Assembly (NCBI GenBank): GCA_024372495.1
Contig: CP099977.1
Span: 2,976,001-3,040,000, forward strand
Origin: Pseudarthrobacter sp. Fe7
GTDB taxonomy: Bacteria; Actinomycetota; Actinomycetes; Actinomycetales; Micrococcaceae
Direction of reading: 5' to 3'
DNA length: 64,000 nt
Below are positions 1 through 64,000 of the stretch, piece after piece; positions within the stretch are counted from its first letter, which is position 1; each line of letters opens with the position of its first letter. The notes below the pieces were generated by a model. The model was given only the letters and a program-made list of their open reading frames with translations, had not been told where the DNA came from and did no database searches. A program made the translations under genes and the position numbers.

Positions 1-139
1 GAATCCCTGGGTGTCATGACCTCACCCTGAACTCGCGCCCGCCCGCCTCCCAAGGGATACGAGACGTCTCCGCCTTCGCCGAAGCAGCGCACTCGGTGCT
101 GGCTGGAGGAGGTCTCGGCCAGCGTGGCTCCGGCTGCCG

Positions 140-538
140 TTAGCCGGTCACTGTGTCGGCGTGCCGGTGGGCGACCTTCCAGGCACCGTCCTCGCGTCGA
201 TAAATTTGCGTCGCCCGAAGCACGTAGCTGCGGGGTTCGCCATCGACGGAGGCTGAGGTGTGTTCCAGTCCGGCCGTGTAGGCCATGTCACCGACGATGT
301 TGTAGGACTGCAGCTCGAATCTGTACGAGGTGCAGTTGGAGAACTGCCGGGCAAGGTCGCTGAACAAAGCCTCGAGTTCCTGTTGACCGAAGGCGTTGCG
401 CCAAGCGCCCAGGACACTGACGGGTTCGCTGCGGGACCACAGTTCCCTGCGCGGGCCCGCATCACCGTTATGCAGAGCAAGTTCCGCATCGTGCAGCTTC
501 GTCCTCACCCAGTCCAGGAAGTCGGCGCGATCGCTCAT
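140..538 (-). CDS. NTF2-like (SnoaL-like) protein
   Basis: A 132-residue protein of the SnoaL/NTF2-like fold, a small cone-shaped barrel used by isomerases, cyclases and binding proteins. The C-terminal half carries the family's late strand with W-K-V-A-H-R-H at about residues 120-126, after a helical N-terminal half. The frame stays open 78 bases further upstream, but I start at the Met of MSDRADF because the residues before it look non-coding. No partner gene is adjacent and the substrate cannot be read. It is one of five NTF2-like genes in the window and is not closely similar to the other four. Confidence 0.75.
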   Translation of the reverse strand: MSDRADFLDWVRTKLHDAELALHNGDAGPRRELWSRSEPVSVLGAWRNAFGQQELEALFSDLARQFSNCTSYRFELQSYNIVGDMAYTAGLEHTSASVDGEPRSYVLRATQIYRREDGAWKVAHRHADTVTG

Positions 539-634
539 GCCACCAGTATGATCCACGCCTGACGAGGAGAACGAGCACCATGCTGTTACTGGGCCTGCCC
601 AGGAGGAAAGCCCCAACCTACACGCGGGAGGCGA

Positions 635-891
635 TCAGGTCAGGTCTGGTGCGCTGGCAATGATGTAGTCGGCAGCGGCCGGCCCTTTCATCCCGACATG
701 GTTATGCCGGGGTGCGATCTTATGGGCCTTCAGCGCCTCCAACAGCGCCGCAGGGGGCTGTGGTTCCTCGTTGTTCAGCAGGCACCACTCGTGTAAAGGC
801 CATACAACTCATCCGGGCCCAGACCCCTGTCCTTGGCGTGTTCTTCATCAAGTGCCTGGGCAAAGAACACCTCAAAGTGCGGATGGCTCAT
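635..891 (-). CDS. Small hypothetical protein, frameshifted
   Basis: A gene of about 85 residues that only appears when two frames are joined. The first runs from MSHPHFEVFF to GLYTS, then hits TGA after Gly-Ala-Cys. The second continues WCLLNNEEPQ to the C-terminal ASAPDLT before a proper stop. The junction is near base 788, where adding one base restores an AGCT and a continuous frame. The acidic, Trp-containing composition and GPAAADYI near the end suggest a folded cytoplasmic protein. I do not assign a function. The shift is more likely a sequence error than decay, because both halves look intact. Confidence 0.5.
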
Positions 892-1074
892 CACAACTGC
901 CTCTCATCAACTCAACACACGCAATGGCCAGGGTCGCGCTCCCACTGCTCCCCTGCTCGCGAATCTACCGCGCAGCTCACCCAGGTTCATACCCCTTGAG
1001 TTGGACCCTTTCAGTCCATCAGGGTCAGTAACGGCTCGCGCCAACGAACGAAAGCGTGAAAGCAGACAGCATTG

Positions 1075-1170
1075 GGCGGTGGAGGTTCCTGCTATCGAAA
1101 CCAGTCTTGAACCTCTCGGTCGGGCATTTCGGCCTTACCCGGCTCCGTGTCGGCCTGCCATGCTTTCGCT
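1075..1170 (+). promoter_or_regulatory. Upstream block conserved with 15242-15336
   Basis: About 96 bases before the 77-residue orphan gene closely match the block upstream of its paralogue. Shared segments include GGCGGTGGAGGTTCCT and CGGTCGGG.ATTTCGGCCTTA. A one-base length difference between copies just before the ATG shows the block is not translated in frame with the gene. It is therefore probably a shared promoter or leader rather than an N-terminal extension. Confidence 0.5.
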
Positions 1171-1404
1171 ATGCCGTACTTCCTGGAGCACGTGACCGGC
1201 GTCAGTGTCGGACGCGTCGCGATGGAAGGACTGGATATCAGTAACATCCTGTCCAGAGCGAAAGAAGCACTGCGGGGCTTGGACTGCCGCCGCGCGGAGT
1301 TGTTGTATTCCCCGGACCCGGTTCCGGCCTTCGGTAAAGGGAGGCCTCTCGCGGCGTTTACGATAACCGACGGGTGGATCACCGAGGAGGAGCGGCCGGA
1401 GTAA
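1171..1404 (+). CDS. 77-residue orphan protein, copy A
   Basis: Small soluble protein beginning MPYFLEHVTG, with a clear paralogue at 15008-15241. The two share MPYFLE, SVGRV, MEGLD, LSRA, LLYSPDP, a Gly-rich turn and a C-terminal GW...PE. This conservation makes it a real gene although no known domain is recognisable. The frame also opens at a GTG 24 bases upstream, but the paralogue comparison favours the ATG. No good Shine-Dalgarno sequence is visible. It has no operon partner. Function unknown. Confidence 0.65.
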   Translation: MPYFLEHVTGVSVGRVAMEGLDISNILSRAKEALRGLDCRRAELLYSPDPVPAFGKGRPLAAFTITDGWITEEERPE

Positions 1405-1754
1405 TCGCTCCGCTTGCCTGACCGGCAAGTTCGGCACGTGATCCCGGCCTCAGGATGGGGCCAGCCCCTTCCGATGCCGCTCGCCCACTAACCCCCGGGG
1501 ATCCGCCCGTCCGGCCCCGCGCCTTGGACGAAGCGCCCGGCCTGGATGCCTGAGCACTGAAGCGGTCCGGCACGTGAACACGCAACCAAGGAAGCGCGCG
1601 GAACGCGCCGCCGTACGGGTGATTCGTAGGAAGCTTTTTACGTGCCTCAAGAGTCACAGGCTGCACACAGCACGATGAAGGTAGTCCGACAGGGTTCCAC
1701 GTGAGCATAAGAACAACTTCGAAAGACGGAGTGGAACCAACAAGGAGACATACC
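1405..1754. other. Gene-free stretch
   Basis: Between the 77-residue orphan and the repeat protein I find no convincing gene on either strand. The last part carries the AAGGAG ribosome-binding site of the downstream gene at 1742-1747. Confidence 0.4.
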
Positions 1755-2363
1755 GTGAACCAGATCCGGAAAATCGTGGCAGGCACCAGCCTGATCGGCG
1801 CGCTCATCGGCGGCGGAGCCCTCACCGCCATGGCGTTGCCTGCCAACGCCGCAACCACCCCGTCCCCGTCTGCCAGCTCAACGACATCGGCCGATGCCAA
1901 CCATGGAAACGAAACCGCTCTCACCGGCGACATTGCTTCCAAGGTCAAGGACGCGGTCCTGGCCGCGAACGCCGGGGCAACCGTCGAGAACCTGACGACC
2001 GAGGATGACGGCAGCGCCGCGTACGAAGCCCACATCGCCAAAACGGACGGCACCCACGCCACTGTCAAGCTCGACACAAACTACACCATCACCGCCACCG
2101 AAGCCGGCGGACAGGGTGGCCGCGGTGGCCACCACGGGAATGAAACCGATCTCACCGGTGATATCGCCAGCAAGGTCAAGGACGCCGTCCTGGCAGCGAA
2201 CGCCGGCGCGACCGTCGAGAACCTGACGACCGAGGATGACGGCAGCGCCGCGTACGAAGCCCACATCACCAAGACCGACGGCACCCACGCGACCGTGAAG
2301 CTCGACGCCAACTTCACCATCACCGCCACCGAAGCCGGCGGACAGGGCGGCCACGGCCACTGA
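1755..2363 (+). CDS. Secreted tandem-repeat protein (PepSY-like repeats)
   Basis: A 202-residue exported protein made of a signal peptide and two near-identical repeats. The start is GTG, placed seven bases after AAGGAG; an upstream ATG in frame lacks such a site. Residues 1-33 (N-Q-I-R-K then a hydrophobic core, ending ALPANA-A) are a Sec signal peptide. Each repeat of about 75 residues reads NET.LTGDIASKVKDAVL, GATVENLTTEDDG, YEAHI.KTDGTHATVKLD and TITATEAGGQGG. The D-G-x-A-Y-E-A-H ... A-T-V-K-L-D pattern resembles the C-terminal strands of PepSY domains, which bind or inhibit peptidases, but this is only a resemblance. The repeats are nearly identical in DNA too, so the duplication is recent or homogenised. 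Confidence 0.75.
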   Translation: MNQIRKIVAGTSLIGALIGGGALTAMALPANAATTPSPSASSTTSADANHGNETALTGDIASKVKDAVLAANAGATVENLTTEDDGSAAYEAHIAKTDGTHATVKLDTNYTITATEAGGQGGRGGHHGNETDLTGDIASKVKDAVLAANAGATVENLTTEDDGSAAYEAHITKTDGTHATVKLDANFTITATEAGGQGGHGH

Positions 2364-2379
2364 CCCTGCCGCACTCCTT

Positions 2380-2410
2380 CGGGCGGGCACCGCATTGTGG
2401 GACCCGCCCG
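2380..2410 (+). terminator. Terminator-like hairpin
   Basis: CGGGCGGG and CCCGCCCG form an 8-bp stem with a 15-base loop, 16 bases after the stop of the repeat protein. There is no clear T-run, so the call is moderate. Confidence 0.4.
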
Positions 2411-2537
2411 ATGACCTTTAAGCCGCCCACCCCCTGGCTTTTGGGACCCCCGGCCCTGCCGGAACCGCCTCCCCCAGCGCCGCGACTCAAATCAACCTGT
2501 TGTTGAAATCCTTCGTGATTGAGAAAGCGCGTTGCGG

Positions 2538-3758
2538 CTAGGTTCTTGCGTCTATGTACTTCTGGGCGAGAGCCGCGAGTATCCGCAGTACCTGGTGTTC
2601 AGAAGGAGGGAACATTCGGGGTCTTTGGTCGATGATGCACAAGGTGCCGATGTTCCAGCCGCGTGGCCCGTGCAATGGGTAGCCGGCGTAGAAACGGATA
2701 TGGGGCTCTCCCACGACGAGCGGGTTGGATGAGAAGCGGTCATCGGTAAGTGCGTCGTTGATGATTAGCATTGAGTTCTGTTCAACGGTTGCAGCGCAGA
2801 GGGCGATTTGCCTGGGGGTCTCATTCCGGAGCGGCCCGATGGCTGACTTGAAGTGTTGAGTGTTCCTGCCGATGAGTGACAGCGATGCAGCGCCGACGTT
2901 AAAGAACTCTCGGGCGGCAGCCACGACCCGGTCGAATGGTTCCTCCGCTCCGGTACGCAGAAGACTCGTTTCCCGCAGTGAATTTAGTCGTTCCGTCTCG
3001 GCCTGTTCCGGCGTCAGGAGATACTTTCCGGCAGCTCCCAGCGCGGCCAGCGCATGTTCGCCGCTTGTTTTCCTGTCCGCCGCGTGCCGCCCGCTGGTCT
3101 TTCCCGCCCTTACGGGAGGTGCCGTATTCTGCCGCCGCCCCAGGGCAGGCTTTTCACCCTTCCTGTCCCCTCCATGACGGCGTTTCGGTTTCGCCCAGAC
3201 CGAGGGATCCCTCAGATAGATCCCCAACTCGAACTCCGATGACTCGCCACGGCCGGAAGAGGCGGCCCGAAGTTTTCCGGGATCCAAACCGAGCCGGGAA
3301 GCGAGCTTGATGTGCCGCTTTGCGTTCTCATCCATCACCTTCACCTCCAACCAGAGGTGTCCCTGTTGGACCAAGTCCTGGTGTTGTGTTGCCCCTTCTA
3401 AAGTAGTTCCCCGCGGGCATCGGGGGTCGTCGTCTTTGTCGTCGCCTGCTGATTTCGGGCTCCCTCTAGGACGGTCACCTGTCTCGTCTATGAGGGAGCA
3501 TCTGACATTCGTGGTAGTCATCCGCTCGATGACATCAAATCTTGAGGGGTCAGCGAACGGTGAGCATGCGTATAAGTAACGCTTTTCCGGCTGGCCGGGG
3601 TGATTCGCGACGTGACGTCTTAGGGACGCGCGGATGCCAGCCTCATCTGGAGCCGGGCTGCTAAGGATCTCGTCAATAATCTTCATCGCCTGGAGTTGTA
3701 TAGGCGACGTGGAGGGATCCTCACAGACGTCGGAGGGGATTTTCTGGTTTCCGTACAT
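2538..3758 (-). CDS. GAF-domain protein
   Basis: A 406-residue cytoplasmic protein. The C-terminal part (about residues 255-400) is a GAF domain: ERLNSLRET helix, RVVAAAREFFNV, SLSLIGRN, then ATVEQNSMLIINDALTDDRF and the strand block GTLCIID, ending in a helix ILAALAQKYI. GAF domains bind small ligands or sense redox state. The N-terminal 170 residues match nothing I recognise, and the middle (about 175-240) is a basic, low-complexity linker. There is no output domain (no GGDEF, kinase or HTH), so it may act by protein contact or be part of a larger system. No operon neighbour. Confidence 0.65.
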   Translation of the reverse strand: MYGNQKIPSDVCEDPSTSPIQLQAMKIIDEILSSPAPDEAGIRASLRRHVANHPGQPEKRYLYACSPFADPSRFDVIERMTTTNVRCSLIDETGDRPRGSPKSAGDDKDDDPRCPRGTTLEGATQHQDLVQQGHLWLEVKVMDENAKRHIKLASRLGLDPGKLRAASSGRGESSEFELGIYLRDPSVWAKPKRRHGGDRKGEKPALGRRQNTAPPVRAGKTSGRHAADRKTSGEHALAALGAAGKYLLTPEQAETERLNSLRETSLLRTGAEEPFDRVVAAAREFFNVGAASLSLIGRNTQHFKSAIGPLRNETPRQIALCAATVEQNSMLIINDALTDDRFSSNPLVVGEPHIRFYAGYPLHGPRGWNIGTLCIIDQRPRMFPPSEHQVLRILAALAQKYIDART

Positions 3759-3859
3759 CGGTTCTCACCTTCGCTCACCATAGCGGCAGCTACTCCCCCA
3801 AAGGAGCCGCGTGTGCGGTCCAGCCCTACCGGAAACAATATGCTAAGTGTACTTAGTAA

Positions 3860-4093
3860 TCGCGCCGGGATAAAGGTCTGGGCCGGCGACTCTTGTCGAC
3901 TGCCCTACGCAATCGCGCCAAAGCCGCCTACAAGGCGACCAGTTGCGCCGAGGGAGACAACACTTGGGCACATTTCGTCGCTAAGGCCATTGAAGCAGAA
4001 ACTCGCCGCCGCGAAGCCGAGCACAACCAGGGCGAGATGTATCCGGAATGGGGAGAGAAGCTGCCGGACGGACGCAGACTTGAAGATGGGTAA
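3860..4093 (+). pseudogene. ParB-like C-terminal fragment
   Basis: A short open frame bounded upstream by TAA at 3857. Its C-terminal 66 residues, from a possible TTG start at 3893, read ALRNRAKAAYKAT, W..FV.KAIEAE and RREAEHNQGE.YP. This looks like the C-terminal region of plasmid-type centromere-binding ParB proteins of Arthrobacter. The rest of such a protein and the ParA partner are absent, so it is probably a remnant of a partition locus. The assignment rests on pattern memory, not a search. Confidence 0.4.
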
Positions 4094-4740
4094 ACACTGG
4101 GTTGGTTAATTCGCCGCTTTCTCGTGGGCGGCAAGCAGGTGGGTAGTCATGCGACTGTTTCCATGCGGTGCGCCGAGGCGCCACCGGTCGGGGGACCCTG
4201 ACGGTCCGCCACGACCAGTTCGACTACGGGTGGGTCGAGACCACAACGACTCTCACTAACAGCCGTTCAGTTCCTCCCTCCGGGAGCAGGCATCAACGGA
4301 AACTCGAGCCGGGGATGACGGCGTCAGAGCGCGTTCGCGATCATAAGGTGGCGCAAATAGACGGGCCGTCACAACGGCTCACTTTTCGACCAAGGAAGGA
4401 CGCCCCTGCCCTATGGTGAAGGCCCGCAGGATGGGGGGAACCGCGGGCCTTCGCTGGAAACGATACTGAGCAATCACAAGAACAACGAATGGACAATTGG
4501 ACCTGCACCTCCATTGCCGGGCCGATTGCCGAGGCATTCGCATCGCGGGAGCTGATCGAACCAGCGGCAGGTCGAAAACGTAGCAGAAAGAGGTTATGAG
4601 TCAGGAACAGGCAAGCTCATCCCGCGTCGGCGACACGGAGGGTACGCAAGGCACCGCACGCTGAGTGGGTGTTGATGCATCGAAATGGCATTTCCTCCAC
4701 TAAAAAAGAAGCGTCGACTGTTGGCTGCGCTCACGGCTAC
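4094..4740. other. Gene-free stretch
   Basis: No convincing gene on either strand. It contains one strong hairpin (separate entry). Confidence 0.4.
4419..4451. terminator. Hairpin, possible bidirectional terminator
   Basis: AAGGCCCGC pairs perfectly with GCGGGCCTT (9 bp) across a 15-base loop. No gene ends nearby on the plus strand, and the minus-strand membrane protein ends about 290 bases away. Confidence 0.35.
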
Positions 4741-5112
4741 TTACGCCGAGGAGGCGTAATGAGCCCCTGAAAGCGCCGCCTTCCGGACGGTGATCACCAG
4801 GGCCGTAGCCCCCGGCAGCAGGAAAAGGAGGGCACGTGCGACTTGGTTGTAGCCGTTGTCGTATCGCCTGCGCATGAACGCCAGGGCAACCAGATAGACG
4901 ACGTTGAGGACCAACGCCAGTCCGAGGACCAGGAACAGCGCATACACGAGTAGTAGACCGGCCCAGTACGATGCCTCTCCGTCTCCGCCCGAAGCCATCG
5001 GCGGTGCAAAACGGATGATGAGAACACAGAGCAAAGACAGGGTATCAGCGCTTAGGACGGCGATTCGAAGGACCCGCATCCCCGTAGATTGCCGCCGTGG
5101 CAGCTGGGTCAC
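4741..5112 (-). CDS. Small three-helix membrane protein
   Basis: A 123-residue protein with three probable membrane helices: about residues 13-33, 50-78 (LLLVYALFLVLGLALVLNVVYLVAL core) and 94-107. A basic loop RRRYDNGYNQ lies between the last two. Family unknown. No operon partner is obvious, although the lipoprotein gene just upstream on the same strand could be co-transcribed. Confidence 0.55.
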   Translation of the reverse strand: MTQLPRRQSTGMRVLRIAVLSADTLSLLCVLIIRFAPPMASGGDGEASYWAGLLLVYALFLVLGLALVLNVVYLVALAFMRRRYDNGYNQVARALLFLLPGATALVITVRKAALSGAHYASSA

Positions 5113-5190
5113 CTGTTCTATAGCGGTCTACTGTCCCCTGACTGTCAGTCGCGCAGTTGCAGCCTTGGCCCGCGTTCAGGCCGCCACGCC

Positions 5191-5742
5191 TTAGATTCCA
5201 CCGTTCAGCGAATACGAGTGCGTTGGTGTTGCCGCGTTCGGATCCTCTGTGCTGAGGGTGAGGGTCCCGGGGGTGCCGTCTGGATAGGTTTTCAGCCACC
5301 TGTTGGCCAGCCCGGTGGGGCCGGACCCTTTGACTACCCAGCCGTTTCGCGCAGCGTTCTTCCCGATGGCTTTGTAAACGTCCGATGGGCTGGCGGTGCT
5401 GGTGAAGGTGACGGTCACCCCGGCGCCGAAGGAGCCGCCGGAACCGAAGCCAGGGGTTTCGTCATGGGCGGGAGTTTGCTGTCCGTAGGTTCTGATCAGA
5501 CCCGCCGGCAGGTTGACCAGGGCAGGGTCGGTGGCCAGCAAACGGAGCTTCCTGTCGCCGGGGTCGCTGTCGCTGTGCGGTGTGCTGGCAGCGGTCCCGG
5601 TGCTGTTGCGGCCCGTGACTGTCGCTGTCAGGGTGGGGCCGCACCCGGCCAGGAGGCAGCAAGCCAGAAGACACGCACCAGCACCCAGCAGCGCGGGTGG
5701 CCGGCGGCTTCCAGCCGGTTTCATCGGATGTTTTGGGGCCAC
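5191..5742 (-). CDS. Lipoprotein, function unknown
   Basis: A 183-residue protein with a lipoprotein signal peptide: basic N-terminus, hydrophobic core, lipobox LLAG-C at about residue 34. The mature part has a Ser/Thr-rich spacer, then a domain ending WLKTYPDGTPGTLTLST. The pattern TFTSTASPSDVYKAIGKNAARNGW resembles small actinobacterial lipoproteins that combine an export tether with a compact alpha/beta domain. Met7 is an equally possible start. It lies 78 bases upstream of the three-helix membrane protein on the same strand. Confidence 0.6.
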   Translation of the reverse strand: MAPKHPMKPAGSRRPPALLGAGACLLACCLLAGCGPTLTATVTGRNSTGTAASTPHSDSDPGDRKLRLLATDPALVNLPAGLIRTYGQQTPAHDETPGFGSGGSFGAGVTVTFTSTASPSDVYKAIGKNAARNGWVVKGSGPTGLANRWLKTYPDGTPGTLTLSTEDPNAATPTHSYSLNGGI

Positions 5743-6264
5743 ATTGGAACGGCCGGCCTGTTAGCTTTTCCGCCGGCCGAAGCCCCAGCCGGGCGCCAAC
5801 GGTCCTCCATCTGCCCATAAGTTCTTCAGCGACTGCAGGATTCGTCGCCAAAAAGTACTCCCTGGGCTCACCTTGCTCATGGGGAAAGCGTACACAGCGG
5901 ATACCTTTATGGAACCCGCCCGTTGTGAAGGTCGCACTGCACCCTCGGTTTGCGGGACTGATGGCAGCCACTACGAGGGCATCTTGATAGGGCCCGTCCA
6001 TCGACGCGGGTGCGGTGACTGCGCTTGTCGGCGAGGTGTTGTCCGCGTTTTGGGCGGAAACAATATTTGTAGGCGGATAAATAGCCATGAGTGTTGGCGG
6101 TGATGCGTGTCCCGCCGTCGGTTCCGCTGATCCGATTGGATGCACGGTCTCGGATTCAGTGATGAGGCCGAACAGTCGGGAAGCGTTCCTTGGTGGCCTG
6201 GGGTTGAAGGTCGAAATAATCGATGATGGTCCGCGCGGACATCGTGGAACTGCTTGAATCAGTA
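5743..6264. other. No clear gene
   Basis: Minus-strand frames here are open but show poor protein character. A weak match (NASRLFGLITESETV) suggests the decayed 3' part of the P-loop gene that ends at 6265 continues into this stretch. Confidence 0.3.
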
Positions 6265-6591
6265 TCAAACGACGAGGCGGACGAAGATGACCCGGCCGCC
6301 CCGGGATTCAATCTCCCCGCGCACACGGGACGGAAAGCCGGGGGCGACCGTGGGGTCCGGCGCAAACGTAAAAACGATCGACCTGCCAATCTCGGCCGCG
6401 TCGGAGAAAACCGACATCCACATTTGCTCGCGAAGGCGGACGAATGGCTCCGAACCGAACGGGAAAATACCGGAGAGCATGTCCACCACGAGATGATTGT
6501 GAAAGACGGGATAGCCCAGCAGCGAGGAAAGTTCACGGGCCGTCGTTAATTTCCCGGAGGCGGCTTTTCCATGAAGGAATACAAGATGCAC
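6265..6591 (-). pseudogene. P-loop kinase-like protein, truncated
   Basis: The 108-residue frame starts MHLVFLHG and has a Walker A-like loop GKAASGKLTT at residues 8-17, then PVFHNHLVVD and GRSIVFTFAP, typical of small shikimate-kinase-like ATPases of about 170-190 residues. It stops after VIFVRLVV, before the region that should carry the lid and C-terminal helices. Possible degraded continuation lies in another frame downstream. I call it a truncated or frameshifted gene. Substrate unknown. Confidence 0.5.
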
Positions 6592-7017
6592 AGACCCAGC
6601 CTAATCCGCGGCTGACACACCTCTACGTCCCGGCCGTGACCGCGGCGATTCTCACGCGACCTCCAAGCGAACTAAGATATCCAAGCCCGCCCGTAAGCAT
6701 CAGTCCCCCACCGGCGAAAGCGCTTTTCGCTCGATGCATCCGGATGTCCGGTGAAGCATCCCGTGCGGGCTGCGTGCCGGGCGACAAATTGCGCTGCAAA
6801 AAGACCGCCATTCATCCCAGCGAGTCACAGTTCCGCTCCTCCGACGCACGGCTGTCATAAACGACCGTCTTTTGAGAGGGATATCGAGGCAGCAGGAGAT
6901 AGAGCCTGCAGCGTAACTCGCAGCGATGGCGGTCTTCTCGCCCGGGCGTTCGCAGTGGACGAGAGGAGTCTCTAGCCGTACGATCAGCTCGGTGCTGTCG
7001 GCACGAAATGGGGGCTA
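6592..7017. other. No clear gene
   Basis: A 62-residue minus-strand frame (6623-6811) with one hydrophobic segment is possible but unsupported. Nothing else is visible. Confidence 0.3.
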
Positions 7018-7656
7018 ATGAATTCAAAACATACTCTGGTGCCCCTGGCCGTCATGGTGTCGCTACTTGCCGCATGTGCGGCCCCCAGCGTCGCCCCGGC
7101 CCCGACGGTAACGGTCACATCAACGCCCAGCGAGTCTGCCCCAGCCCAGCCGCTCCCGCCGATGGCGGTAAGTGACTCACGTCCGAGTGAAAGCCCCAAG
7201 GCTGCCCCAAACATGAGTTCGGAGCCCCAGAAGACCTCGCAAGTCAGCGGCCCATACAGCCTCCCCCAGCCACCGGCGGTTCCCGAACCTCCCGCCACAG
7301 CGCCACCTCAGGCACCGCCGCCTCCCCTGGCTTCGTCTCCCGTACCGCCTGCCGAGCCACCTCTGGTATGCCCGCCCAAAGGCGCAGTGACTGCTCGGCT
7401 TGAGTCGATCTGGACTGCTCCAAATGGCATGCTCGCGTTCACTGTCAGATTCGACAACGCGAGCAACGTGCCGGAACTAATCGGAACCGGCAGTATTCAT
7501 GAGCAACGCTCTCAACTTAGAGGTTCAGGCACCCACTCTGTAGTGAACACTGCATCGGGGCACGAAGCGGCGGTCACATGTGGCGGGAAGAACAGACTCC
7601 ATTTCGTGGCAGGGAAGCCGTTCTTCAGATCCACGGCGGCGTTGCCCGGACTGTAG
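7018..7656 (+). CDS. Proline-rich lipoprotein
   Basis: A 212-residue exported protein. Residues 1-19 are a lipoprotein signal peptide with lipobox LLAA-C at residue 20. Residues 20-115 are a Pro/Ser/Ala-rich linker, probably spanning the cell wall. The C-terminal domain (about 120-212) starts VCPPKGAVTARLESIWT and has two Cys that could pair (near 118 and 188). GGGGG lies six bases before the ATG. No family recognised and no partner gene. Confidence 0.6.
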   Translation: MNSKHTLVPLAVMVSLLAACAAPSVAPAPTVTVTSTPSESAPAQPLPPMAVSDSRPSESPKAAPNMSSEPQKTSQVSGPYSLPQPPAVPEPPATAPPQAPPPPLASSPVPPAEPPLVCPPKGAVTARLESIWTAPNGMLAFTVRFDNASNVPELIGTGSIHEQRSQLRGSGTHSVVNTASGHEAAVTCGGKNRLHFVAGKPFFRSTAALPGL

Positions 7657-7950
7657 CCATAGTTGGCCCTAGCTGTTCCCAACGCCGGCAGCAGCTGATG
7701 GTCAGGCCCGATGACGTACTCCAAAATTTCCGTTTCGGGAGCGACATTGTCGTGTACGGGAATCTTACAGCCGCGACGGGACATCCGAAGGCGATATGTA
7801 GGGCGCGCTGAAGCTCTGCCATTCATCGCCGCCCCAAATCACAGCCGCGTTGTGGTTCAAGAACTACATTCCAGGCACCGTGATCGAAAGGTTTGTGGCC
7901 CGACCTGACATCGTACTCAAGTCCGCCGGCCCGCCAATACGCAGGCGTGA

Positions 7951-7969
7951 GTGTGGACACTGTCCACAC
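7951..7969. promoter_or_regulatory. Palindrome GTGTGGACACTGTCCACAC
   Basis: A 19-base perfect palindrome around one central base. Each half (TGTCCACA) matches the core of actinobacterial DnaA boxes (TTGTCCACA). A second copy lies 484 bases downstream. Confidence 0.5.
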
Positions 7970-8249
7970 CCTCTGTGGCAGGACAAAGCTCGGCGCGAGA
8001 CACGGGTGTGTACGCCTAAGACCGCCTGCCGGGCAAATCCCATAGGGAGATCGCTGAAGTCATGCTGTTCCCACTCCCCCGGCGCATGAATAGGTGTAGG
8101 CCACCCCCGGCCCACCCGATAGAACCGGAACAAGGAACCACATAACCCCAGCTCAGCACACGGAAGGCCCCCCAGCCAGGGACTTGAACCCGCCACCTCA
8201 CACACCTGAACAGGCTCCGCGGTAGCCAGGCCAAAGCCCGCACCTACAG

Positions 8250-8308
8250 CGTCAGAGGCGCCTCAGCGCAAGCTTTGTACACACGTCAAAGCAAAATCGC
8301 CTCTGACG
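8250..8308. repeat. 11-bp inverted repeat
   Basis: CGTCAGAGGCG and CGCCTCTGACG are perfect inverted copies separated by 37 bases. Role unknown; it could be a hairpin or a recombination-site relic. Confidence 0.45.
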
Positions 8309-8319
8309 AGGGAAAACAC

Positions 8320-8342
8320 TGTGCCCGAGGTGGGACTCGAAC
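8320..8342 (-). other. tRNA 3'-end-like fragment
   Basis: On the minus strand GTTCGAGTCCCACC followed by TCGGGCACA looks like a tRNA T-loop plus acceptor strand. No 5' half follows in the right place, so this is not a functional tRNA. It could be an integration-site scar. Confidence 0.3.
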
Positions 8343-8434
8343 TACATTCCAGGCGCTGCAAACACGGGGAACCCGCGAAAATATGCGGAATCCGTGCCCA
8401 TCCAGAGAAAGTACGACCTAATCCGAGGCCAGGA

Positions 8435-8453
8435 GTGTGGACATTGTCCACAC
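8435..8453. promoter_or_regulatory. Palindrome GTGTGGACATTGTCCACAC
   Basis: Second copy of the 19-base palindrome, embedded in a longer stem (AGGAGTGTGG...CCACACTCCT). It lies 32 bases beyond the stop of the minus-strand HIRAN gene, so it could also act as a transcript end, though the 1-3 base loop is too tight for a normal terminator. Confidence 0.5.
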
Positions 8454-8484
8454 TCCTCTTTCGGGGTTTCTTTGCTTGGTTTCC

Positions 8485-10111
8485 CTACTTCACGTAGGCG
8501 GCCGGGACCTCGTAGTTCGCGGCCAGCGGAAGGAGCTTCGGGGCAGGGTGGGGGCCCTTGGAAAGCCAATCGTTGCTGATCTCGGTGGCTTTAGCGGCGT
8601 GGAGGACGAGCTGTGCGGCGAGGGCTGAACCCGTGATTTTGGCGTAGGCTAAGGCGGTCTCACCGGCTGCCTCGGTGTGTTCGAGGAGCGGGAGCAGGTG
8701 TGCTGAAGTGACGTTGCTGAGTTCCCCGACCCGTTTGCCGTCGAGTCGTACCTCGACGAACGGGCGCTGCGTGCCGTTCTTCAACGTGTTGATCTCTTTG
8801 TGCAGGCTGACCAGCAGCAGGCCTCGACCGTCAGCTGGGACGTGGCTGGACAGTATGTCGAAGTGGTTCTCTTCCTTCAGGACCTGAATTCCTGATCCCC
8901 ACGGCAAGAGCGTGCTCGGGCCCGTGGGGGCCGCGTTGAGTGGAGTGATCAGTTCCGGTTCTGGCAGCGCAACGGTGACGCGTGCACGAAGCTGGGCGCC
9001 GTCGTCGTAGCCCCAAATACGAGCGGTGGTTGCAGGGAGGAGTCCGCTGGCGATGATTCTCCTGATTGGTTGTTTATAGCGAAGCGCGTCCTCACGACTG
9101 AGATAACCAAGCACACGGCCGCTGCACCGAACACTGATGGCATTAGCGTCGTGCGGGTTGTCCGGCTCGGCAACCAACTCCACCCCAACACCTTCAACTT
9201 CACCGTCGGACCCTCGAATGGATATCGCTCCATTGGCGAGAAGCGCCGCCTTGATTGCCTTGCCGTAGGCGTGCTCACCAACGACTTCCACGTTCGGCCA
9301 TTCCGTGCGACCAAGCGAGACAAGATAACTCCCCTTGGTAGAGGAGGAAGGCTGATTGACCGCTGCAATTGGTTCCACTGGCACCGCGTATGACGAATCC
9401 TGCTGGGGCGAAGCGTCAGCAGCCAATCTTTCGATACCGTCACCAGAGACCTTGACGGTCTCCTTCAGATTGCCTGACCAGGTAGCGTCCTCCCAAGCCT
9501 GGCGGTCACGACGGCGCTTTCGCAGCACGAAAGTTAGCCCGACAATGCCCGCTGCCAGCGCAAACCCTGCAGGCGAAGAGACTGTGACAATAAGCAGAAG
9601 CAAGCCGAGCATCGTCCACTGGGCAACTGTCCCGGCCTTCTCAAGCTGTGGCACGCCGCGGCCGCCCGCGTTCAGCCTCGCCGGGCTTTCACCGATAAAG
9701 GTAAGGACGTTCGCTGCCTGCCCCTGGGTCAGGTGCATGAGGCTGGGGCGCGTTCCGGTTGCGTGGGCTACGACTGCACGCACGAAGTTCCGTTGGAACT
9801 TCGATGCTGCCGGCGTTCCATCCGGCGCCAGGAGCTGCCGCCACGTTTCGTCGCTGACGATTCGACGATCGATGCGGCCACGCGAAGGATTAGATCGCCC
9901 AACGCCAGCGTTCCGTGTGGAACGGCGGGTGGAGCCTGCTGGTCGAATAGGAGATCCCAGTCTTGGGGACCCTCACCGTAGTTGTAGTGCGACCCGTTGC
10001 CGACTTCGTCACCCGCAAGGGGCCCGCTCCAACGCTTGCGCTCAATCCGCGCTTCGATGCGGTGATCCGCACCGGCCCAAAACTCTTTGACTTGCGGTAA
10101 CGAAACCCCAA
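8485..10111 (-). CDS. DUF4236-HIRAN membrane protein, frameshifted
   Basis: One gene in two frames. The N-terminal part, from a TTG start, begins GFRYRKSKSF and continues KRGLSASVGAGPLRVT and GRTTTTVRVPKTGISYS, which is a DUF4236 domain. Removing one base from AGCCT at 9933-9937 joins it to the long downstream frame. There, two membrane helices (about residues 56-87 counted from the GTG at 9783) are followed by a HIRAN domain (about 165-245): EVVGEHAYGKA, VELVAEPDNPHDANAISV, GRVLGYLSREDA. HIRAN domains usually bind DNA ends or stalled forks and sit in helicases or nucleases. A membrane-tethered form without a catalytic domain is unusual. The C-terminal 190 residues are unassigned, with a possible second weaker repeat of the fold. 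If the frameshift is real, the HIRAN part starts at 9783. Confidence 0.6.
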
Positions 10112-10567
10112 ACCCGTACCCCCAATAAATATGGCATACGAGAAGCCAGTTCTCCTCGTAAGAGAGATTGTATGCACCAGTAATCCCTGCAGGAACAAAC
10201 GGCCACCAAGTGAAATTTCAACGCCGCTGCAAAGCAGCCTAGGCGCCCTCAATAACCGCCGAAGTCATGCGGTCCCATTCTTCAAAACCCATGGAAAAGC
10301 AAAAACTCATCGCTGCTTGTCATTCTGATATGTCCCATGATCGCTGGGCGGGCCCTCCGCGCAACCAGGGCGCTACCGCGCCGGCACCGAAGCCGAAAAC
10401 TTCCCAGGCCGGAGCCCGATGGCTCCGAGACGAAGTTTTCGTCCCCGGCGCCGGTCCCCCAAGTTGCACTCCGGCCCCTCAACCCAGCGGATGGTCCCCT
10501 ACCAGAACGACGCACACGATCAATAACCGCAGAAACAGTCAGTACCAGGGTGAAAGAAGCAGGGATC
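10112..10567. other. Divergent intergenic region
   Basis: Separates the minus-strand DUF4236-HIRAN gene from the plus-strand DUF4192 gene and should hold both promoters. Its main visible element is the large hairpin at 10378-10451. Confidence 0.5.
10378..10451. repeat. Large nested hairpin
   Basis: Three co-axial stems: GCGCCGG/CCGGCGC outside, CGAAAACTTC/GAAGTTTTCG in the middle (10394-10403 and 10432-10441), and CGGAGCC/GGCTCCG with a CGAT loop inside. It lies 117 bases before the DUF4192 start, so it could be an RNA element, a terminator or an extended operator. Confidence 0.5.
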
Positions 10568-11601
10568 ATGGAAAAACTGACCATCAAAACACCGTCAGAC
10601 GTCCTTAGCTTCATCGGCCACACCCTGGGCTTCTGGCCCCAGGAAAGCCTGGTGTGCATCACGATGAAAGACAACAGCATCGGAGCCACTCTCCGCATTG
10701 ACCTGCCCCGTCAGACAGGGCAGGAACTCGCCTACGCCCGAACCGTCGCCCACTACCTCACCAGCGACACCACCGCCACATCCATCCTCTTCGCCATCTA
10801 CACCAGCGAAACCGCCCGGCCCGGACAGGCCAGCCCTCACGCCGGCACCATCGCGGCCCTCACCGGGGTCCTCGCCGAACAGGGAATCACCATCCGCGAC
10901 GGCCTCTTCGTCGGCAACGAAACCTTTTCCCCTACGACGGCGAACCAGGCACCAGCCTCGCCCTTCCCGTCAGCTCCACAGAAACCAGCGCGATCAACGC
11001 CGAATTCATCTACCGCGGCAGCTTCGTCGAACCCACCGACCAAATCACCCTTCCCCCTGCCGGCCAGGAGGCAGCGAAAGCGGCCGCCTTCGAAGACCAC
11101 ATGCATTCCATCGGGTCTCAAACCACCGAGACTGCCATCCTGCAGGGGCGGAAACTCTGGGGCAATATGCTCGGCTCCACGGACTTCCCCAGCGACGACG
11201 ACTGCCACGCCCTCGTCGCGAACCTGCAATTCCCCGCCATCCGCGACAGACTCATCGCCGACATCCCAGGGATGGACGAACCCATGCAGCAGATCCTGTT
11301 CGCCCAAACTAAAGAACCTCCAAAATGGTCACGCATAGAGTGGGCACAACAACTCCTCCTGCACGCCTACACCCGCACCTCACCCGAACACGCAGCACCA
11401 GTCCTCACCGCCATCGGCTATATCAACTGGTGGGAAGGCAGAGGCAGCAAAGCACACCAATTCCTCCAACTCGCCCTCGACACAGACCCCGCATACCGCC
11501 TCGCCCGACTGAGTGACCAGATGGTCGGCTCCGGCATCGTCGCAGGATGGAACATGAACAAGAGCACGGCTTACAAAGCTCTACCGTTCGACATGCCGTA
11601 A
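10568..11601 (+). CDS. DUF4192 protein, frameshifted
   Basis: The start MEKLTIKTPSDVLSFIGHTL follows AGGG by six bases. Residues 6-60 (DVLSFIGHTLGFWPQESLV, GATLRIDLP) are the hallmark N-terminus of DUF4192 proteins, a common actinobacterial family of unknown function. The frame shifts in the run TTTTCCCC near 10930: the first frame ends GLFVGNETF, the second picks up PYDGEPGTSLALP and continues through LWGNMLGS, PKWSRIEWAQQLLLHAY and AIGYINWWEGRGSKA to the stop. Corrected length is about 344 residues. The C-terminal half is helical and resembles TPR-like packing, as is typical of the family. Confidence 0.65.
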
Positions 11602-11781
11602 TTCTTGTCCCCGCAAAACGAAGGCAACGTGCTCCCTGTCAACTAGTGACAGTGGATCTTCCCTACCGGTGGGTTCGACAGCCAGCGACGGCTCTGACTT
11701 CCAGCTACCGAGCAGATGAGGTTGACGGAATCGCCATTATCGGCACTTAAGGGAGCGGGCGCTGGGGGCGTCTTTCCTGCC

Positions 11782-12117
11782 TTAATTCGTGGCGTTCTTC
11801 GGTCCACTCAGAACGCTAAACTGCGGCAATCGATCTCTCCCGCTTGATGGCTGCCGCTTTGACATGACGTTGTTTGAGTCCGACGATGGTTTGCAGGCAG
11901 CGGCCGGCCCACATGCTTTCGGATAGTGGATGCGGTGGCGCAGGAGGGCGGCGTTCACGTGCTGGCGGGCGTGTGCGAGATCCTTGGCCGGAACGGAGCG
12001 CAGCCGGAATAAGTCCCGCAGGGACTCTTCGTCAGGGTCCCGTATACGGACCTGGGTGGCCGAGCCGGCGGCGGGCATTTCGGCGAGCATCTGGCGTTCC
12101 GCCTGATTGGTTTTCAC
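11782..12117 (-). pseudogene. IS110-like transposase fragment
   Basis: The 111-residue frame resembles the N-terminal middle part of IS110-family (DEDD) transposases: KTNQAERQMLAEM, VRIRDPDEESLRDLFRLR, DLAHARQHVNAALLRHRIHYP. After HYP the frame is disturbed; another frame reads MWAGRCLQTIVGLKQRHVKAAAIKRE. The N-terminal DEDD catalytic part and the C-terminal transposase_20 part are missing. It is therefore a dead remnant of an insertion sequence. Confidence 0.5.
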
Positions 12118-12429
12118 CCGGTCCCCGGGGCCCGCGGCAGCTCCGAAGACGCCGCTACCACGCAGTTAATCCCCGCAACCCGCAGGTGAGAGTCAGGTTG
12201 TCCCACGCCAATCCTCTCGAAACGGCCGCCCGGCTTCACCGAGACCCCGGGTTCGGATGTCGGTCGAGCAGAAACAGTCCCCGGCTATCCCAGCGGCGGG
12301 AACCGGAGGCGGGAGCGGTCGAAGCACGACTTTCCGAGGACGTCGATGAGACGACCCGTCGGCCCCGGTGCTGCGCACCGGGAGACGGATGTGGGTCGCA
12401 GCGGTCTGGTGCTGCCATCATATTGGGTT

Positions 12430-12442
12430 TAGTATTACTTAC
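12430..12442 (+). promoter_or_regulatory. Candidate -10/operator before TetR gene
   Basis: TAGTAT (12430-12435) fits an actinobacterial TANNNT -10 element. It overlaps AGTATTACT, palindromic apart from its centre base, a form typical of TetR half-sites. A transcript starting seven bases downstream would begin at the ATG at 12443, giving a leaderless alternative start. Confidence 0.4.
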
Positions 12443-12475
12443 ATGAAAGTCGGGGCTTCCGGCCGGAGCTATGTG

Positions 12476-13045
12476 ATGACGAAACGGGCCCAGTCTGCAG
12501 CGGCCACCGCGGAGCGCATCCTTGACGCGGCGGCGGGTGAGTTCGAAGCGGGCGCCTCCATTGCGGGCATCACCCTTGAGGCCGTCGCTGCCCGCGCCGG
12601 TGTCAGTGTCCAGACAGTGCTGCGGCGCTTCGGGGATAAGGACAAGCTCTTCTCCGCGACAGCCGAGCGCCAAGCGGCCAGAGTCGCGACCGAACGGGAT
12701 GCGGCCACACCGGGTGACCTCGCGGGCGCTGTCGCCAACCTCGCCGACCACTACGAACGCGACGGACACCTCGCCCTGCGCCTGCTCGCGGAAGAGGCAT
12801 CATCGCCGTTCATGGCTGCTGTCACGGCCGCTGGCCGTGCGTACCACCGGTCCTGGTGCGGACAGGTGTTCGGGCCATTCCTTGACGGGCTCCACGACGA
12901 CGAGCGTGACCGCCGCATGGCCCAGTTCGTCGCAGTGTGCGACGTCTACGTCTGGAAGCTCCTCCGGGTCGACGCCGGGCTGGGCAGCGAGGCGTACATC
13001 CAAGCAATCCTCGAGCTCCTCGAACCCCTCACCTGGAGGACATGA
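12476..13045 (+). CDS. TetR-family regulator
   Basis: A 189-residue repressor. The N-terminal HTH is clear: AERILDAAAGEFE, then LEAVAARAGVSVQTVLRRFGDKDKL at about residues 30-58. The C-terminal ligand-binding part is all-helical with no recognisable ligand. I start at the ATG with GGAG seven bases upstream; an in-frame ATG 33 bases earlier could be a leaderless start. Its stop overlaps the start of the glycosyltransferase (ATGATG), so the two are translationally coupled and the regulator probably controls that enzyme. Confidence 0.8.
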   Translation: MTKRAQSAAATAERILDAAAGEFEAGASIAGITLEAVAARAGVSVQTVLRRFGDKDKLFSATAERQAARVATERDAATPGDLAGAVANLADHYERDGHLALRLLAEEASSPFMAAVTAAGRAYHRSWCGQVFGPFLDGLHDDERDRRMAQFVAVCDVYVWKLLRVDAGLGSEAYIQAILELLEPLTWRT

Positions 13046-14319
13046 TGTCCCGCATCCTCGCCTACACATCCCCCGCCATCGGCCACCTCTTCCCCATGAC
13101 CCCTCTACTCCTCGAGCTCGCCCGACGCGGACACCAAGTGGAGGTGCGCACCCTGCCCGACCAGATCGAGCCCCTGCATGGTCTCGGACTCGAAGCGGAG
13201 GCAATCGATGAACGGATCGCCACGATCGAGCACCGCGACTTCGGTGCCAAGAACACACTCGAGGCCCTCTCAGCCTCCGTGGACGTGTTCGTCCGACGAG
13301 CGGCGATCGACGCCGGGGACATCGCCGCCGCGATCGCCACAACGTCCCCTGACGCTGTGATCGTCGACTTCAACTCCTGGGGAGCCCGCGCGGCCGCCCA
13401 GGCATGGGGCGGCCCCTGGGCCGCGTTCTGCCCCTACACCCCGCCGGTCACCTCACGGGGCGCGCCTCCATTCGGCCCCGGACTCCCACCCCTCGCCGGC
13501 CCCCTGGGACGGCTCCGCGACGGCCTGCTGCGGCCCCTGGTCATGGGCCAGCTCGAAAAGAGGTTCCTCCCGGGCATCAACGGGATCCTCACCGCCAACG
13601 GCGTCCCAGCGGTCACGAGCGCCGACGGGTTCTTCCGCTCGGCACCCTTGACCCTGGTAGCGACCTCAGAACCCTTCGAGTACCCGCACCCCGACTGGAC
13701 GCCCGACATCCGCCTCATCGGCGCCCTCCCATGGGAACCCCCGGCCGAAGTACCTCCATGGGTCCGGGAACCGGGTGACCCGTTCATCCTCGTCACCACA
13801 TCCTCCGAGTACCAGGCCGATGAAGCCCTGGCCCGCGCCGCCGTCAAAGGGCTGGGCAGCGAGCCCTACCGGGTTGTCATAACGATGCCCGCCGGTGTCG
13901 CAGACCTCGGGCCCCTGCCGGCCAACGTGCGGGTCGAACGGTTCGTCCCGCATGCACCGGTCCTCGAACGCGCGACCGTAGCCGTGACCCACGGCGGGAT
14001 GGGCGCCACCCAGAAGGCGCTCAGCGCCGGGATCCCCTGCGTCGTCGTACCATTCGGACGGGACCAGCTCGAGGTCGCCGCCCGGGTGAAACACGCGCAC
14101 GCGGGCGTTCGCGTACCCCAGGCAAAGCTGACCCCCGAACGGCTGCGCGACGCCGTCCACCACGCGGCAACCATGTCCGACAGTGCCCGCCGCATAGCCG
14201 CCGGCTACCGCGCCGCAGGCGGCGCAGCCGCCGGCGCAACCGCAATCGAGGAACTCATCACACAAAAACCACACAACCCAGAACCGGAAGGCACCCGCCG
14301 AGGCCATGAGCAGCCTTAA
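13042..14319 (+). CDS. GT1-family glycosyltransferase
   Basis: A 425-residue cytoplasmic enzyme of the UDP-glycosyltransferase/macrolide-glycosyltransferase type, which moves a sugar from a nucleotide sugar to a small acceptor. The N-terminal Rossmann half starts RILAYTSPAIGHLFPMTPLL, with the acceptor-side GH motif at about residues 14-15. The C-terminal donor-binding signature VTHGGMGATQKALSAGIPCV, followed by PFGRDQLEVAARV, begins near residue 314. GGAGGA precedes the ATG. Coupling to a TetR gene suggests induction by a toxic small molecule that is then glycosylated, but the acceptor cannot be read. Confidence 0.8.
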   Translation: MMSRILAYTSPAIGHLFPMTPLLLELARRGHQVEVRTLPDQIEPLHGLGLEAEAIDERIATIEHRDFGAKNTLEALSASVDVFVRRAAIDAGDIAAAIATTSPDAVIVDFNSWGARAAAQAWGGPWAAFCPYTPPVTSRGAPPFGPGLPPLAGPLGRLRDGLLRPLVMGQLEKRFLPGINGILTANGVPAVTSADGFFRSAPLTLVATSEPFEYPHPDWTPDIRLIGALPWEPPAEVPPWVREPGDPFILVTTSSEYQADEALARAAVKGLGSEPYRVVITMPAGVADLGPLPANVRVERFVPHAPVLERATVAVTHGGMGATQKALSAGIPCVVVPFGRDQLEVAARVKHAHAGVRVPQAKLTPERLRDAVHHAATMSDSARRIAAGYRAAGGAAAGATAIEELITQKPHNPEPEGTRRGHEQP

Positions 14320-14750
14320 CTGGTGACTCCCGTACAAACTGCACTGAATTTCTTAGACATGGTCTTCTGAACCCCGCCACCCGTAACCGTAAAGGCCGCG
14401 CAGCCACATCTTGGGAACAATCCCCTGGCCTGCGCCGACCTGGATGATCATGACCAGCCGTGCATCCGCTGTGCCGCAGTGTTCTCCTTCATCGGCGTCC
14501 GCTGGTTCCGCTGGAACTCGCGGTAATCCCACACGAACTCCGGCCCTGGGGACTTGTGCCTTGTGCACCGGTCCACTGCGGACAGCTGGCGTGCCCAGGT
14601 CGAAAGAGATCACCCGGCCAAGCCTGTGACTGCCGCAAATGCTTGCTGAAAACGTGACCCAGCCCGAAGCCGACGCACTCTCATCACTCAACGGTTTCAA
14701 GGCGCAGAGGTCCCGAGCAAGTGAACGGGTCCGCGGAAGAGATCCGCGGA
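14320..14750. other. Rearranged region
   Basis: No complete gene. On the plus strand a short frame at 14479-14526 reads VFSFIGVRWFRWNSR then stop, typical of the C-terminus of ABC-2 type permeases. It is in the opposite orientation to the rest of that gene at 14751-15006. Confidence 0.4.
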
Positions 14751-15006
14751 AGAACGAAAGTTCGCAAGGACCAAGGCCAGGAGTGCGTTGGTGTCCTGAC
14801 CGCTCCACGAGGCAGTGTTCAATATCGGCGAAAAGTGTCATGAGCGCACCGACGGGTGACCAGGCTGCGATTGATTTCATCGTGTCCCCGAGGATCCCGG
14901 CGCCGCCCAGGAGGCCGAGGAGGAGCAGGAGGATCATAAGGACGCGGCTGATCGCGTTGATGGCGCTGGTGGATTGAACCAGCCCCAACTGAAGGGAACC
15001 GGAGAT
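14751..15006 (-). pseudogene. ABC-2 type permease remnant
   Basis: The minus strand reads ISGSLQLGLVQSTSAINAIS, a hydrophobic helix RVLMILLLLLGLLGGAGILG, then DTMKSIAAWSPVGALMTLFA. After a one-base shift near 14815 it continues TASWSGQDTNALLALVLA. This is the penultimate part of an ABC-2 permease (drug or polymer exporter). The N-terminal helices are missing and the last 15 residues lie inverted at 14479-14526. It abuts the stop of the 77-residue orphan copy B. Confidence 0.5.
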
Positions 15007-15007
15007 A

Positions 15008-15241
15008 CTACTCAGGCCACTCTCCCGGGGCGGTCCACCCATGGGCGCGGGTGTAGGTTGCCAAGACCGATCCGTTGCCATAACTGGGAGTCGGGTCAGG
15101 GGAATACAGCAACGCCGCAGTGAGGCATTCCAAGCCCCGCACCGCTTCTGTCGCTCTGGACAGGAGGGTACTGACATCCAGTCCTTCCATCGTGACGCGT
15201 CCGACACTGGCGGCGGTCACGTATTCCAGGAAGTAAGGCAT
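15008..15241 (-). CDS. 77-residue orphan protein, copy B
   Basis: Paralogue of the gene at 1171-1404, same length, in the opposite orientation. It begins MPYFLEYVTA and keeps SVGRV, MEGLD, LLSRA, LLYSPDP, LA.YT and the C-terminal GW...PE. Differences are spread along the protein, so this is an old duplication under selection rather than an assembly repeat. No recognised domain. The upstream 95 bases are conserved too. Confidence 0.65.
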   Translation of the reverse strand: MPYFLEYVTAASVGRVTMEGLDVSTLLSRATEAVRGLECLTAALLYSPDPTPSYGNGSVLATYTRAHGWTAPGEWPE

Positions 15242-15336
15242 AACGAAAGCTTCGCAGGGACGACACGGAGCCGGATAAGGCCGAAATACCCGACCGGGAT
15301 GTCCAAAACTGGTCGGTAAGAGGAACCTCCACCGCC
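15242..15336 (-). promoter_or_regulatory. Upstream block conserved with 1075-1170
   Basis: The reverse strand closely matches the block before copy A, including GGCGGTGGAGGTTCCT and CCGGCTCCGTGTCG. A one-base length difference near the ATG argues against translation across it. Confidence 0.5.
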
Positions 15337-15462
15337 GCCTTGGGTGCGTTCGACCATCCGCATTGAGGGTGCCAAGGTGCGTTCATCCACGGGTGCGTCA
15401 AGGCGACAACCTACACGTCGGAGCGTCCCCAACCACACGGGCAACGTCGCCAACTGCGGGCT

Positions 15463-16050
15463 TCACGTCGGGATCAGGCACCGGCTCCGCAACGCAGTCG
15501 GCTCTGCGATTGCTTGCAGGCCCACTGCCCGGCTTAGGGCCCTCGAGTGGGTGTTAGCGCTGGTGCGGGGCCCGTCAGTTACCTCATGGGGGCGACTTGG
15601 AGCCTGCGTATTTCCGACGAACGGTGGGATGAAGCCCGGCAGCGTCAGGTAGCGGCCGATGGTGCCGGTGTAGTGGCCGTTGGGGTCGGGAACGGTGATG
15701 GTGGTCGGGAGCCTCCCAACCCGTTAAGGGCAACTCCTGTGAGGGTCAGGGTCCCTCCGGTGTCTGTCCAGGTCACGTCACCGGAGCCAGGGTAGCCCCC
15801 TTGTCCTGCGTGGCCGCAGTCTGATCCCTTGTAGTCGCCCGTGCCGCTTTGGTCCAGTTCGATCCAGAGCCACACGCCGCCACCGTCATGGCCGCTGATA
15901 TTGGCGGACAGCTCGATCTGGTACACGGCAGTCTTCCCTTATGCGGATGCCGGAGCCTGCGACGCCCAGTCCCCCACCAACCATTGCGGCGGATGCGGCC
16001 ACCACGAAGGCAGCCTTGCCGCTGGTCCTGATTTTTTCGAATGCTTTCAT
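15463..16050 (-). CDS. Secreted Gly-rich beta protein, two frameshifts
   Basis: An exported protein readable only across three frames. MKAFEKIRTSGKAAFVV followed by a Gly/Ala hydrophobic core is a signal peptide. One base too many in GGG near 15930 shifts into KTAVYQIELSANI, then GGGVWLWIELDQSGTGDY, DVTWTDTGGTLTLTGVALNG. One base too few near 15713 shifts into LPTTITVPDPNGHYTGTIGR, then LPGFIPPFVGN. The corrected protein is about 195 residues, of a Trp/Gly-rich beta type seen in actinobacterial secreted proteins of unknown function. The last 45 residues are less convincing, so the true stop may be earlier. Confidence 0.5.
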
Positions 16051-16318
16051 CGTCTTCTTCGTTCGACAGTTCAGATACCGTCGCAAGGCCCAGAATCACT
16101 TCCTTGTACGGGCAGCCAGAGCGCGGCCCCACAACGTGTCACTCCATGACTGTAGGGATCCGGTGCTGCGGGGGCTAGCGGGTATTAAGAGCCCCTCGTG
16201 CGGGCACCGAAGCCCCTGCCGGGTCGAGCTGACCAGCAGATATTGGCCGGCGGCTGAAACCGTCTTTTGGTGGTCGGATACCCGGCCGCCCGGTCGGCCG
16301 AAGGCGTAGATTGTTGGC

Positions 16319-16821
16319 ATGAGACACACCCCCCACGTTCCCCGCGACGTTTTGGCCGATCGACTCCTCGGTGTCGCTGAATTCACCCATGCGCACTGGT
16401 TCTTCGGCAACCTCTATGAGGTCCTCGTCAAGGTTCCCGACCGCGTGGCGGGAGCAGAGCCGAGCAGCGAGCCCCACGGTCCCCTTTCGGGGCGGGGAGC
16501 CCTGGCCGGTATTACGTGCCTCTTGCCCCGCTCAACGCACCCGCGGCCATCGGGGCGCTCATCACCGGCTGGAACCGACCCGCCACCAGGGCCTCCCTGA
16601 TCGTGGCCGCCGCCAGTTCAGCCGCGGGTGCCGCTGCTACCGCCTACGTGCTCCGGTTCCTGAACCCGAAGCTGTTCTTCAGCCCCCACCCGCTCAGCGA
16701 GGACGAGCGCAGACCCCTGCTGACCCGGTGGTACCGGGTCCACGTATTCAGGCTCACGGCCAGCGCCGTGGCCCTGACCGCCATCCACCACGCCCGCACA
16801 ATCCGGCTCAGGAGCCGCTAA
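16319..16821 (+). CDS. Small integral membrane protein, frameshifted
   Basis: First frame: DVLADRLLGVAEFTHAHWFF, GNLYEVLVKVPDRVAG. A missing C in the CCCC run near 16484 shifts to FGAGSPGRYYVPLAPLNAPA, then AIGALITGW and a helix SLIVAAASSAAGAAATAYVL, FNPKLFF-like LNPKLFFSP, and a last helix around VFRLTASAVALTAIHHA. The pattern of four amphipathic or membrane helices with an N-terminal HAHWFFGNLYE resembles DUF1772/anthrone-oxygenase-like membrane proteins. Corrected length about 167 residues. Role unknown. Confidence 0.5.
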
Positions 16822-16944
16822 ACCAAAAAAGCGATGCTGAGCCTCGGGCAATCCATGGTCCCGGCGCGTCCCAGCCGAACGGGTTTGCCTGCGGTACGTT
16901 GGACGCCATGGGCTACCTGTCCCCCGGAACTGCCGGGAATCGGC

Positions 16945-17319
16945 ATGGATGAAGTATTTTCGGTGGCCGGCGGCAAGGCAGCGCTCAGTCTCCGGCCGGA
17001 CGGGATCCTCCACCTTGTCTGGGCTCCTGGCACTTACGTGCAGGAAGAGGACGCCGTCTCAGCCGTCACGATGTTGAACAAGATCAGCCCGGACCATGAC
17101 AGGCCGCTGCTGGTCGATATGCGGAACGCCGGGAACACCTCATCGCGGGCGAGGGAGGTTTTCGCGAATCCCCACGCGGTCTCACGGGTGGCGCTGTTGG
17201 GTGAATCCCCCGTGGACCAGGTGATCGCCAGCTTCTTCACCGGCGTCCACCGGCCTCAGCGCCCCACCCGATACTTCACCTCTGAAGCCACGGCACTTAG
17301 CTGGCTGGCCGGCGGCTGA
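16945..17319 (+). CDS. STAS/SpoIIAA-like protein
   Basis: A 124-residue cytoplasmic protein starting MDEVFSVAGGKAALSL. The alternating strands and helices, with RPLLVDMRNAGNTSSRAREV at about residues 50-70 and a final strand RYFTSEATALSWL, match the SpoIIAA-like fold. Actinobacteria often use it in small anti-sigma-antagonist-like or sensor proteins. An upstream ATG in frame would add 37 non-conserved residues, so I reject it. It lies 136 bases before the histidine kinase on the same strand and may act with it. Confidence 0.6.
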   Translation: MDEVFSVAGGKAALSLRPDGILHLVWAPGTYVQEEDAVSAVTMLNKISPDHDRPLLVDMRNAGNTSSRAREVFANPHAVSRVALLGESPVDQVIASFFTGVHRPQRPTRYFTSEATALSWLAGG

Positions 17320-17455
17320 ACGGCCAGACCTCACGCAACCGGGGACTCTCGTGATCTGATCCCCCCTTGGGTCTGAACCGGCCTTGCTGTTAATTGCGTG
17401 CTGTGCGGGGTAGGTTCGACGTGAGAGGCGAGCAGGGCAAGGACAAGGGGAGGCC

Positions 17456-19117
17456 ATGCTTTTTGAGCCGTTGTATGCGTACTACCGGACCCTGGGGCAC
17501 AGGGGCCGGGCGGTGTTATTCCAGCTTCCGCTGTCGGTGACGATGCTGCTGGTGACGGTCCTGACGATGGTCCTGCACCCGCAACTTGATGTGGGCGGCC
17601 CATTTTTGTACAGCCTGGGAATCCATGTTCTCCTGCTTGCCGCGTGCTCCCTGGTGCCGTGGGGCCGCCTCCCGGAACGGGCTGTGCTCATCATCCCGGT
17701 CCTTGACTGTATAGCCGTTGGGATCTCCCGCGAGGCCGCCGACCAGTACCTCACCGTCCTGGGCTTCCTCCTGGTCTTTCCTGTCGTGTGGCTGGCGGCG
17801 GACCGGCGCCGCACCGGTGTCCTGCTCGCTGTCGTCGCCACCATCCTCAGCGCCGTGCTGCCCCCGGTCATTCTCGGTACGGGCTTCGACGGGCCGGACT
17901 TCATCCGGATCGTCCTCCTGCCCGTCATCCTCGGAGCAACCGCGCTCACCACCCACGGAATCGCCAACGCCCTGTCGCTCCAACGGCAACAGCTGGAAGC
18001 CCAGAGCTGCAAGGTCCGGGACCTCCTGATCGCCAGCGAGGACCGTGAACGCCTGCTTAGCAGCGTCATGGACACTGTCAGTGTAGGAGTGTGCGCCGTT
18101 GACGCTAACGGTCAGGCGGTGCTTGCCAACCACCAATTCAGCAGCCGTTTCGGCGGGACCGTCACCGGCAGGCAGCTAACTGATGAGCCGCCGGGCTTCC
18201 TCGTCTATGGCCCTGACCGGAAGCAACCGCTTCCTCCGGATCGACGCCCCGGGTTCCGGGCGGCACGAGGAGAGTCGTTCACTGACGAACTGATCTGGGC
18301 AGACAACGGAACCAGCCAAAGGGCCTACTCCGCAACATGCCGGCTGATCCTTGGCTCCCGTGGCGAACACCGGGGAGCGGTCATGGCGTTCACCGACGTC
18401 ACAGCCCTGGTCGAAGCACTCTCGGCCAAAGACCAGTTCGTCTCCAGCGTCTCCCACGAATTGCGGACCCCGCTGACCTCGATCCTGGGCTACCTGGACC
18501 TGGCCCTGGACGAGGAGAACGTTGATCCCGAGGTGGAGCTCTACCTGACCGTGGCCAAACGCAACGCCGCACGGCTCCTGCACTTGGTCGGAGACCTTCT
18601 CACCGTCGCTGCCGGCGCCCTGACCATAGAGCCCCGCCACGCGGACCTGGCCGAAGTTGTCCGTCACAGCATCGAGGCCGCAGAGCCTAAAGCGAAGGCC
18701 GACGGCATCACCCTGGACCTGCTCGCCCATGGAACCGCCACGGGTTACTTTGACCCCGAACGGCTCCGCCAGGCCATCGACAACCTCATCTCCAACGCCA
18801 TCAAATACACGCCCCGCGGCGGTAAAGTCACCGTCACGATAGACACGACCGGGCACGAACTCCGCTGCGAAATCACCGACACCGGCGTTGGCATGAACGA
18901 GGAAGAGATGGATCAGGCCTTTACCCGCTTCTTCCGGGCCGCAAACGCACACTCCTCGACCATTCCCGGCGCCGGGCTGGGCCTGGCAATCACTAAATCC
19001 ATCGTCGAAAACCACCGCGGCTACATCACGCTCTCCAGCAGGCCCGGAGAGGGCACAACCGCAACCCTGACCCTCCCGGCCGCCGATGCGGATGCCGCAT
19101 CCATGGTGACCGCCTAG
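17456..19117 (+). CDS. Membrane sensor histidine kinase
   Basis: A 553-residue kinase. Five or six membrane helices (about 20-170) form the sensor. A PAS-like domain spans about 200-320 (VMDTVSVGVCAVDANGQAVL, VMAFTDVTALV). The dimerisation helix follows, with H-box FVSSVSHELRTPLTS, phospho-His 334. The HATPase part has N-box around DNLISNAIKYTP (442-453), G1 DTGVGM (475-480) and G2 GAGLGLAI (505-512). No response regulator gene is adjacent, so it is an orphan kinase or partners with one elsewhere. The upstream SpoIIAA-like gene may be linked. Confidence 0.85.
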   Translation: MLFEPLYAYYRTLGHRGRAVLFQLPLSVTMLLVTVLTMVLHPQLDVGGPFLYSLGIHVLLLAACSLVPWGRLPERAVLIIPVLDCIAVGISREAADQYLTVLGFLLVFPVVWLAADRRRTGVLLAVVATILSAVLPPVILGTGFDGPDFIRIVLLPVILGATALTTHGIANALSLQRQQLEAQSCKVRDLLIASEDRERLLSSVMDTVSVGVCAVDANGQAVLANHQFSSRFGGTVTGRQLTDEPPGFLVYGPDRKQPLPPDRRPGFRAARGESFTDELIWADNGTSQRAYSATCRLILGSRGEHRGAVMAFTDVTALVEALSAKDQFVSSVSHELRTPLTSILGYLDLALDEENVDPEVELYLTVAKRNAARLLHLVGDLLTVAAGALTIEPRHADLAEVVRHSIEAAEPKAKADGITLDLLAHGTATGYFDPERLRQAIDNLISNAIKYTPRGGKVTVTIDTTGHELRCEITDTGVGMNEEEMDQAFTRFFRAANAHSSTIPGAGLGLAITKSIVENHRGYITLSSRPGEGTTATLTLPAADADAASMVTA

Positions 19118-19245
19118 CACGTGCCCCCCCTACAGAGCACCGGGCGGCTGGGGAGAAATAGGGGGGCCGCTCCCCCTCGACTGGTCACCTGCCCGGGCCT
19201 ATCCTTGCCTCGCAAGATCCCGACAATGATGACGGAGGTGTCGAC

Positions 19246-19639
19246 ATGGGAGCACAGGAAGACACAGCACTGGTGCGGCGCGGCTATGAGGCGTTCACCG
19301 CCAGCGACATGGACACGCTCAGGGAACTGTTCGCCGAGGACGCCGTCTGGCATATTGGCGGCACCGGGCCCCTGTCCGGAGACAAGAAGGGCCGGGACGC
19401 AATCCTTGCCTATTTCGGTGAGCTGTATTCACGCTCGAATGGCACGCTCAAAGTCACCTTGGACGACGTGGCCTCGGGGGGACAAATACACGATTGGCGT
19501 CCAGTCGGGCCATGCGGAGCGCGACGGGAAAACCTTGGACCAGCGGACTGTCATAGTGTTCACCATCTCCGATGACAAAGTAATCGAGGCCCTGGAGATG
19601 GCCGAAGATACCGCCGTGGCGGACGGCTTCTGGTCCTGA
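19246..19639 (+). CDS. NTF2-like protein, frameshifted
   Basis: Starts MGAQEDTALVRRGYEAFTAS and continues LRELFAEDAVWHIGGTGPLS, AILAYFGELYSRSNGT. One extra G in the run GGGGGG near 19478 moves the reading into DKYTIGVQSGHAERDGKTLD and VIVFTISDDKVIEALE, ending DGFWS. Corrected length 130 residues. It closely matches the intact NTF2-like gene at 26068-26460, which fixes both start and frame. Such proteins are usually small isomerase-like or ligand-binding enzymes. The His-x-x-R-D-G-K segment is the family's beta turn. Role unknown. Confidence 0.65.
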
Positions 19640-20206
19640 CCGCGTCGCGAGACGGTAAGCTCTTTCGCCGCAACGCGCACGGAATCTTTGCCAAGGCAAT
19701 TATCAGCATGCTTAGTATGGTTGCAGTCGATCAGAAACGGCTGCGGACGGGAATCGAGATACGTGCGCTCAGCCAACGGGGCGCACCTTTTTCGTGTCTC
19801 TGGAACGATCAGTGGTGCAGGCGGCTCCCCTGGGCCGCGCTGTACTCTGACAGGCGGGTCACGCCTATGGGGAACATCTGGGCATATCTACCCCAACACG
19901 CGGTGAAACAGTCCCCGAAAGCGTGCTGAATGGCGGGGTACTTCCTAGCTTGACGGAATATCAACTATCGGCTCTTTAAAACAGCCGGGGGAGTGACTGC
20001 AAAAGTGGTTGTTTCCTGCCATCATCTGCGGATCGAGGGGGCGATAGACGAGGTGTGTCGCCCGCGACGCTTCTTTATTTGTCGGCTGCTATGTAGTCTC
20101 GGACTTAGTAGATAGACTTTTCCAGTCTGGTGGTCCTCAGAGGCCTTATTCCGCCCAGCGACCGGGAGCATTGCTTCGCAAGTCGTAGAAGGCCGATTAG
20201 GGCACC
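19640..20206. other. Gene-free stretch
   Basis: No convincing gene or structured element seen on either strand. Confidence 0.4.
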
Positions 20207-20785
20207 GTGGAACCGTTCACCGATACAAACACCCCACCGCTGTCCATCGCTCAGGCCGATTGGGCTCTCCACGACGAACGCGACTTGGCGCTGCTCGTGG
20301 CCCAAAAGGCGGACACTGACCTGTTGGCCCTGCACGAGACACTGATTGCCGCGGTGACCATCCGGGTCGGCGAGGTCGAGGCCGCTGAATGGGCCCTTGA
20401 CCAAGCAAAAACCTCGTGCGACGTGGAGATAGCGGCCGCGCTGGCCGCCGGGGTCCCGGCTGAAAAGATCCTGATGGCGGCAGGCGACCTGGCGTCGATC
20501 CCGACCGAACTCGCCGAAATACTGACCCTGCGCCCGCCGACCTGTATCTCGAATGCCTCCTCTACTGTCACGGTAACAACGCTTACTTCCCTCCCTGCCG
20601 CAGCCGCAGGAGCAGACGAAATGGAGAACCTAGCCACACAGAAACAGCGCCGTCCGGCATCCGAAGCAGCACCGGGAAGCGCCAAGTGGTGGCTTGGCAC
20701 TTCGCTCACCCGTGTAACCCTCCGGACCCGGGTGAGGACGCGTACAACAAGACCATCCCGGTGCAGGTCACGCCTTGGGAAGTGA
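20207..20785 (+). CDS. Hypothetical helical protein
   Basis: A 192-residue frame. Residues 10-110 are strongly helical with heptad-like spacing (AQADWALHDERDLALLVAQK, IRVGEVEAAEWALDQAK, VEIAAALAAGVPAEKIL), consistent with a coiled-coil-type domain. The tail from about 120 is low complexity and very basic at the end (RTRTTRPSRCRSRLGK), which may reflect a late frameshift. I do not recognise the family. It stands alone. Confidence 0.45.
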   Translation: MEPFTDTNTPPLSIAQADWALHDERDLALLVAQKADTDLLALHETLIAAVTIRVGEVEAAEWALDQAKTSCDVEIAAALAAGVPAEKILMAAGDLASIPTELAEILTLRPPTCISNASSTVTVTTLTSLPAAAAGADEMENLATQKQRRPASEAAPGSAKWWLGTSLTRVTLRTRVRTRTTRPSRCRSRLGK

Positions 20786-21145
20786 ACTCCAACCCCGCCT
20801 AGCGCAGCAGACTCTCCACGTAGGCTCAACGCTGCCCCTTGTCTGTTGGCACGAGGAGCCACAGGGTGAGCGCCGACATCTTTATTCCGCGTCGATCCGA
20901 AGCGATCCCGGGGACGTATCCCGGGCCCTTTTGGCCCAAGGACTCAGTTCGACGGCACGGCCCGTCAGCACCACTGAGATGTTGTCCAACAACGGGACCA
21001 CTTGTCGGATGTCGCGTACGGCTGGGAGTTCACTGAGATTTTCCCTTCACCGCCTCCACCCGCCCGTGACCTGTGGAAGGCTGTGTTGGTGGCGCCTCCT
21101 ACTAGTGCGCCACCGCGCCGTTACCACCCTTTTGAAAGGATCACT
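20786..21145. other. Gene-free stretch
   Basis: No gene seen. GAAAGGA at 21134-21140 is the ribosome-binding site of the VOC gene. Confidence 0.4.
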
Positions 21146-21943
21146 ATGCCCGTACGAAACGAAGCGTGGCCTGAAGGAACACCGAACTGGGTCGACGCCC
21201 AGGTGGACGATGTTGAGGCCGCCGCGAGCTTTTACTCCACCTTGTTCGGCTGGGACATTCAGGACGCCGGACCCGGCGCTGGCGGCTACCACATGGCCTT
21301 TCTCGACGGATCCGTCGTGGCCGGGATCGGCCCAAAACCAGAGAACGCCGGTCCCATGCCTTCGGTGTGGAGCACTTACATCGCTGTTGACGACGCCGAT
21401 GCCACCGCAGCGAAAATCACCGAAGCCGGCGGATCGCTGATGATGCCGCCATTCGACGTCATGGAACAAGGCCGGATGACCGTGGCCTTCGACGCCGCCG
21501 GCGCCGCGTTCGGGCTCTGGCAGGCCAAGGCACACCACGGCATCGCCGTCCACGGCGAACCCGGATCCGTGACCTGGAACGAGTTGCACACTCGCGACTA
21601 CCAGCGGTCCCGGGACTTCTACGCGCAGGTCTTCGGCTACACCTACACCGACCTCGAGGGCGGGGATGAATTCACCTACGCCACCGTCGAACGCGCCGCA
21701 GACTCTCAGACCGTCGGCGGCATCAGCCACGACACCTCCCTGGCCGAGGGAATGCCCAACTACTGGCTGACTTGGTTCGCCGTCGCCGACCCGGACGCCA
21801 CCATCGAGCAAGCCACCGGACTCGGAGCCGGCGTCCTGTTCCCCGCCACCGACAGCCCATTCGGCCGAATGGCCGTCCTCCGGGGGCCACAGGGCGAAGT
21901 CTTCGGCATAATCCAACTACCCGCCACCCAAGCCCACGGATAG
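21146..21943 (+). CDS. Two-domain VOC (glyoxalase-like) protein
   Basis: A 265-residue protein of two tandem VOC domains, the fold of glyoxalase I, extradiol dioxygenases and fosfomycin-resistance proteins. Domain 1 (about 10-125) has NWVDAQVDDVEAAASFYSTL and FGWDI. Domain 2 (about 138-262) has TWNELHTRDYQRSRDFYAQV and FGYTY, ending GPQGEVFGIIQ. His146 of WNELHT and the Glu late in each domain are candidate metal ligands. The start follows GAAAGGA by five bases; the frame opens 144 bases earlier without good coding character. A terminator-like hairpin follows the stop. Confidence 0.8.
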   Translation: MPVRNEAWPEGTPNWVDAQVDDVEAAASFYSTLFGWDIQDAGPGAGGYHMAFLDGSVVAGIGPKPENAGPMPSVWSTYIAVDDADATAAKITEAGGSLMMPPFDVMEQGRMTVAFDAAGAAFGLWQAKAHHGIAVHGEPGSVTWNELHTRDYQRSRDFYAQVFGYTYTDLEGGDEFTYATVERAADSQTVGGISHDTSLAEGMPNYWLTWFAVADPDATIEQATGLGAGVLFPATDSPFGRMAVLRGPQGEVFGIIQLPATQAHG

Positions 21944-21965
21944 TGACCAGGCCTGTGACGCTGGC

Positions 21966-21996
21966 GGGTAGCCGGTACCCATCCTGCCGGCTACCC
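21966..21996 (+). terminator. Terminator-like hairpin
   Basis: GGGTAGCCGG pairs perfectly with CCGGCTACCC (10 bp, 11-base loop), 22 bases after the VOC stop. Confidence 0.5.
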
Positions 21997-22189
21997 TCCG
22001 AGGTCCCTGAGGCGAACAAACAACGGCTTTACAGGTGAGGGGCTGGCGGACCCGGCCAGCGAACCGGAAAGGGTCCCTGCACGCCAGCGAACGGACTGCT
22101 GGCGGGAAGGCCCTGCCTTGCTTACAGTTGGCGACTGCTTTTCGGGCACAGCCAAAAACGTTCACACTGCTAATAGTTGAAAGGTAAAA

Positions 22190-22624
22190 ATGGCCCACGC
22201 CGAAAATGAGATCACTATCCGCCGCTCACCACAGGATGTCTACGCCTTCCTCGCGGACGGATTGCACAACCCGCAGTGGCGCCGGGGAGTTCGGTCGATT
22301 GCCTTGACAGGTGGAACTCCCGGGGCCTTGGGCGCCGTCTACAGTCAGACTCTTACAGGACCGGGCGGGCGGCCGATCGCTGGCGACTACACGATCACCG
22401 CCGCCGAACCCGGGAAACGCCTGGGCTTCCAAGTCATCGCCGGCCCGGCGCGCCCCACCGGTGAGTACCAGCTGACCGAAGCCGCCACCGGGACCGTTGT
22501 CCGTTTCACACTGGACCTGCAGCCCAAAGGCCTAATGAAATTCGTTGAACCAGTGATCAAGCGGACCATGCGGGCCGAGGTCGACCAACTAGACAACCTC
22601 AAGAACATCCTGGAAACGCCATAA
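22190..22624 (+). CDS. SRPBCC-family protein
   Basis: A 144-residue START/Bet v1-like protein, a hydrophobic-cavity fold of polyketide cyclases and related binding proteins. The N-terminus ENEITIRRSPQDVYAFLADG, then NPQWRRGVRSIAL and the long C-terminal helix KFVEPVIKRTMRAEVDQLDN are typical. Ligand unknown. The TTGAAAGG stretch before the ATG provides a ribosome-binding site. It lies alone on the plus strand 430 bases before the ene-reductase. Confidence 0.75.
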   Translation: MAHAENEITIRRSPQDVYAFLADGLHNPQWRRGVRSIALTGGTPGALGAVYSQTLTGPGGRPIAGDYTITAAEPGKRLGFQVIAGPARPTGEYQLTEAATGTVVRFTLDLQPKGLMKFVEPVIKRTMRAEVDQLDNLKNILETP

Positions 22625-23054
22625 TTGAGTTCATCGGGACAACCACACCGCGCGAGTAGTAACCAGGTGGGTGGCGGCTAATTCTTTCCCCCGGACGCAA
22701 CGCTCAGATGGACAACCACGCCCCGTGCAACGGGAAATGCGGCCGCACTTTGCCTGCGGCCGTGTCAAAATCAAAAGCATGTAAAAAGTCGGATGCGCGC
22801 CCAATTGCCCCCTAGGATTTCGGCCGCTGCCCGAAGCGTCACCTGTGGGCCCGCGAACCCGTGCAACGACCCAAACAGTTGTACATCCCGAGCACGGACT
22901 ACGCGTCAGGTGAAGCGGCAATAACTGCTCCTGCTCCTGGGGAGAACCTCATGTGAGTGGGAATTTAATGTCACGGACTTGTCTTGCCGCTGATAGGGCT
23001 TGGATACGAACGCCCATGCCAGGAACGATCCCCAACACGTCAAAGGACATTTGC
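22625..23054. other. Gene-free stretch
   Basis: No gene seen. AAAGGA at 23042-23047 precedes the ene-reductase start. Confidence 0.4.
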
Positions 23055-24158
23055 ATGCCCAATCTTGATCCCCTGTGGAACACTCTCCGCATCGGCTCCA
23101 CAGAGTTGCCCAATCGTGTCGCTCTGGCGCCGATGACCCGGGTTAGCGCCTCCGAGGATGGTCATGCCACCGAGCGGATGGCATCGTACTACTCCCGCTT
23201 CGCCCGCGGAGGCTTCGGGCTGCTGATCACCGAGGGCATCTACACCGACACCGCCCACAGTCAGGGCTATCTCTTCCAGCCAGGCCTGGCCACGGCCGAA
23301 CAGACTGAATCCTGGGTAAAGGTGGTCGACGCTGTGCATGCCCGAGGGTCGCGGATCTTTGCCCAGCTGATGCACGCCGGCGCGCAGGCGCAGGGCAACC
23401 GCCACGTTGGCTCCACCATCGGCCCGTCCGCCGTTGCTCCCAAGGGCGAGCAGCTGGGCTTTTACCGTGGCGAAGGACCCTACCCGGAGCCTGAAGAGGC
23501 CACCCGCGCGCAGATGCAGCACGTGCGTGAAGGCTTCGTGAACGCTGCGTTGAACGCAAAGGCTGCCGGCTTTGATGGCGTGGAGATCCATGGCGCGAAC
23601 GGTTACCTGCTGGATCAGTTCCTCACGGACTACCTGAACCAGCGCACCGACCAGTATGGCGGCACGGCCGAGAACAGGGTGCGGTTTGTGGCTGAGGTAG
23701 CCCAGGCTGTCCGCGATGCCGTCGGCCCTGACATGAGCGTCGGCATCCGCATCTCCCAGGGCAAGGTCAGCGACTACACCCACAAGTGGGCAGGCGGCGC
23801 GGACGAAGCGAAAACGATCTTCACCGCATTGGCTGCTATCGGTCTCGACTACATCCACACCACCGAGTACCGCGCTGACGCCCCCGCCTTCGGCGACGAA
23901 GGGCCCTCACTTGCGGCCCTCGCCAAGCAGCACACCGGGCTACCGGTCATCGCCAACGGCAACCTGGATGAACCGGAAGCAGCCGCGGCACTGATCGCTG
24001 ACGGTCAGGCCGACGTCATCGCCCTGGGCAAGGCAGCCCTCGCTACCCGCGACTGGCCCCGCCGGGCGCGCAGCAACGAAAGCCTCGAAGAACTCGACGG
24101 CAGCGTGTTCGCACCCCTCGCGGATGTCAAGGACTGGGAACTGGAACCCACCGCCTAA
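23055..24158 (+). CDS. Old yellow enzyme-type ene-reductase
   Basis: A 367-residue FMN-dependent NADH:flavin oxidoreductase that reduces activated C=C bonds. Visible marks: LPNRVALAPMTR (residues 15-26, phosphate end of FMN), GGFGLLITEGIY, AQLMHAG (substrate His region), the FDGVEIHGANGYLLDQFL block with H and N, GGTAENRVRFV, and HTTEYRA. Start chosen at the ATG seven bases after AAAGGA. It precedes the peroxiredoxin-like and haloacid-dehalogenase-like genes, probably as one unit. A paralogue of identical length lies at 30536-31639. Confidence 0.85.
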   Translation: MPNLDPLWNTLRIGSTELPNRVALAPMTRVSASEDGHATERMASYYSRFARGGFGLLITEGIYTDTAHSQGYLFQPGLATAEQTESWVKVVDAVHARGSRIFAQLMHAGAQAQGNRHVGSTIGPSAVAPKGEQLGFYRGEGPYPEPEEATRAQMQHVREGFVNAALNAKAAGFDGVEIHGANGYLLDQFLTDYLNQRTDQYGGTAENRVRFVAEVAQAVRDAVGPDMSVGIRISQGKVSDYTHKWAGGADEAKTIFTALAAIGLDYIHTTEYRADAPAFGDEGPSLAALAKQHTGLPVIANGNLDEPEAAAALIADGQADVIALGKAALATRDWPRRARSNESLEELDGSVFAPLADVKDWELEPTA

Positions 24159-24195
24159 GCCGCAGGCGCATCAACTTCTCACAAGGAGCGAAACC

Positions 24196-24720
24196 ATGAC
24201 ACTTCTTCCCGCACAGACAGCCCCCGACCTTCGCCTGGAACTGGTCAGCGGAGGAACCACCGACGACTTGAACCTGGGCACCGGGGCGGACGGCCGCTTC
24301 ACCCTGGTGGTTTTCTACCGGGGCCTGCACTGCCCCATCTGCCGCAAGCAACTGGCCGAGATCGAAAAGCGGATCGAAGATCTGCAGGCGGCGGGCATCG
24401 GCCGAACCGTCGCCGTCAGCATGGAAACAGCCGAGCGGAGCACCCGCGTCATGAACGACTGGCACCTGGCCAATCTCCCCGTCGCCTACGGACTCAGCGA
24501 GACCGCCGCACGGTCATGGGGCTTGAAGCTGTCCCGGGCGATCAAGGACGGCGAACCGGACCTCTTCAACGAACCAGGCATCTTCATCCTCGACGACGAC
24601 GGAACGCTGTTCTGGTCCAGCACCGCCACCATGCCCTTTGGCCGGCCGTCCCTGGACGACATCATGGCCGGAGTCCGTTACGCCCAGGACCACGACTACC
24701 CCGCCCGCGGAGCAGCATAA
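24196..24720 (+). CDS. Peroxiredoxin-like (AhpC/TSA) protein
   Basis: A 174-residue thioredoxin-fold protein. FTLVVFYRGLHCPICRKQL at about residues 34-52 carries the C-P-I-C pair in place of the usual peroxidatic T-x-x-C, so it may work as a thiol peroxidase or disulfide reductase. The C-terminal part GIFILDDDGTLFWSS is the family strand pair. AAGGAG lies eight bases before the ATG. It follows the ene-reductase by 37 bases and is followed by a strong hairpin, so it likely ends a two-gene transcript protecting against reactive or thiol-reactive compounds. Confidence 0.75.
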   Translation: MTLLPAQTAPDLRLELVSGGTTDDLNLGTGADGRFTLVVFYRGLHCPICRKQLAEIEKRIEDLQAAGIGRTVAVSMETAERSTRVMNDWHLANLPVAYGLSETAARSWGLKLSRAIKDGEPDLFNEPGIFILDDDGTLFWSSTATMPFGRPSLDDIMAGVRYAQDHDYPARGAA

Positions 24721-24754
24721 GGCTCCGCAGCCACGCTTGCACTCTCACCCGTCG

Positions 24755-24789
24755 CGTACGCCTTCGGCTGTCCGCTGCGAAGGCGTACG
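24755..24789 (+). terminator. Terminator-like hairpin
   Basis: CGTACGCCTTCG pairs perfectly with CGAAGGCGTACG (12 bp, 11-base loop), 34 bases after the peroxiredoxin-like gene. Confidence 0.5.
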
Positions 24790-24824
24790 GGCCGAACCCA
24801 CCAGGAACGAAAGGGTCAGCCTGT

Positions 24825-25502
24825 ATGAAGAAGCCTGCTGTCATTGTTTTCGATGTGAACGAGACCCTTTCGGACATGTCCCCCATGGCCCAACGCTTTG
24901 CCAACGTCGGGGCACCGGAGCACATGGCCAAGCTCTGGTTCGCGATCCTGCTTCGGGACGGGTTCGCCCTCACCGCCGCCGGCGACAACGGGTCGTTCGC
25001 TGACATCGGAGCCGAAGTCCTCCGCGGCATGCTCACCGGAATGAAGCTGAACCGCGACACTGAGAGCGCCGTCGATCACATCATGACCGGCTTCTCCAGC
25101 CTGAGCCTGCACCCCGACGTAGTGCAGGGTATCCAGGCCCTGCACGGCGCCGGCTACCGCCTGATCACGCTCTCCAACGGCTCCACCCAGCTCGCCGAAA
25201 AACTCTTCACCACCGCCGGCATCAGGGACAAGTTCGAGAAGCTGCTCTCCGTCGAAGACGCCCCGACTTGGAAGCCCGGCAGAACGTCCTACGAATACGC
25301 CGCTACCATCTGCGGCGTCAACACGGCGGAGATGATCCTGACCGCTGTCCATCCGTGGGACATCCACGGCGCCGCCCGCGCCGGCCTCTCAACGGCCTGG
25401 ATCAACCGTGAAGGGGCCCAGTATCCCCAGTACTTCCAGGCACCTGACCAGACGGTGGCCAAACTACCCGACCTCCTCGACGCCCTGGCCACCGAAGGCT
25501 AA
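24825..25502 (+). CDS. Haloacid dehalogenase type II-like hydrolase
   Basis: A 225-residue HAD-superfamily enzyme. Motif I is VIVFDVNETLSD, with nucleophile Asp9 or its neighbour. Motif II is LITLSNGST, then the lysine of motif III in W-K-P-G-R and the late acidic stretch around AVHPWDIHGA. The D-V-N-E-T-L form and length fit type II 2-haloacid dehalogenases, which hydrolyse C-halogen bonds of short acids, but related members act on phosphates. The start lies ten bases after AAGGG. It may share a function with the preceding reductase genes. Confidence 0.75.
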   Translation: MKKPAVIVFDVNETLSDMSPMAQRFANVGAPEHMAKLWFAILLRDGFALTAAGDNGSFADIGAEVLRGMLTGMKLNRDTESAVDHIMTGFSSLSLHPDVVQGIQALHGAGYRLITLSNGSTQLAEKLFTTAGIRDKFEKLLSVEDAPTWKPGRTSYEYAATICGVNTAEMILTAVHPWDIHGAARAGLSTAWINREGAQYPQYFQAPDQTVAKLPDLLDALATEG

Positions 25503-26067
25503 CCCGCGCAGCCGCCAGGGAAATCGTCCTCTGCTGACGAAGGGTTCGCTTGGGCGTAGCCCGTCCTCGTGGCCAGCATCGTTGCCCGTGCCCGTTGGGA
25601 TGGGTCTACCGCTGTCTCGGTGTGGTGAGCTCTTTAGTGAGCGGAGGGCTTTTCGCGAAGCGGTCCTTGAGATCCTCCAGAGAGGGTAGACCGGCCAATC
25701 CGGCGCTTGTTCGGCAGAGCCTGCATGTTAGGGCCGGTGACGTCAGGGCAGGGAACAGATCCTGCCCCCAGCCATGAACGAGGGCGAACCGTGGAAGTGT
25801 AGCGACTTGGCTTGTTTCAGTGTGTACATGGACCACGCGCACGTCTCCAGCAGTGTCTTCAGCAGCCAATGCCCGACGGAACAGGTCCAGAGCCGGAGGC
25901 AGGCGGTTGCTCTTGGAGGCTCCAGCCTTCCTCGCGCCACTGTGGGGCGGAGCGTGGCCTGACGCCTCTAGTCGTTCCGGCGCTATTTGGGCCGTCTTTG
26001 GATGGGGTGCGGCCACGCTGATCGACGTCGGGCCCTGATGGGTCCGTAAACCGGGTTGGAGGCAGCC
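25503..26067. other. No clear gene
   Basis: A minus-strand frame (25606-26016) is open but has weak protein character. I see nothing else. Confidence 0.35.
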
Positions 26068-26460
26068 TCAAGCCCAAAATTCGTCGGCGCTGGCTGTATC
26101 GGTGAAGTATTCCCGGCCCTCTATTACCTTGCCGTCCCGCAGCACGAAAGCGATAGCTGTTGCGGCGTCCAGCGTCTTTCCGTTGTTTTGGGCGTGACTT
26201 TGCTGGATTCCGACCGTGTGCTCTTCGCCTCCCACGATGTCTTGGACCGTCGCTTGGAAGGTCCCTTGTGACCGGCTTCCGAGTTCCCCAAAGTAGGCCA
26301 GAACGGCGTCCCGGCCTTCCTTCTTTCCGGACAAGACGCCGCTGCCCGCCGCATACCAGACGGCATCTTCAGTAAAGAGTTCGGCGAGGGTATTTATGTC
26401 CCCTGCGTTAAAGGCTTCATATCCGCGCCGGATGAGTTCGGCGTTTTCCTGAGCACCCAT
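26068..26460 (-). CDS. NTF2-like protein
   Basis: A 130-residue SnoaL/NTF2-like protein, intact counterpart of the frameshifted gene at 19246-19639. It starts MGAQENAELIRRGYEAFNAG, with LAELFTEDAVWY, LAYFGELGSRSQGT and the C-terminal IAFVLRDGKVIEGREYFTD..DEFWA. No substrate residues can be named. It lies downstream of another, distinct NTF2-like gene on the same strand, separated from it by a terminator hairpin, so the two are probably separate transcripts. Confidence 0.75.
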   Translation of the reverse strand: MGAQENAELIRRGYEAFNAGDINTLAELFTEDAVWYAAGSGVLSGKKEGRDAVLAYFGELGSRSQGTFQATVQDIVGGEEHTVGIQQSHAQNNGKTLDAATAIAFVLRDGKVIEGREYFTDTASADEFWA

Positions 26461-26517
26461 TTCAAGTACCCACCCTTTCCATTAGTTTTTTGTAATAAAA
26501 ACAGTTGAGGCCAGGCC

Positions 26518-26549
26518 ACTGCTGGCCGGTAGGACAACGGGCCAGCAGT
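26518..26549 (-). terminator. Rho-independent terminator
   Basis: ACTGCTGGCC and GGCCAGCAGT form a 10-bp stem, followed on the minus strand by TGTTTTTATT. It follows the NTF2-like gene at 26604-27034. Confidence 0.6.
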
Positions 26550-26603
26550 AGGCCGGAGCTCCGTTACGGCTTTTCCGTTGCAAGTGGCAGTATGCATTCT
26601 GCT

Positions 26604-27034
26604 TCACGCTCGAGGCATCAGTCCGAACTGCGCCTTCATTGATGCGACATCCGAGTGGGCCCGAAAGGAGACAATCTTTCCGTCTCTGACGGAGGCGAAG
26701 TAAGTTTCCGTGCCGACCACTGACCTACCCGTCGCCGGGATCTCCTGATCTCCCATGTGCAAGGGACCGGTCTTGGTGCCGGTGAATTCCACTTCAGCGG
26801 CCACCTCCTTGTCACTGACCACGCGGCTGGTGGTCTTGACGTGCATGTCGGGAAAGGCCGAGAACCATGCGTCCATGTGGGACTGGACCTGGTCTCGTGT
26901 CCGGAAGGGCTCGGGGCCATTACATCCGAAAAGGTGAACTCATCCGCGAGCAAGCCGGCGGATCCGACCGGATCGTGCTGGTCCCAGGCCGCCATTCCCC
27001 GGACGTCAAGCTGCTCAACTTCAGCGCGTGACAT
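26604..27034 (-). CDS. NTF2-like protein (ester-cyclase type), frameshifted
   Basis: Starts MSRAEVEQLDVRGMAAWDQH and continues LLADEFTFSDVMAP. A missing C in the CCCC run near 26920 shifts to EPFRTRDQVQSHMDAWFSAF, then PDMHVKTTSRVVSD, VEFTGTKTGPL and YFASVRDGKIVSFRAHSD. Corrected length about 143 residues. The paralogue at 60388-60820 confirms start and frame. The FPDMHV ... SFRAHSD pattern is that of SnoaL-like polyketide-cyclase relatives. AAGGAG lies seven bases before the ATG, and the promoter region is conserved with the paralogue. Confidence 0.65.
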
Positions 27035-27119
27035 CCCACATCTCCTTCTTGAAAATGATCTGATGCGAATGATGCTAGCCCTGCCGGGGCGGGGATCAAT
27101 GGGCACTTGGACCCGAATA
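27035..27119 (-). promoter_or_regulatory. Promoter block conserved with 60303-60387
   Basis: The 85 bases before this NTF2-like gene closely match those before its paralogue, including GGCAGGGCTAGCATCAT and TTTTCAAGAAGGAGATGTG. TAGCAT fits a -10 element about 40 bases before the ATG. This suggests shared regulation. Confidence 0.55.
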
Positions 27120-27417
27120 TCGGGGCTCCCAGCCGGCCATCAGCCGCCCATCCCTGAGCCGGCCGAAGTAGACCATGGCGCCCAAAACGGGTTCCTGAAC
27201 AGACCGGGCTCCTCCCGCAGGTTACCCGAGCCTGGCACCAGCGCGGGCTCCGAAGACTTTCCGCCCGACATGCCCGGCGCTTTCAACCTGCGAGCCGGTT
27301 CTGGTGGTTTTTGACCGAGTGTGGAGGAGTGGGCTTGCCATCCGGGCGGGCTCCGAGAGGTGGCAGGGTTCAGGTGATGGAGACCCTCGTAGGATGCTTC
27401 CGCGCTCCTCCACATCG

Positions 27418-28230
27418 TCAGGACTCGACCAGAGCCCGGAGGAACGGCCGGAGTTCCGCCGCGAAGGTTTCGGCCGTGTCAAAGTACGGGGCGTGGTGCC
27501 CGCTGATGAGGTGTTCCTCAAGCCCGAGATGCGCGGCGAGCCACCCGTTGGTCATCGGAGCGAATGGAAGCCCCTCGACGCTCCGGAGCAGGGTCAGCTG
27601 AACCGCGGACCGAAGGATGGCCTCGGCGTCCGGCTGGTAGCCGAGGAAGCCCATCACCTCCTTGCCGAACAGCTGCTCCGCGTTGCCGAAGATCCGTCCA
27701 CGGGTGGCCGGATCCACACTGTTCAAGGCGGTGGGGCTCGCGTTGAGCACGATGAACTCCTGCAACGCGCCGCGAGGGTCGGTCTCCGCGTGCCGGAACA
27801 CCGCGTCCAGGGGATTAGGTTCACCGCTCGACGGCAGGAGGCCAATGAGCGGCGGTTCATGGATGACCGCCGCGCTCACCCGTTCCGGATGCCGGGTGAC
27901 GAGCCTCCAGCGTGATGATGGCCCCGCCGCTCGTGCCGAAGACGATGGCCTTCTCCAGCCCGCAGGCCGCGATCAGTGCAGCCGCGTCGTCGGCCTGGGC
28001 GCTCATAGTCGCACTGCCATCGCGGTCGGCCCCTGCGGTGCTGCGGGAGTTGCCGCGGCGGTCGTAGGTGATGATGGTGAACTCATCGCTGAGGATTTCC
28101 GCGGCCTTCGTGAAGTGCCCCGCGTCGCCGGTGGCACCCGGGACCATGAGGACGGCGGCCCCGTCGCCGCGGACTTCGCAGTACAGGTCCGTGACGGGGT
28201 TCGAGTAACAGCAGGTGCTTGTGTTTTCAT
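27418..28230 (-). CDS. Alpha/beta hydrolase, two frameshifts
   Basis: An alpha/beta-hydrolase readable across three frames. MKTQAPAVTRT, then after a missing C near 28195 TDLYCEVRGDGAAVLMVPGA, FTIITYDRRGNSRS, and the nucleophile elbow VFGTSGGAI. After another missing base near 27893, ERVSAAVIHEPPLIGLLPS continues to FLRALVES. Corrected length about 270 residues. The elbow is G-T-S-G-G rather than the common G-x-S-x-G with bulky neighbours, and the late H-H-A-P-Y probably supplies the catalytic His. It is downstream of the HD-LuxR regulator on the same strand, so that regulator may control it. Confidence 0.6.
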
Positions 28231-28319
28231 GGCTGCCTCCTTGGTATTCGTGCCGATGAAGTTAGCTTCGTGCCTTGCCCCATGGAACGCATCGGCAGAA
28301 CTACCAGTCTTTGGTGGCG

Positions 28320-29846
28320 TCAGAGCAGACCGTGCTGCATCGCGAAAAGGGCGGCGGCGGCCCGGCTGGAGACCCCGATTTTCCGGTAAATGTCCTGGAC
28401 GTGGTGCTCGGCGGTGCGGGGCGAAACCACCAATGTTCTGGCAATCTGCTTGTTGCTGTCCCCATTCGCGAGGCGCCGGAGGACCTCCACTTGCCGCTCA
28501 GTGAGGCCTGCGGGCAGATCGCGGCACAAGTGAGCCTTCGCACCAGTCACGGCGACGACGATGGCGCGCACCGCCGCGGCATTCAGGGCTCCCTGCCGTG
28601 CGAGACGGCTGAGCTGTTCGCACCCCTGCTGGGGTGTCATCGGCTCGCCGAGACGAGGGTGAGTCATCTCCAGATAAGCGTCGACAGCGGCCAGCAGCTT
28701 ACCCCCAGCGGGGATGTTCTCTCCGCGCAGGCCTTTGAACGTGCCCGATCCGTCCTCGCGCTCGTGATGGACGGCTGCGAGCTCGGCCTCGGCCGCAAGA
28801 GTCTGTGAGCGAGCAAGGATTCGGTGGGTGTGCAGGGGATGAAGGTCATACTCCTCCTGCTCCGCACGGGTCCAGGCTGACGGCTTCCCGAGGATTCCGT
28901 TGGAGACCGCAGCCTTGCCTATGTCCCGGAGCGCTGCCGCCCTGCGGACGGGACCGCTGTCGAGGCCCATGACCTTGGCGGCCCGGCCCGCAATCTCGAA
29001 CCCTGCCCGCGAGTTGCCGTACGACGTCGGGGTCTTGAGGTCCACGATCTGACCGACGGCCAGGGCCACCTCATCCATCTGGTCCTCGTCCACCAGGACG
29101 AACGGCGGAGGCTCTTCCGCGGGAAGCTCCACTTCGATATCAGCGGCGTCGAGAGCGTCGAGGATGTCGCGGCCGTGAGCCGCAAACGCCGCTGCCACGG
29201 CGGGGTCCAACTGCTTGCCGGCGCGCTGAGCGACCACTTGCAGCGCTGCGGCGGACCCGCTCAGTTCGTGGAAGGTCATGGCGGTCATGCCTGTAAGGAC
29301 CACCCGGGCCGTGAGAGGGATGTCTTCGCCGGACAGGCCCTGAAAGCCGCCGTGACCGTCGTACCATTCCTCTACCGTGCGCAGTGCCTCGACCACGCCG
29401 GGCCCCAATCCGATCCGTTGCGCTGTGCTGGAGGCGATCTCGCAGGAGGCCCTATGGATGACGGGCCCGAGTTTCGGAGCCTTGATGAGTGCAGCGGCAA
29501 GGAGACGGACCTTAGTCGGGAGATCGGTATCCGCGGTGAGCTCCGGGATAAACGTCCTGAAGAAGTCGGCGGGATCGGCGAAATCGGTAAAAGAGCCGGC
29601 GTGATTCATCTCAATGTCCCGGCCGGCGAAGATGGCGGCCGTCTCCTGTGCATACCCCACACATCCGACGTGCTGGAGGAGAGCCGCGTAGAACACGTCC
29701 TGGATCCCGGCGTCCGCCAGACCCATGGCCCGGGCGAGCCGGCTCGCGATGAAACAACTCCGGGCCGCGGCACCTGCCCGGCGTTCGCGACCCAAATCAC
29801 CCACGCCGGACAGCGCGATCAGCGGCTCGGCCAGCCGAATCTGCAC
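28320..29846 (-). CDS. HD-domain protein with LuxR HTH
   Basis: A 508-residue fusion. The body contains a duplicated HD/HD-GYP-like phosphohydrolase region: residues 1-230 have GCVGYAQETAA and EEWYDGHGGFQGL. Residues 270-400 have AAALRDIGKAAVSNGILGKP, HPLHTHRIL and AAVHHEREDGSGTFKGLRG. The C-terminal 65 residues are a LuxR-type HTH (LTERQVEVLRRLANGDSNKQ, VSPRTAEHHVQDIYRKIGVS). HD-GYP domains usually cleave cyclic di-nucleotides, so this could couple nucleotide binding or hydrolysis to transcription, though the HD pairs here look partly degenerate. It lies upstream of the alpha/beta hydrolase. Confidence 0.75.
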   Translation of the reverse strand: MQIRLAEPLIALSGVGDLGRERRAGAAARSCFIASRLARAMGLADAGIQDVFYAALLQHVGCVGYAQETAAIFAGRDIEMNHAGSFTDFADPADFFRTFIPELTADTDLPTKVRLLAAALIKAPKLGPVIHRASCEIASSTAQRIGLGPGVVEALRTVEEWYDGHGGFQGLSGEDIPLTARVVLTGMTAMTFHELSGSAAALQVVAQRAGKQLDPAVAAAFAAHGRDILDALDAADIEVELPAEEPPPFVLVDEDQMDEVALAVGQIVDLKTPTSYGNSRAGFEIAGRAAKVMGLDSGPVRRAAALRDIGKAAVSNGILGKPSAWTRAEQEEYDLHPLHTHRILARSQTLAAEAELAAVHHEREDGSGTFKGLRGENIPAGGKLLAAVDAYLEMTHPRLGEPMTPQQGCEQLSRLARQGALNAAAVRAIVVAVTGAKAHLCRDLPAGLTERQVEVLRRLANGDSNKQIARTLVVSPRTAEHHVQDIYRKIGVSSRAAAALFAMQHGLL

Positions 29847-30535
29847 ACAGCAATCCTAGCGCGGGACGACCGGTACTTTTCTTCTACACCGAATACCTAT
29901 GACCGGATCTGATCAACCGCCGCGCCACCGTACACATCTCCCGCCATACAGACTCCACCCGCCATCGGCCCTGTCGGAACTGCACGTACCCCGGTGCGGA
30001 CTCCCGCCAAGTCAACAAAGGGCAAATGTAATGAAGCTCTAGGCCGAAGCCCAGTTACAGAGAGCCTTCCCATCCAGATCGAAAGTCAGCCGTCCAGCAC
30101 TAGCCTCTACGACAGACGCTGGTTGAACTACACCCAAACCTGACGTCGGGGCGGCGTGGCCAGTGTCAATGGCCGCTAACAGGCCAGGGAGGATCCAACT
30201 TGTCGACCGAACTTGGCACCTGTTCCTAGACACCGGGGAATTGCGAGAAGCTCATCGCCATCGCTTGCCTGATGCGATGTCCATCGAGTCCCGATTCTTT
30301 TGCCTATTTCGATGATTCTTGGGTTACCGCACCAGGGGTTTCCTGGCCCTTCAACTGTCAGGGTGGAATCTGAGAACATCAGGATCCACCGTCAATAAAA
30401 CGGAATTCCGGCGCCATTCTGACACCCGCGAGATCGTCGCGTCGACTGTCGCGCGCCCCAATGACTATCGCAGACCGGCGCCAGCAGGTTGCCCCGGCGC
30501 TATCTGCCATGCGGTCCAACTCGGCCCTCCGGCCC
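29847..30535. other. Gene-free stretch
   Basis: About 690 bases without a convincing gene between the HD-LuxR gene and the end of the ene-reductase operon. Confidence 0.4.
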
Positions 30536-31639
30536 TTAGCTGGGATCTTCTAATTCCCAGTCCTTGACATCCGCGTATGGAGCGAACGCACCAGGGTCCA
30601 GTACCCCGAATTCCAGGTTGTTTCGGACCAGGTGCGGCCAGTTCCGGTTGGCCAATGCTCCCGTGCCCAAGGCGACGACGTCCGCTGAGCCGTCTGCCAG
30701 CATGGACACTGCGGTCTCTGGGTCATCGAGTTTGCCGTTGGCGATCACCGGCACACCTGAGTACTTCTTGGCCAGCGCAGCGAGGGTTTCCTCGGCATCG
30801 GCGAACGCGGGTTCGGTGGCGCGGTACTCGGTGGTGTGCACGAAGTCGATCCCTGTGGCGCCCAGGGTGCCGAAGATGATTTCCGCTTCCGCCACTCCCC
30901 CAGCCCACTTGTGCTCAGTGTCGCTGACTTTGGATTGGGAGATGCGGATTCCCACGGTCATGCGGGGGCCTACGGCCTCGCGGACGTCGCGGGAGATCTC
31001 CGCTGCGAACCGCACCCTGTTCTCCGGTGACCCGCCGTAGTGGTCATCGCGCTGGTTCAGGTAGTCCGTGAGGAACTGGTCCAGCAGGTACCCGTTGGCA
31101 CCATGGATCTCCACGCCGTCGAACCCCGCCTGCTGCGCATGCAGCGCGGCCGTCACGAATCCGTCCCGCACCTCCTTCATCTGGGACAGGGTGATCGCCG
31201 AGGGAACCGGGTACGGGCCGTCACCGCGGTAAAACCCCAGCTGCTCCCCCTTGGGTGCCACCCCCGATGGCCCCACCGAGGAAGCCACATACCGGTTCCC
31301 CTGGCTCTGCGCCCCCGCGTGCATCAGCTGGGCTAAGATCTTCGCACCCTCCGCATGGACACCGTCGACCACCGTGGCCCAGGACCGGGCCTGCTCCTCC
31401 GTCGCGATGCCGGGCTGGTGATGGTAGCCCTGGCTGTGGGCGGTGTCCGGATAGATGCCTTCCGTGATCAGCAGCCCGAAGCCGCCACGGGCAAAGGTCC
31501 GGTAATAGGACGCCATCCTCTCCGTGGCATGCCCGTCCTCGGTGGCGCTGATGATCGTCATGGGAGCCAGCGCCACCCGGTTGTCCAGCTCGGTGGCACC
31601 GATCCGGATGGGTGACCAGAGCGGGGAGTAATCAGTCAT
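30536..31639 (-). CDS. Old yellow enzyme-type ene-reductase
   Basis: A 367-residue FMN enzyme, paralogue of the one at 23055-24158. It keeps LDNRVALAPMT, DGHATERMASYY, GGFGLLITEGIY, AQLMHAGAQSQGNRY, FDGVEIHGANGYLLDQFLTD and FVHTTEYRA. It should reduce alpha,beta-unsaturated carbonyls or imides with NAD(P)H. It is the last gene of the seven-gene minus-strand operon, and its start overlaps the stop of the small CxxC gene by eight bases, implying translational coupling. In this operon it may saturate a C=C bond before ring hydrolysis. Confidence 0.85.
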   Translation of the reverse strand: MTDYSPLWSPIRIGATELDNRVALAPMTIISATEDGHATERMASYYRTFARGGFGLLITEGIYPDTAHSQGYHHQPGIATEEQARSWATVVDGVHAEGAKILAQLMHAGAQSQGNRYVASSVGPSGVAPKGEQLGFYRGDGPYPVPSAITLSQMKEVRDGFVTAALHAQQAGFDGVEIHGANGYLLDQFLTDYLNQRDDHYGGSPENRVRFAAEISRDVREAVGPRMTVGIRISQSKVSDTEHKWAGGVAEAEIIFGTLGATGIDFVHTTEYRATEPAFADAEETLAALAKKYSGVPVIANGKLDDPETAVSMLADGSADVVALGTGALANRNWPHLVRNNLEFGVLDPGAFAPYADVKDWELEDPS

Positions 31640-32000
31640 GCAAAATCTCCTTGGTAGTGTCCGGGTCCGGCAGCAACGCGGCCGCCCGGGCGGGCAGGCC
31701 CGCGTTGGCGGGATCTGCTGCGTACGCCAGCCGGCGGCCGTTCAGCCTGTCCACGACGGACGCGTCCGGGAAGCAGCCGAGCACCGCGGACCACAGTTCG
31801 TCGACGGTCTGGCGATGCGCGGAGGCTCCGGCGGGCCCGGTCATCAGCCACCCGTCTTTGAGGGCGGCCACTTTCGGGGCACCGGGGAGGCCGGAGCAGA
31901 CGGCATTGACCGTGGCTGCCACGATCAGGTGTTGCCGCATGGTCCGCACCGGGCCCAGGGCGGGGTCCGCCACGGTGGTCCTTCCGCAGGCACCGCACAT
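31632..32000 (-). CDS. Small CxxC protein in catabolic operon
   Basis: A 122-residue protein beginning MCGACGRTTVADPALGPVRT, where C2 and C5 suggest half of a zinc ribbon or a redox pair. The middle has AATVNAVCSGLPGAPKVAAL and the end is acidic and helical. I do not recognise the family. It sits 15 bases after the second SDR and overlaps the ene-reductase, so it is clearly an operon member and possibly an accessory subunit. Confidence 0.6.
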   Translation of the reverse strand: MCGACGRTTVADPALGPVRTMRQHLIVAATVNAVCSGLPGAPKVAALKDGWLMTGPAGASAHRQTVDELWSAVLGCFPDASVVDRLNGRRLAYAADPANAGLPARAAALLPDPDTTKEILHD

Positions 32001-32015
32001 GTCGCTCCCCTTTCC

Positions 32016-32762
32016 TTAGGGCATCACATCGCCGGAGTTGGGCCCCAGCGTCTGTCCCACAAACAGGTTTCCACCCGGATCGCTGGCCAGCAGGAGAGCC
32101 GCGGGAGCCACTTCCGCTGGCGTCCCGAAACGCCCCAGCGGAAGCTCGGCACGCTTCGCGGCCTTCCAGCTTTCCGAGATGCCCTCCACGAGCGGCGTCT
32201 CGATGGGCCCCGGGGCGATGCAGTTGACCAGCACGTTGTCCGGTGCCGTTTCCAGGGCAAGTGCCTTGGAAAGGCCAACCACGCCGGCTTTGGCTGCACT
32301 GTAATGCGTCAGCCCCACCCCGCCCTTGATGGCCGCCTGGGAGGCGATGTTGATGATGCGGCCCCACTTGCGTTGCCGCATCTCCCCCACCACCTCCCGG
32401 CAGCACAGGAACACACCGGTCAGGTCCACCGTGAGGGTCTCGTTCCACATGGCCAGGGACATGTCCTCCAGCGGAGACTCCGTCAGCAGGCCCGCGCTGT
32501 TGACCAGGACGTCGACGCCGCCCAGCGCCTCCCGGGCCTCGGCGAAGGCCGCGCGCACGCTGGCTTCATCGGCCACGTCCACGCGGATGGTGCCGTCCCG
32601 TGCGGCCCGGTCGAGTACGGCCACCCGGTCACCGTTGGCCAGGAAGGCCTCGGCGATGGCTTTGCCGATTCCGCTGGAGCCGCCGGTGACCACCACGCCG
32701 CGGCCGTTCGAGGCCTGGGCGTTTCCCGGGACGGGGTCAGCAGCTTGGGTCGGTGTGTTCAT
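32016..32762 (-). CDS. SDR-family dehydrogenase
   Basis: A 248-residue classical short-chain dehydrogenase. Visible: cofactor loop TGGSSGIGKA (about residues 26-35), the NSAG motif (VLVNSAGLL), catalytic Ser in IINIASQAAI, Y-x-x-x-K in HYSAAKAG, and the C-terminal NLFVGQTLGPNSGD. It probably oxidises or reduces a hydroxyl/keto group of the pathway intermediate using NAD(P). It lies 26 bases after the first SDR. The substrate is not readable. Confidence 0.8.
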   Translation of the reverse strand: MNTPTQAADPVPGNAQASNGRGVVVTGGSSGIGKAIAEAFLANGDRVAVLDRAARDGTIRVDVADEASVRAAFAEAREALGGVDVLVNSAGLLTESPLEDMSLAMWNETLTVDLTGVFLCCREVVGEMRQRKWGRIINIASQAAIKGGVGLTHYSAAKAGVVGLSKALALETAPDNVLVNCIAPGPIETPLVEGISESWKAAKRAELPLGRFGTPAEVAPAALLLASDPGGNLFVGQTLGPNSGDVMP

Positions 32763-32788
32763 AGTGTCCTTTCCTTCCGGCGCCTAAG

Positions 32789-33555
32789 TCAGGCGCGCAT
32801 CTTCACGGTGAGGCCGCCGTCAACCACCAGGGCCTGGCCGGTGATGTAGCGGGAATCGTCGGAGGTAAGGAAGCCGATCACGCTGGCCACCTCCTCCGGC
32901 TTTCCCGCCCGGCCCCAGGGGATGTCGTTCCCTGCCCGCTTCAGTCCCTCGGGACCCAGCGAATTGACCGGGTCCAGGGACTGGGGGTCTCGATGAGGCC
33001 GGGAATCACGGCGTTGGCCCGGATCTGGCGCGGGCCCAATTCCACGGCCACGCTGCGGACCAGGCCCAGGACGCCTGCCTTGGCGGCCGCATAGTGGGCG
33101 TGTTCCTCCCACCCGTACACGCCGCCGGCGATGGAAGACACCGCAACCAGCGCGCCGCCGTCGGACATTCTCTGCGCCCCTGCACGCAGCGTGCGCAGCA
33201 CGCCGGTGAGGTCCACGTTGAGCATGTCGTGCCAGCGTTCGTCCGTCATCTCCCCCAACGGGGAATTCCGCAGGATGCCCGCGTTGGCGATGGCGTAGTC
33301 CAGCCGGCCGTACTCGTCCACGGCCCGCTGTGCCAGGGCGTCCACGGATGCGGTGGTGCGGACGTCCACCTCGTGGATCACCGCCTCACCGTTGGCCTCC
33401 TTGACCAGACGGAGGGTTTCCTCCGGATCGTGGGGGTCGCCGGGGAAGGTGCCGATGACGGACGCCACCCCCTGGCGAGCGTAGTGGACGGCGAGGGCAC
33501 GGCCGATGCCGCTGGCGGCACCGGTGATGATGGCGGCTTTGTTAGGCGACGTCAT
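32789..33555 (-). CDS. SDR-family dehydrogenase, frameshifted
   Basis: Second short-chain dehydrogenase. [20 protein letters not shown] gives the cofactor loop; [20 protein letters not shown] and [10 protein letters not shown] give the active site. Near 32983 a missing C in a C-run breaks the frame after GLIETP. The true continuation is [36 protein letters not shown] and [18 protein letters not shown]. Corrected length about 255 residues. Its ATG overlaps the end of the MFS gene by 14 bases. It may act on the same intermediate as the next gene in the opposite direction or stereochemistry. Confidence 0.7.
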
Positions 33556-34933
33556 GGGGGTGGTCCTCCATCAGGGCTTCAGCAGGGGGCTTGGCGGCGA
33601 TCATCAGGAGCCCGGAGACCAGGGTGCCCAGGGCGCCGACCCAGAGGGCTGCGCTGCCGGTGCCGGCACCGGCAGCGATGGCGGTGAAGATGGCACCGCC
33701 GATGATGGTTCCGGGCTGGCTCATCGCGCCGATGAAGGCGGTTCCGGTGGCCCGGCAGCTCACCGGGTAGCACTCGGCCATGAAGTACTGGATGGCCGCG
33801 TACGGGCCCACCAGGAAGAACAAGCCGGCGCCGTAGGTCAGGATGATCGTGAACGGGTCGTTGGCCAGGGGCTGAGCATGATGGAGAAGGAGATGCCGGA
33901 GAGGATCCAGCCGCCAATGATGGTCCGCTTGCGGCCGATCTTGTCCCCGAGCCAGCCGTGGAACACGTAGCCGAAGTAGGCCAGCAGGTTGATGACGATC
34001 AGCATCCAGAAGGCGTCCGAGAGTTCCACGCCCTTCGCGTTCTTGAGCACGGAGCCTGCCCAGGACACTGAAGATGGTGATGCCAAAGAAGTTCACAATC
34101 CAGGCGAGCGAGAAGACAAAGGTGTTCCGGCGCAGGTGCGGCTCCCAGATGCGCTTGAGCGGGGCTGCCGAGGAGTGCTCGACGCCGTACGCGTGGGCCA
34201 GGGAGTGCGCGTCTTCAGTCTTTCCGTGCTTTTCCAGCTCGGTCAGCTTGTGGTGCAGTTCGAACTGGGGCGTTTCCTTGAGCTTCCGCGCGATGACCCA
34301 GACGATCACGGCGGCCGGGACGGTGGCCATCAGGTACAGGGCACGCCAACCAAGGGACGGCAGGAAGGCCAGGGCCAGTGCGCTGGCCAGCAGGAAGCCG
34401 AGCGGCCAGCCGCCCTGGATGAAGGAGTAGTGGAAGCCGGGGCGCTTGCGCTTGTCCGCGACTTCGGTGACCTGGTAGACCTCGTTCATGTACGTGGCGT
34501 TCACGGCCTGCTCGGAGAAACCGAGGCCGCCGAACGAACGGACCACCACCAGCAGGGCGTTGCTGAAGAACGGGATTCCCGTGGGGATCAGGGCGGTCAG
34601 GCCGGAGACGACGGCGGTGCCGCCGATGGTGGTCATCATGCCTTTGCGGCGGCCCAGCCTGTCGATGACAGGTCCGATGCCGAAGCAGACAATGGCGGTG
34701 CCCACGGCAATCCACGTGTTGATGGCGTACGCCTCAGGGGCGGACCAGCCGAATTCCTGCTGCATTGCCGGCAGCAGGGTGCCGAACAGGCCGTAGTCGA
34801 AGACGGCCACGGTCCAGGCCAGCAGGGCAAGCACGGTAGCGGTGGTGGTGTGGCGCTTGGAAAAGACCGGGAAGCGGCGCTTCTCGTCCGGGCGGGGCTG
34901 CGACAGGTCGACAACCGGTTCTTGGATGCTCAT
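33542..34933 (-). CDS. MFS transporter, two compensating frameshifts
   Basis: A 12-helix major facilitator, probably the importer of the island's substrate. The N-terminal half is intact: [20 protein letters not shown], the loop 2-3 motif [18 protein letters not shown]. An AGCCT at 34053-34057 (should be AGCT) shifts the frame. The true middle reads [47 protein letters not shown] missing C near 33870 restores the original frame for [19 protein letters not shown] to the end. Central basic loop about 220-260. It overlaps its operon neighbours by 4 and 14 bases. Confidence 0.75.
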
Positions 34934-35820
34934 GACTTGTTGTCCTTACGGGGGCTGCGTGCGAGGAAGGAATCGGCGATCTGGTCGAAGGTGCACCAGG
35001 TGACGCCCTCATGGGAGTTGATGTGTTCGATCAGCCGCTCGAGCATGAGCAGCACCTGCGGGCGGCCGGAGACGTCCGGGTGGATGGTCATGGTGAAGAC
35101 GGCCTGGTCCATTTCGCGGTAAACCCAGTCGAACTGGTCACGCCACATCTCTTCGATGTCGCGCGGGTTGACGAACCCGTGCGAGTTCGGGGATGCCTTG
35201 ATGAACATCATCGGAGGCAGGTCATCGAGGTACCAGTTGGCCGGGATTTCCACCAGGTTCGTCTCCTCCCCGCGGACCAGGGGCCCCATCCAGGTCTGGG
35301 CGTCCTTGGTGTAATCGATCTTCTTCCACGAGTCCCCTACCCGGACGTAGTACGGCTCGAAGTCCCGGTGCATCAGGGAGTGGTCGTACTTGATGCCGCG
35401 CTCCAGGAGGATCTCGTTGGTGACCGGCGAGAACTCCCACCACGGTGCAACGTAGCCGGTGGGCCGGCGGCCGGACACCTTTTCAATCAGTTCGATCGCG
35501 CGGTCCAGGATGGCGGTCTCCTGCTCCCGGGTCATGGCGATCGGATTCTCGTGCGAATACCCATGCACGCCGATCTCGTGCCCGGCATCCACGATCATCT
35601 GCGTCAGTTCCGGGAAGGTTTCAATCGAGTGGCCCGGCACGAACCAGGTTGCCGGGAGGTTGTATTTCTGGAACAACCGGATCAGCCGGGGGCCGCCGAC
35701 TTCACCGCTGAACAGGCCGCGACTGATGTCGCATGGGGAGTCCTCTCCTCCGTAGGAGCCGAGCATGCCTGCCACTGCGTCTACGTCCACGCCGAAGGCG
35801 ACTTGAATGTCCTTAGCCAT
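34930..35820 (-). CDS. Polysaccharide-deacetylase-family hydrolase (cyclic-imidase-like)
   Basis: A 296-residue cytoplasmic NodB-type hydrolase with no signal peptide. It has the Asp pair in [10 protein letters not shown] (residues 9-18), [11 protein letters not shown], and the metal-binding His pair in [23 protein letters not shown] and [12 protein letters not shown] complete the site. This PuuE/HpPgdA-like subgroup includes cyclic imidases and allantoinase-like enzymes rather than secreted chitin deacetylases, which fits its place among an amidohydrolase and a transporter. It probably opens a cyclic imide or ureide. It lies 44 bases after the asparaginase-like gene and overlaps the MFS start. 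Confidence 0.75.
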
Positions 35821-35864
35821 GAGATTTTCCTTTCAATTCGTTCAAAACCGGGGTGTTCTGGGTG

Positions 35865-36884
35865 TCAGGCGGAAGGTTCAGGGGGCCTCCCTCGTTGGGC
35901 AAAAATTTCGGTGATCCGCTCCCGGTCAGGATTGATCCTGAGCAGGAGGCTGAGCAGGATCAGCGACTGTGACGGCCGGAGGTGGCCGGAGCTGATGGCA
36001 CCGGCAACCCGCAGGTCCTCGCCACCGCCGCCGGCCCCGTAGATGGGCACCACCGGTCCCGCCTCCACGCGGGTGCTGGTGACCACCACGGCGCCGGACG
36101 CGACGGCGGCGGCCACCTCTGCGCAGAGGCTGGCATTTGCGTTGCCGCTTCCGGTTCCTTGGAGGACGATGCCTTCCGCTCCTGCTTCAAGGGCGGCGTG
36201 CATCAGGGTGGAGTCGGCGCCGGGGTAGGCGGCCACCAGGTCCACCCGCGGGGAACCGCCACCCGGCTGGGGCAGGGGCAGGGCCTCGAGCCTGCCGTCA
36301 CTGCCGTCCATGGCAACTTCTCCTTGGGCTGATACTTGGCCAAGTACCCCAAAATCGGGGTTCGCAAAGGCATCCAGCCGAAGAGTTTGGCTTTTCCGCA
36401 CGCCGGCGGCCGGGAAGATGGTGCCCGCAAAGTGGACCATGACGCCCTTTCCCCGCCCATCCATCGAACCGGCGACGGCGATGGCCCGGGCAAGGTTGTC
36501 CGGCCCGTCGGGAGCGTCCGAGTCGGCGGCCCGCTGCGAGCCTGTGAAGACCACCGCCCGCTCGTCCGTGTGCGTCAGGTCCGCGAGGTAGGCGGTCTCC
36601 TCCATGGTGTCCGTGCCGTGGGTGACCACCACGCCCAGGACGCTGGGGTCCTTGAGGACTTCCTGGATGGTGGCGCAGATCCTCAGCATGTCGTCGAAGG
36701 TCAAGAGGTAGGACCCCTTTTGGAACACGTCCAGCACCCGGACGGGGTGGGAGACACGCGAGCCGAGGGCTTTGAACACCTGCTCGCCGGTATCGGAGGC
36801 GACAGCGCCTCCGGCCTGGGAGGAACGCGACGAGATGGTGCCTCCAGTGGCCAGCAGTACGACGTGGGAGTCGGTAACAGTCAT
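35865..36884 (-). CDS. Asparaginase-like amidohydrolase
   Basis: A 339-residue cytoplasmic protein of the type I/II asparaginase family. The nucleophile motif is VLLATGGTISSR (Thr about residue 14) and the second is VVVTHGTDTMEETAYL (Thr, Asp and nearby Lys region). The C-terminal domain VDLVAAYPGADSTLMHAALE and EGIVLQGTGSGNANASL is complete. In this operon it could remove the amide of a half-amide formed by imide ring opening, rather than act on asparagine. First gene of the seven-gene operon. Its promoter region carries two LacI-type operators. Confidence 0.8.
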   Translation of the reverse strand: MTVTDSHVVLLATGGTISSRSSQAGGAVASDTGEQVFKALGSRVSHPVRVLDVFQKGSYLLTFDDMLRICATIQEVLKDPSVLGVVVTHGTDTMEETAYLADLTHTDERAVVFTGSQRAADSDAPDGPDNLARAIAVAGSMDGRGKGVMVHFAGTIFPAAGVRKSQTLRLDAFANPDFGVLGQVSAQGEVAMDGSDGRLEALPLPQPGGGSPRVDLVAAYPGADSTLMHAALEAGAEGIVLQGTGSGNANASLCAEVAAAVASGAVVVTSTRVEAGPVVPIYGAGGGGEDLRVAGAISSGHLRPSQSLILLSLLLRINPDRERITEIFAQRGRPPEPSA

Positions 36885-36916
36885 TTCAGCTCCAGTAGTT
36901 TGCTGTGCGATCCACA

Positions 36917-36932
36917 ACCCAATCGATTGGGT
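36917..36932. promoter_or_regulatory. LacI-type operator ACCCAATCGATTGGGT
   Basis: A 16-base perfect palindrome with the central CG typical of LacI-family operators. It lies 33 bases before the asparaginase-like start. Together with the site at 37016 it implies control by the divergent LacI protein. Confidence 0.65.
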
Positions 36933-37015
36933 GACGTTCCGCGGAAAGAAGGAGACGCGCTGGAAACGGGGCGGCACCCAAGGGGTGGGGGCACCGGGGA
37001 AGTTGTTGGGGTGGT

Positions 37016-37035
37016 CTACCCAAACGTTTGGGTAG
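37016..37035. promoter_or_regulatory. LacI-type operator CTACCCAAACGTTTGGGTAG
   Basis: A 20-base perfect palindrome with central CG, sharing ACCCAA/TTGGGT with the site at 36917. Centre-to-centre distance is 101 bases, so looping between the two is possible. It sits where both divergent promoters should be. Confidence 0.7.
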
Positions 37036-37149
37036 CACTGATGAACGACTATAGGATGTGAAGCGGGTCACGTCAAGGGTTGCCTGCCCAGCCTTCCGGG
37101 CAGCCCGGGCACACCTGGGCTACAGTGGCCACGGGGGCAGGAGAGGGAC

Positions 37150-38205
37150 ATGAAAGAAAAGGCCGACGGCGGCGGAACGGTCACGCTGAAGGATTTGGCT
37201 CGGGAGCTGGGCGTCCATCCGTCCACCGTCTCCAGGGTCCTGCATTCCGGTTCCGACGTGGCGAAAGGAGCGGCCTCGGCCGCCACCGCCGAGCGCGTCC
37301 GTGAACTGGCCCGCAAGCGCGGCTACTCCCCCGATCCGCAGGCCGCCAGCCTCCGCACGCGGCGGACCAAACTGCTGGGCGTCATCGTCCCCCGGCTCTC
37401 GGACCTGGTCCTGGCCATCATGTACGAGGGCATCGACGAGGCCTCAGCCGAGGTGGGGTACTCCGCGTTCGTGATGAACTCCCGCGACGACCCCAACGAA
37501 CAACGGCGGAAGATCGACCTCATGCTGGCGCGCCGGGTGGACGGCCTCATCATTGGTGACGCCCACCTTGACGGCGGCCTCCTGCAGGAACTGACTGACC
37601 GGAAGGTCCCGTTCGTCCTGATGAACCGCCGGGTGACAGGGTACCCGTCCGCCACCTGCGACGACGTCGTGGGCGGCGAGCTCGTGGCCGGCCACCTGTG
37701 GAAAATGGGCCATCGGCAGGTGGCCGTCATTGCCGGCGAGCCATACGCAAGCACCGCCGTCGACCGCACCGCAGGCTTCCTGGACCGCTGGCGGTCACTG
37801 GGCGGCACCATTTCCGACGACGACGTGGTGTGGTCCAGATTCGATACCGCCGGGGGCCGGGAGGCCGGGGAAAAGATCCTCTCCAGCGGCAGGCCGCGCC
37901 CCACCGCAATCTTCGCGGTCAACGATTTCGCCGCCATCGGTGCGATGGGGGCCCTTCGTGCCCGCGGCCTCACCGTAGGACTGGACGTGGCGGTGGTGGG
38001 CTACAACGACACCTCCCTGGCCGCTGAACTTCCCATTCCGCTGACCTCGGTCCACTCCCCCATGGCGGACATTGGACGCACGGCGGTGCAGCTGATCCAG
38101 GCCGTGCTCAGGGGAGAAAAGCCCGAACCCGTACAGCTGGAACCCACCCTGTTCGTCCGCGAAAGCAGCGCCGCCAGGGCCGCCGCCGAGATGGCCGCCA
38201 ACTAG
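37150..38205 (+). CDS. LacI-family regulator
   Basis: A 351-residue repressor. The N-terminal HTH plus hinge is textbook: VTLKDLARELGVHPSTVSRV (residues 11-30). The periplasmic-binding-like core follows: TKLLGVIVPRLSDLVLAIMY, MLARRVDGLIIGDAHLDGG, HRQVAVIAGEPYASTAVDRT, and ending DVAVVGYNDTSLAAELPIPL. It lies 114 bases beyond a perfect palindromic operator shared with the divergent catabolic operon, so it likely represses that operon and itself. The C-terminus overlaps the convergent PucR gene by four bases. Confidence 0.85.
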   Translation: MKEKADGGGTVTLKDLARELGVHPSTVSRVLHSGSDVAKGAASAATAERVRELARKRGYSPDPQAASLRTRRTKLLGVIVPRLSDLVLAIMYEGIDEASAEVGYSAFVMNSRDDPNEQRRKIDLMLARRVDGLIIGDAHLDGGLLQELTDRKVPFVLMNRRVTGYPSATCDDVVGGELVAGHLWKMGHRQVAVIAGEPYASTAVDRTAGFLDRWRSLGGTISDDDVVWSRFDTAGGREAGEKILSSGRPRPTAIFAVNDFAAIGAMGALRARGLTVGLDVAVVGYNDTSLAAELPIPLTSVHSPMADIGRTAVQLIQAVLRGEKPEPVQLEPTLFVRESSAARAAAEMAAN

Positions 38206-39647
38206 GTTCCGGCGGCGACGATCCGCAGTGCCAGCAGGCACGTGGCCCGCACTTCGCCGTCACCCAGGTCAACCCGGAGAAGCTCCTCAATCTTGCGCAA
38301 TCTGTACGTCAGGGTGTTGCGGTGGATGAAGAGCTCGCTGCAGGTTTCACGGGTATTCCCGCTGTACCGCAGGTACGCCTCAAGCGTTTCACGCAAAGCC
38401 GTGCCGCCGTCGGACATCAACGGAGCCAGGAGGCGCCGGGACATGGCCACCAGCCCTGCCCCGGGCAGGCCCTCCACCACCCCGGCCAGGTCAGCGACCG
38501 GCGCCCGATGGAGCCCCGGTTCACCCACCCGGCGGCGGGCCAGCTGCAGCACCAGCGGCAGTTCGTCCAGGTTCCCGCACCCGGAAACGACGGCGGACAA
38601 TTCCGGCGCGTCCTGGAAGGACTTTTGGACGGCTTCCATGAGCTCCATCCCCGCTTCCCCACGCTGCACCAGGACCGTGGTGAGGCCAGCTTCCTCCATG
38701 AACCGCACCGTGCCGAAGTCAGCCTGCAGGCTCACCCGGACGCGCCAGGCGATGGTTCGCAGCTTCGCCGGTGCAACCTCCCCCGCGCCGCCGATCAGCA
38801 CGGAGCCCCACTCTCCGTCCGGCTCGAACCCGGCCTCTACGGCGTAGCGCCGCAGGGCCGGCGCCGGAGTCCCCCTGGCCTCGTAGAGTCCCTCGATGAA
38901 CCGTGCGGCTTCCCGCGAATGCAGGGGCGACCGGGACCCGAGGGTGTAGCTCAGCTGCATGGCAATCACCGCAGCCACCGGCCCCAACAGCGGCTGCAGC
39001 ACCAGGCTGCTCTTGATTCCCTCGATGGCCAGCCTGAACCGGAGGATCCCGCCGCTGGGCAGGCTCAGGGTGGTCCGGGCCGTTCCGCCCGCAGCCGTTC
39101 CCGCCGACATGAGTTCAAACCCATTGTGGTCAAGGACCGCCACCCGCGCCCGGATGGTTGTGGCCACCCGTTCCAACACCTGCGCCAGCGAATGGCCACC
39201 CGCCGCCAGCCTGGTGCACTCGTCCGCCAGGTCCCACCCTGCGCGCAGTTCGGCATAGCGTTCGGCGGCGATGAGCTGGTCCACATGCCGCATCACCTGG
39301 ACGAACGGCACCTCGGGAGGAAGCTCAAGCAGTGGAAGGCCATGGGCTTCGCAGGCTTTCACCAGTCCCGGCGGCAGTTCACGGTGCGCTGCGCCGAGGC
39401 CGAAAACCAAGCCCGAAACGGGAACGGACATCAGGCGCTCCACGTACGCATCCCAGATGCGGTAGTCCCTGACGTTCAGGCCCATCCCGTTAGTGAGCAG
39501 CAGCGCGTTGACGCTGAGGAACGGCGTGGGGTCCATGTGCTCCGTGGGGGCACACCATGCAATGGGCCGGGCCAGGCGTCCGGGGCTGCCCGGCACAGCA
39601 AGGCGGATGTTCAGTGCAGCATCCGCCACAAGATCGGCAACACGCAT
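38202..39647 (-). CDS. PucR-family regulator
   Basis: A 481-residue activator. Residues 1-115 are a PucR domain (MRVADLVADAALNIRLAVPG, LLLTNGMGL, LPLLELP). The middle has a GGDEF-like degenerate region (about 300-380). The last 60 residues hold the C-terminal HTH (ETLEAYLRYSGNTRETCSEL, FIHRNTLTYRLRKIEELLRV). PucR-type proteins respond to nitrogenous catabolites. It is divergent from pxpA with about 100 bases between them, so it likely activates the pxpA-C operon. Confidence 0.8.
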   Translation of the reverse strand: MRVADLVADAALNIRLAVPGSPGRLARPIAWCAPTEHMDPTPFLSVNALLLTNGMGLNVRDYRIWDAYVERLMSVPVSGLVFGLGAAHRELPPGLVKACEAHGLPLLELPPEVPFVQVMRHVDQLIAAERYAELRAGWDLADECTRLAAGGHSLAQVLERVATTIRARVAVLDHNGFELMSAGTAAGGTARTTLSLPSGGILRFRLAIEGIKSSLVLQPLLGPVAAVIAMQLSYTLGSRSPLHSREAARFIEGLYEARGTPAPALRRYAVEAGFEPDGEWGSVLIGGAGEVAPAKLRTIAWRVRVSLQADFGTVRFMEEAGLTTVLVQRGEAGMELMEAVQKSFQDAPELSAVVSGCGNLDELPLVLQLARRRVGEPGLHRAPVADLAGVVEGLPGAGLVAMSRRLLAPLMSDGGTALRETLEAYLRYSGNTRETCSELFIHRNTLTYRLRKIEELLRVDLGDGEVRATCLLALRIVAAGT

Positions 39648-39747
39648 GGCAAGCCCTCCTGGTTAGTGCAAACAGCATAATCCGCCCGCCCACATTCGGC
39701 GATCCGCCCAATTCCGGCGGGCTCGCCGTCTCTGTACCGTTGCCTGC

Positions 39748-40512
39748 ATGCAAAAAAACGTGACGGAAACCACGCCTGCCCAGGTGCTGCTGAATTCGGA
39801 CATGGGTGAAGGCTTCGGCCTGCACGAGTTCGGCAACGACGCCGCACTCATGGAAATCATCGACGTCGCCAACGTCGCCTGCGGCTACCACGCCGGGGAC
39901 CCGGACGTCATGAACCGGACGGTGGCCCTTGCCGCCGAACACGGTGTGGCCGTGGGCGCCCATCCCGGGCTCCCCGATCCCATGGGGTTCGGCCGCCGGC
40001 GCATGGTGCTCACGCCGGAGGAGGTCGAGTCGATCATCCTGTACCAGACCGGGGCGCTGACCGCCTTCCTGGCCAAGAACGGGCTGTCCCTGAACCACAT
40101 CAAACCCCACGGCGCGCTCTACGGCATGCTCGCCGGAGACGAAGACCTTATGCAGGCGGCGGCCGGAACAGCCAAACAGTTCGGCGTTCCGTTCTACGGC
40201 CTGGCCGGGACCGCCCATGAATCCGTGTGCCGCGCCATGGGCGTGGACTTCGTTTCGGAACTCTATGTGGACCTCAATTACGGGCCGGGCGGCGAACTCC
40301 TCATCCAGCGACGTCCCGCGCCCACCGACCCGGACGCCGCCGCGGAACGCGTCAGCCGGGCGGTGGCAGGCGAGCCCGTGACCGCCGTCGACGGCACTCC
40401 CCTGAACATCGCCTTCCAGAGCATCTGCGTCCACTCGGATGCACCCAACGCCGTCGCCGTGGCCTCCGCGGTGCGCAAGGCACTCGACTCATCCCGATCC
40501 GCCCACTCCTGA
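39748..40512 (+). CDS. pxpA: 5-oxoprolinase subunit A (LamB/YcsF family)
   Basis: A 254-residue LamB/YcsF protein. Clear motifs: LLNSDMGEGFG (residues 14-24), VANVACGYHAGDP, GVAVGAHPGLPD, HIKPHGALYGML, and PLNIAFQSICVHSDAPNAV near the end. PxpA works with PxpB and PxpC to hydrolyse 5-oxoproline (pyroglutamate) with ATP in E. coli and B. subtilis. Here it is followed by biotin carrier and biotin carboxylase genes, so the complex may first carboxylate the lactam. First gene of the operon, divergent from PucR. Confidence 0.85.
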   Translation: MQKNVTETTPAQVLLNSDMGEGFGLHEFGNDAALMEIIDVANVACGYHAGDPDVMNRTVALAAEHGVAVGAHPGLPDPMGFGRRRMVLTPEEVESIILYQTGALTAFLAKNGLSLNHIKPHGALYGMLAGDEDLMQAAAGTAKQFGVPFYGLAGTAHESVCRAMGVDFVSELYVDLNYGPGGELLIQRRPAPTDPDAAAERVSRAVAGEPVTAVDGTPLNIAFQSICVHSDAPNAVAVASAVRKALDSSRSAHS

Positions 40513-40525
40513 AAGCGAGCAGCAC

Positions 40526-40764
40526 ATGGCCACCATCGTTTCACCCCTTCCCGGAGTCTTCTACCGCAAGCCCGGGCCGGGCAAACCCCCTTCGCCAACG
40601 AAGGCGACACCATCGAAGTCGGCCAGACCATCGGCATCGTGGAAATCATGAAGCAGTTCACCGAGATCCAGTCCGACGTCGCCGGGACCCTGGAATCCTT
40701 TGAAGTCAACGAAGGCGACATGGTCAACCCGGGTGACTCCATCGTCGTCATCCGGGAAGGATAA
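40526..40764 (+). CDS. Biotin carboxyl carrier protein, frameshifted
   Basis: A short biotinyl-domain protein. The first frame gives MATIVSPLPGVFYRKPGPGK; a missing C in the CCCCC run near 40589 shifts to FANEGDTIEVGQTIGIVEIM, then KQFTEIQSDVAGTL, VNEGDMVNPGDSIVVIREG. Corrected length about 79 residues. The biotin lysine sits in E-I-M-K-Q rather than the canonical A-M-K-M, as in carrier proteins near pxp genes. The N-terminal membrane of long AccB proteins is absent. It lies 13 bases after pxpA and nine before the carboxylase. Confidence 0.7.
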
Positions 40765-40773
40765 AGGCAGTCC

Positions 40774-42122
40774 ATGAAACTGTTCATCGCAAACCGCGGC
40801 GAGATCGCCGTGCGGATCGCCCGGACTGCCCGCGGCATGGGCATCGAAACCGTCCTGGGGGTCAGCGAGCCCGACGCGGAATCCCTGGCAGCCCGGACAG
40901 CCGACCACTATGTGGTGGTGGGCCCGGCCCAGGCAACCGCCAGCTACCTGAACCAGGACGCCCTGGTCGCTGCGGCCCTCGAGCAGGGGTGCGACGCCGT
41001 CCACCCGGGCTACGGTTTCCTCTCGGAGAACGCCGACTTCGCCCGGAAGGTGGCAGACGCCGGCCTCACCTGGGTGGGCCCCACCGCGGACACCATCTCC
41101 ATGATGGGCAACAAATCCCTGGCCCGGGAAGCGGCGGCCAACGCCGGCGTCCCCGTGCTCAAGGGGTCTGACGGCCCCTTGGATCCGGAGCCTGACGCCG
41201 TCGACATTGCGCGTGCGATTGGGTACCCGCTGGTGGTGAAGGCCTCCGCCGGAGGGGCGGCCGGGGCATCCGGTTCGTGCACGACGAAAGCGGGCTGCTG
41301 GAAACCATCGAGATGGCCAGGGGCGAGGCAGCCGCCATCTTCGGCGACCCCACCGTCTACCTGGAACGGTTCGTGGAGCATGCCCGCCACGTGGAGGTGC
41401 AGGTCCTGGGCGACGGGACCAACTTCATCCACCTCGGCGACCGCGACTGTTCCATGCAGCGCCGTTCCCAGAAGGTACTGGAGGAAGCCCCTGCACCCAA
41501 CCTTCCGGACGCCGTCCGTGCCACCATCAGGGAGTCCTCCGTGGCCCTTGCCCGCCAGTGCGGCTACCACGGAGCGGGCACCGTGGAGTTCCTGTACGAC
41601 CCCGTCAACCACGAGGCCGCCTTCATTGAAATGAACACCCGCATCCAGGTGGAGCACCCCATCACCGAGCAAATCACCGGCGTGGACCTGGTCCGCGAAC
41701 AGCTCCTGATTGCCTCCACCGGATCCATGTCCATTTCCCAGGACGACGTGCACTTCACCGGCCACGCCATCGAATGCCGCATCAACGCAGAGGACCCCAG
41801 CCACAATTTCTTCCCCAGCCCGGGAACCATCCGCTCCCTGGACTGGCCATCGGGTGAGGGCATCCGCGTGGACACGGGGGTGGAAGCAGGTTCGGTGGTG
41901 AGCCCTTACTACGACTCCCTCCTGGCCAAGCTGGCCGTCCACGCCGCAGACCGGGACGCCGCCATCGCGGCCACCTTGGCGGCGCTGGAGGCAACACACA
42001 TTGAAGGGGTCAAGACCACCGTCCCCGTCCACCTGGCGCTGCTGGCTCGGCCTGAATTCGCCGAAGTCAGCCACCACTCCAAGTTCATTGAAACCGCAGC
42101 CGACCTCATGGGGGCAAAATGA
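40774..42122 (+). CDS. Biotin carboxylase (AccC-type), frameshifted
   Basis: Biotin carboxylase that uses ATP and bicarbonate to carboxylate biotin on the carrier. MKLFIANRGEIAVRIARTAR, HPGYGFLSENADFA and GNKSLAREAAANAGVPVLKG are the N-terminal part. A missing G near 41256 breaks the ATP-grasp glycine loop; the other frame continues GRGIRFVHDESGLL, YLERFVEHARHVEVQVLGDG, EMNTRIQVEHPITEQITGVD and HAIECRINAEDP. Corrected length about 449 residues. Its stop overlaps pxpB (ATGA). Being embedded in a pxp operon, it probably serves the oxoprolinase-type complex, not fatty acid synthesis. Confidence 0.8.
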
Positions 42123-43024
42123 CCACCGAAGCCGCCGTCCTCCCGGGTGCGCGCTACACCTGGGGCGGGGACGAATTCCTGTTCGTGGAAGTCTCCGAAG
42201 CGATGAGCCTGCCCGCGAACTTCAAGGTCATGTCCATCGCCGGCAGGCTATCCGACGCCGGGCTCCCGGGAATCGTGGACATCTGCCCGGCCAATGCATC
42301 CCTGCTGGTGCGCTTCGATCCGGACGTCCTGCCTCCGGAACAACTGGGAACAGCTGTGCGCGACATCGAGCGGGACCTGGCGTCCCACCAGGAACGGGCA
42401 CTGGAGACCCGCATCGTTGAAGTCCCGGTCTGGTACGAGGATCCCTTTACCGCGGAAGTGGCCCAGCGGTTCCGCGAAGGGTTCCACCAGGAGCCTGAAG
42501 GCAGCGACATTGACTACGCGGCCAAGGTCAACCACCTCAAGGACGCCGCGGAGTTCATCCAGCGGCACCACGAACAGCCGTGGCTGGTGTCCATGGTGGG
42601 CTTCGTGGCCGGGCTGCCGTTCCTGTTCCAGCTGGTGGACCACGACAAGCAGCTGGAGGTGCCCAAGTACCTGAGCCCGCGGACCGACACCCCCAAGTTG
42701 ACCGTGGGACACGGAGGATGCTTCGGCTGCATCTACTCCGTACGGGGCGCGGGCGGGTACCAGATGTTTGGAGTAGCGGCCGCGCCCATCTTTGATCCCG
42801 ACCAGGCGCTGGCGGACTTCAAGGATTTCATGGTGTTCTTCCGCCCCGGAGACATCGTCAAATTCAAGCCCGTGACCGAGGCCGAATACAACGAGATCCA
42901 GGCGGAGATCTCCGCCGGCACCTTCCGCTACCGGCAGGCGCCGGTGACCTTCGAGCTGTCCCAGGCCCTGGCCGATCCCGAAGGCTACAACCGTGAACTC
43001 ATGGAGGCCCTCAATGGCATTTGA
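42119..43024 (+). CDS. pxpB: 5-oxoprolinase subunit B (KipI family)
   Basis: A 301-residue protein homologous to allophanate hydrolase subunit 1/KipI. Motifs: LFVEVSEAMSLPANFKVMSI, GLPGIVDICPANASLLVRFD, VEVPVWYEDPF-like EVPVWYEDPFTAE, GFVAGLPFLF, VGHGGCFGCIYSVRGAGGYQ and the C-terminal GDIVKFKPVTEAEYNEIQ. It is longer at the start than KipI and intact. It forms the carboxyltransferase-like partner of PxpC. Overlaps both neighbours, so translation is tightly coupled. Confidence 0.8.
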   Translation: MTTEAAVLPGARYTWGGDEFLFVEVSEAMSLPANFKVMSIAGRLSDAGLPGIVDICPANASLLVRFDPDVLPPEQLGTAVRDIERDLASHQERALETRIVEVPVWYEDPFTAEVAQRFREGFHQEPEGSDIDYAAKVNHLKDAAEFIQRHHEQPWLVSMVGFVAGLPFLFQLVDHDKQLEVPKYLSPRTDTPKLTVGHGGCFGCIYSVRGAGGYQMFGVAAAPIFDPDQALADFKDFMVFFRPGDIVKFKPVTEAEYNEIQAEISAGTFRYRQAPVTFELSQALADPEGYNRELMEALNGI

Positions 43025-44001
43025 AATTGGAAACCCAGGCCTGGCCACCACGGTCCAGGACCAAGGGCGTATGGGCCACTACAACGTGGGCATCCCGCAA
43101 AGCGGTTCCATGGACCAGTACTCCGCCGAGCCTGGGAAATGCCTTGGTGGGAAACACCGCACGGGAAGCAGTCCTTGAATGCACCTACCTCGGCCCCGTG
43201 CTGAGCACCAACAGCGACGCCGTCATCGCCGTTACCGGCGCCCCAGTTGAGGTGAAGGTCAACGGGGAGCCTCGGCAGCAGTGGAGCCGCCTGCTGCTGA
43301 AGGCCGGGGACCAGCTTTCCTTCGGCGTCATCCAGGGCGGCACCCGCTACTACATCGCCGTCCAGGGCGGCATCGACGTCCCGGAGGTGCTGGGCAGCCG
43401 GTCCACATACAGCCTGGGCGCGATCGGCGGGTACAACGGCCGAAAGCTCGAAGCGGGCGACGTCGTCCCCGTGGGCGCTCCCCTCAACGGCGGGAAACTG
43501 CCTAGGCCCGACACTGTCCCGGAGGAGTTCCTTCCCGTTTACGCCAAAGAGCAGGAAGTCCGCATCGTGCTGGGGTTGTACGACCACCGCCTCACCGAAG
43601 AAGGCCTGGGGAATCTCCTCAACGAGGAGTGGAAAGTAACCCCGGTCGCTGACCGGATGGGTCTGCGCTACTCCGGCCCCGGTGTGAAATGGAAAGAGCG
43701 CGAACAGCCTTTCGGCGCCGGCTCGGACCCTTCCAACATCGTGGACGCAGGGTACGCCGTGGGATCCATCCAGATCCCCGGCGGCACCCAGCCGATCATC
43801 CTGCACCGCGACGCCGTCTCCGGCGGCGGCTACGCGATGGTGGGCACCGTGATCAGCGCCGACATGGACCTGGTTGCCAGGGCAGCCCCCGGAACGGCAA
43901 CCCGGTTTGCCGCTGTCAGCCTGGATGATGCCCTCGAAGCGCGGCGGGATCTTGCCGAGCGCCGAAACAAGGCGTGGGGCGCACTCGGTGCCAGTCGCTG
44001 A
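43014..44001 (+). CDS. pxpC: 5-oxoprolinase subunit C (KipA family), frameshifted
   Basis: Homologue of allophanate hydrolase subunit 2/urea carboxylase carboxyltransferase half. MAFEIGNPGLATTVQDQGRM and GIPQSGSMDQYSAE, then an extra C at AGCCT (43129-43133) shifts into LGNALVGNTAREAVLECTYL. It continues AVTGAPVEVKVNGEP, YYIAVQGGIDVPEVLGSRST, MGLRYSGPGVKW and GSIQIPGGTQPIILHRDAVS. Corrected length about 328 residues. The ATG lies within the end of pxpB. Last gene of the operon; a strong hairpin follows at 44159. Confidence 0.8.
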
Positions 44002-44158
44002 CAGATTCGGGAGGTCTCGCTGCCTCGCACACGACGAACTGCCTCGCTACGGAGTGCATACCGCGTAGCTGAAGGCTGCAAAACCCGCGTAGCGACGGCT
44101 GTCGATCATGCAGCACAGGATCTAACGTTCCATGACACTTGCGGTTGCGTAAAACGGT

Positions 44159-44190
44159 GGAACCTCCGCTCTGACTGGAGCGGAGGTTCC
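44159..44190 (+). terminator. Terminator-like hairpin after pxpC
   Basis: GGAACCTCCGCTC pairs perfectly with GAGCGGAGGTTCC (13 bp, 6-base loop). It lies between the convergent pxpC and DUF4190-like genes and could stop both. Confidence 0.6.
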
Positions 44191-44293
44191 GTTCAAAGGT
44201 GGTGGGGCTCTCGACCCTAGCTTTGGTTCCCGCGCAACCTGGTCGGCAATTTCCGCTGTGCTTGTACCGGCGTCTGCCCTTTTTCGCGTGCTT

Positions 44294-44605
44294 CTAGCGG
44301 CTCCCGGCGTTCACCATTATGAGCACGAAGATCAGCAGCCAGATGACGCCCGCGATGGTGTCGATCCAGCCAAGAACCTTCCCGAGAGTGGCCGAGTGGT
44401 GCAGTGCTTCTGCTTTTCTAGCATTCGAAATGGCGAGAGGCCCGAATACGATGCCCAGAATGAAAAAGCCAAGAACCCCAAAGATTGTTGCTTTTTCCTT
44501 GAACATGGAGCCTTGGAAACGTTTCAACGAATTGTTCTGCTGCACGTTTGGGTAGTTCGGGTACTGATAAGGCTGCTGCTGGCTGGGGCCTTGAGGGTAG
44601 GACAT
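44294..44605 (-). CDS. DUF4190-like membrane protein
   Basis: A 103-residue protein. The N-terminus is Gln/Pro/Tyr-rich (SYPQGPSQQQPYQYPNYPNV). Two membrane helices follow at about 42-60 and 77-98, framing GPLAISNARKAEALHHSATL. This is the DUF4190 layout, common in actinobacteria, of unknown function. It lies next to the IS3-family insertion. Confidence 0.65.
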   Translation of the reverse strand: MSYPQGPSQQQPYQYPNYPNVQQNNSLKRFQGSMFKEKATIFGVLGFFILGIVFGPLAISNARKAEALHHSATLGKVLGWIDTIAGVIWLLIFVLIMVNAGSR

Positions 44606-44718
44606 ATAGGGCCTTTGGTAAGTGTCGATAACTGCACGGGCCTCCCGCGCCTACCGCACCAACCGGCCGTCGATCACCCCCGAGCCAAAACATACCGTCT
44701 AGTGAGTTGCAGGGGTAG

Positions 44719-46072
44719 TGAACCGTCCCGAGTTTGATGCCGCTATCTTCTGTGAGAAAGATAGTGATTATGCCCAAGCAGTTCCCGCCCGAAGTCCGTG
44801 ACCGTGCAGTGCGCATGACCTTGGATCGGTTGTCCGAATACCCATCTGTCTATGCTGCTTGCAAGGCACTGGCGCCGAAGCTGGGAGTCGAGCCTGAATC
44901 GCTGCGCCGCTGGGTTGTCCAGGCCCAGGTCGATGCCGGTGAGAAGACCGGTCCGAGCAGTGACGAGCTGGAGGAAATCAAGCGGCTCCGGGCTGAGGTA
45001 CGGGACTTGAAAGAGTCCAACGAGCTCCTGAAACAGGCCTCGATTTTCTTCGCGAGGGCTCGCCCCTCGCCGCCGCTAATCTGCCGATTCATCGACGAAA
45101 TGCGGGTTGAGGGTTATGCGGTCGAGTCGATCTGTGCCGTCCTGCGGGAGCAGGGCGTGCAGGTCGCCGCACGAACCTACCGGGCGTGGAAGAAACGCCT
45201 GCCAGCCCTGCGCACCATCGAAGAGGCGCGCATCACCGATGCGCTCCGGACTTTGAAAGTCCCCGATGCGAAGGGACGACCCCGGCCCGAAATCATGTAC
45301 GGGCGGCGGAAAATGACGCAGTGGCTGCGCCGGAACGGCTTCCCAGAAGCCTCTAAACACACCGTGGACCGGATCATGCGCGAAGAACGCATGAACGGCC
45401 TCATCAGAGGCCGCAAGACCCGCACCACCATCCCCGGCAAGGACGGCCGCCGCGCCGGCGACCTGCTGAACAGGGACTTCACGGCCGAGGTCCCGAACCG
45501 GATCTGGGTCACTGATTTCACCTACGTCCCGGCCTACTCCGGATTCGTCTACGTCGCCCTGGTCATCGACCTGTACTCCAGGGTGATCGTCGGTTGGGAA
45601 ACCTCAACCGTCAAGGACACCGCGTTCGTTGAACACTGCCTGCGGATGGCCCTGTGGCGCCGCGAACACACAGGCCGGCCGGCGCCGGCGGGACTGATTC
45701 ACCACTCGGATGCGGGAAGCCAGTACACCTCGATCCGTTACACGGACACCCTGGCCTTCGAGGGCCTGCAGCCCTCGATTGGCAGCGTGGGTGATGCTTA
45801 TGACAATGCAGCCGCCGAGACCGTGATGGGGCTGTTCAAGAACGAGGCCGCCGCGAAGAATTCACCGTTCCGCAGCGGGGCGTTGAAGACCGAAGCCGAC
45901 GTGATGGAGATCGTCTTCGAGTGGGTCCACTGGTACAACAACGAACGCCTGCATTCCGCACTGGGCCACCAGACGCCAGAGGAATATGAGCAGACATATT
46001 ATGATCTACAAACCGGCGCCTTACCCGACGACGCCGCCAATAAACAGGCGGCATGATTCCCGGGACGGTTCA
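44719..46072 (+). mobile_element. IS3-family insertion sequence, 1354 bp
   Basis: Bounded by perfect 12-base inverted repeats TGAACCGTCCCG (44719-44730) and CGGGACGGTTCA (46061-46072), with the TG...CA ends normal for IS3. It encodes one full transposase. The three bases on each flank (TAG and TGA) do not match, so no target duplication is evident. This suggests recombination after insertion or a wrongly placed end. Confidence 0.85.
44770..46056 (+). CDS. IS3-family transposase (single fused frame)
   Basis: A 428-residue DDE transposase. Residues 1-100 form the OrfA part: HTH (FPPEVRDRAVRMTLDRL, ESLRRWVVQAQVDAG) and a leucine-zipper-like helix (ELEEIKRLRAEVRDLKESNE). The OrfB part has HTH_21 then the rve core: first Asp in WVTDFTYVPAYSG, second in IHHSDAGSQYTS, Glu in NAAAETVMGLFKNE. 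Usually IS3 makes OrfAB by programmed frameshift; here both are in one frame through FFARARPSPPLICRFIDE. That could be natural or a one-base sequencing change. Catalytic residues are complete, so it may be active. Confidence 0.85.
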   Translation: MPKQFPPEVRDRAVRMTLDRLSEYPSVYAACKALAPKLGVEPESLRRWVVQAQVDAGEKTGPSSDELEEIKRLRAEVRDLKESNELLKQASIFFARARPSPPLICRFIDEMRVEGYAVESICAVLREQGVQVAARTYRAWKKRLPALRTIEEARITDALRTLKVPDAKGRPRPEIMYGRRKMTQWLRRNGFPEASKHTVDRIMREERMNGLIRGRKTRTTIPGKDGRRAGDLLNRDFTAEVPNRIWVTDFTYVPAYSGFVYVALVIDLYSRVIVGWETSTVKDTAFVEHCLRMALWRREHTGRPAPAGLIHHSDAGSQYTSIRYTDTLAFEGLQPSIGSVGDAYDNAAAETVMGLFKNEAAAKNSPFRSGALKTEADVMEIVFEWVHWYNNERLHSALGHQTPEEYEQTYYDLQTGALPDDAANKQAA

Positions 46073-46842
46073 TGAACCTTTGGCTTGGTACTTATTCGTG
46101 GGCTGTTTGACGAAATCTCCATTATTGGCGTTGGAAGATGGCCCGGGGAGAGGCGCCTTAGAGACTACATTCGGCTTCATCCGGCTGTCATCTAAGCCAC
46201 AAGGGCTCACCTATGTAAGGTCGGGCGCGCTGGAAAGGATGACACGGACACCAACAGAATTATCGAGAGATGCAGGTCTCCTGTGAAGGTGCAGCTTTAC
46301 GGTCTATGGGTCAGACCCTGATAAGTTATCGCCGTGTTCTACAAAATCTTGAGAGAATCTTGAGAGCGAGTTAGTCTGTATTTCTGGGACGTGCCTAATT
46401 ACTACAGATACGAAAGATCGCTTTCCACGCGCCGGCGGTGGAAAGGCGTCCAGTACTCAGCCCTACTCCTGCTGGCGGCTACCGCAGGCGTTGTCGTTTG
46501 GCTCGCACTCACCAAATAGAGCGAACCAGCCTCTCTAACTCCGGGAAACTTGTGTGTGACGATCACTCTTCCGAAACAGCCGACGCGCTGCGATCGGTTT
46601 CCTTGGCGCGTTCCTGGCGACCGCACTCCAGGGCAGAGACGCATAACCTGACTTCAAAGTCCACGCAGCGATGCATTGCCGCGGCGTGGACGTTCACGAC
46701 GGCAGGGTTCGGATGTCCGGCCCTGCGGCCGCGGACTGCATCCTCTCCAGCTGCCCGGCCGCAGCCTGATCATGTCCGCTCGTTTCCCCGCCCGGAACGC
46801 TCAAACACAGGGACACCGGTCAGATGTGGCGGCGCCGCTAAC
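46073..46842. other. Gene-free stretch beside the IS
   Basis: No convincing gene. It may be debris of the target region. Confidence 0.4.
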
Positions 46843-47060
46843 GTGTGCAGCGCATGCGGACACGACGAGGACCTGAAACTGCATTCAATTGCGGCGCTGA
46901 GGCGGACGTCGGCCGTGATGGTGGAGGTCGGCTACGCCTGCAGCGCCTGTCGGAGTAGATACCTCCACCGGCCGACGTTGCCGCCGTCGCCGCAGTCCTG
47001 CACCGTTCAGGTGCTCGGCGGCGTTCGTGTGATCTTATCGCCGACGACGGACTGTTGGTC
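46843..47060 (+). pseudogene. Zinc-ribbon protein fragment, frameshifted
   Basis: From a GTG, VCSACGHDEDLKLHSIAALR, then TSAVMVEVGYACSACRSRYL with two C-x-x-C pairs (a zinc ribbon). After a shift near 46975 it continues ADVAAVAAVLHRSGA. It resembles small actinobacterial zinc-ribbon proteins of about 120 residues; the C-terminal Cys pair is missing. No function assigned. Confidence 0.4.
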
Positions 47061-47119
47061 AAGGACCGGTTGCTTCGGGAAACGGGACTGCCGGTTCCGG
47101 TGCCGGTGGCGCGGCAGAT

Positions 47120-47347
47120 GTGGGCGGTGAAGCCGAGGGCTTCTCGATCGTCCCTGCGGCTTCGCTGGCCATTCCGGCAGCAGGCACCGCGGCAGTTAAC
47201 GCTGTCGCACAGAGCACGGCAAGCACCTCTCCGGCGAATAGCGCTGCCAAGCTCGCCACGACCGGTATCGATGTGTCCGCGCTCCCCTTGGGCCTGCTGC
47301 TTCTCGTCGCCGGGGTCCTGATTCTCCCGCGCCGGCGAATGATCTGA
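47120..47347 (+). CDS. LAxTG-anchored surface protein, C-terminal part
   Basis: A 75-residue frame ending in a sortase signal: LATTG at about residues 46-50, a hydrophobic segment GLLLLVAGVLIL and the basic tail PRRRMI. LAxTG is recognised by class E sortases of high-GC actinobacteria. The part before it is Ala/Ser/Gly-rich, and the same frame runs further upstream with a Gly-rich linker (GTAGSGAGGAADV). The domain it should carry is not visible, so this is a fragment or the gene start is lost. GTG start uncertain. Confidence 0.45.
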   Translation: MGGEAEGFSIVPAASLAIPAAGTAAVNAVAQSTASTSPANSAAKLATTGIDVSALPLGLLLLVAGVLILPRRRMI

Positions 47348-47795
47348 TGGCGGCGGCAGCACCGGGATCAGTCCTTCCGATAAGGACCAAATAACTGCTT
47401 ACCGACGCGGACGGCACCCTGACGCCAGGAGGCCTACCAACACCAGATCATTGACGGCCCATCTGCCATCAGCAAAGGCCTGGGCAGCCCACGACCCGGT
47501 GGCGATGCGCCATCGCTACCGGGCCATTGGCGTGAGGACCCAGGACCGGTCGCTAACACGTGCCCGCGGGTCACCTGCATCGCCCAGCAAAACCGCGGCA
47601 CCTCGATCACTGGTTCTCCGTCGAGCGGAGAAGAGGCGCCGGGCCAGGGTTGGCTTCAGCACCAGCGCCAGCCGCAACGCCTTCCGTGCATGGTCCCGGC
47701 GCCCGTCACCCGAAGAAGCCAGCACCCCGCGCCGTACGAGGAGGAATCAGCCCTCAGGGTCACCGTTTCCCCGAAAGGGGGACAATTATGCGGAA
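47348..47795. other. Gene-free stretch
   Basis: No convincing gene between the LAxTG fragment and the metallophosphoesterase. Confidence 0.4.
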
Positions 47796-48761
47796 TCAGA
47801 CCTCGTAGGCTGGTGCGCCGACGGGGACGATCCGGTTGGGCTCGCGACCAAAGCCTTCAATCACGAGGTGGTCATCATGGGCCTGCACCGTGGCGTACGA
47901 GGTGATTTTGGTGTCGACCATGCCCTTGAAGTTGACGAAGTGAGTACCACCGGTGAAACCGTAATTTCCGGCGTGGTTGTGCCCATTGAACCAGGCGACG
48001 ACGTTGTCATAGGACGTGACGAGATCCACCAATTCACTGTCGTTATAGGCGTTGTGCTCATTGAGCGGAAAAACCGGATGATGCGCGCTGAGCACGACCT
48101 TCTCCCCGTGACTCCGGGCGTGCTCAAGGGTCTGCTCGATCCAGGCCAGCTGCTCCGCACCCACCCCACCATTCCAACTTTGGCCGTTCGGCTTGCCCGC
48201 AGCCACGAGATCGGCGCGCATTTTCTCGGCAAGAGCGTAGTTGGCTGAGCCCTGGGGGTTGCCGTAGGTGCTGATGTCATTGGTGTCCACGACAATGAAC
48301 CGCCATCCGTTCCGGCGGAAGTCGTAGTAGGAGGCCGACATGTTCATCGTGGTAAGCAACTGTTCCCGTGGCATCTGGAAGTCATGGTTACCAAGCACCT
48401 GATACTTGGCCATGCGCAACTGCTCCCAGATCGGCATCACCGCGTCGAAGCTCGCCGGGAATTCGTCCACAAAATCGCCCAGGTGGAAAGCGAATCGGAG
48501 GTCAGCCTCGTTAAGTGTTCCTACGGCCTCCTTCAGCTTCTCGAGCGAGAGCCGGTAAAGGCGGACTGGGCCGTCGGGCTTGTCGGCGTACTGGCAGTCC
48601 GCGATCACACCAAACCGCAGCGGCGGCTCAGAACCCTTGGAGGCCGCGGACGCCGCTCCTGGCGCTGCAGCGGCGGCGGCCGCTATCCCAGCCCCGAGGC
48701 CCAGAAAAGCGCGGCGACTGTGCGCAGGCGTGGTCCATAACATAGGGGAATCAATCGGCAC
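47796..48761 (-). CDS. Tat-exported metallophosphoesterase
   Basis: A 321-residue calcineurin-like phosphatase. The N-terminus has a Tat motif, SRRAFLGLGAGIAAAAAA (residues 15-32). The metal site is complete: GVIADCQYAD, HLGDFVDE, LGNHDF, and late GHNHAGNYG, with a VVLSAHHPVF histidine. The family includes ADP-ribose/CDP-alcohol diphosphatases, and the YADKP after the first Asp supports that branch. It acts outside the membrane after folding. No partner gene is adjacent. Confidence 0.8.
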   Translation of the reverse strand: MPIDSPMLWTTPAHSRRAFLGLGAGIAAAAAAAPGAASAASKGSEPPLRFGVIADCQYADKPDGPVRLYRLSLEKLKEAVGTLNEADLRFAFHLGDFVDEFPASFDAVMPIWEQLRMAKYQVLGNHDFQMPREQLLTTMNMSASYYDFRRNGWRFIVVDTNDISTYGNPQGSANYALAEKMRADLVAAGKPNGQSWNGGVGAEQLAWIEQTLEHARSHGEKVVLSAHHPVFPLNEHNAYNDSELVDLVTSYDNVVAWFNGHNHAGNYGFTGGTHFVNFKGMVDTKITSYATVQAHDDHLVIEGFGREPNRIVPVGAPAYEV

Positions 48762-49060
48762 GGCAAGCTCCGGATCTTAGGGGAAGTATCAACACGAGCC
48801 AACCGGCACCGAGTAACGACCCAGCAACGAACCTCCGCACTCCGCAGAAACAGCAAGCGAACTCCATCACCCGCCTCACCAGTTCTTGACCGCTCCTACA
48901 ACATCACGTCGCGGCCCGAGGACTGAAGCACTGGCTCGCCGCTGCCCGACTCTGACTTGTGTAAGTGTCAACTACACCCAGCCTGACAAATGTCGCCTGC
49001 CTTGGTTTGCCACCCAACTGCTCCTACTTACAGCCGGGGTACTTTCAATGAACCAACAGG
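48762..49060. other. Gene-free stretch
   Basis: No convincing gene or motif seen. Confidence 0.4.
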
Positions 49061-49432
49061 CTACGGCAGTGGATGTTTCCTCTCCGGAGCCTCCTGAATT
49101 GAACCAGGGAGGCCCTCAACGACGGCCAATGGGCCGGTTGTGTCAGGGACGCCAGGGAATTGAACTTGTGCGCTCTCAGCTGCGGCGGCCCGCTGCCTCC
49201 CTGAACGCATACGAAGAAGGGCAACCGCAGATATAAGTAACCAGACGATGTTCGTGGTCACGGATGGCCATGCTTCGTGGAATGCGCTATTGACAATGAA
49301 GGCACTTGCGCCCAAGAGATTTGCCGTCTGGAAGCCACTGCCTGCCTTCACCCAGCCCATGGAGACAGCAAGATATGCAGTCAGGACCGCGATAGCGCCT
49401 GCCCAGCCTGTTAGTTCCCACAGCAATTCCAT
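49061..49432 (-). CDS. CBU_0592-like membrane protein
   Basis: A 123-residue protein with three membrane helices in residues 8-75: GWAGAIAVLTAYLAVSMGW, FQTANLLGASAFIVNSAFHE, TTNIVWLLISAVALLRM. This matches the CBU_0592-like domain, a small family of unknown function. The C-terminal 45 residues are a soluble Pro-rich tail. Isolated gene. Confidence 0.6.
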   Translation of the reverse strand: MELLWELTGWAGAIAVLTAYLAVSMGWVKAGSGFQTANLLGASAFIVNSAFHEAWPSVTTNIVWLLISAVALLRMRSGRQRAAAAESAQVQFPGVPDTTGPLAVVEGLPGSIQEAPERKHPLP

Positions 49433-49744
49433 GGCGTCCTTTCAAATAATTAGCCTTGCTTCACAAATGCTTGTCCATGAAGTCTGCAGAAGTGGTTGAA
49501 GTCGGTGCAGGCCAGCACTCACAACTGCTTTAGGCTTCACCTCATTCGCTGGGGCTTCCCGGCAGATGATCAAGTTGACCCTGAATGCAAAGGGACATTG
49601 TTGGGCACGGGGGCTTGCCGTGACGAGGTGTGGGAAGAGGTGCGACGCGCGTGGGCCGTTGCCCTGCAACCTCGGCGTACCGTAGCTCCGGGCGACGATC
49701 TGCCTGCTGACGTGAACAAAGGGGGTTTAGTCGAGTACGGCCTG
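49433..49744. other. Gene-free stretch
   Basis: No convincing gene. Lies at the end of the alpha/beta hydrolase transcript. Confidence 0.4.
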
Positions 49745-50740
49745 CTAAACATCGGCGTGCCATGCGGCGAGGCCGAGCTGGTAACCCGAGTCGAGGAGGG
49801 ACCTTTCTTCTAGCGGGTCGACCATGTACGTCCTGCCGGAAAAGCTGACCATGACCATGGAGCCGAGGTGGACGACGTCGGTGAGGATCTGGTCCCAATG
49901 GCGATATTGAACGTCGTGTCCTTCGCCGCTGTAGATGCGCTGCACGATCTCCCGTCCGGGCTTCCTGGCGTCCAGCGACCTTTGCCACCGGTTGATGTGT
50001 TCCGTTGGAACAAGGGTGTCTTCGCTGCCCCAATAGATGAAGACCGGAGCGTTCACGCTTCCAAGGTCGGGCAGGGGCGATCGGGCGTAGAAGTTGAAAG
50101 CTTGCTTCAAACCCCGGGGTGCGGTCTGTCTGCCCTGGGTGAAGACCCCGCGAGTGGCCTCTTCTATGGCGGAATCGACGAAGCCGGGTATTTTGTGGAC
50201 GCTGCTGCCCGCGGGGAAGGTCCACCATGACACCGGATCGGCCGCTACTTCGCTGGCGTCAAAGGTGATGCCCGCGGCCCCGATGGATTCTGAGTATGCG
50301 CACGCCAGGTGCAGTGAGCGTATGCGTTCGGGATAAGCGGCTGCGAGTTGTGCGGCGTAGGGTCCCCCGCCGGAAACTGCGACGATTGACGCGTAGCCAA
50401 TGTCCAGACCGTTGAGAAGTGACCAAACGTCTTCGGCGTACTCCTCAAGTCCAACGGCCGGGTTGAACGGCGTCTGACCCAAGCCGTTGCGCTCGACCGA
50501 GATGATCCGAATGTTCAGCTGTTCCCGCAATGAACGTGCGAATTCCATGAGCCGAAAGGCGCGGACGCTGGTTCCTGCGCCGCCGAGGAAGATCAGCGGC
50601 ACTCCGGAGGGCTGGCCTTCGTCGATGAAGTGGACGGTCCGCCCCGAGGACACCTCGGCACTTCGCACCACCGGCCCCAGCGGATCGAATCCCACCTGTT
50701 CGAGCTCAAGATGAGTCAGGGACTCCATTCGAATTTCCAT
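49745..50740 (-). CDS. Alpha/beta hydrolase beside carnitine genes
   Basis: A 331-residue hydrolase. The oxyanion loop is LIFLGGAGTSVRAFRLMEFA, the nucleophile elbow VAVSGGGPYAAQLAA (Ser in G-x-S-x-G variant V-S-G-G-G), the acid in YWGSEDTLVPTEHI and the His in YSGEGHDVQYRH. It is divergent from the XRE-TetR regulator of the carnitine operon, sharing a 285-base promoter region. It may release carnitine from acylcarnitines, as an alpha/beta hydrolase does in Pseudomonas, but this is inference. Met5 is an alternative start. Confidence 0.75.
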   Translation of the reverse strand: MEIRMESLTHLELEQVGFDPLGPVVRSAEVSSGRTVHFIDEGQPSGVPLIFLGGAGTSVRAFRLMEFARSLREQLNIRIISVERNGLGQTPFNPAVGLEEYAEDVWSLLNGLDIGYASIVAVSGGGPYAAQLAAAYPERIRSLHLACAYSESIGAAGITFDASEVAADPVSWWTFPAGSSVHKIPGFVDSAIEEATRGVFTQGRQTAPRGLKQAFNFYARSPLPDLGSVNAPVFIYWGSEDTLVPTEHINRWQRSLDARKPGREIVQRIYSGEGHDVQYRHWDQILTDVVHLGSMVMVSFSGRTYMVDPLEERSLLDSGYQLGLAAWHADV

Positions 50741-50941
50741 CCAAATTCCCTTCGTTCACGACTTCCGCTTTCGAGCACTCGAAGTAGTAGCTGGCAGGTT
50801 ATGAAAAGCCCTTCATCGGTGCGACGCCTGAGGACCGGAAAGTGACATCGAAGGTGTCTTCTCCATCCAGGCACTTACTGGCTGCGGGGAGCAAGCGCAG
50901 TCAAGGACACAATTTCTTGCTATCTCGGCGACGAAATGTCT

Positions 50942-50966
50942 TCTTGCCAAGAACCATATCGCAAGA
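50942..50966. promoter_or_regulatory. Inverted repeat TCTTGC-n13-GCAAGA
   Basis: Six-base arms, with further TCTTGC half-sites at 50925-50930 and 50989-50994. Candidate operator of the adjacent XRE-TetR regulator in the divergent promoter. Confidence 0.45.
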
Positions 50967-50989
50967 TTATTTAAATGTCAGTCAAACCT

Positions 50990-51006
50990 CTTGCCAAAGT
51001 CGCAAG
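50990..51006. promoter_or_regulatory. Inverted repeat CTTGC-n7-GCAAG
   Basis: Second operator-like repeat with the same half-site, 20 bases before the regulator ATG, positioned to block its own transcription. Confidence 0.45.
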
Positions 51007-51025
51007 TCGTTTATAACGTCTAGCC

Positions 51026-51906
51026 ATGGCAACACCCACTCCGGAGAATGCGCAGGCTCGCCGAGCGCGCCCGCCTCTCCATTCAAAATTCAGGTTTGGT
51101 CCAGCGGGAAGTGGCGCGGCACGTTGGCCTGGATGAAACGAAGCTTTCCAAGTCCCTTGCCGGGACGCGCCGCTTCCGCCCTTCGGAACTGACAAGTCTT
51201 GCTGACGTTACCGGTGTAACGGTGAACTGGCTGATGTCCGGTTCGGACCAAACATTGGGTGTTTCCGTGCCTCCGTCGGCCATGATCCTGCCGACCAAGC
51301 ACGCGGAGAATAGTGATCATGCTCGAAAGCGGCGGACGATTGTTGAATCCGCATGGTGGCTGTTGGCGCGGCGCGGTTATTCGGCGGTGCGCATCGTTGA
51401 CATTGCTTCTGCCTGCGGCGTAAGCACTGCAACCGTGCACTACTACTTCGCGACGAAACGGGAGATCTTCGCGGAGGTTCTTCGCTACTCGGTGAAGCTG
51501 GCTTTTGACCGACAAATCGCGGAGCCTGCATGCCATCAGGGAGCCCGTGAGTCGGCTCAAGCGGCTGATCGAGCTTCAGCTGCCTGCCGGGGACCGGGGC
51601 CGGGCGGAATGGTCTATTTGGCTGCAGACCTGGTCTTACGTTGCCGTGGATGAGTCAGGAAGGGAAAACCACGCCCAAGGTTACCGCCGCTGGATCCAGA
51701 CGGTGGAGGACGCAATCATTTTTGGCCAGCAGGCCGGAGTGTTCGTCGAGGTGCCATCCGCCGGCCTCGCAATTGAACTCACGAGCCTCGTGGACGGCCT
51801 GGGCATCAAAGTGCTGACCGGAATGCTGACTTCTGATCAGATGCACCAACATATCGACAGTTTTATAGATCGCAATATCGTCAAATCCAAAGGAAATATC
51901 CAATGA
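51026..51906 (+). CDS. XRE-TetR double-HTH regulator, two frameshifts
   Basis: One regulator in three frames. [10 protein letters not shown], then after AGGCT at 51054-51058 is read as [24 protein letters not shown] and [17 protein letters not shown] form an XRE-type HTH (about residues 12-60). A TetR HTH follows ([40 protein letters not shown]). Reading AGCCT at 51523-51527 as AGCT continues [20 protein letters not shown] to the end, the ligand-binding domain. Corrected length about 292 residues. Two DNA-binding heads in one protein is an uncommon layout. Its stop overlaps the BKACE start, so it is co-transcribed with the carnitine genes and probably controls them. Confidence 0.75.
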
Positions 51907-52791
51907 ATCGCAAGGTCATTGTCACCTGCGCGCTTACCGGCGCCGGAGACACCACCGGTAGGAGCGAACACGTTCCAGTCACGCCCGAGGAAATTGCGCA
52001 GGACGCCGTTGAAGCCGCCCGCGCCGGTGCCTCGGTTGTCCATATTCACGTCCGCGACGTCGTGACCGGGCAGGGTTCGCGGGATGTGGCCCTGTACCGC
52101 GAAGTGGTCCGGCTGGTCAGGGAAAGCGATGTTGATCCCGTCATCAACCTCACCGCCGGAATGGGTGGTGACCTGTTCCTTGATCCGGGCGAACCGACCA
52201 AGCAGATGCCAGGAACAGACCTCGTCAGCGCCTTGGAGCGCCTGGCCCATGTCGAGGAGCCTGCGGCCGGAGATCTGCACCATCGACTGCGGTTCCTTGA
52301 ACTTCGGTGAGGGCAGCCAACTCTATGTCAGCACCCCTGACATGTTGCGCGAAGGCGCGGCCCGCATCCGGGAACTCGGCGTGAAGCCTGAGATGGAAAT
52401 CTTTGATACCGGCAACCTGTGGTTCGCGAACATCATGGTTGAAGAAGGCCTCATCGCTCCTCCCCCGCTATACCAGCTGTGCATGGGGATACCGTACGGG
52501 GCCCCCGTGAACGTCGGCCTGCTCCAGGCGATGGTTCATATGCTCCCCCAGGGGGCGCAGTGGACCTCCTTCGCCATCGGCCGGGACCAACTGCCCTGGG
52601 TCGCCCAATCCGTACTCCTTGGGGGCCACGTGCGGGTCGGTCTGGAGGACAACCTCTACCTCAGCAAGGGCGTCAAAGCCACCAACGCGCAACTCACGGA
52701 GCGCGCCATCCAGATCGTCAATGACCTCGGATCGTCGGTAGCCAACCCGGACGAAGCCCGTGAAATACTCCAGCTCGAGAAGAAGGCCTAA
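51903..52791 (+). CDS. BKACE, 3-dehydrocarnitine cleavage enzyme, frameshifted
   Basis: Beta-keto acid cleavage enzyme. [20 protein letters not shown], metal-binding [33 protein letters not shown] at 52258-52262 should be AGCT; then [53 protein letters not shown]. Corrected length about 295 residues. In carnitine degradation this enzyme combines 3-dehydrocarnitine with acetyl-CoA to give betainyl-CoA and acetoacetate. The [11 protein letters not shown] segment and the neighbouring carnitine dehydrogenase and thioesterase support that role over lysine-type BKACEs. Usually named cdhC in Pseudomonas. Confidence 0.8.
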
Positions 52792-52794
52792 CCC

Positions 52795-53765
52795 ATGTCA
52801 AACGTTGATTTCGCCCCCTTGAACATGAACGACATCGACACCGTCGCCTGTGTAGGCATCGGTACCATCGGTGGCGGGTGGGCAGCCTACTTCCTTGCCC
52901 AGGGCTACCGTGTGAAGGCGTGGGACCCCGCCCCGGACGCCGAATCCAAGCTGCGCCGGCTTATCGATGCGGCCTGGCCGGCGTTGACAAAGCTCGGTCT
53001 GGCCCCGAATGCCTCAAAGGACAACTTCACGGTTCACAGCGATCTCGCGGAGGCAGTCGCCGGAGTGGGCTTTGTCCAGGAGAGCGCACCCGAGGTCCTT
53101 GACCTCAAACGGTCGCTGCTTACCCAGATCGATTCCGTCACGGCCCAGGACGTCGTGATCGCGTCCTCCACCTCCGGGTACGGCATGACAGAGATGGCCA
53201 CCGCGGCCGCGAATCCGTCCAGGCTTGTTGTCGGCCACCCTTTCAACCCCCGTACCTTATTCCCCTGGTCGAGGTCGTTGGAGGCGAAGATACGTCGGCA
53301 GAGGCGGTGAAGTGGGCGGCTGCCTGGTACGAACACATCGGTAAATCTGTCATCACGATGGACAGGGAGGTACCAGGTTTTATTGCAAACCGACTCCAGG
53401 AAGCCCTTTGGCGGGAAGCGCTGCACATGGTGGACAACGGTGAGGCGACTGTGGAGCAAATTGACCTGGCGATCACCGACGGACCCGGCCTCCGCTGGCC
53501 TATCCAGGGACCTATGCTCACCTTCCATTTGGCGGGGGGCGAAGGCGGAATGGCGCACATGCTCGATCACTTCGGTCCGTCACTGAAGTCACCCTGGACC
53601 CGGCTGGACGCCCCCGAGCTGACACCGGCGCTGCGGAACGCTGTCATTGCCGGGTGCGACGAAGAAGTCGCCGACAGGTCATTCCTGGAACTCGTTGCCG
53701 AACGCGACGAAGCGATCATCGCCATCCGGAACGCCGTTGCCGCCGTGAAATCGGCACAAAAGTAA
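52795..53765 (+). CDS. L-carnitine dehydrogenase, frameshifted
   Basis: NAD-dependent 3-hydroxyacid dehydrogenase of the 3-hydroxyacyl-CoA dehydrogenase fold. The cofactor loop VACVGIGTIGGGWAAYF is at about residues 17-33. GFVQESAPEVLDLKR and VIASSTSGYGMTEMAT follow. A missing C near 53250 shifts the frame; NPPYLIPLVEVVGGEDTSAE and DREVPGFIANRLQEALWREA continue. The stretch DGPGLRWPIQGPMLTFHLAG, GGEGGMAHMLDHFGPSLKSP is distinctive for carnitine dehydrogenases. Corrected length about 323 residues. Oxidises L-carnitine to 3-dehydrocarnitine. Three bases after BKACE; its stop TAA overlaps the next ATG. Confidence 0.85.
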
Positions 53766-54232
53766 TGGACACCACCACGCGGGCCCTCCCCGCGTACCAG
53801 TGCGAGGTTCTGCCCGAATGGATCGATTACAACGGACACATGTCAGAGGCCTACTACGTACTGGTCTTCGGTTTCGCAACGGACCAGGTCATGGACGAAC
53901 TGGGAATGGACCAGCTCTACCGCCACGACACCGGAAGTTCGCTCTACACGGTCGAAGCCCACGTCCGGTATCTCCTGGAAACCGGACCCGGCGCCGAGCT
54001 GACCGTGACGACGACCATCGTCAACTCAGGCCCCAAAAAACTCCATCTGGCCCACGAAATGCGCTCCGGCAGCCAACTGATCGCAACCGAAGAAATCCTG
54101 GCCCTCCACGTCAATCAGGTCACGGGGCGCACGGAAGCTTTTCCCAGTTCCGTCAGCGAGAACATCACCAGAATCACCCACCCCGGCGAGGATCAAACGC
54201 CCGAGTGGATCGGACGGAAAGTAACTGCCTAG
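53765..54232 (+). CDS. Betainyl-CoA thioesterase (hotdog fold)
   Basis: A 155-residue hotdog-fold thioesterase. The 4HBT-type signature is YQCEVLPEWIDYNGHMSEAY (about residues 9-28, with the D-Y-N-G-H-M turn). Then SLYTVEAHVRYLLETGPGAE and KKLHLAHEMRSGSQLIATEE follow. In carnitine breakdown it hydrolyses betainyl-CoA to glycine betaine and CoA. Overlaps the dehydrogenase stop by one base. Sometimes fused to the dehydrogenase in other species, which supports the shared role. Confidence 0.8.
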   Translation: MDTTTRALPAYQCEVLPEWIDYNGHMSEAYYVLVFGFATDQVMDELGMDQLYRHDTGSSLYTVEAHVRYLLETGPGAELTVTTTIVNSGPKKLHLAHEMRSGSQLIATEEILALHVNQVTGRTEAFPSSVSENITRITHPGEDQTPEWIGRKVTA

Positions 54233-54536
54233 GCGCCGCACATCTTCAGAAACAAACAGTAGTGAAACCAGCTGCATCGCCCATAGAGACAGGTGGGTGC
54301 GTGTCAGTTCACAAAGCTTGTTAGCTAGCCAACTACTATCACCTCATCGAGGACCGAACCGGCGTGAAGAGGACTGCACCCGGTTTCCCGAGCCCCGAAC
54401 CTGAATCTCGTCGCAGGCTTAGCTTCTGCGACCAAACTCGAAGTTGACCCACATGATTGGCGCGTCGATCCGCGACGCACTATCCCCCCGTTTGTATCGC
54501 ATCCCCTTCCTTACACCGCCGTAGGAGGCACCGCTT
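54233..54536. other. Intergenic region before ABC importer
   Basis: About 300 bases without a gene, long enough for a separate promoter for the importer. It holds the imperfect palindrome GTTAGCTAGCCAAC at 54320-54333 and GTAGGAGG just before the next ATG. Confidence 0.45.
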
Positions 54537-56094
54537 ATGCCCGCCCAAAATCGCCACCGAGTCCACCTCATCACCGCCTTGGCCCTGAGCGCCACGCTCA
54601 TGGGGCTTTCAGCCTGCTCCACCGGCGCGGCGGACCCGGCTACCGCATTGTCCACACCCAAATCCGGCGGCAACCTGCGCGTTGGAATTGTTGGTGGTTC
54701 TGCCAAGGACAGCCTCGATGCCCACTCCCCGGTGACTCATCCGGACGAAGCCCGCGCCATCCAGCTCTATGACACGCTGGCCGGCTACGACAACGACCAC
54801 AAGATCCAAATGTCACTGGCGGACAAGATCACCCCGTCGACCGACGGCAAGACCTGGACCGTGCACCTGAGGGACGGTCTGAAATTCAGCGATGGAAAGC
54901 CCATCACGGCAGATGACGTCATCTTCACCTTCAAACGGATCACCGACCCCAAGGCACCTATGGCCGGCGCTGCAGCCCTGTCGACGCTGGACCGTGATGC
55001 CCTCAAGGCCACCGATCCCCAGACCGTCGTCTTTAGCTTCACCAGCCCGTACGCCACCTTCACGGACACTGTGGCCCAGTACAATTCCGGGATTGTTCCG
55101 GTAGGCTACGACCCCAAAAAGCCGGTAGGCTCCGGGCCGTTCATGCTGGACAGTTTCACTGCCGGTCAACAGAGCGTGTTCGTGAAAAACCCGAACTACT
55201 GGCGCACGGGTGAACCGCACGTCGACAAGGTCACCATCATCGACTTCCCCGACGACACCGCACGGGTCAACGCGCTCCTCGGCGGTCAGGTAGACGCCAT
55301 TGACCAGCTCCCCTGGGCCAAGTCAACGTGGTCAAGGCGAACCCGGCCGTGAAGGTGCTCGAATCGGCCACGGGCTCCTGGCTGCCGTTCACAATGCGCG
55401 TGGACCAGGAACCATTCAACGACCCCAAAGTCCGTGAGGCCTTCCGCCTGATCGTGGACCGCCAGCAGATGGTGGATCAGGTGCTCGGCGGCCACGGCAC
55501 CATCGGCAACGACATGTACTCCCCCTGGATTCCTGCTACCCCTCGGACATTTCCCAGCGCAGCCAGGACATAGAAAAAGCCAAAGCCCTGCTGGCCGAGG
55601 CCGGCAAGAGCAACCTCACTGTCGATCTGGTCACGTCCCCAGCGGCGGCCGGCCTCGTGGAAGCCGCGCAGGTCTTCGCCCAGCAGGCCAAGGCCGCCGG
55701 AGTGACAGTCAATATCAAAAAGGTCGAGCCCGGCGAGTTCTACGGGGACCAGTACCTGAAGTGGAACTTCTCCCAGGACTTCTGGTTCTCCCGCGACTAC
55801 CTGCCCCAAACGGCAGCATCCGGGTTCACCGCATCGCCGTACAACGAGACGCACTGGAACGACCCGGAATGGTCCGCCCTGGTCACGAAGGCACAAGGCA
55901 CCACCGATGAAACCGCACGCTGCGGACTGATCAAACAGGCTCAAAAGATCGAGTTCGAGCGCGGCGGCTACATTATCTGGGGCTTCCCGAACAGCGTTGA
56001 TGCATACAGCTCCACCGTCCAGGGCCTGACCCCGGACAAGAGCGGGATCCCCCTGACCTCATTCGGCTTCCGCAACGTCTGGCTGAACCAATGA
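54537..56094 (+). CDS. SBP_bac_5 substrate-binding lipoprotein, two frameshifts
   Basis: Family 5 solute-binding lipoprotein of a peptide/nickel-type importer. The signal peptide ends LMGLSA-C at about residue 26. Core: GGNLRVGIVGGSAKDSLDAH, TWTVHLRDGLKFSDGKPITA, DDVIFTFKRITDPKAP, KPVGSGPFMLDSF. A missing C near 55312 shifts into VNVVKANPAVKVLESATGSW, NDPKVREAFRLIVDRQQMVD; a missing G near 55528 shifts back to YPSDISQRSQDIEKAKALLA through to FGFRNVWLNQ. Corrected length about 519 residues. Placement after the carnitine genes suggests carnitine, acylcarnitine or another quaternary amine, although this family mostly binds peptides. Confidence 0.8.
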
Positions 56095-57066
56095 CGAAAG
56101 CCAGGAACGGCGGCATAGGCCGGTTACTGCTCCGGCGCTCCCTGTTCGGTCTGTTCACCCTCTGGGTGGTATCCCTAGTGGTCTTCCTGGCCACGCAGGC
56201 GCTGCCAGGCGACGCGGCCCAGGCCATCCTGGGCCGCGAGGCCACCCCGGACAGGCTTGCAACGCTGCGAGAACAACTCCATCTGGGAGGATCCCTGCCG
56301 GAGCAGTATTTCAGCTGGCTGGGGAATCTCCTGACCTTCAACCTCGGCACCTCGCTCGCCGGGGGCGTGCCGGTCGGCGCCGCAGTGGCCCCGAACCTGA
56401 TCAACTCCAGCGTCCTGATGATCTGTGCCGCCCTCATCGCCATCCCGCTCTCCATCGGCATCGGCACCTGGAGCGCCTTGAAGAAGGACACTGCTGTAGA
56501 TCACGTGGCCGGCATCATCACCCTCGTGCTGGCTTCACTGCCGGAATTCGTCGTCGGTGTGCTGCTGGTCCTGCTCCTGGCGACCGGCCTCCTCCACCTT
56601 TTCCCGGCCGTCTTCGTGCTCGTCCCGGGACAGCAGGTCTGGGCCAACCCGGCCCAGCCTGGTGCTGCCCGTGCTGACCCTGGTGCTCGCAGTCTCCCCC
56701 TACATCATCCGAATCATGCGGGCCACGATGCTGGAAGTCCTGGACACCCAATACGTCCAGCAGGCCAGGCTGAAAGGCCTGCCGGAGCGCACGGTGATCA
56801 TACGCCACGCCCTCCCCAACGCCATCGGCCCGGTAGCGCAAGTTATCGCACTACAACTGGCGTGGCTGATAGGCGGCGTGGTGATCGTGGAGTTCCTCTT
56901 CCGCTTCCCCGGCATCGGCTTCCAGCTCATCGACGCCGTCACCAACCGGGACCTGCCCGTAGTGCAGGCCTTGACCATCATCATCGCCTTGTTCTACGTC
57001 GTGGTGAACCTCTTCGCCGACGTCATCACCCTGGCGACGAACCCGAAAGTTAGGACGGCACGATGA
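56091..57066 (+). CDS. ABC importer permease (DppB-type), frameshifted
   Basis: Inner-membrane permease with about six helices. LLLRRSLFGLFTLWVVSLVV begins the N-terminal helix; LPGDAAQAILGREATP and LREQLHLGGSLPEQYFSWLG are the family's periplasmic loop. AGCCT at 56656-56660 should be AGCT (frame then reads NPAQLVLPVLTLVLAVSPYI). The EAA loop is DTQYVQQARLKGLPERTVII, HALPNAIGPV. Corrected length about 324 residues. Overlaps both neighbours by four bases (ATGA). Forms the channel with the DppC-type subunit. Confidence 0.8.
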
Positions 57067-57959
57067 GCACCACCCTCACAACCCACCATCGCCTCGCCGG
57101 CGCCGGGCGCCCCACCGTCAAGCAGAGCTTGTTCCGGCGGGCCCTCAAATCCAAGCGGACCGTCCTGGGAGCGGTACTAAGCGGCTTCGTGCTGGCCCTG
57201 GCGTTCGTTGGACCCTACATAGCGCCTCATTCGCCAACCGATGACTTCGTGGCCGCCCCCTTCTCCCCTGCAGGCATCGGCGGACCCTTCGGCACCGACA
57301 ACCTGGGCCGGGATGTGCTCTCTCGCTTCCTCGCCGGCGGCCAAACCCTAATGATCCTCTCGCTCGTCGCCACCGCGCTGGGCGTAGGGCTGGGCGCGCT
57401 CGTCGGGGTGCTGGCCGCCTACCGGCGCGGCTGGCTGGATGAGGCCTTGATGCGCACAGGCGACGTGGCCCTGGCCTTCCCGCAGATCGTACTCGCACTC
57501 CTGTTCCTGTCCATCATGGGCCCCCAACTATGGCTCCTGGTGCTCATGGTCGGGCTCGGGCACCTTCCACGCGTGGCCCGCGTTGTCCGCGGAGCCGCAC
57601 TCTCAGTCGTCGAACGTGACTTCATCAAAGCGGCCGAATCCGTCGGCATCCCCCGCTGGCGGATCATGATCGGCGAAATCGTCCCGAATATCAGCTCCAC
57701 CCTGGCCGTGGAATTCGGCCTGCGCCTGACCTACTCGATCGGCCTCGTCGCCGGGCTCAGCTTCCTGGGCCTGGGCATGCAACCCCCGGCCGCGGACTGG
57801 GGCCTGATGATCAATGAAAACCGGATAGCCATGACCGTATCCCCATGGTCTGTCGCCCTACCCGTCATCGCCATCGCGGTACTGACGGTCGGCACCAACC
57901 TCGTCACGGACGGACTGGCCAAGGCATCCATCGGCAGCGACCAAGGAATCACAGCATGA
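57063..57959 (+). CDS. ABC importer permease (DppC-type)
   Basis: An intact 298-residue permease. Residues 1-40 are the cytoplasmic tail (SLFRRALKSKRTVLGAVLSG starts the first helix). APFSPAGIGGPFGTDNLGRD is the DppC-type GTDxxGRD motif. Five more helices follow. The EAA-loop contacts the ATPase in ERDFIKAAESVGIPRWRIMI, GEIVPNISSTLAVEFGLRLT. Its stop overlaps the ATPase start, completing one transcript with genes on both sides. Confidence 0.85.
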   Translation: MSTTLTTHHRLAGAGRPTVKQSLFRRALKSKRTVLGAVLSGFVLALAFVGPYIAPHSPTDDFVAAPFSPAGIGGPFGTDNLGRDVLSRFLAGGQTLMILSLVATALGVGLGALVGVLAAYRRGWLDEALMRTGDVALAFPQIVLALLFLSIMGPQLWLLVLMVGLGHLPRVARVVRGAALSVVERDFIKAAESVGIPRWRIMIGEIVPNISSTLAVEFGLRLTYSIGLVAGLSFLGLGMQPPAADWGLMINENRIAMTVSPWSVALPVIAIAVLTVGTNLVTDGLAKASIGSDQGITA

Positions 57960-59791
57960 GCACAGGTACCAGCACCACCACCCCCGCCCTGGTAGTGGAC
58001 AATCTAAAAATTACCGGCATCCCCTCCATGGCAGCCATCATTGAAGAACTCTTCCTCGAGGTCCTTCCCGGCGAAATACTGGGGGTCGTCGGCGAATCCG
58101 GCTCCGGAAAAACCACGCTGGGCCTGGCCCTGCTTAATTACTGCAAAGCCGGTACCCGCGTCAGCGGCGGAAGCGTCAGCGTAGCAGGCCAAGAGCTCGC
58201 CGGGTTGCACTGGCGCGCGGTCCGGGAACTGCGCGGGCAGACCGTGGCGTATATCCCGCAATCGCCGGCATCGGCACTGAACCCGGCACTGCGGATCGGA
58301 ACCCAACTCAAGGAATGCCTGCCCGGCACGAGCGGCGAGGCACTCCTGCGCGTCCGCGAAGTCCTGCGCGAGGTGGCTTTGCCCGATGACGACGCCTTCC
58401 TGGCGCGCTTCCCGCACCAACTCTCCGGCGGACAGCAACAACGAGTCGCCATTGCCATGGCGTTCACGACCCGCCCCGCCCTCATCGTCATGGACGAACC
58501 CACCACCGGCCTGGATGTCAGCACGCAGGAACACGTCCTAGCCACCGTCCGATCGATGTGCAAAACCTACGACTGCGCTGCCGTATACATCAGCCACGAC
58601 ATGGCAGTCGTGGCTGAACTCGCCGACCGCATCGCAGTCATGTACTCCGGGCGCATCGTCGAAATCGGGAGCACAGCACAGGTGCTGGCCAACCCGAGCC
58701 ATCCCTACACAGGCCGGTTACTGCTCGCCGTGCCGGATCTGGACGCCAAGCGGCCCATGATCGGCATCCCCGGCCACGCGCCCTCACCCCTGGCACGACC
58801 ACAAGGATGCGCCTTCGCCCCGCGATGCCTCCTTGCCGATGATTTCTGCAGAGCCTGCTCCCCGGGCAGTACCGACGTCGGCCCCCGCCACACGGTTCGC
58901 TGCTTCAAAGCGGACCTGCCGTTCCCGGCCGTCCCGTCGCGGGCGGTGACGGCGCACACCACCCGGCCCGTGGAAGAGAAGCCCGTAATCCATATCGGCG
59001 GACTCAAAGCCGGATATGGCACCAATACCGTCCTTGAAGGCATCAGCCTGGACGTGTACCCCGGCGACTGCGTAGCCCTGCTCGGCGAATCAGGCTCCGG
59101 CAAAACCACACTGAGCCGCTGCATCGCCGGGCTGCACCACGACTTCAGCGGTTCACTTAGCCTCGACGGCGAACCCCTGGCCGCCAGCAGCTTCAAACGA
59201 AGCAAGGAACAACGCAGGCGCGTCCAATACATCTTTCAAAACCCTTACGAATCCCTGAACCCCCGGCGCACCGTGGAGGAACTCATCCTCCAACCAGTCA
59301 CCGCCGTCCGCGGGAACGTACGCAACAGCAGGGAAATCGTGGCCACCGCCCTGGAGCGGGCATCACTCCGACCGGACCACGCCGGGCGGTACCCCGACCA
59401 ACTTAGCGGCGGTGAGCGGCAGCGTGTTGCCATCGCCCGGGCTCTTGCCACAGAGCCCGGTGTACTGATCTGTGACGAAATCACCTCGGCCCTGGACGTC
59501 TCAGTGCAGTCGTCCCTTGTGGACTTGCTTCGGACCCTGCAGGCCGAGATGGGACTCACTCTGCTGTTCATCACCCACAACATCGCCCTCGTACGCAACA
59601 TCGCACAGCAGGTCGCGGTGCTCGAACGCGGCCGGATCGTCGAATTCGGACAAGTCGAGGACGTCTTCGCCAACCCCCAGCACAACTACACCCGCTCATT
59701 GATCCAAGCCACGCCCAACTTTCAGCTCCCCGTGCGTCTGCACCGCCCCGGCGTTCAAGGGGCATCGGTTCCAGCGGAAGGGCCGCGCTAA
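57956..59791 (+). CDS. Tandem ABC ATPase (DppD-DppF fusion)
   Basis: A 611-residue protein with two complete ATPase domains. Domain 1 (about 12-290): Walker [14 protein letters not shown], signature [16 protein letters not shown], Walker [13 protein letters not shown]. It ends in the family's Cys cluster ([14 protein letters not shown]), which binds a metal site in oligopeptide ATPases. Domain 2 (about 345-590): Walker [17 protein letters not shown], signature [16 protein letters not shown], Walker [13 protein letters not shown]. It powers the importer encoded upstream. The fusion replaces separate DppD and DppF subunits. Confidence 0.9.
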
Positions 59792-60302
59792 TGCCGCTGA
59801 CGTCCATAGCCCCCGGCGCTACTGCTGATGTCAAAGGGATCCATGCAGCACAGTTGCTCCGAAATCAGGGCACGACAGCTGCTCACCCGTGCAGCATCAA
59901 GAACGAGCCACAGGTGTGTCACGGGCATCTGTCGCCGTGGGCGCCGGCCAGTTTTGCAGCGTTGAACAGGACCGGAACGGCGGGGAATGATTGAGGGCGC
60001 CTCTCAAGTGAGAACTGTCGAAGCTATTTCACGGCAATCAAGTGATTCAAACTCCGTAAATGATTTGGAATAGCACCGCAGTGCACGCGGGCCATGGCGC
60101 CCGCGGCTGTCAGTTCACCGTGAGTTCTCCCGCCGGGCCTTTATTCGCCCCGGGCTTACTGCTGCTTCCAATTGAGAACCTCTGACAGCGACGTGATCCT
60201 GCAACCGGGACCTCGTCCTGAGGGAAGGGGTTTGCTTCAATGACTGCCCTGGGCGCATGGCGGCCGAGACGGCGAAGTCCAGGTGGATCTTAGAGAGGTG
60301 TA
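59792..60302. other. Gene-free stretch
   Basis: No convincing gene between the ABC ATPase and the conserved promoter block. Confidence 0.4.
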
Positions 60303-60387
60303 TATACGGGTCCAAGGGCCTATAGATTCCGGCGCCGGCAGGGCTAGCATCATGCGCGTCAGTACATTTTCAAGAAGGAGATGTGTG
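60303..60387 (+). promoter_or_regulatory. Promoter block conserved with 27035-27119
   Basis: Shares CGGGTCCAAG, GGCAGGGCTAGCATCAT and TTTTCAAGAAGGAGATGTG with the block before the NTF2-like paralogue. TAGCAT is a candidate -10. Confidence 0.55.
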
Positions 60388-60820
60388 ATGTCACGCGTTG
60401 AAGTAGAGCAGCTTGACGACCGCGGAATGGCGGCCTGGGACCAGCACGACACCGCCGGATTCGCAACCCTGCTGGCCGATGATTTCACCTTTTCGGATGT
60501 AATGGCTCCGGAGCCCTTCCGCAAGCGGGAGCAGGTCCAGGCCTACATGGATGCATGGTTCTCGGCCTTCCCCGATATGCACGTCAGGACAAGCCGGCGT
60601 GTGGTGAGTGATGACGAGGTGGCGGCGGAAGTGGAATTCACCGGCACCAACACGGGACCGCTGCGCATGGGAGACCGGGAAATTCCTGCGACCGGCAAGT
60701 CCGTCGTCGGGACGGGGACCTATTTCGCCTCCATCAGGGACGGAAAGATCGTGTCCTTCCGGGCGCATCCGGACATCGCCTCGATGATGGCGCAGGCTCG
60801 GACTGATTCCCGGAATGTAG
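60388..60820 (+). CDS. NTF2-like protein (ester-cyclase type)
   Basis: Paralogue of 26604-27034. MSRVEVEQLDDRGMAAWDQH, LLADDFTFSDVMAPEPFRKR, MDAWFSAFPDMHVRTSRRVV, VEFTGTNTGPL, YFASIRDGKIVSFRAHPDIA. The frame as read runs 260 bases past the expected end, but taking AGGCT at 60794-60798 as AGCT gives AQLGLIPGM then TAG at 60818-60820, matching the paralogue's AQFGLMPRA end. Corrected length about 144 residues. AAGGAG lies seven bases before the ATG. Substrate unknown. Confidence 0.7.
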
Positions 60821-61175
60821 GGCAGGAGTCCGGAGACGGTTACAGATGCCCCGCGGCGAACCCTTCATCTTTTTGCAGGCCCTGTGGGTGGGCGAATCAG
60901 ACCACAGGGAGCCGGAGGCGAGTCCACGAAGAACCCGCCTCGGCCTCCTCAAAGGTAGTTGCCATAGGTCCAGTAATAGATACGGCCGTAGGTGAACAGC
61001 CCCACAGCCAGCATCATGGCATAACCGGCGTCCCAGGCATGCGGCAGACCCAGGGACGGGCATCAGGACCGCCCATGTAGAAGTCGCCGCCCGCAAGGAA
61101 AGAGGAAGCCGATGCCAGATACCGATCCTTCCGCGCAGAAGTTGTCTTCATACACGGGTTGTCGCAGCCGCCGAG
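60821..61175. other. Gene-free stretch
   Basis: No gene seen once the upstream NTF2-like gene is ended at 60820. Confidence 0.4.
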
Positions 61176-62214
61176 ATGAGCCGCGGAAACAACTCGTACT
61201 ACGACCGTTACGGGTACCAGGGCTCCCAAGACATCGTGTGCGCCGATTGCAAGCAGGACGGCCGCGACGTTCCGGTCATCCTCGTCGACGCCCAAGGAAA
61301 GCGCCTACACTTCCGCCACAAACAGGGCGAAGCACCCGACAGGCTGCGCCGACATGGGGAGACTGCTGAACATTTGCGCGGCAAGCAGCTCATCATGGAC
61401 TGGGCACGAGACCAGCACCACATCCTCCCGTGGTCCGTCGATGAAGAGTTTGGGTGACCGGTACCCGGCTGCGCAGCGACGTAAAGGCTGAGCTGGCCGG
61501 CGGCCGGCAACTCGCCTTTGAAATCCAGCGCAAGCCCCTGGACTTTAAAGACTGGGACCGCCGCCACGGCGGGTACCAGAACGGCGGCGTGCGCGATCTG
61601 TGACTGTGGTCCCCGGACGTTCCTGATCCGGTTCTGGACCTGCCCCTGACAAGCGCTGTCCTCGATATGGGGCACGAGTCGCTGGGAAATTCATCGTCAA
61701 CTACGGCGGCGGCTACCGCCACCCCACGGCCGAGAAGCACCTGCGCCCGCCCACCCACTATGCGGCTGCGCCCTTGAGGGAGGGGAGCATCACGGTCACC
61801 GGCGCCTTGGTACCGCCGCCAGGGATGGCCGAGTACCTCGGTGACAAGCCCGAGCATGCCCGACGTGACCAACTCGCGGTGCACCGGAAGACAGTCGCGA
61901 GGGAGCCTAGCCCGTCGGCAGCTCCTCCGCTGCAGCCCCGCGTCGTCCTCCCCGAAAAACATGCCCCCTCCGGCGGCTACGAGACGCGCGTCGATCCCCT
62001 GGAGCAGCAACGCATAAACGAGGCGATCGCTCACATTTTCAACAGGGAAGGTAGGCAGAGGCAACATCTACATGTTCGCCCTGCCCCAGTGACCGACGCC
62101 CCCAAAAGGGGGTCTTCAAAGCGGTGGTGTCTCGAAATGCCGTTGTCCTTCAACACACTGGGCACCTGTCTTATAACTAACGATGAGTACTCGATTTTCG
62201 CCAGAAGGTTATGA
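61176..62214 (+). pseudogene. CoiA-like protein, broken
   Basis: Remnant or damaged copy of a competence-protein-CoiA-like nuclease. The N-terminal zinc knuckle is DIVCADCKQDGRDVPVILVD, then RLHFRHKQGE and HGETAEHLRGKQLIMDWARD. After a missing G near 61455, TRLRSDVKAELAGGRQLAFE, IQRKPLDFKDWDRRHGGYQN is the nuclease core (R-x-D-V, E-I-Q). An in-frame TGA at 61601-61603 replaces the Trp of RDL-W-LWSPDV; another shift near 61687 leads into FIVNYGGGYRHPTAEKHL and the C-terminal ORF. CoiA-like proteins occur in competence or plasmid/phage contexts. Confidence 0.55.
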
Positions 62215-62486
62215 AACATAGCTATGAGAATCGCGCTTGCCAGCGCATGTCCGAGATCCGCGCCCAATCTTGTGTCGGTGCAGGCCATCAGGCTGTTCCC
62301 CCATTGCGACGTCTCGTTTCCCAAGGGTTTCGAGACAATCTGGATGGTAGTGATTAGGGAACGCACCGTGCATTCATTCGTGCAGGGTAAACGTGCATAT
62401 CGAGGCGCCTGCTTCATCTGGCCGGCACGTTAGGCTTGCGTCGGCGACCGCGTAGGCCGCGAAGTTCGAGCCTGTCGGGGGGCCGG
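62215..62486. other. Gene-free stretch
   Basis: No gene seen. Confidence 0.35.
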
Positions 62487-62784
62487 GTGAACGAGACTGA
62501 GTTCGTGCCCAAGGAACGGTGGGCCGCTCTCCCTGTTCAGCCGCCCGCCGGTGCGCTCCGAGCCCGTCGGCGACGGGTCGGGATCAGCATGATCGCCTGC
62601 ACCGTGGATGGTAGTGGTAGACGGGGCGGTGGTCGCTGGTGCCGTTGGCGGTGCTCGGGTTTGGGATCCGCTTGGCCCGTTTGTCCTGCTCGGCATTCTT
62701 GGTGTCGTATTGAGCGTGCGTCAGGCGCGCGCGCAGAAGGATGAGTTAGCCCGCGGGTACACGACGTTGCCTCCCCGTAATTGA
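62487..62784 (+). CDS. Small membrane protein, frameshifted
   Basis: From a GTG after GGGGGG: NETEFVPKERWAALPVQPPA, LRARRRRVGISMIAC. A shift near 62600 is needed to reach AVVAGAVGGARVWDPLGPFV, LLGILGVVLSVRQARAQKDE and the end TTLPPRN. The result is a two-helix membrane protein of about 98 residues with a charged cytoplasmic end. Family unknown. Confidence 0.4.
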
Positions 62785-63136
62785 GACCTGGGCAAGCACT
62801 CGGGCAGTAACGCTATCCTTTCAGTACACGCGGTGAGTCCGCGCCGCGTGGCGGGAAGTCTTTTGGGGATCCCTCAGCGTGCAGGGCCGTGGTCCGGGAA
62901 CAGGGCTGGGCCGCCCATGATCCCACCCGAATAAGTGGAAATATTCGGTCCTGATCAGAATCGAAGTCACCATGAGCTGCCCCGTGCGGGATTCGATGGC
63001 GAAATATTGGCGCCACCCCCGGTTTTCCCGCGCCAGCCCAGACCGTCTTTCCACATGTGCCGTGAGAACATTGAGCGGTCTTGAGTCCTTCCGCGGCAGT
63101 CGTGGTCGGAAAATCCCGGGGGTAAAGGTGTCTGTA
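62785..63136. other. Gene-free stretch
   Basis: No convincing gene on either strand. Confidence 0.35.
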
Positions 63137-63298
63137 ATGTTTGGAGGAATTGGAAGCTTGTTGATCGGCTTCTACTTTGTGGTGGTAGTCGCGGTCGCCG
63201 TGCTTGTTATCTGGGTGCTGATACTTGCCATTACCTTCTTAAGGCTTCGAATTGCGGAAATCCGAGGCGCAAACGGTCCAAGTTCTCCCAGGAACTAG
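63137..63298 (+). CDS. 53-residue single-helix membrane protein
   Basis: MFGGIGSLLIGFYFVVVVAV followed by a further hydrophobic run to about residue 38, then a basic tail LRLRIAEIRGANG. A single long or two short membrane helices. The start could also be the TTG at 63160, which has GGAGG upstream. Too short for family assignment. Confidence 0.4.
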   Translation: MFGGIGSLLIGFYFVVVVAVAVLVIWVLILAITFLRLRIAEIRGANGPSSPRN

Positions 63299-63383
63299 AC
63301 CAGATTCTCTGGGCCGCAGGCCCTCCCATCGGAACTCTTCACGCCCGAGAAACGTTCGGCTTGCGGCGGAGCGCGGACAGATT

Positions 63384-63725
63384 TCAGGTGCCCGGACTGG
63401 ACGGAGTGGGTAATGGTTGCCGGTCTGGAGCGTGGCGTCGACCGAGCGCCCACCCGGCACCGAATGAGAGCAATGACAACCCGATAATGAGCAACACGAC
63501 CCCGGCCTGACTCTGTGGCGTCAGCCATACTCCTGACGGGAGGAAGGTCGTATTGCTGAGCGGCGCATAGGCGAACCAGCCGTAACGCGCTGATCCGCTG
63601 GGCAGAAGGAAAAGCACCAACCCAATGACGGAGGCCACCGCACCGAGAAAGACTGAGGACACATCCACCCAACGCGAGAGGCCTGATCTGGATTCCCGGC
63701 CCCGCCCGGCTTGAATCTCACCCAT
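63384..63725 (-). CDS. Small two-helix membrane protein
   Basis: A 113-residue protein with helices at about 24-43 (SSVFLGAVASVIGLVLFLLP) and 73-95 (AGVVLLIIGLSLLSFGAGWA), linked by a polar loop containing YGWFAYAPLSN. Pro/Ser-rich tail. Family unknown; isolated. Confidence 0.5.
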   Translation of the reverse strand: MGEIQAGRGRESRSGLSRWVDVSSVFLGAVASVIGLVLFLLPSGSARYGWFAYAPLSNTTFLPSGVWLTPQSQAGVVLLIIGLSLLSFGAGWALGRRHAPDRQPLPTPSSPGT

Positions 63726-64000
63726 GTGGCCATGCTAGACCGCAATAACGGTGCCCGCAGAGGGATCCCACGGCGAACGCCCCGCGTTCATTGGATGATT
63801 TGCGTACGAAATCATGCGGATTTTTACCATTTGTCCGACATGGCCGATCAGGGATGCGTCTCGCTAGGTATAGGTCCCGCTGACCCGAGCACCTGAAAGC
63901 CAGCGCCATTTATTCGGCGGTAATTCTCACTCCGGCGACGGCCCCTGTCCAAGGACCATTCGGGTCGTGTCGCATCAGCGCTGCTCCGACGTATCCCTCC
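63726..64000. other. Window end, no gene
   Basis: No gene seen in the last 275 bases. Confidence 0.35.

Follow-up and report, generated by a model that had tools for sequence, protein, structure and literature searches.

The studied island (positions 30536-44001) in a 64,000-nt stretch of the genome of Pseudarthrobacter sp. Fe7 (GCA_024372495.1, contig CP099977.1; the whole stretch is termed the window) probably carries an operon that is induced by its substrate and breaks down a small cyclic imide, or the hydroxy-lactam from which that imide is made. A LacI-type operon, comprising an asparaginase-fold amidase, a NodB-fold hydrolase, an MFS transporter, two short-chain dehydrogenases (SDRs), a small MCGxCG protein, and an ene-reductase, is adjoined by a PucR/biotin-coupled Pxp unit. 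The gene set and order given in the initial annotation were borne out, every named gene being recovered by Pfam, NCBIfam, and homolog comparison; Pfam matches in the window are Oxidored_FMN, adh_short (twice), MFS_1, Polysacc_deac_1, the N and C domains of Asparaginase, LacI/Peripla_BP_3, and PucR/HTH_30.

In the proposed route, a transporter (of the MFS type in the window, of the ABC or NCS1 type in other loci) would bring the ring into the cell, and the ene-reductase, where required, would saturate a ring double bond. An SDR would turn a ring carbinol into a carbonyl, yielding the cyclic imide by hydroxy-lactam oxidation; the NodB-fold zinc enzyme would open this imide to a half-amide, from which the asparaginase-fold enzyme would strip ammonia to send a dicarboxylate into central metabolism. 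The neighboring biotin-coupled Pxp unit may open a related lactam.

Conservation was surveyed in 80 named loci containing the closest NodB genes, 16 of which are shorter than the full stretch. Relative to close relatives, five reading frames in the window are broken, namely those of the MFS transporter (tested against L034, L035, L043, and L060), SDR1 (tested against one intact gene in L060), the biotin carrier, the biotin carboxylase, and PxpC. Sequencing indels are the likely cause, as assembly completeness is rated at only 78.87%, and true gene decay in Pseudarthrobacter sp. Fe7 alone may be the alternative.

The predicted imidase and its amidase partner

The NodB-fold hydrolase (34930-35820, minus strand), a predicted zinc cyclic-imide hydrolase of the HpPgdA/HxnM group, is 76% identical over its full length (222 of 292 residues) to Helicobacter pylori HP0310 (HpPgdA, PDB 3qbu), with which it shares Trp127 and, by alignment, all of the metal and catalytic residues D12, D14, H86, H90, and H247, whose roles are given in PMC3084791. 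HP0310, by contrast, is annotated as a peptidoglycan deacetylase. For the window protein, two broad Pfam domains (PF01522 and PF10096) are the sole ones to attain their cut-offs, and no listed NCBIfam deacetylase model does so. HP0310 is described as having neither a predicted signal peptide nor an accessible polysaccharide groove, as possessing a closed, small-molecule site, and as inactive on GlcNAc, chitotriose, acetylated polyamines and dipeptides, and allantoin (PMC3084791). Counting against an imidase reading, activity of HP0310 on acetylated xylan, chitin, and pNP-acetate has been reported (PMC3688963), and work cited in PMC3084791 links the protein to peptidoglycan deacetylation in H. 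pylori. Among known structures, that of HP0310 has been given as the one nearest to HxnM, which hydrolyzes cyclic imides in Aspergillus, is placed in cd10938 (CE4_HpPgdA_like) and is more than 60% identical to a Pseudomonas putida cyclic-imide hydrolase (PMC8478523; PMC9304392). For the P. putida YZ-26 imidase (AAY98498, EC 3.5.2.16), which shares a family with the window protein via HxnM, the identity to HxnM is given as 64% (PMC9304392), and the available passages on this enzyme mention no operon. By sequence, the NodB-fold protein is a member of the HpPgdA-like/HxnM cyclic-imide hydrolase family, with imide hydrolysis as its predicted activity.

The asparaginase-fold amidase (35865-36884, minus strand; PF00710, 170.5 bits), a predicted half-amidase, probably starts at ATG 36884 rather than at GTG 36977, because an operator falls inside the longer reading. 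It missed the type II L-asparaginase cut-off (TIGR00520, 183.3 vs 314.3). When the window protein was aligned with those of 53 loci (6 of the 59 asparaginase-positive loci were unrecovered and left out), the equivalents of T12, T89, D90, and K162, the catalytic residues of L-asparaginase, proved invariant in 54 of 54 sequences, and the asparagine-binding position, which is Gln59 in Escherichia coli, was Tyr in 44 sequences and Phe in the other 10. As solved L-asparaginases, several of them engineered, also vary at this position, the substitution was rejected as proof of a half-amidase and is only a hint of one. An amidase gene is present in 75 of the 80 loci, lying within 4 kb of NodB in 72; 57 are of the asparaginase fold, found in most actinobacterial loci, and 18 are of the amidase-signature type, found in Proteobacteria, the two never occurring together. 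Given that these unrelated families were swapped at least twice on the NodB tree, and that asparaginase-NodB pairs also occur in Thioclava and a haloarchaeon, the amide-cleaving step appears to have been kept while the protein changed. Comparison with relatives and with the HP0310/HxnM group supports, to this extent, the cyclic-imide catabolism, by imidase and then amidase, that had been proposed from the sequence. The same order, from imide through half-amide to dicarboxylate, is reportedly followed by the imidase and half-amidase of Blastobacter sp. A17p-4, whose imidase is said to be dihydropyrimidinase-like rather than NodB-fold.

Dehydrogenases, accessory protein, and control

SDR1 (32789-33555, minus strand; PF00106, 155 bits), which is split near 32980 into two frames in the window vs the one intact gene in L060, is found in 63 of the 80 loci, counting one weak opposite-strand match (L073), and SDR2 (32016-32762, minus strand; PF13561, 176 bits) is found in 61. 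Short loci without the SDR pair include that of Lautropia, which has the imidase, the small protein, and CobW, and that of Neisseria, where an amidase joins these three. The roles first given to the imidase and amidase are supported by comparison, but the SDRs had received none despite forming part of the conserved core. As SDR1 is absent from 17 loci, a simpler imidase-amidase core also exists. The Old yellow enzyme-type ene-reductase (30536-31639, minus strand; PF00724, 253 bits), which reached the cut-off of none of the listed NCBIfam models, had been assigned the saturation step and is an optional part of the operon, present in 11 loci and not found in 69; a copy at least 75% identical occurs in 16 relatives (the window's genome counted), in 14 of them within 10 kb of NodB. 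The MFS transporter (33542-34933, minus strand; PF07690, 96.7 bits) has residues 293-355 out of frame. Elsewhere, NCS1 permeases, to which those for cytosine, uracil, and allantoin belong, lie near the imidase in 7 of the 80 loci, and Sulfitobacter has a dihydropyrimidinase/hydantoinase cluster, both of which fit a cyclic ureide or imide substrate.

The small MCGxCG protein (31632-32000, minus strand; 122 residues), named here for its N-terminal motif, represents an undescribed family. Initially treated as a minor extra, a small CxxC protein, it in fact often accompanies the imidase, being found close to NodB in 67 of the 80 loci; 6 of the 29 relatives with NodB have no match at E ≤ 1e-6, which counts against the favored reading. 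The actinobacterial and proteobacterial types are related (hhalign, 96.6%). No Pfam match at E ≤ 0.1 was obtained for the window protein, and no convincing Pfam or PDB sequence match for the family; single-member or weak matches to Pfam (zf-nanos, 0.039; DUF2767, 0.02; QH-AmDH_gamma, 0.044; DUF4141, 0.051) and to the PDB (1yac, 0.039; 4wgf, 0.69) were taken for chance. Two AlphaFold models have mean pLDDT values of 81.7 and 86.9, with the MCGxCG end below 50 in the first, and a Foldseek search of the second against the PDB returned nothing at E ≤ 0.001. Together with a CobW GTPase in Proteobacteria, the protein probably serves the imidase by way of metal handling.

A LacI-family regulator (37150-38205, plus strand; PF00356, PF13377), present in 49 of the 80 loci, is divergent from the operon, and a PucR-family regulator (38202-39647, minus strand; PF07905, PF13556) is divergent from pxpA, next to which its homolog remains in the rearranged loci L045, L054, L058, and L059. 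LacI would repress the operon promoter through two putative operators, CCCAATCGATTGGG (36918-36931), a perfect palindrome, and CCCAAACGTTTGGG (37019-37032). The exact two-site operator is found in the Fe7 assembly only at the amidase-side promoter (two sites genome-wide), and the operator is exact in 23 of 24 genomes vs 0 of 24 for the reversed control. The original suggestion of two units under LacI and PucR control needs one amendment: the LacI-type operator is confined to the first promoter and was absent, in the Pxp unit checked, from that of pxpA, which counts against the favored reading.

Linkage to the Pxp unit

The Pxp unit opens with an imidase-linked type of PxpA (LamB/YcsF; 39748-40512, plus strand), which passes its curated NCBIfam cut-off (NF003814, 267.4 vs 226 bits). 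On the same strand lie a biotin carrier protein (40526-40764, frame broken near 40580) and a biotin carboxylase (40774-42122, frame broken near 41241-41274), both delimited by homolog comparison and frame tests, a pxpB-like subunit (42119-43024; 55% identical to the linked PxpB of Rhizobium pRL12), and a pxpC-like subunit (43014-44001, frame broken near 43132-43151; 54% identical to the linked PxpC of Rhizobium). The unit resembles the PxpABC 5-oxoprolinase in its above-cut-off PxpA and its PxpB and PxpC homologs, but departs from it in that PxpB misses its cut-off (TIGR00370, 82.8 vs 145.55), a biotin carrier and biotin carboxylase are added, and PxpA is just 41% and 36% identical to the other PxpA copies in the Fe7 genome. 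In the stretches of that genome checked (two for PxpB), PxpB is 32% identical to the single other copy found and PxpC 34% to its other copy.

Of 149 relatives, 29 carry NodB (at least 55% identity, in one case in broken pieces), 25 carry the linked PxpA type (at least 56%, a threshold of our own), and 21 carry both, a co-occurrence that exceeds chance (Fisher p 2e-15, computed on related, non-independent genomes); not counted in the 25 are three genomes whose PxpA is 49-51% identical and which lack a NodB of this kind. Within the 80 imidase loci, a Pxp unit is seen in 21 and not in 59, some loci being shortened as noted above. The linkage takes three arrangements in Actinobacteria and extends to three alphaproteobacterial families, recurring on plasmids of Rhizobium, Thioclava, and Acidiphilium; among the plasmid records listed with NodB and PxpB (n = 36), the two lie within 20 kb of each other in 35. 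Counting against the favored reading, besides the 59 loci, NodB is not annotated within 8 kb of the Pxp units of Ruegeria, Diaphorobacter, and Azospirillum. On the PxpB tree, in which rows L153 (a fragment) and L158 are very long, a one-clade origin of the imidase-linked proteins was not found, unlinked members being interleaved, which is a further point against it, and the alphaproteobacterial imidase-linked PxpB fall in a separate part. The initial annotation had advised searching other genomes for the gene set, with failure of the units to co-occur as the contrary outcome; co-occurrence recurs in Actinobacteria, Rhizobiaceae, Thioclava, and Acidiphilium, and this recurring linkage backs the predicted link between the units.

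It is nevertheless conceivable, if rather doubtful, that the two scavenge nitrogen independently, one from imides and the other from 5-oxoproline, and are neighbors by descent only. Their regulators are separate, the LacI-type operator was found at the first unit only, and 4 of the 25 genomes (one of them fragmented) have the Pxp unit but no NodB of this kind, which counts against coupling; on the other hand, the linkage has been kept through the three actinobacterial arrangements, alphaproteobacteria show it on a different part of the PxpB tree, and the window PxpB is far from the other copy in its genome.

Candidate rings and the hxn comparison

The ring may be five-membered, with 5-hydroxy-2-pyrrolidinone or maleimide passing through succinimide and succinamate to succinate and Pxp taking 2-pyrrolidinone or 5-oxoproline to GABA or glutamate, although this version is judged somewhat unlikely. 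Pxp enzymes are established on a five-ring lactam, and Old yellow enzymes reduce maleimides, which favors such a route. Likewise, a related biotin-type Pxp unit in Ruegeria has genes for GABA transaminase and for succinate-semialdehyde dehydrogenase next to it, and in Paenarthrobacter YJN-5 the PxpA, PxpB, and PxpC genes adjoin genes for an aminotransferase of class III and for an aldehyde dehydrogenase; however, no GABA genes were recognized beside the window Pxp unit among the ORFs scanned, the route is so short that two SDRs would be superfluous, and most imidase loci (59 of 80) show no Pxp unit.

With a six-membered ring, an unlikely option, the operon would do in bacteria what the lower nicotinate pathway does in Aspergillus, running from 2,3,6-trihydroxypyridine through 5,6-dihydroxypiperidin-2-one, 3-hydroxyglutarimide, and alpha-hydroxyglutaramate to alpha-hydroxyglutarate. 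The initial annotation knew of no described pathway with this gene set, a statement that no longer holds: the lower hxn pathway of Aspergillus nidulans has most of it (PMC9304392), with an Old yellow enzyme (HxnT), an SDR (HxnW), a cyclic imidase (HxnM), an amidase (HxnN), and MFS-type transporters (HxnP/HxnZ) whose classes match the chemical steps, and hxnM is paired with hxnW in fungal clusters (PMC8478523; PMC9304392). By enzyme family, the same five are found together in the window in one regulon, with an HpPgdA-like imidase, and the predicted logic is shared, in that an imide produced by oxidation would be opened and then deamidated. The amidase of Pseudomonas, moreover, is of the amidase-signature family, as is HxnN. 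The window differs in its extra SDR, MCGxCG protein, biotin-coupled Pxp unit, and LacI and PucR regulators, and its amidase is asparaginase-fold rather than amidase-signature. Against the six-membered ring, a scan of 20 chosen flanking window ORFs (at least 200 aa) gave no pointer to pyridine or pyrrole as the source and revealed neither a hydroxylase of the pyridine or molybdenum kind nor any of the linked HxnS, HxnX, or HxnV types; in most loci, as stated, no ene-reductase was found; and a flavoprotein near the operon on a Rhodococcus plasmid was rejected as an HxnV-like hydroxylase because its domain is FAD_binding_2, not FAD_binding_3. In the literature covered (titles and abstract openings, with few subscription papers), no description of this bacterial gene set was found, nor any match to the Rhizobium pRL12 locus tags.

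Repair of cyclized glutamine or asparagine (aminoglutarimide, aminosuccinimide, 5-oxoproline) is very improbable; the asparaginase-fold partner and Pxp unit are both compatible with it, as are the short Lautropia and Neisseria loci, but the dedicated importers, SDRs, ene-reductase, and regulators of the LacI type suggest that what is broken down comes from outside the cell. Least tenable of all is a cell-wall or polysaccharide deacetylase, as HP0310 and the plasmid genes are annotated, for which the PF01522 match and the reported HP0310 activities (PMC3688963) speak, and against which stand the below-cut-off scores of all listed NCBIfam deacetylase models, the operon shared with an amidase, SDRs, and importers, and the closed HP0310 small-molecule site described in PMC3084791.

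For the favored catabolic operon, acting on a small cyclic imide or hydroxy-lactam, a broader claim is advanced tentatively: it may exemplify a widespread, undescribed prokaryotic pathway in which a hydroxy-lactam is converted to an imide and opened by an HP0310-type enzyme, with a coupled biotin-dependent lactamase and a new MCGxCG accessory family. Were this so, the H. pylori "PgdA" would act as a cyclic imidase, and that half of nicotinate breakdown which is supposed to be fungal would gain a prokaryotic counterpart. Much of the imide gene kit recurs across many other bacteria, and the analysis adds a new family of accessory proteins and singles out one enzyme as a candidate for lactam opening. 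It also suggests that bacteria have a version of a pathway segment of which some steps were said in 2022 to lack a prokaryotic equivalent, and offers a testable physiological role for a group commonly annotated as polysaccharide deacetylases, one of whose members has been linked to the virulence of H. pylori.

Gene content of the two units

The window, at genome positions 2976001-3040000, contains two gene units. Gene families in both units were assigned with Pfam, NCBIfam and comparison to related loci, which bore out the gene set that the initial annotation had described here. The first unit, from 36884 down to 30536 on the minus strand, holds seven genes: an asparaginase-fold amidase, a NodB-fold hydrolase (34930..35820), an MFS transporter, SDR1, SDR2, a small protein of 122 residues (the MCGxCG protein), and an OYE-type ene-reductase. 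A LacI gene (37150-38205) diverges from this unit, and a PucR gene (38202-39647) diverges from the second, which runs from 39748 to 44001 on the plus strand and encodes pxpA, a biotin carrier, a biotin carboxylase, pxpB, and pxpC. Alignment with close relatives shows broken frames in five of these genes (MFS, SDR1, biotin carrier, biotin carboxylase, and pxpC); as the assembly is 78.87% complete, this suggests sequencing indels.

Several other features were also recorded. Two further OYE paralogues, at 22953-24158 (+) in the window and at G000:C1:3228343-3229431, share 69% identity with the ene-reductase of the operon. A LuxR-type DNA-binding domain is fused to an HD_5 domain at 28320-29846 (-), and to the right of pxpC lies a transposase (44734-46056, +) whose rve and HTH_Tnp_1 domains read as IS3-like. 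A piece of a beta-keto acid cleavage enzyme followed by a peptide-type ABC transporter occupies 52084-59791 (+), where, as in the two units, some reading frames look incomplete.

The predicted imidase and its companion genes

The NodB-fold protein is 76% identical across 292 residues to Helicobacter pylori HP0310 (PDB 3qbu) and retains its residues D12, D14, H86, H90, H247, and W127. According to its structural account, HP0310 has a small-molecule site that is closed, lacks a predicted signal peptide, is related to PuuE, and does not act on GlcNAc, chitotriose, acetylated polyamines, acetylated dipeptides, or allantoin (PMC3084791); a later paper reports that it acts on acetylated xylan, chitin, and pNP-acetate (PMC3688963). 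Aspergillus HxnM is placed by its describers in conserved-domain group cd10938, which also takes in HP0310, with HP0310 as its closest structure and more than 60% identity to the Pseudomonas putida cyclic-imide hydrolase AAY98498 (PMC8478523, PMC9304392). Because of the likeness to HP0310 and the grouping of HxnM with HP0310 and AAY98498, the NodB-fold protein is predicted to be a zinc cyclic-imide hydrolase.

A profile scan of named genomes yielded 591 confirmed loci, of which the best 80 were analyzed; these lean to near relatives (NodB identity 77% and up), the closest being from Arthrobacter and Pseudarthrobacter, and cover Actinobacteria, Pseudomonas, Halomonas, Mangrovibacter, Neisseria, Lautropia, Paracoccaceae, and Bacillota. 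Companion genes were called by tblastn with analyst-set thresholds, and contig ends can explain absences in the 16 loci shorter than 20.8 kb. Among these best 80 loci, an amidase accompanies the imidase in 75, within 4 kb of NodB in 72, and is drawn from one of two unrelated families (57 asparaginase-fold, 18 amidase-signature, none with both, five with neither). On the NodB tree (89 rows), amidase type has switched at least twice; Thioclava has an asparaginase though it is placed inside the amidase-signature group, and in a haloarchaeon an asparaginase gene adjoins NodB. An imidase that releases an amide in need of hydrolysis would be expected to keep an amidase partner even as the family of that partner changes.

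In the same best 80 of 591 loci, SDR1 was called in 63 (including a weak opposite-strand match in L073), MFS in 62, SDR2 in 61, LacI in 49, CobW GTPase in 22, PxpB and PxpC in 21, GntR and a solute-binding-like protein in 17 each, OYE in 11, and an NCS1 permease in 7. The imidase is also found on plasmids of Klebsiella, Pantoea, Rhizobium, Agrobacterium, Shinella, Thioclava, Acidiphilium, Paraburkholderia, Rhodococcus, and haloarchaea; the Rhodococcus plasmid has the gene order of the window, OYE included, and a discernible MCGxCG reading frame that is missing from its annotation. Other gene neighborhoods were noted: a solute-binding-protein-like ORF (SBP_bac_8 via a Rhizobium homologue) adjoins CobW in two proteobacterial imidase operons (L085 15313-16509; L076 2451-3722); NodB-amidase pairs occur with a "urea carboxylase-associated family" protein in Variovorax (L162) and Leisingera (L164); and a Sulfitobacter sp. 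SK012 plasmid (L163) clusters two NodB-fold genes with dihydropyrimidinase, N-carbamoyl-D-amino-acid hydrolase, Asp/Glu racemase, hydantoinase A/B, a small ORF, and a GTP-binding protein.

A motif search found a small protein starting with MCGxCG or a near variant in 67 of the best 80 of 591 loci, and hhalign relates the actinobacterial type to the mainly proteobacterial one (96.6%). No convincing Pfam match was obtained for the two types (13 and 19 members scanned), nor any for the window protein at E<=0.1; against PDB sequences, one type gave nothing at E<=1 and the other unconvincing matches at 0.039 and 0.69, and a model of the window protein matched no PDB fold at E<=0.001. At E<=1e-6, MCGxCG is encoded in 24 of 149 relatives, and 23 of these also have NodB; the remaining one (G073) is a fragmented assembly in which MCGxCG lies beside OYE. 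Six of 29 NodB genomes have no MCGxCG match at this threshold, one having a broken NodB and five belonging to other genera of the order. Accompanied by CobW in Proteobacteria, the MCGxCG protein may serve metal loading.

Regulation and the Pxp link

The LacI-amidase gap contains two palindromes, CCCAATCGATTGGG and CCCAAACGTTTGGG, whose consensus, CCCAAWCGWTTGGG, occurs exactly twice in the assembled genome, both times in this gap, with about 0.06 sites expected by base composition (66% G+C assumed; window, 63%). The consensus was found in 23 of 24 genomes searched (reversed control, 0/24), and in the 18 searched genomes of the genus every exact site precedes the NodB match by about 1.1-1.3 kb. 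As these sites are confined to the promoter of the first unit, LacI is probably a local repressor of that operon. No site of this type was found at the Pxp promoter; a PucR homologue remains beside pxpA in rearranged loci, and PucR is probably the regulator of the Pxp unit.

Among the 149 relatives, NodB (at least 55% identity) occurs in 29, linked-type PxpA (at least 56%) in 25, and both in 21 (Fisher p 2e-15, with genomes non-independent through kinship), 17 of the 21 having the two genes within about 6 kb. Three genomes (G012, G043, and G054; PxpA 49-51%) were left out of the 25. Four of those 25 genomes lack NodB, the fragmented G073 among them. Non-linked PxpA copies, surveyed in the 15 genomes that gave a match, reach at most 51% identity, all but two lying at 35-42%. 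In Actinobacteria the Pxp unit is placed in three different ways with respect to the operon, and it is also close to the operon in Rhizobium, Shinella, Thioclava, and Acidiphilium; NodB and PxpB are at most 20 kb apart in 35 of the 36 plasmid records listed with both, many from near-identical strains. Window PxpB shares 55% identity with its linked counterpart in Rhizobium, and PxpC 54%, versus 32% and 34% to the one other copy seen in two checked stretches of the window's genome; PxpB from records without visible NodB is equally close (up to 59%). This closeness and the tree, in which four PxpB taken as unlinked are interleaved with linked ones, speak against a special clade of imidase-linked PxpB.

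Because window PxpB scores under its own curated NCBIfam cut-off, the unit is not classed as a plain 5-oxoprolinase. The neighbors of pxp genes elsewhere suggest a gamma-lactam substrate: genes for GABA transaminase and succinate-semialdehyde dehydrogenase in Ruegeria, and for a class III aminotransferase and an aldehyde dehydrogenase in Paenarthrobacter YJN-5. The latter stretch, where no biotin carboxylase is annotated, also contains a gene of the glutamine synthetase family.

Relation to the Aspergillus nicotinate pathway

The initial proposal of a cyclic-imide or lactam island is partly supported and is strengthened by the comparative evidence; on gene content and conservation, we consider it reasonably probable that the first unit is a catabolic operon for a small cyclic imide or its hydroxy-lactam precursor, confidence being held slightly lower because the absences of MCGxCG and Pxp are given fuller weight. 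A five-membered-ring route, through succinimide, hydroxy-pyrrolidinone, or GABA lactam, is one possible alternative to a route of the fungal type discussed below and is favored by the Pxp link.

Among described systems, the lower half of the Aspergillus nidulans hxn pathway comes nearest: its enzyme classes (HxnT, an OYE; HxnW, an SDR; HxnM, the imidase; and HxnN, an amidase), along with transporters, are shared with the bacterial operon. Unlike the fungal pathway, the bacterial operon has a second SDR and no recognized linked pyridine hydroxylases among the chosen flanking ORFs of the window, and linked OYE is missing from most bacterial loci (present in 11 of the best 80 of 591). Given these differences, the operon is not equated with the fungal system; nevertheless, by analogy, it may work like the lower hxn segment.
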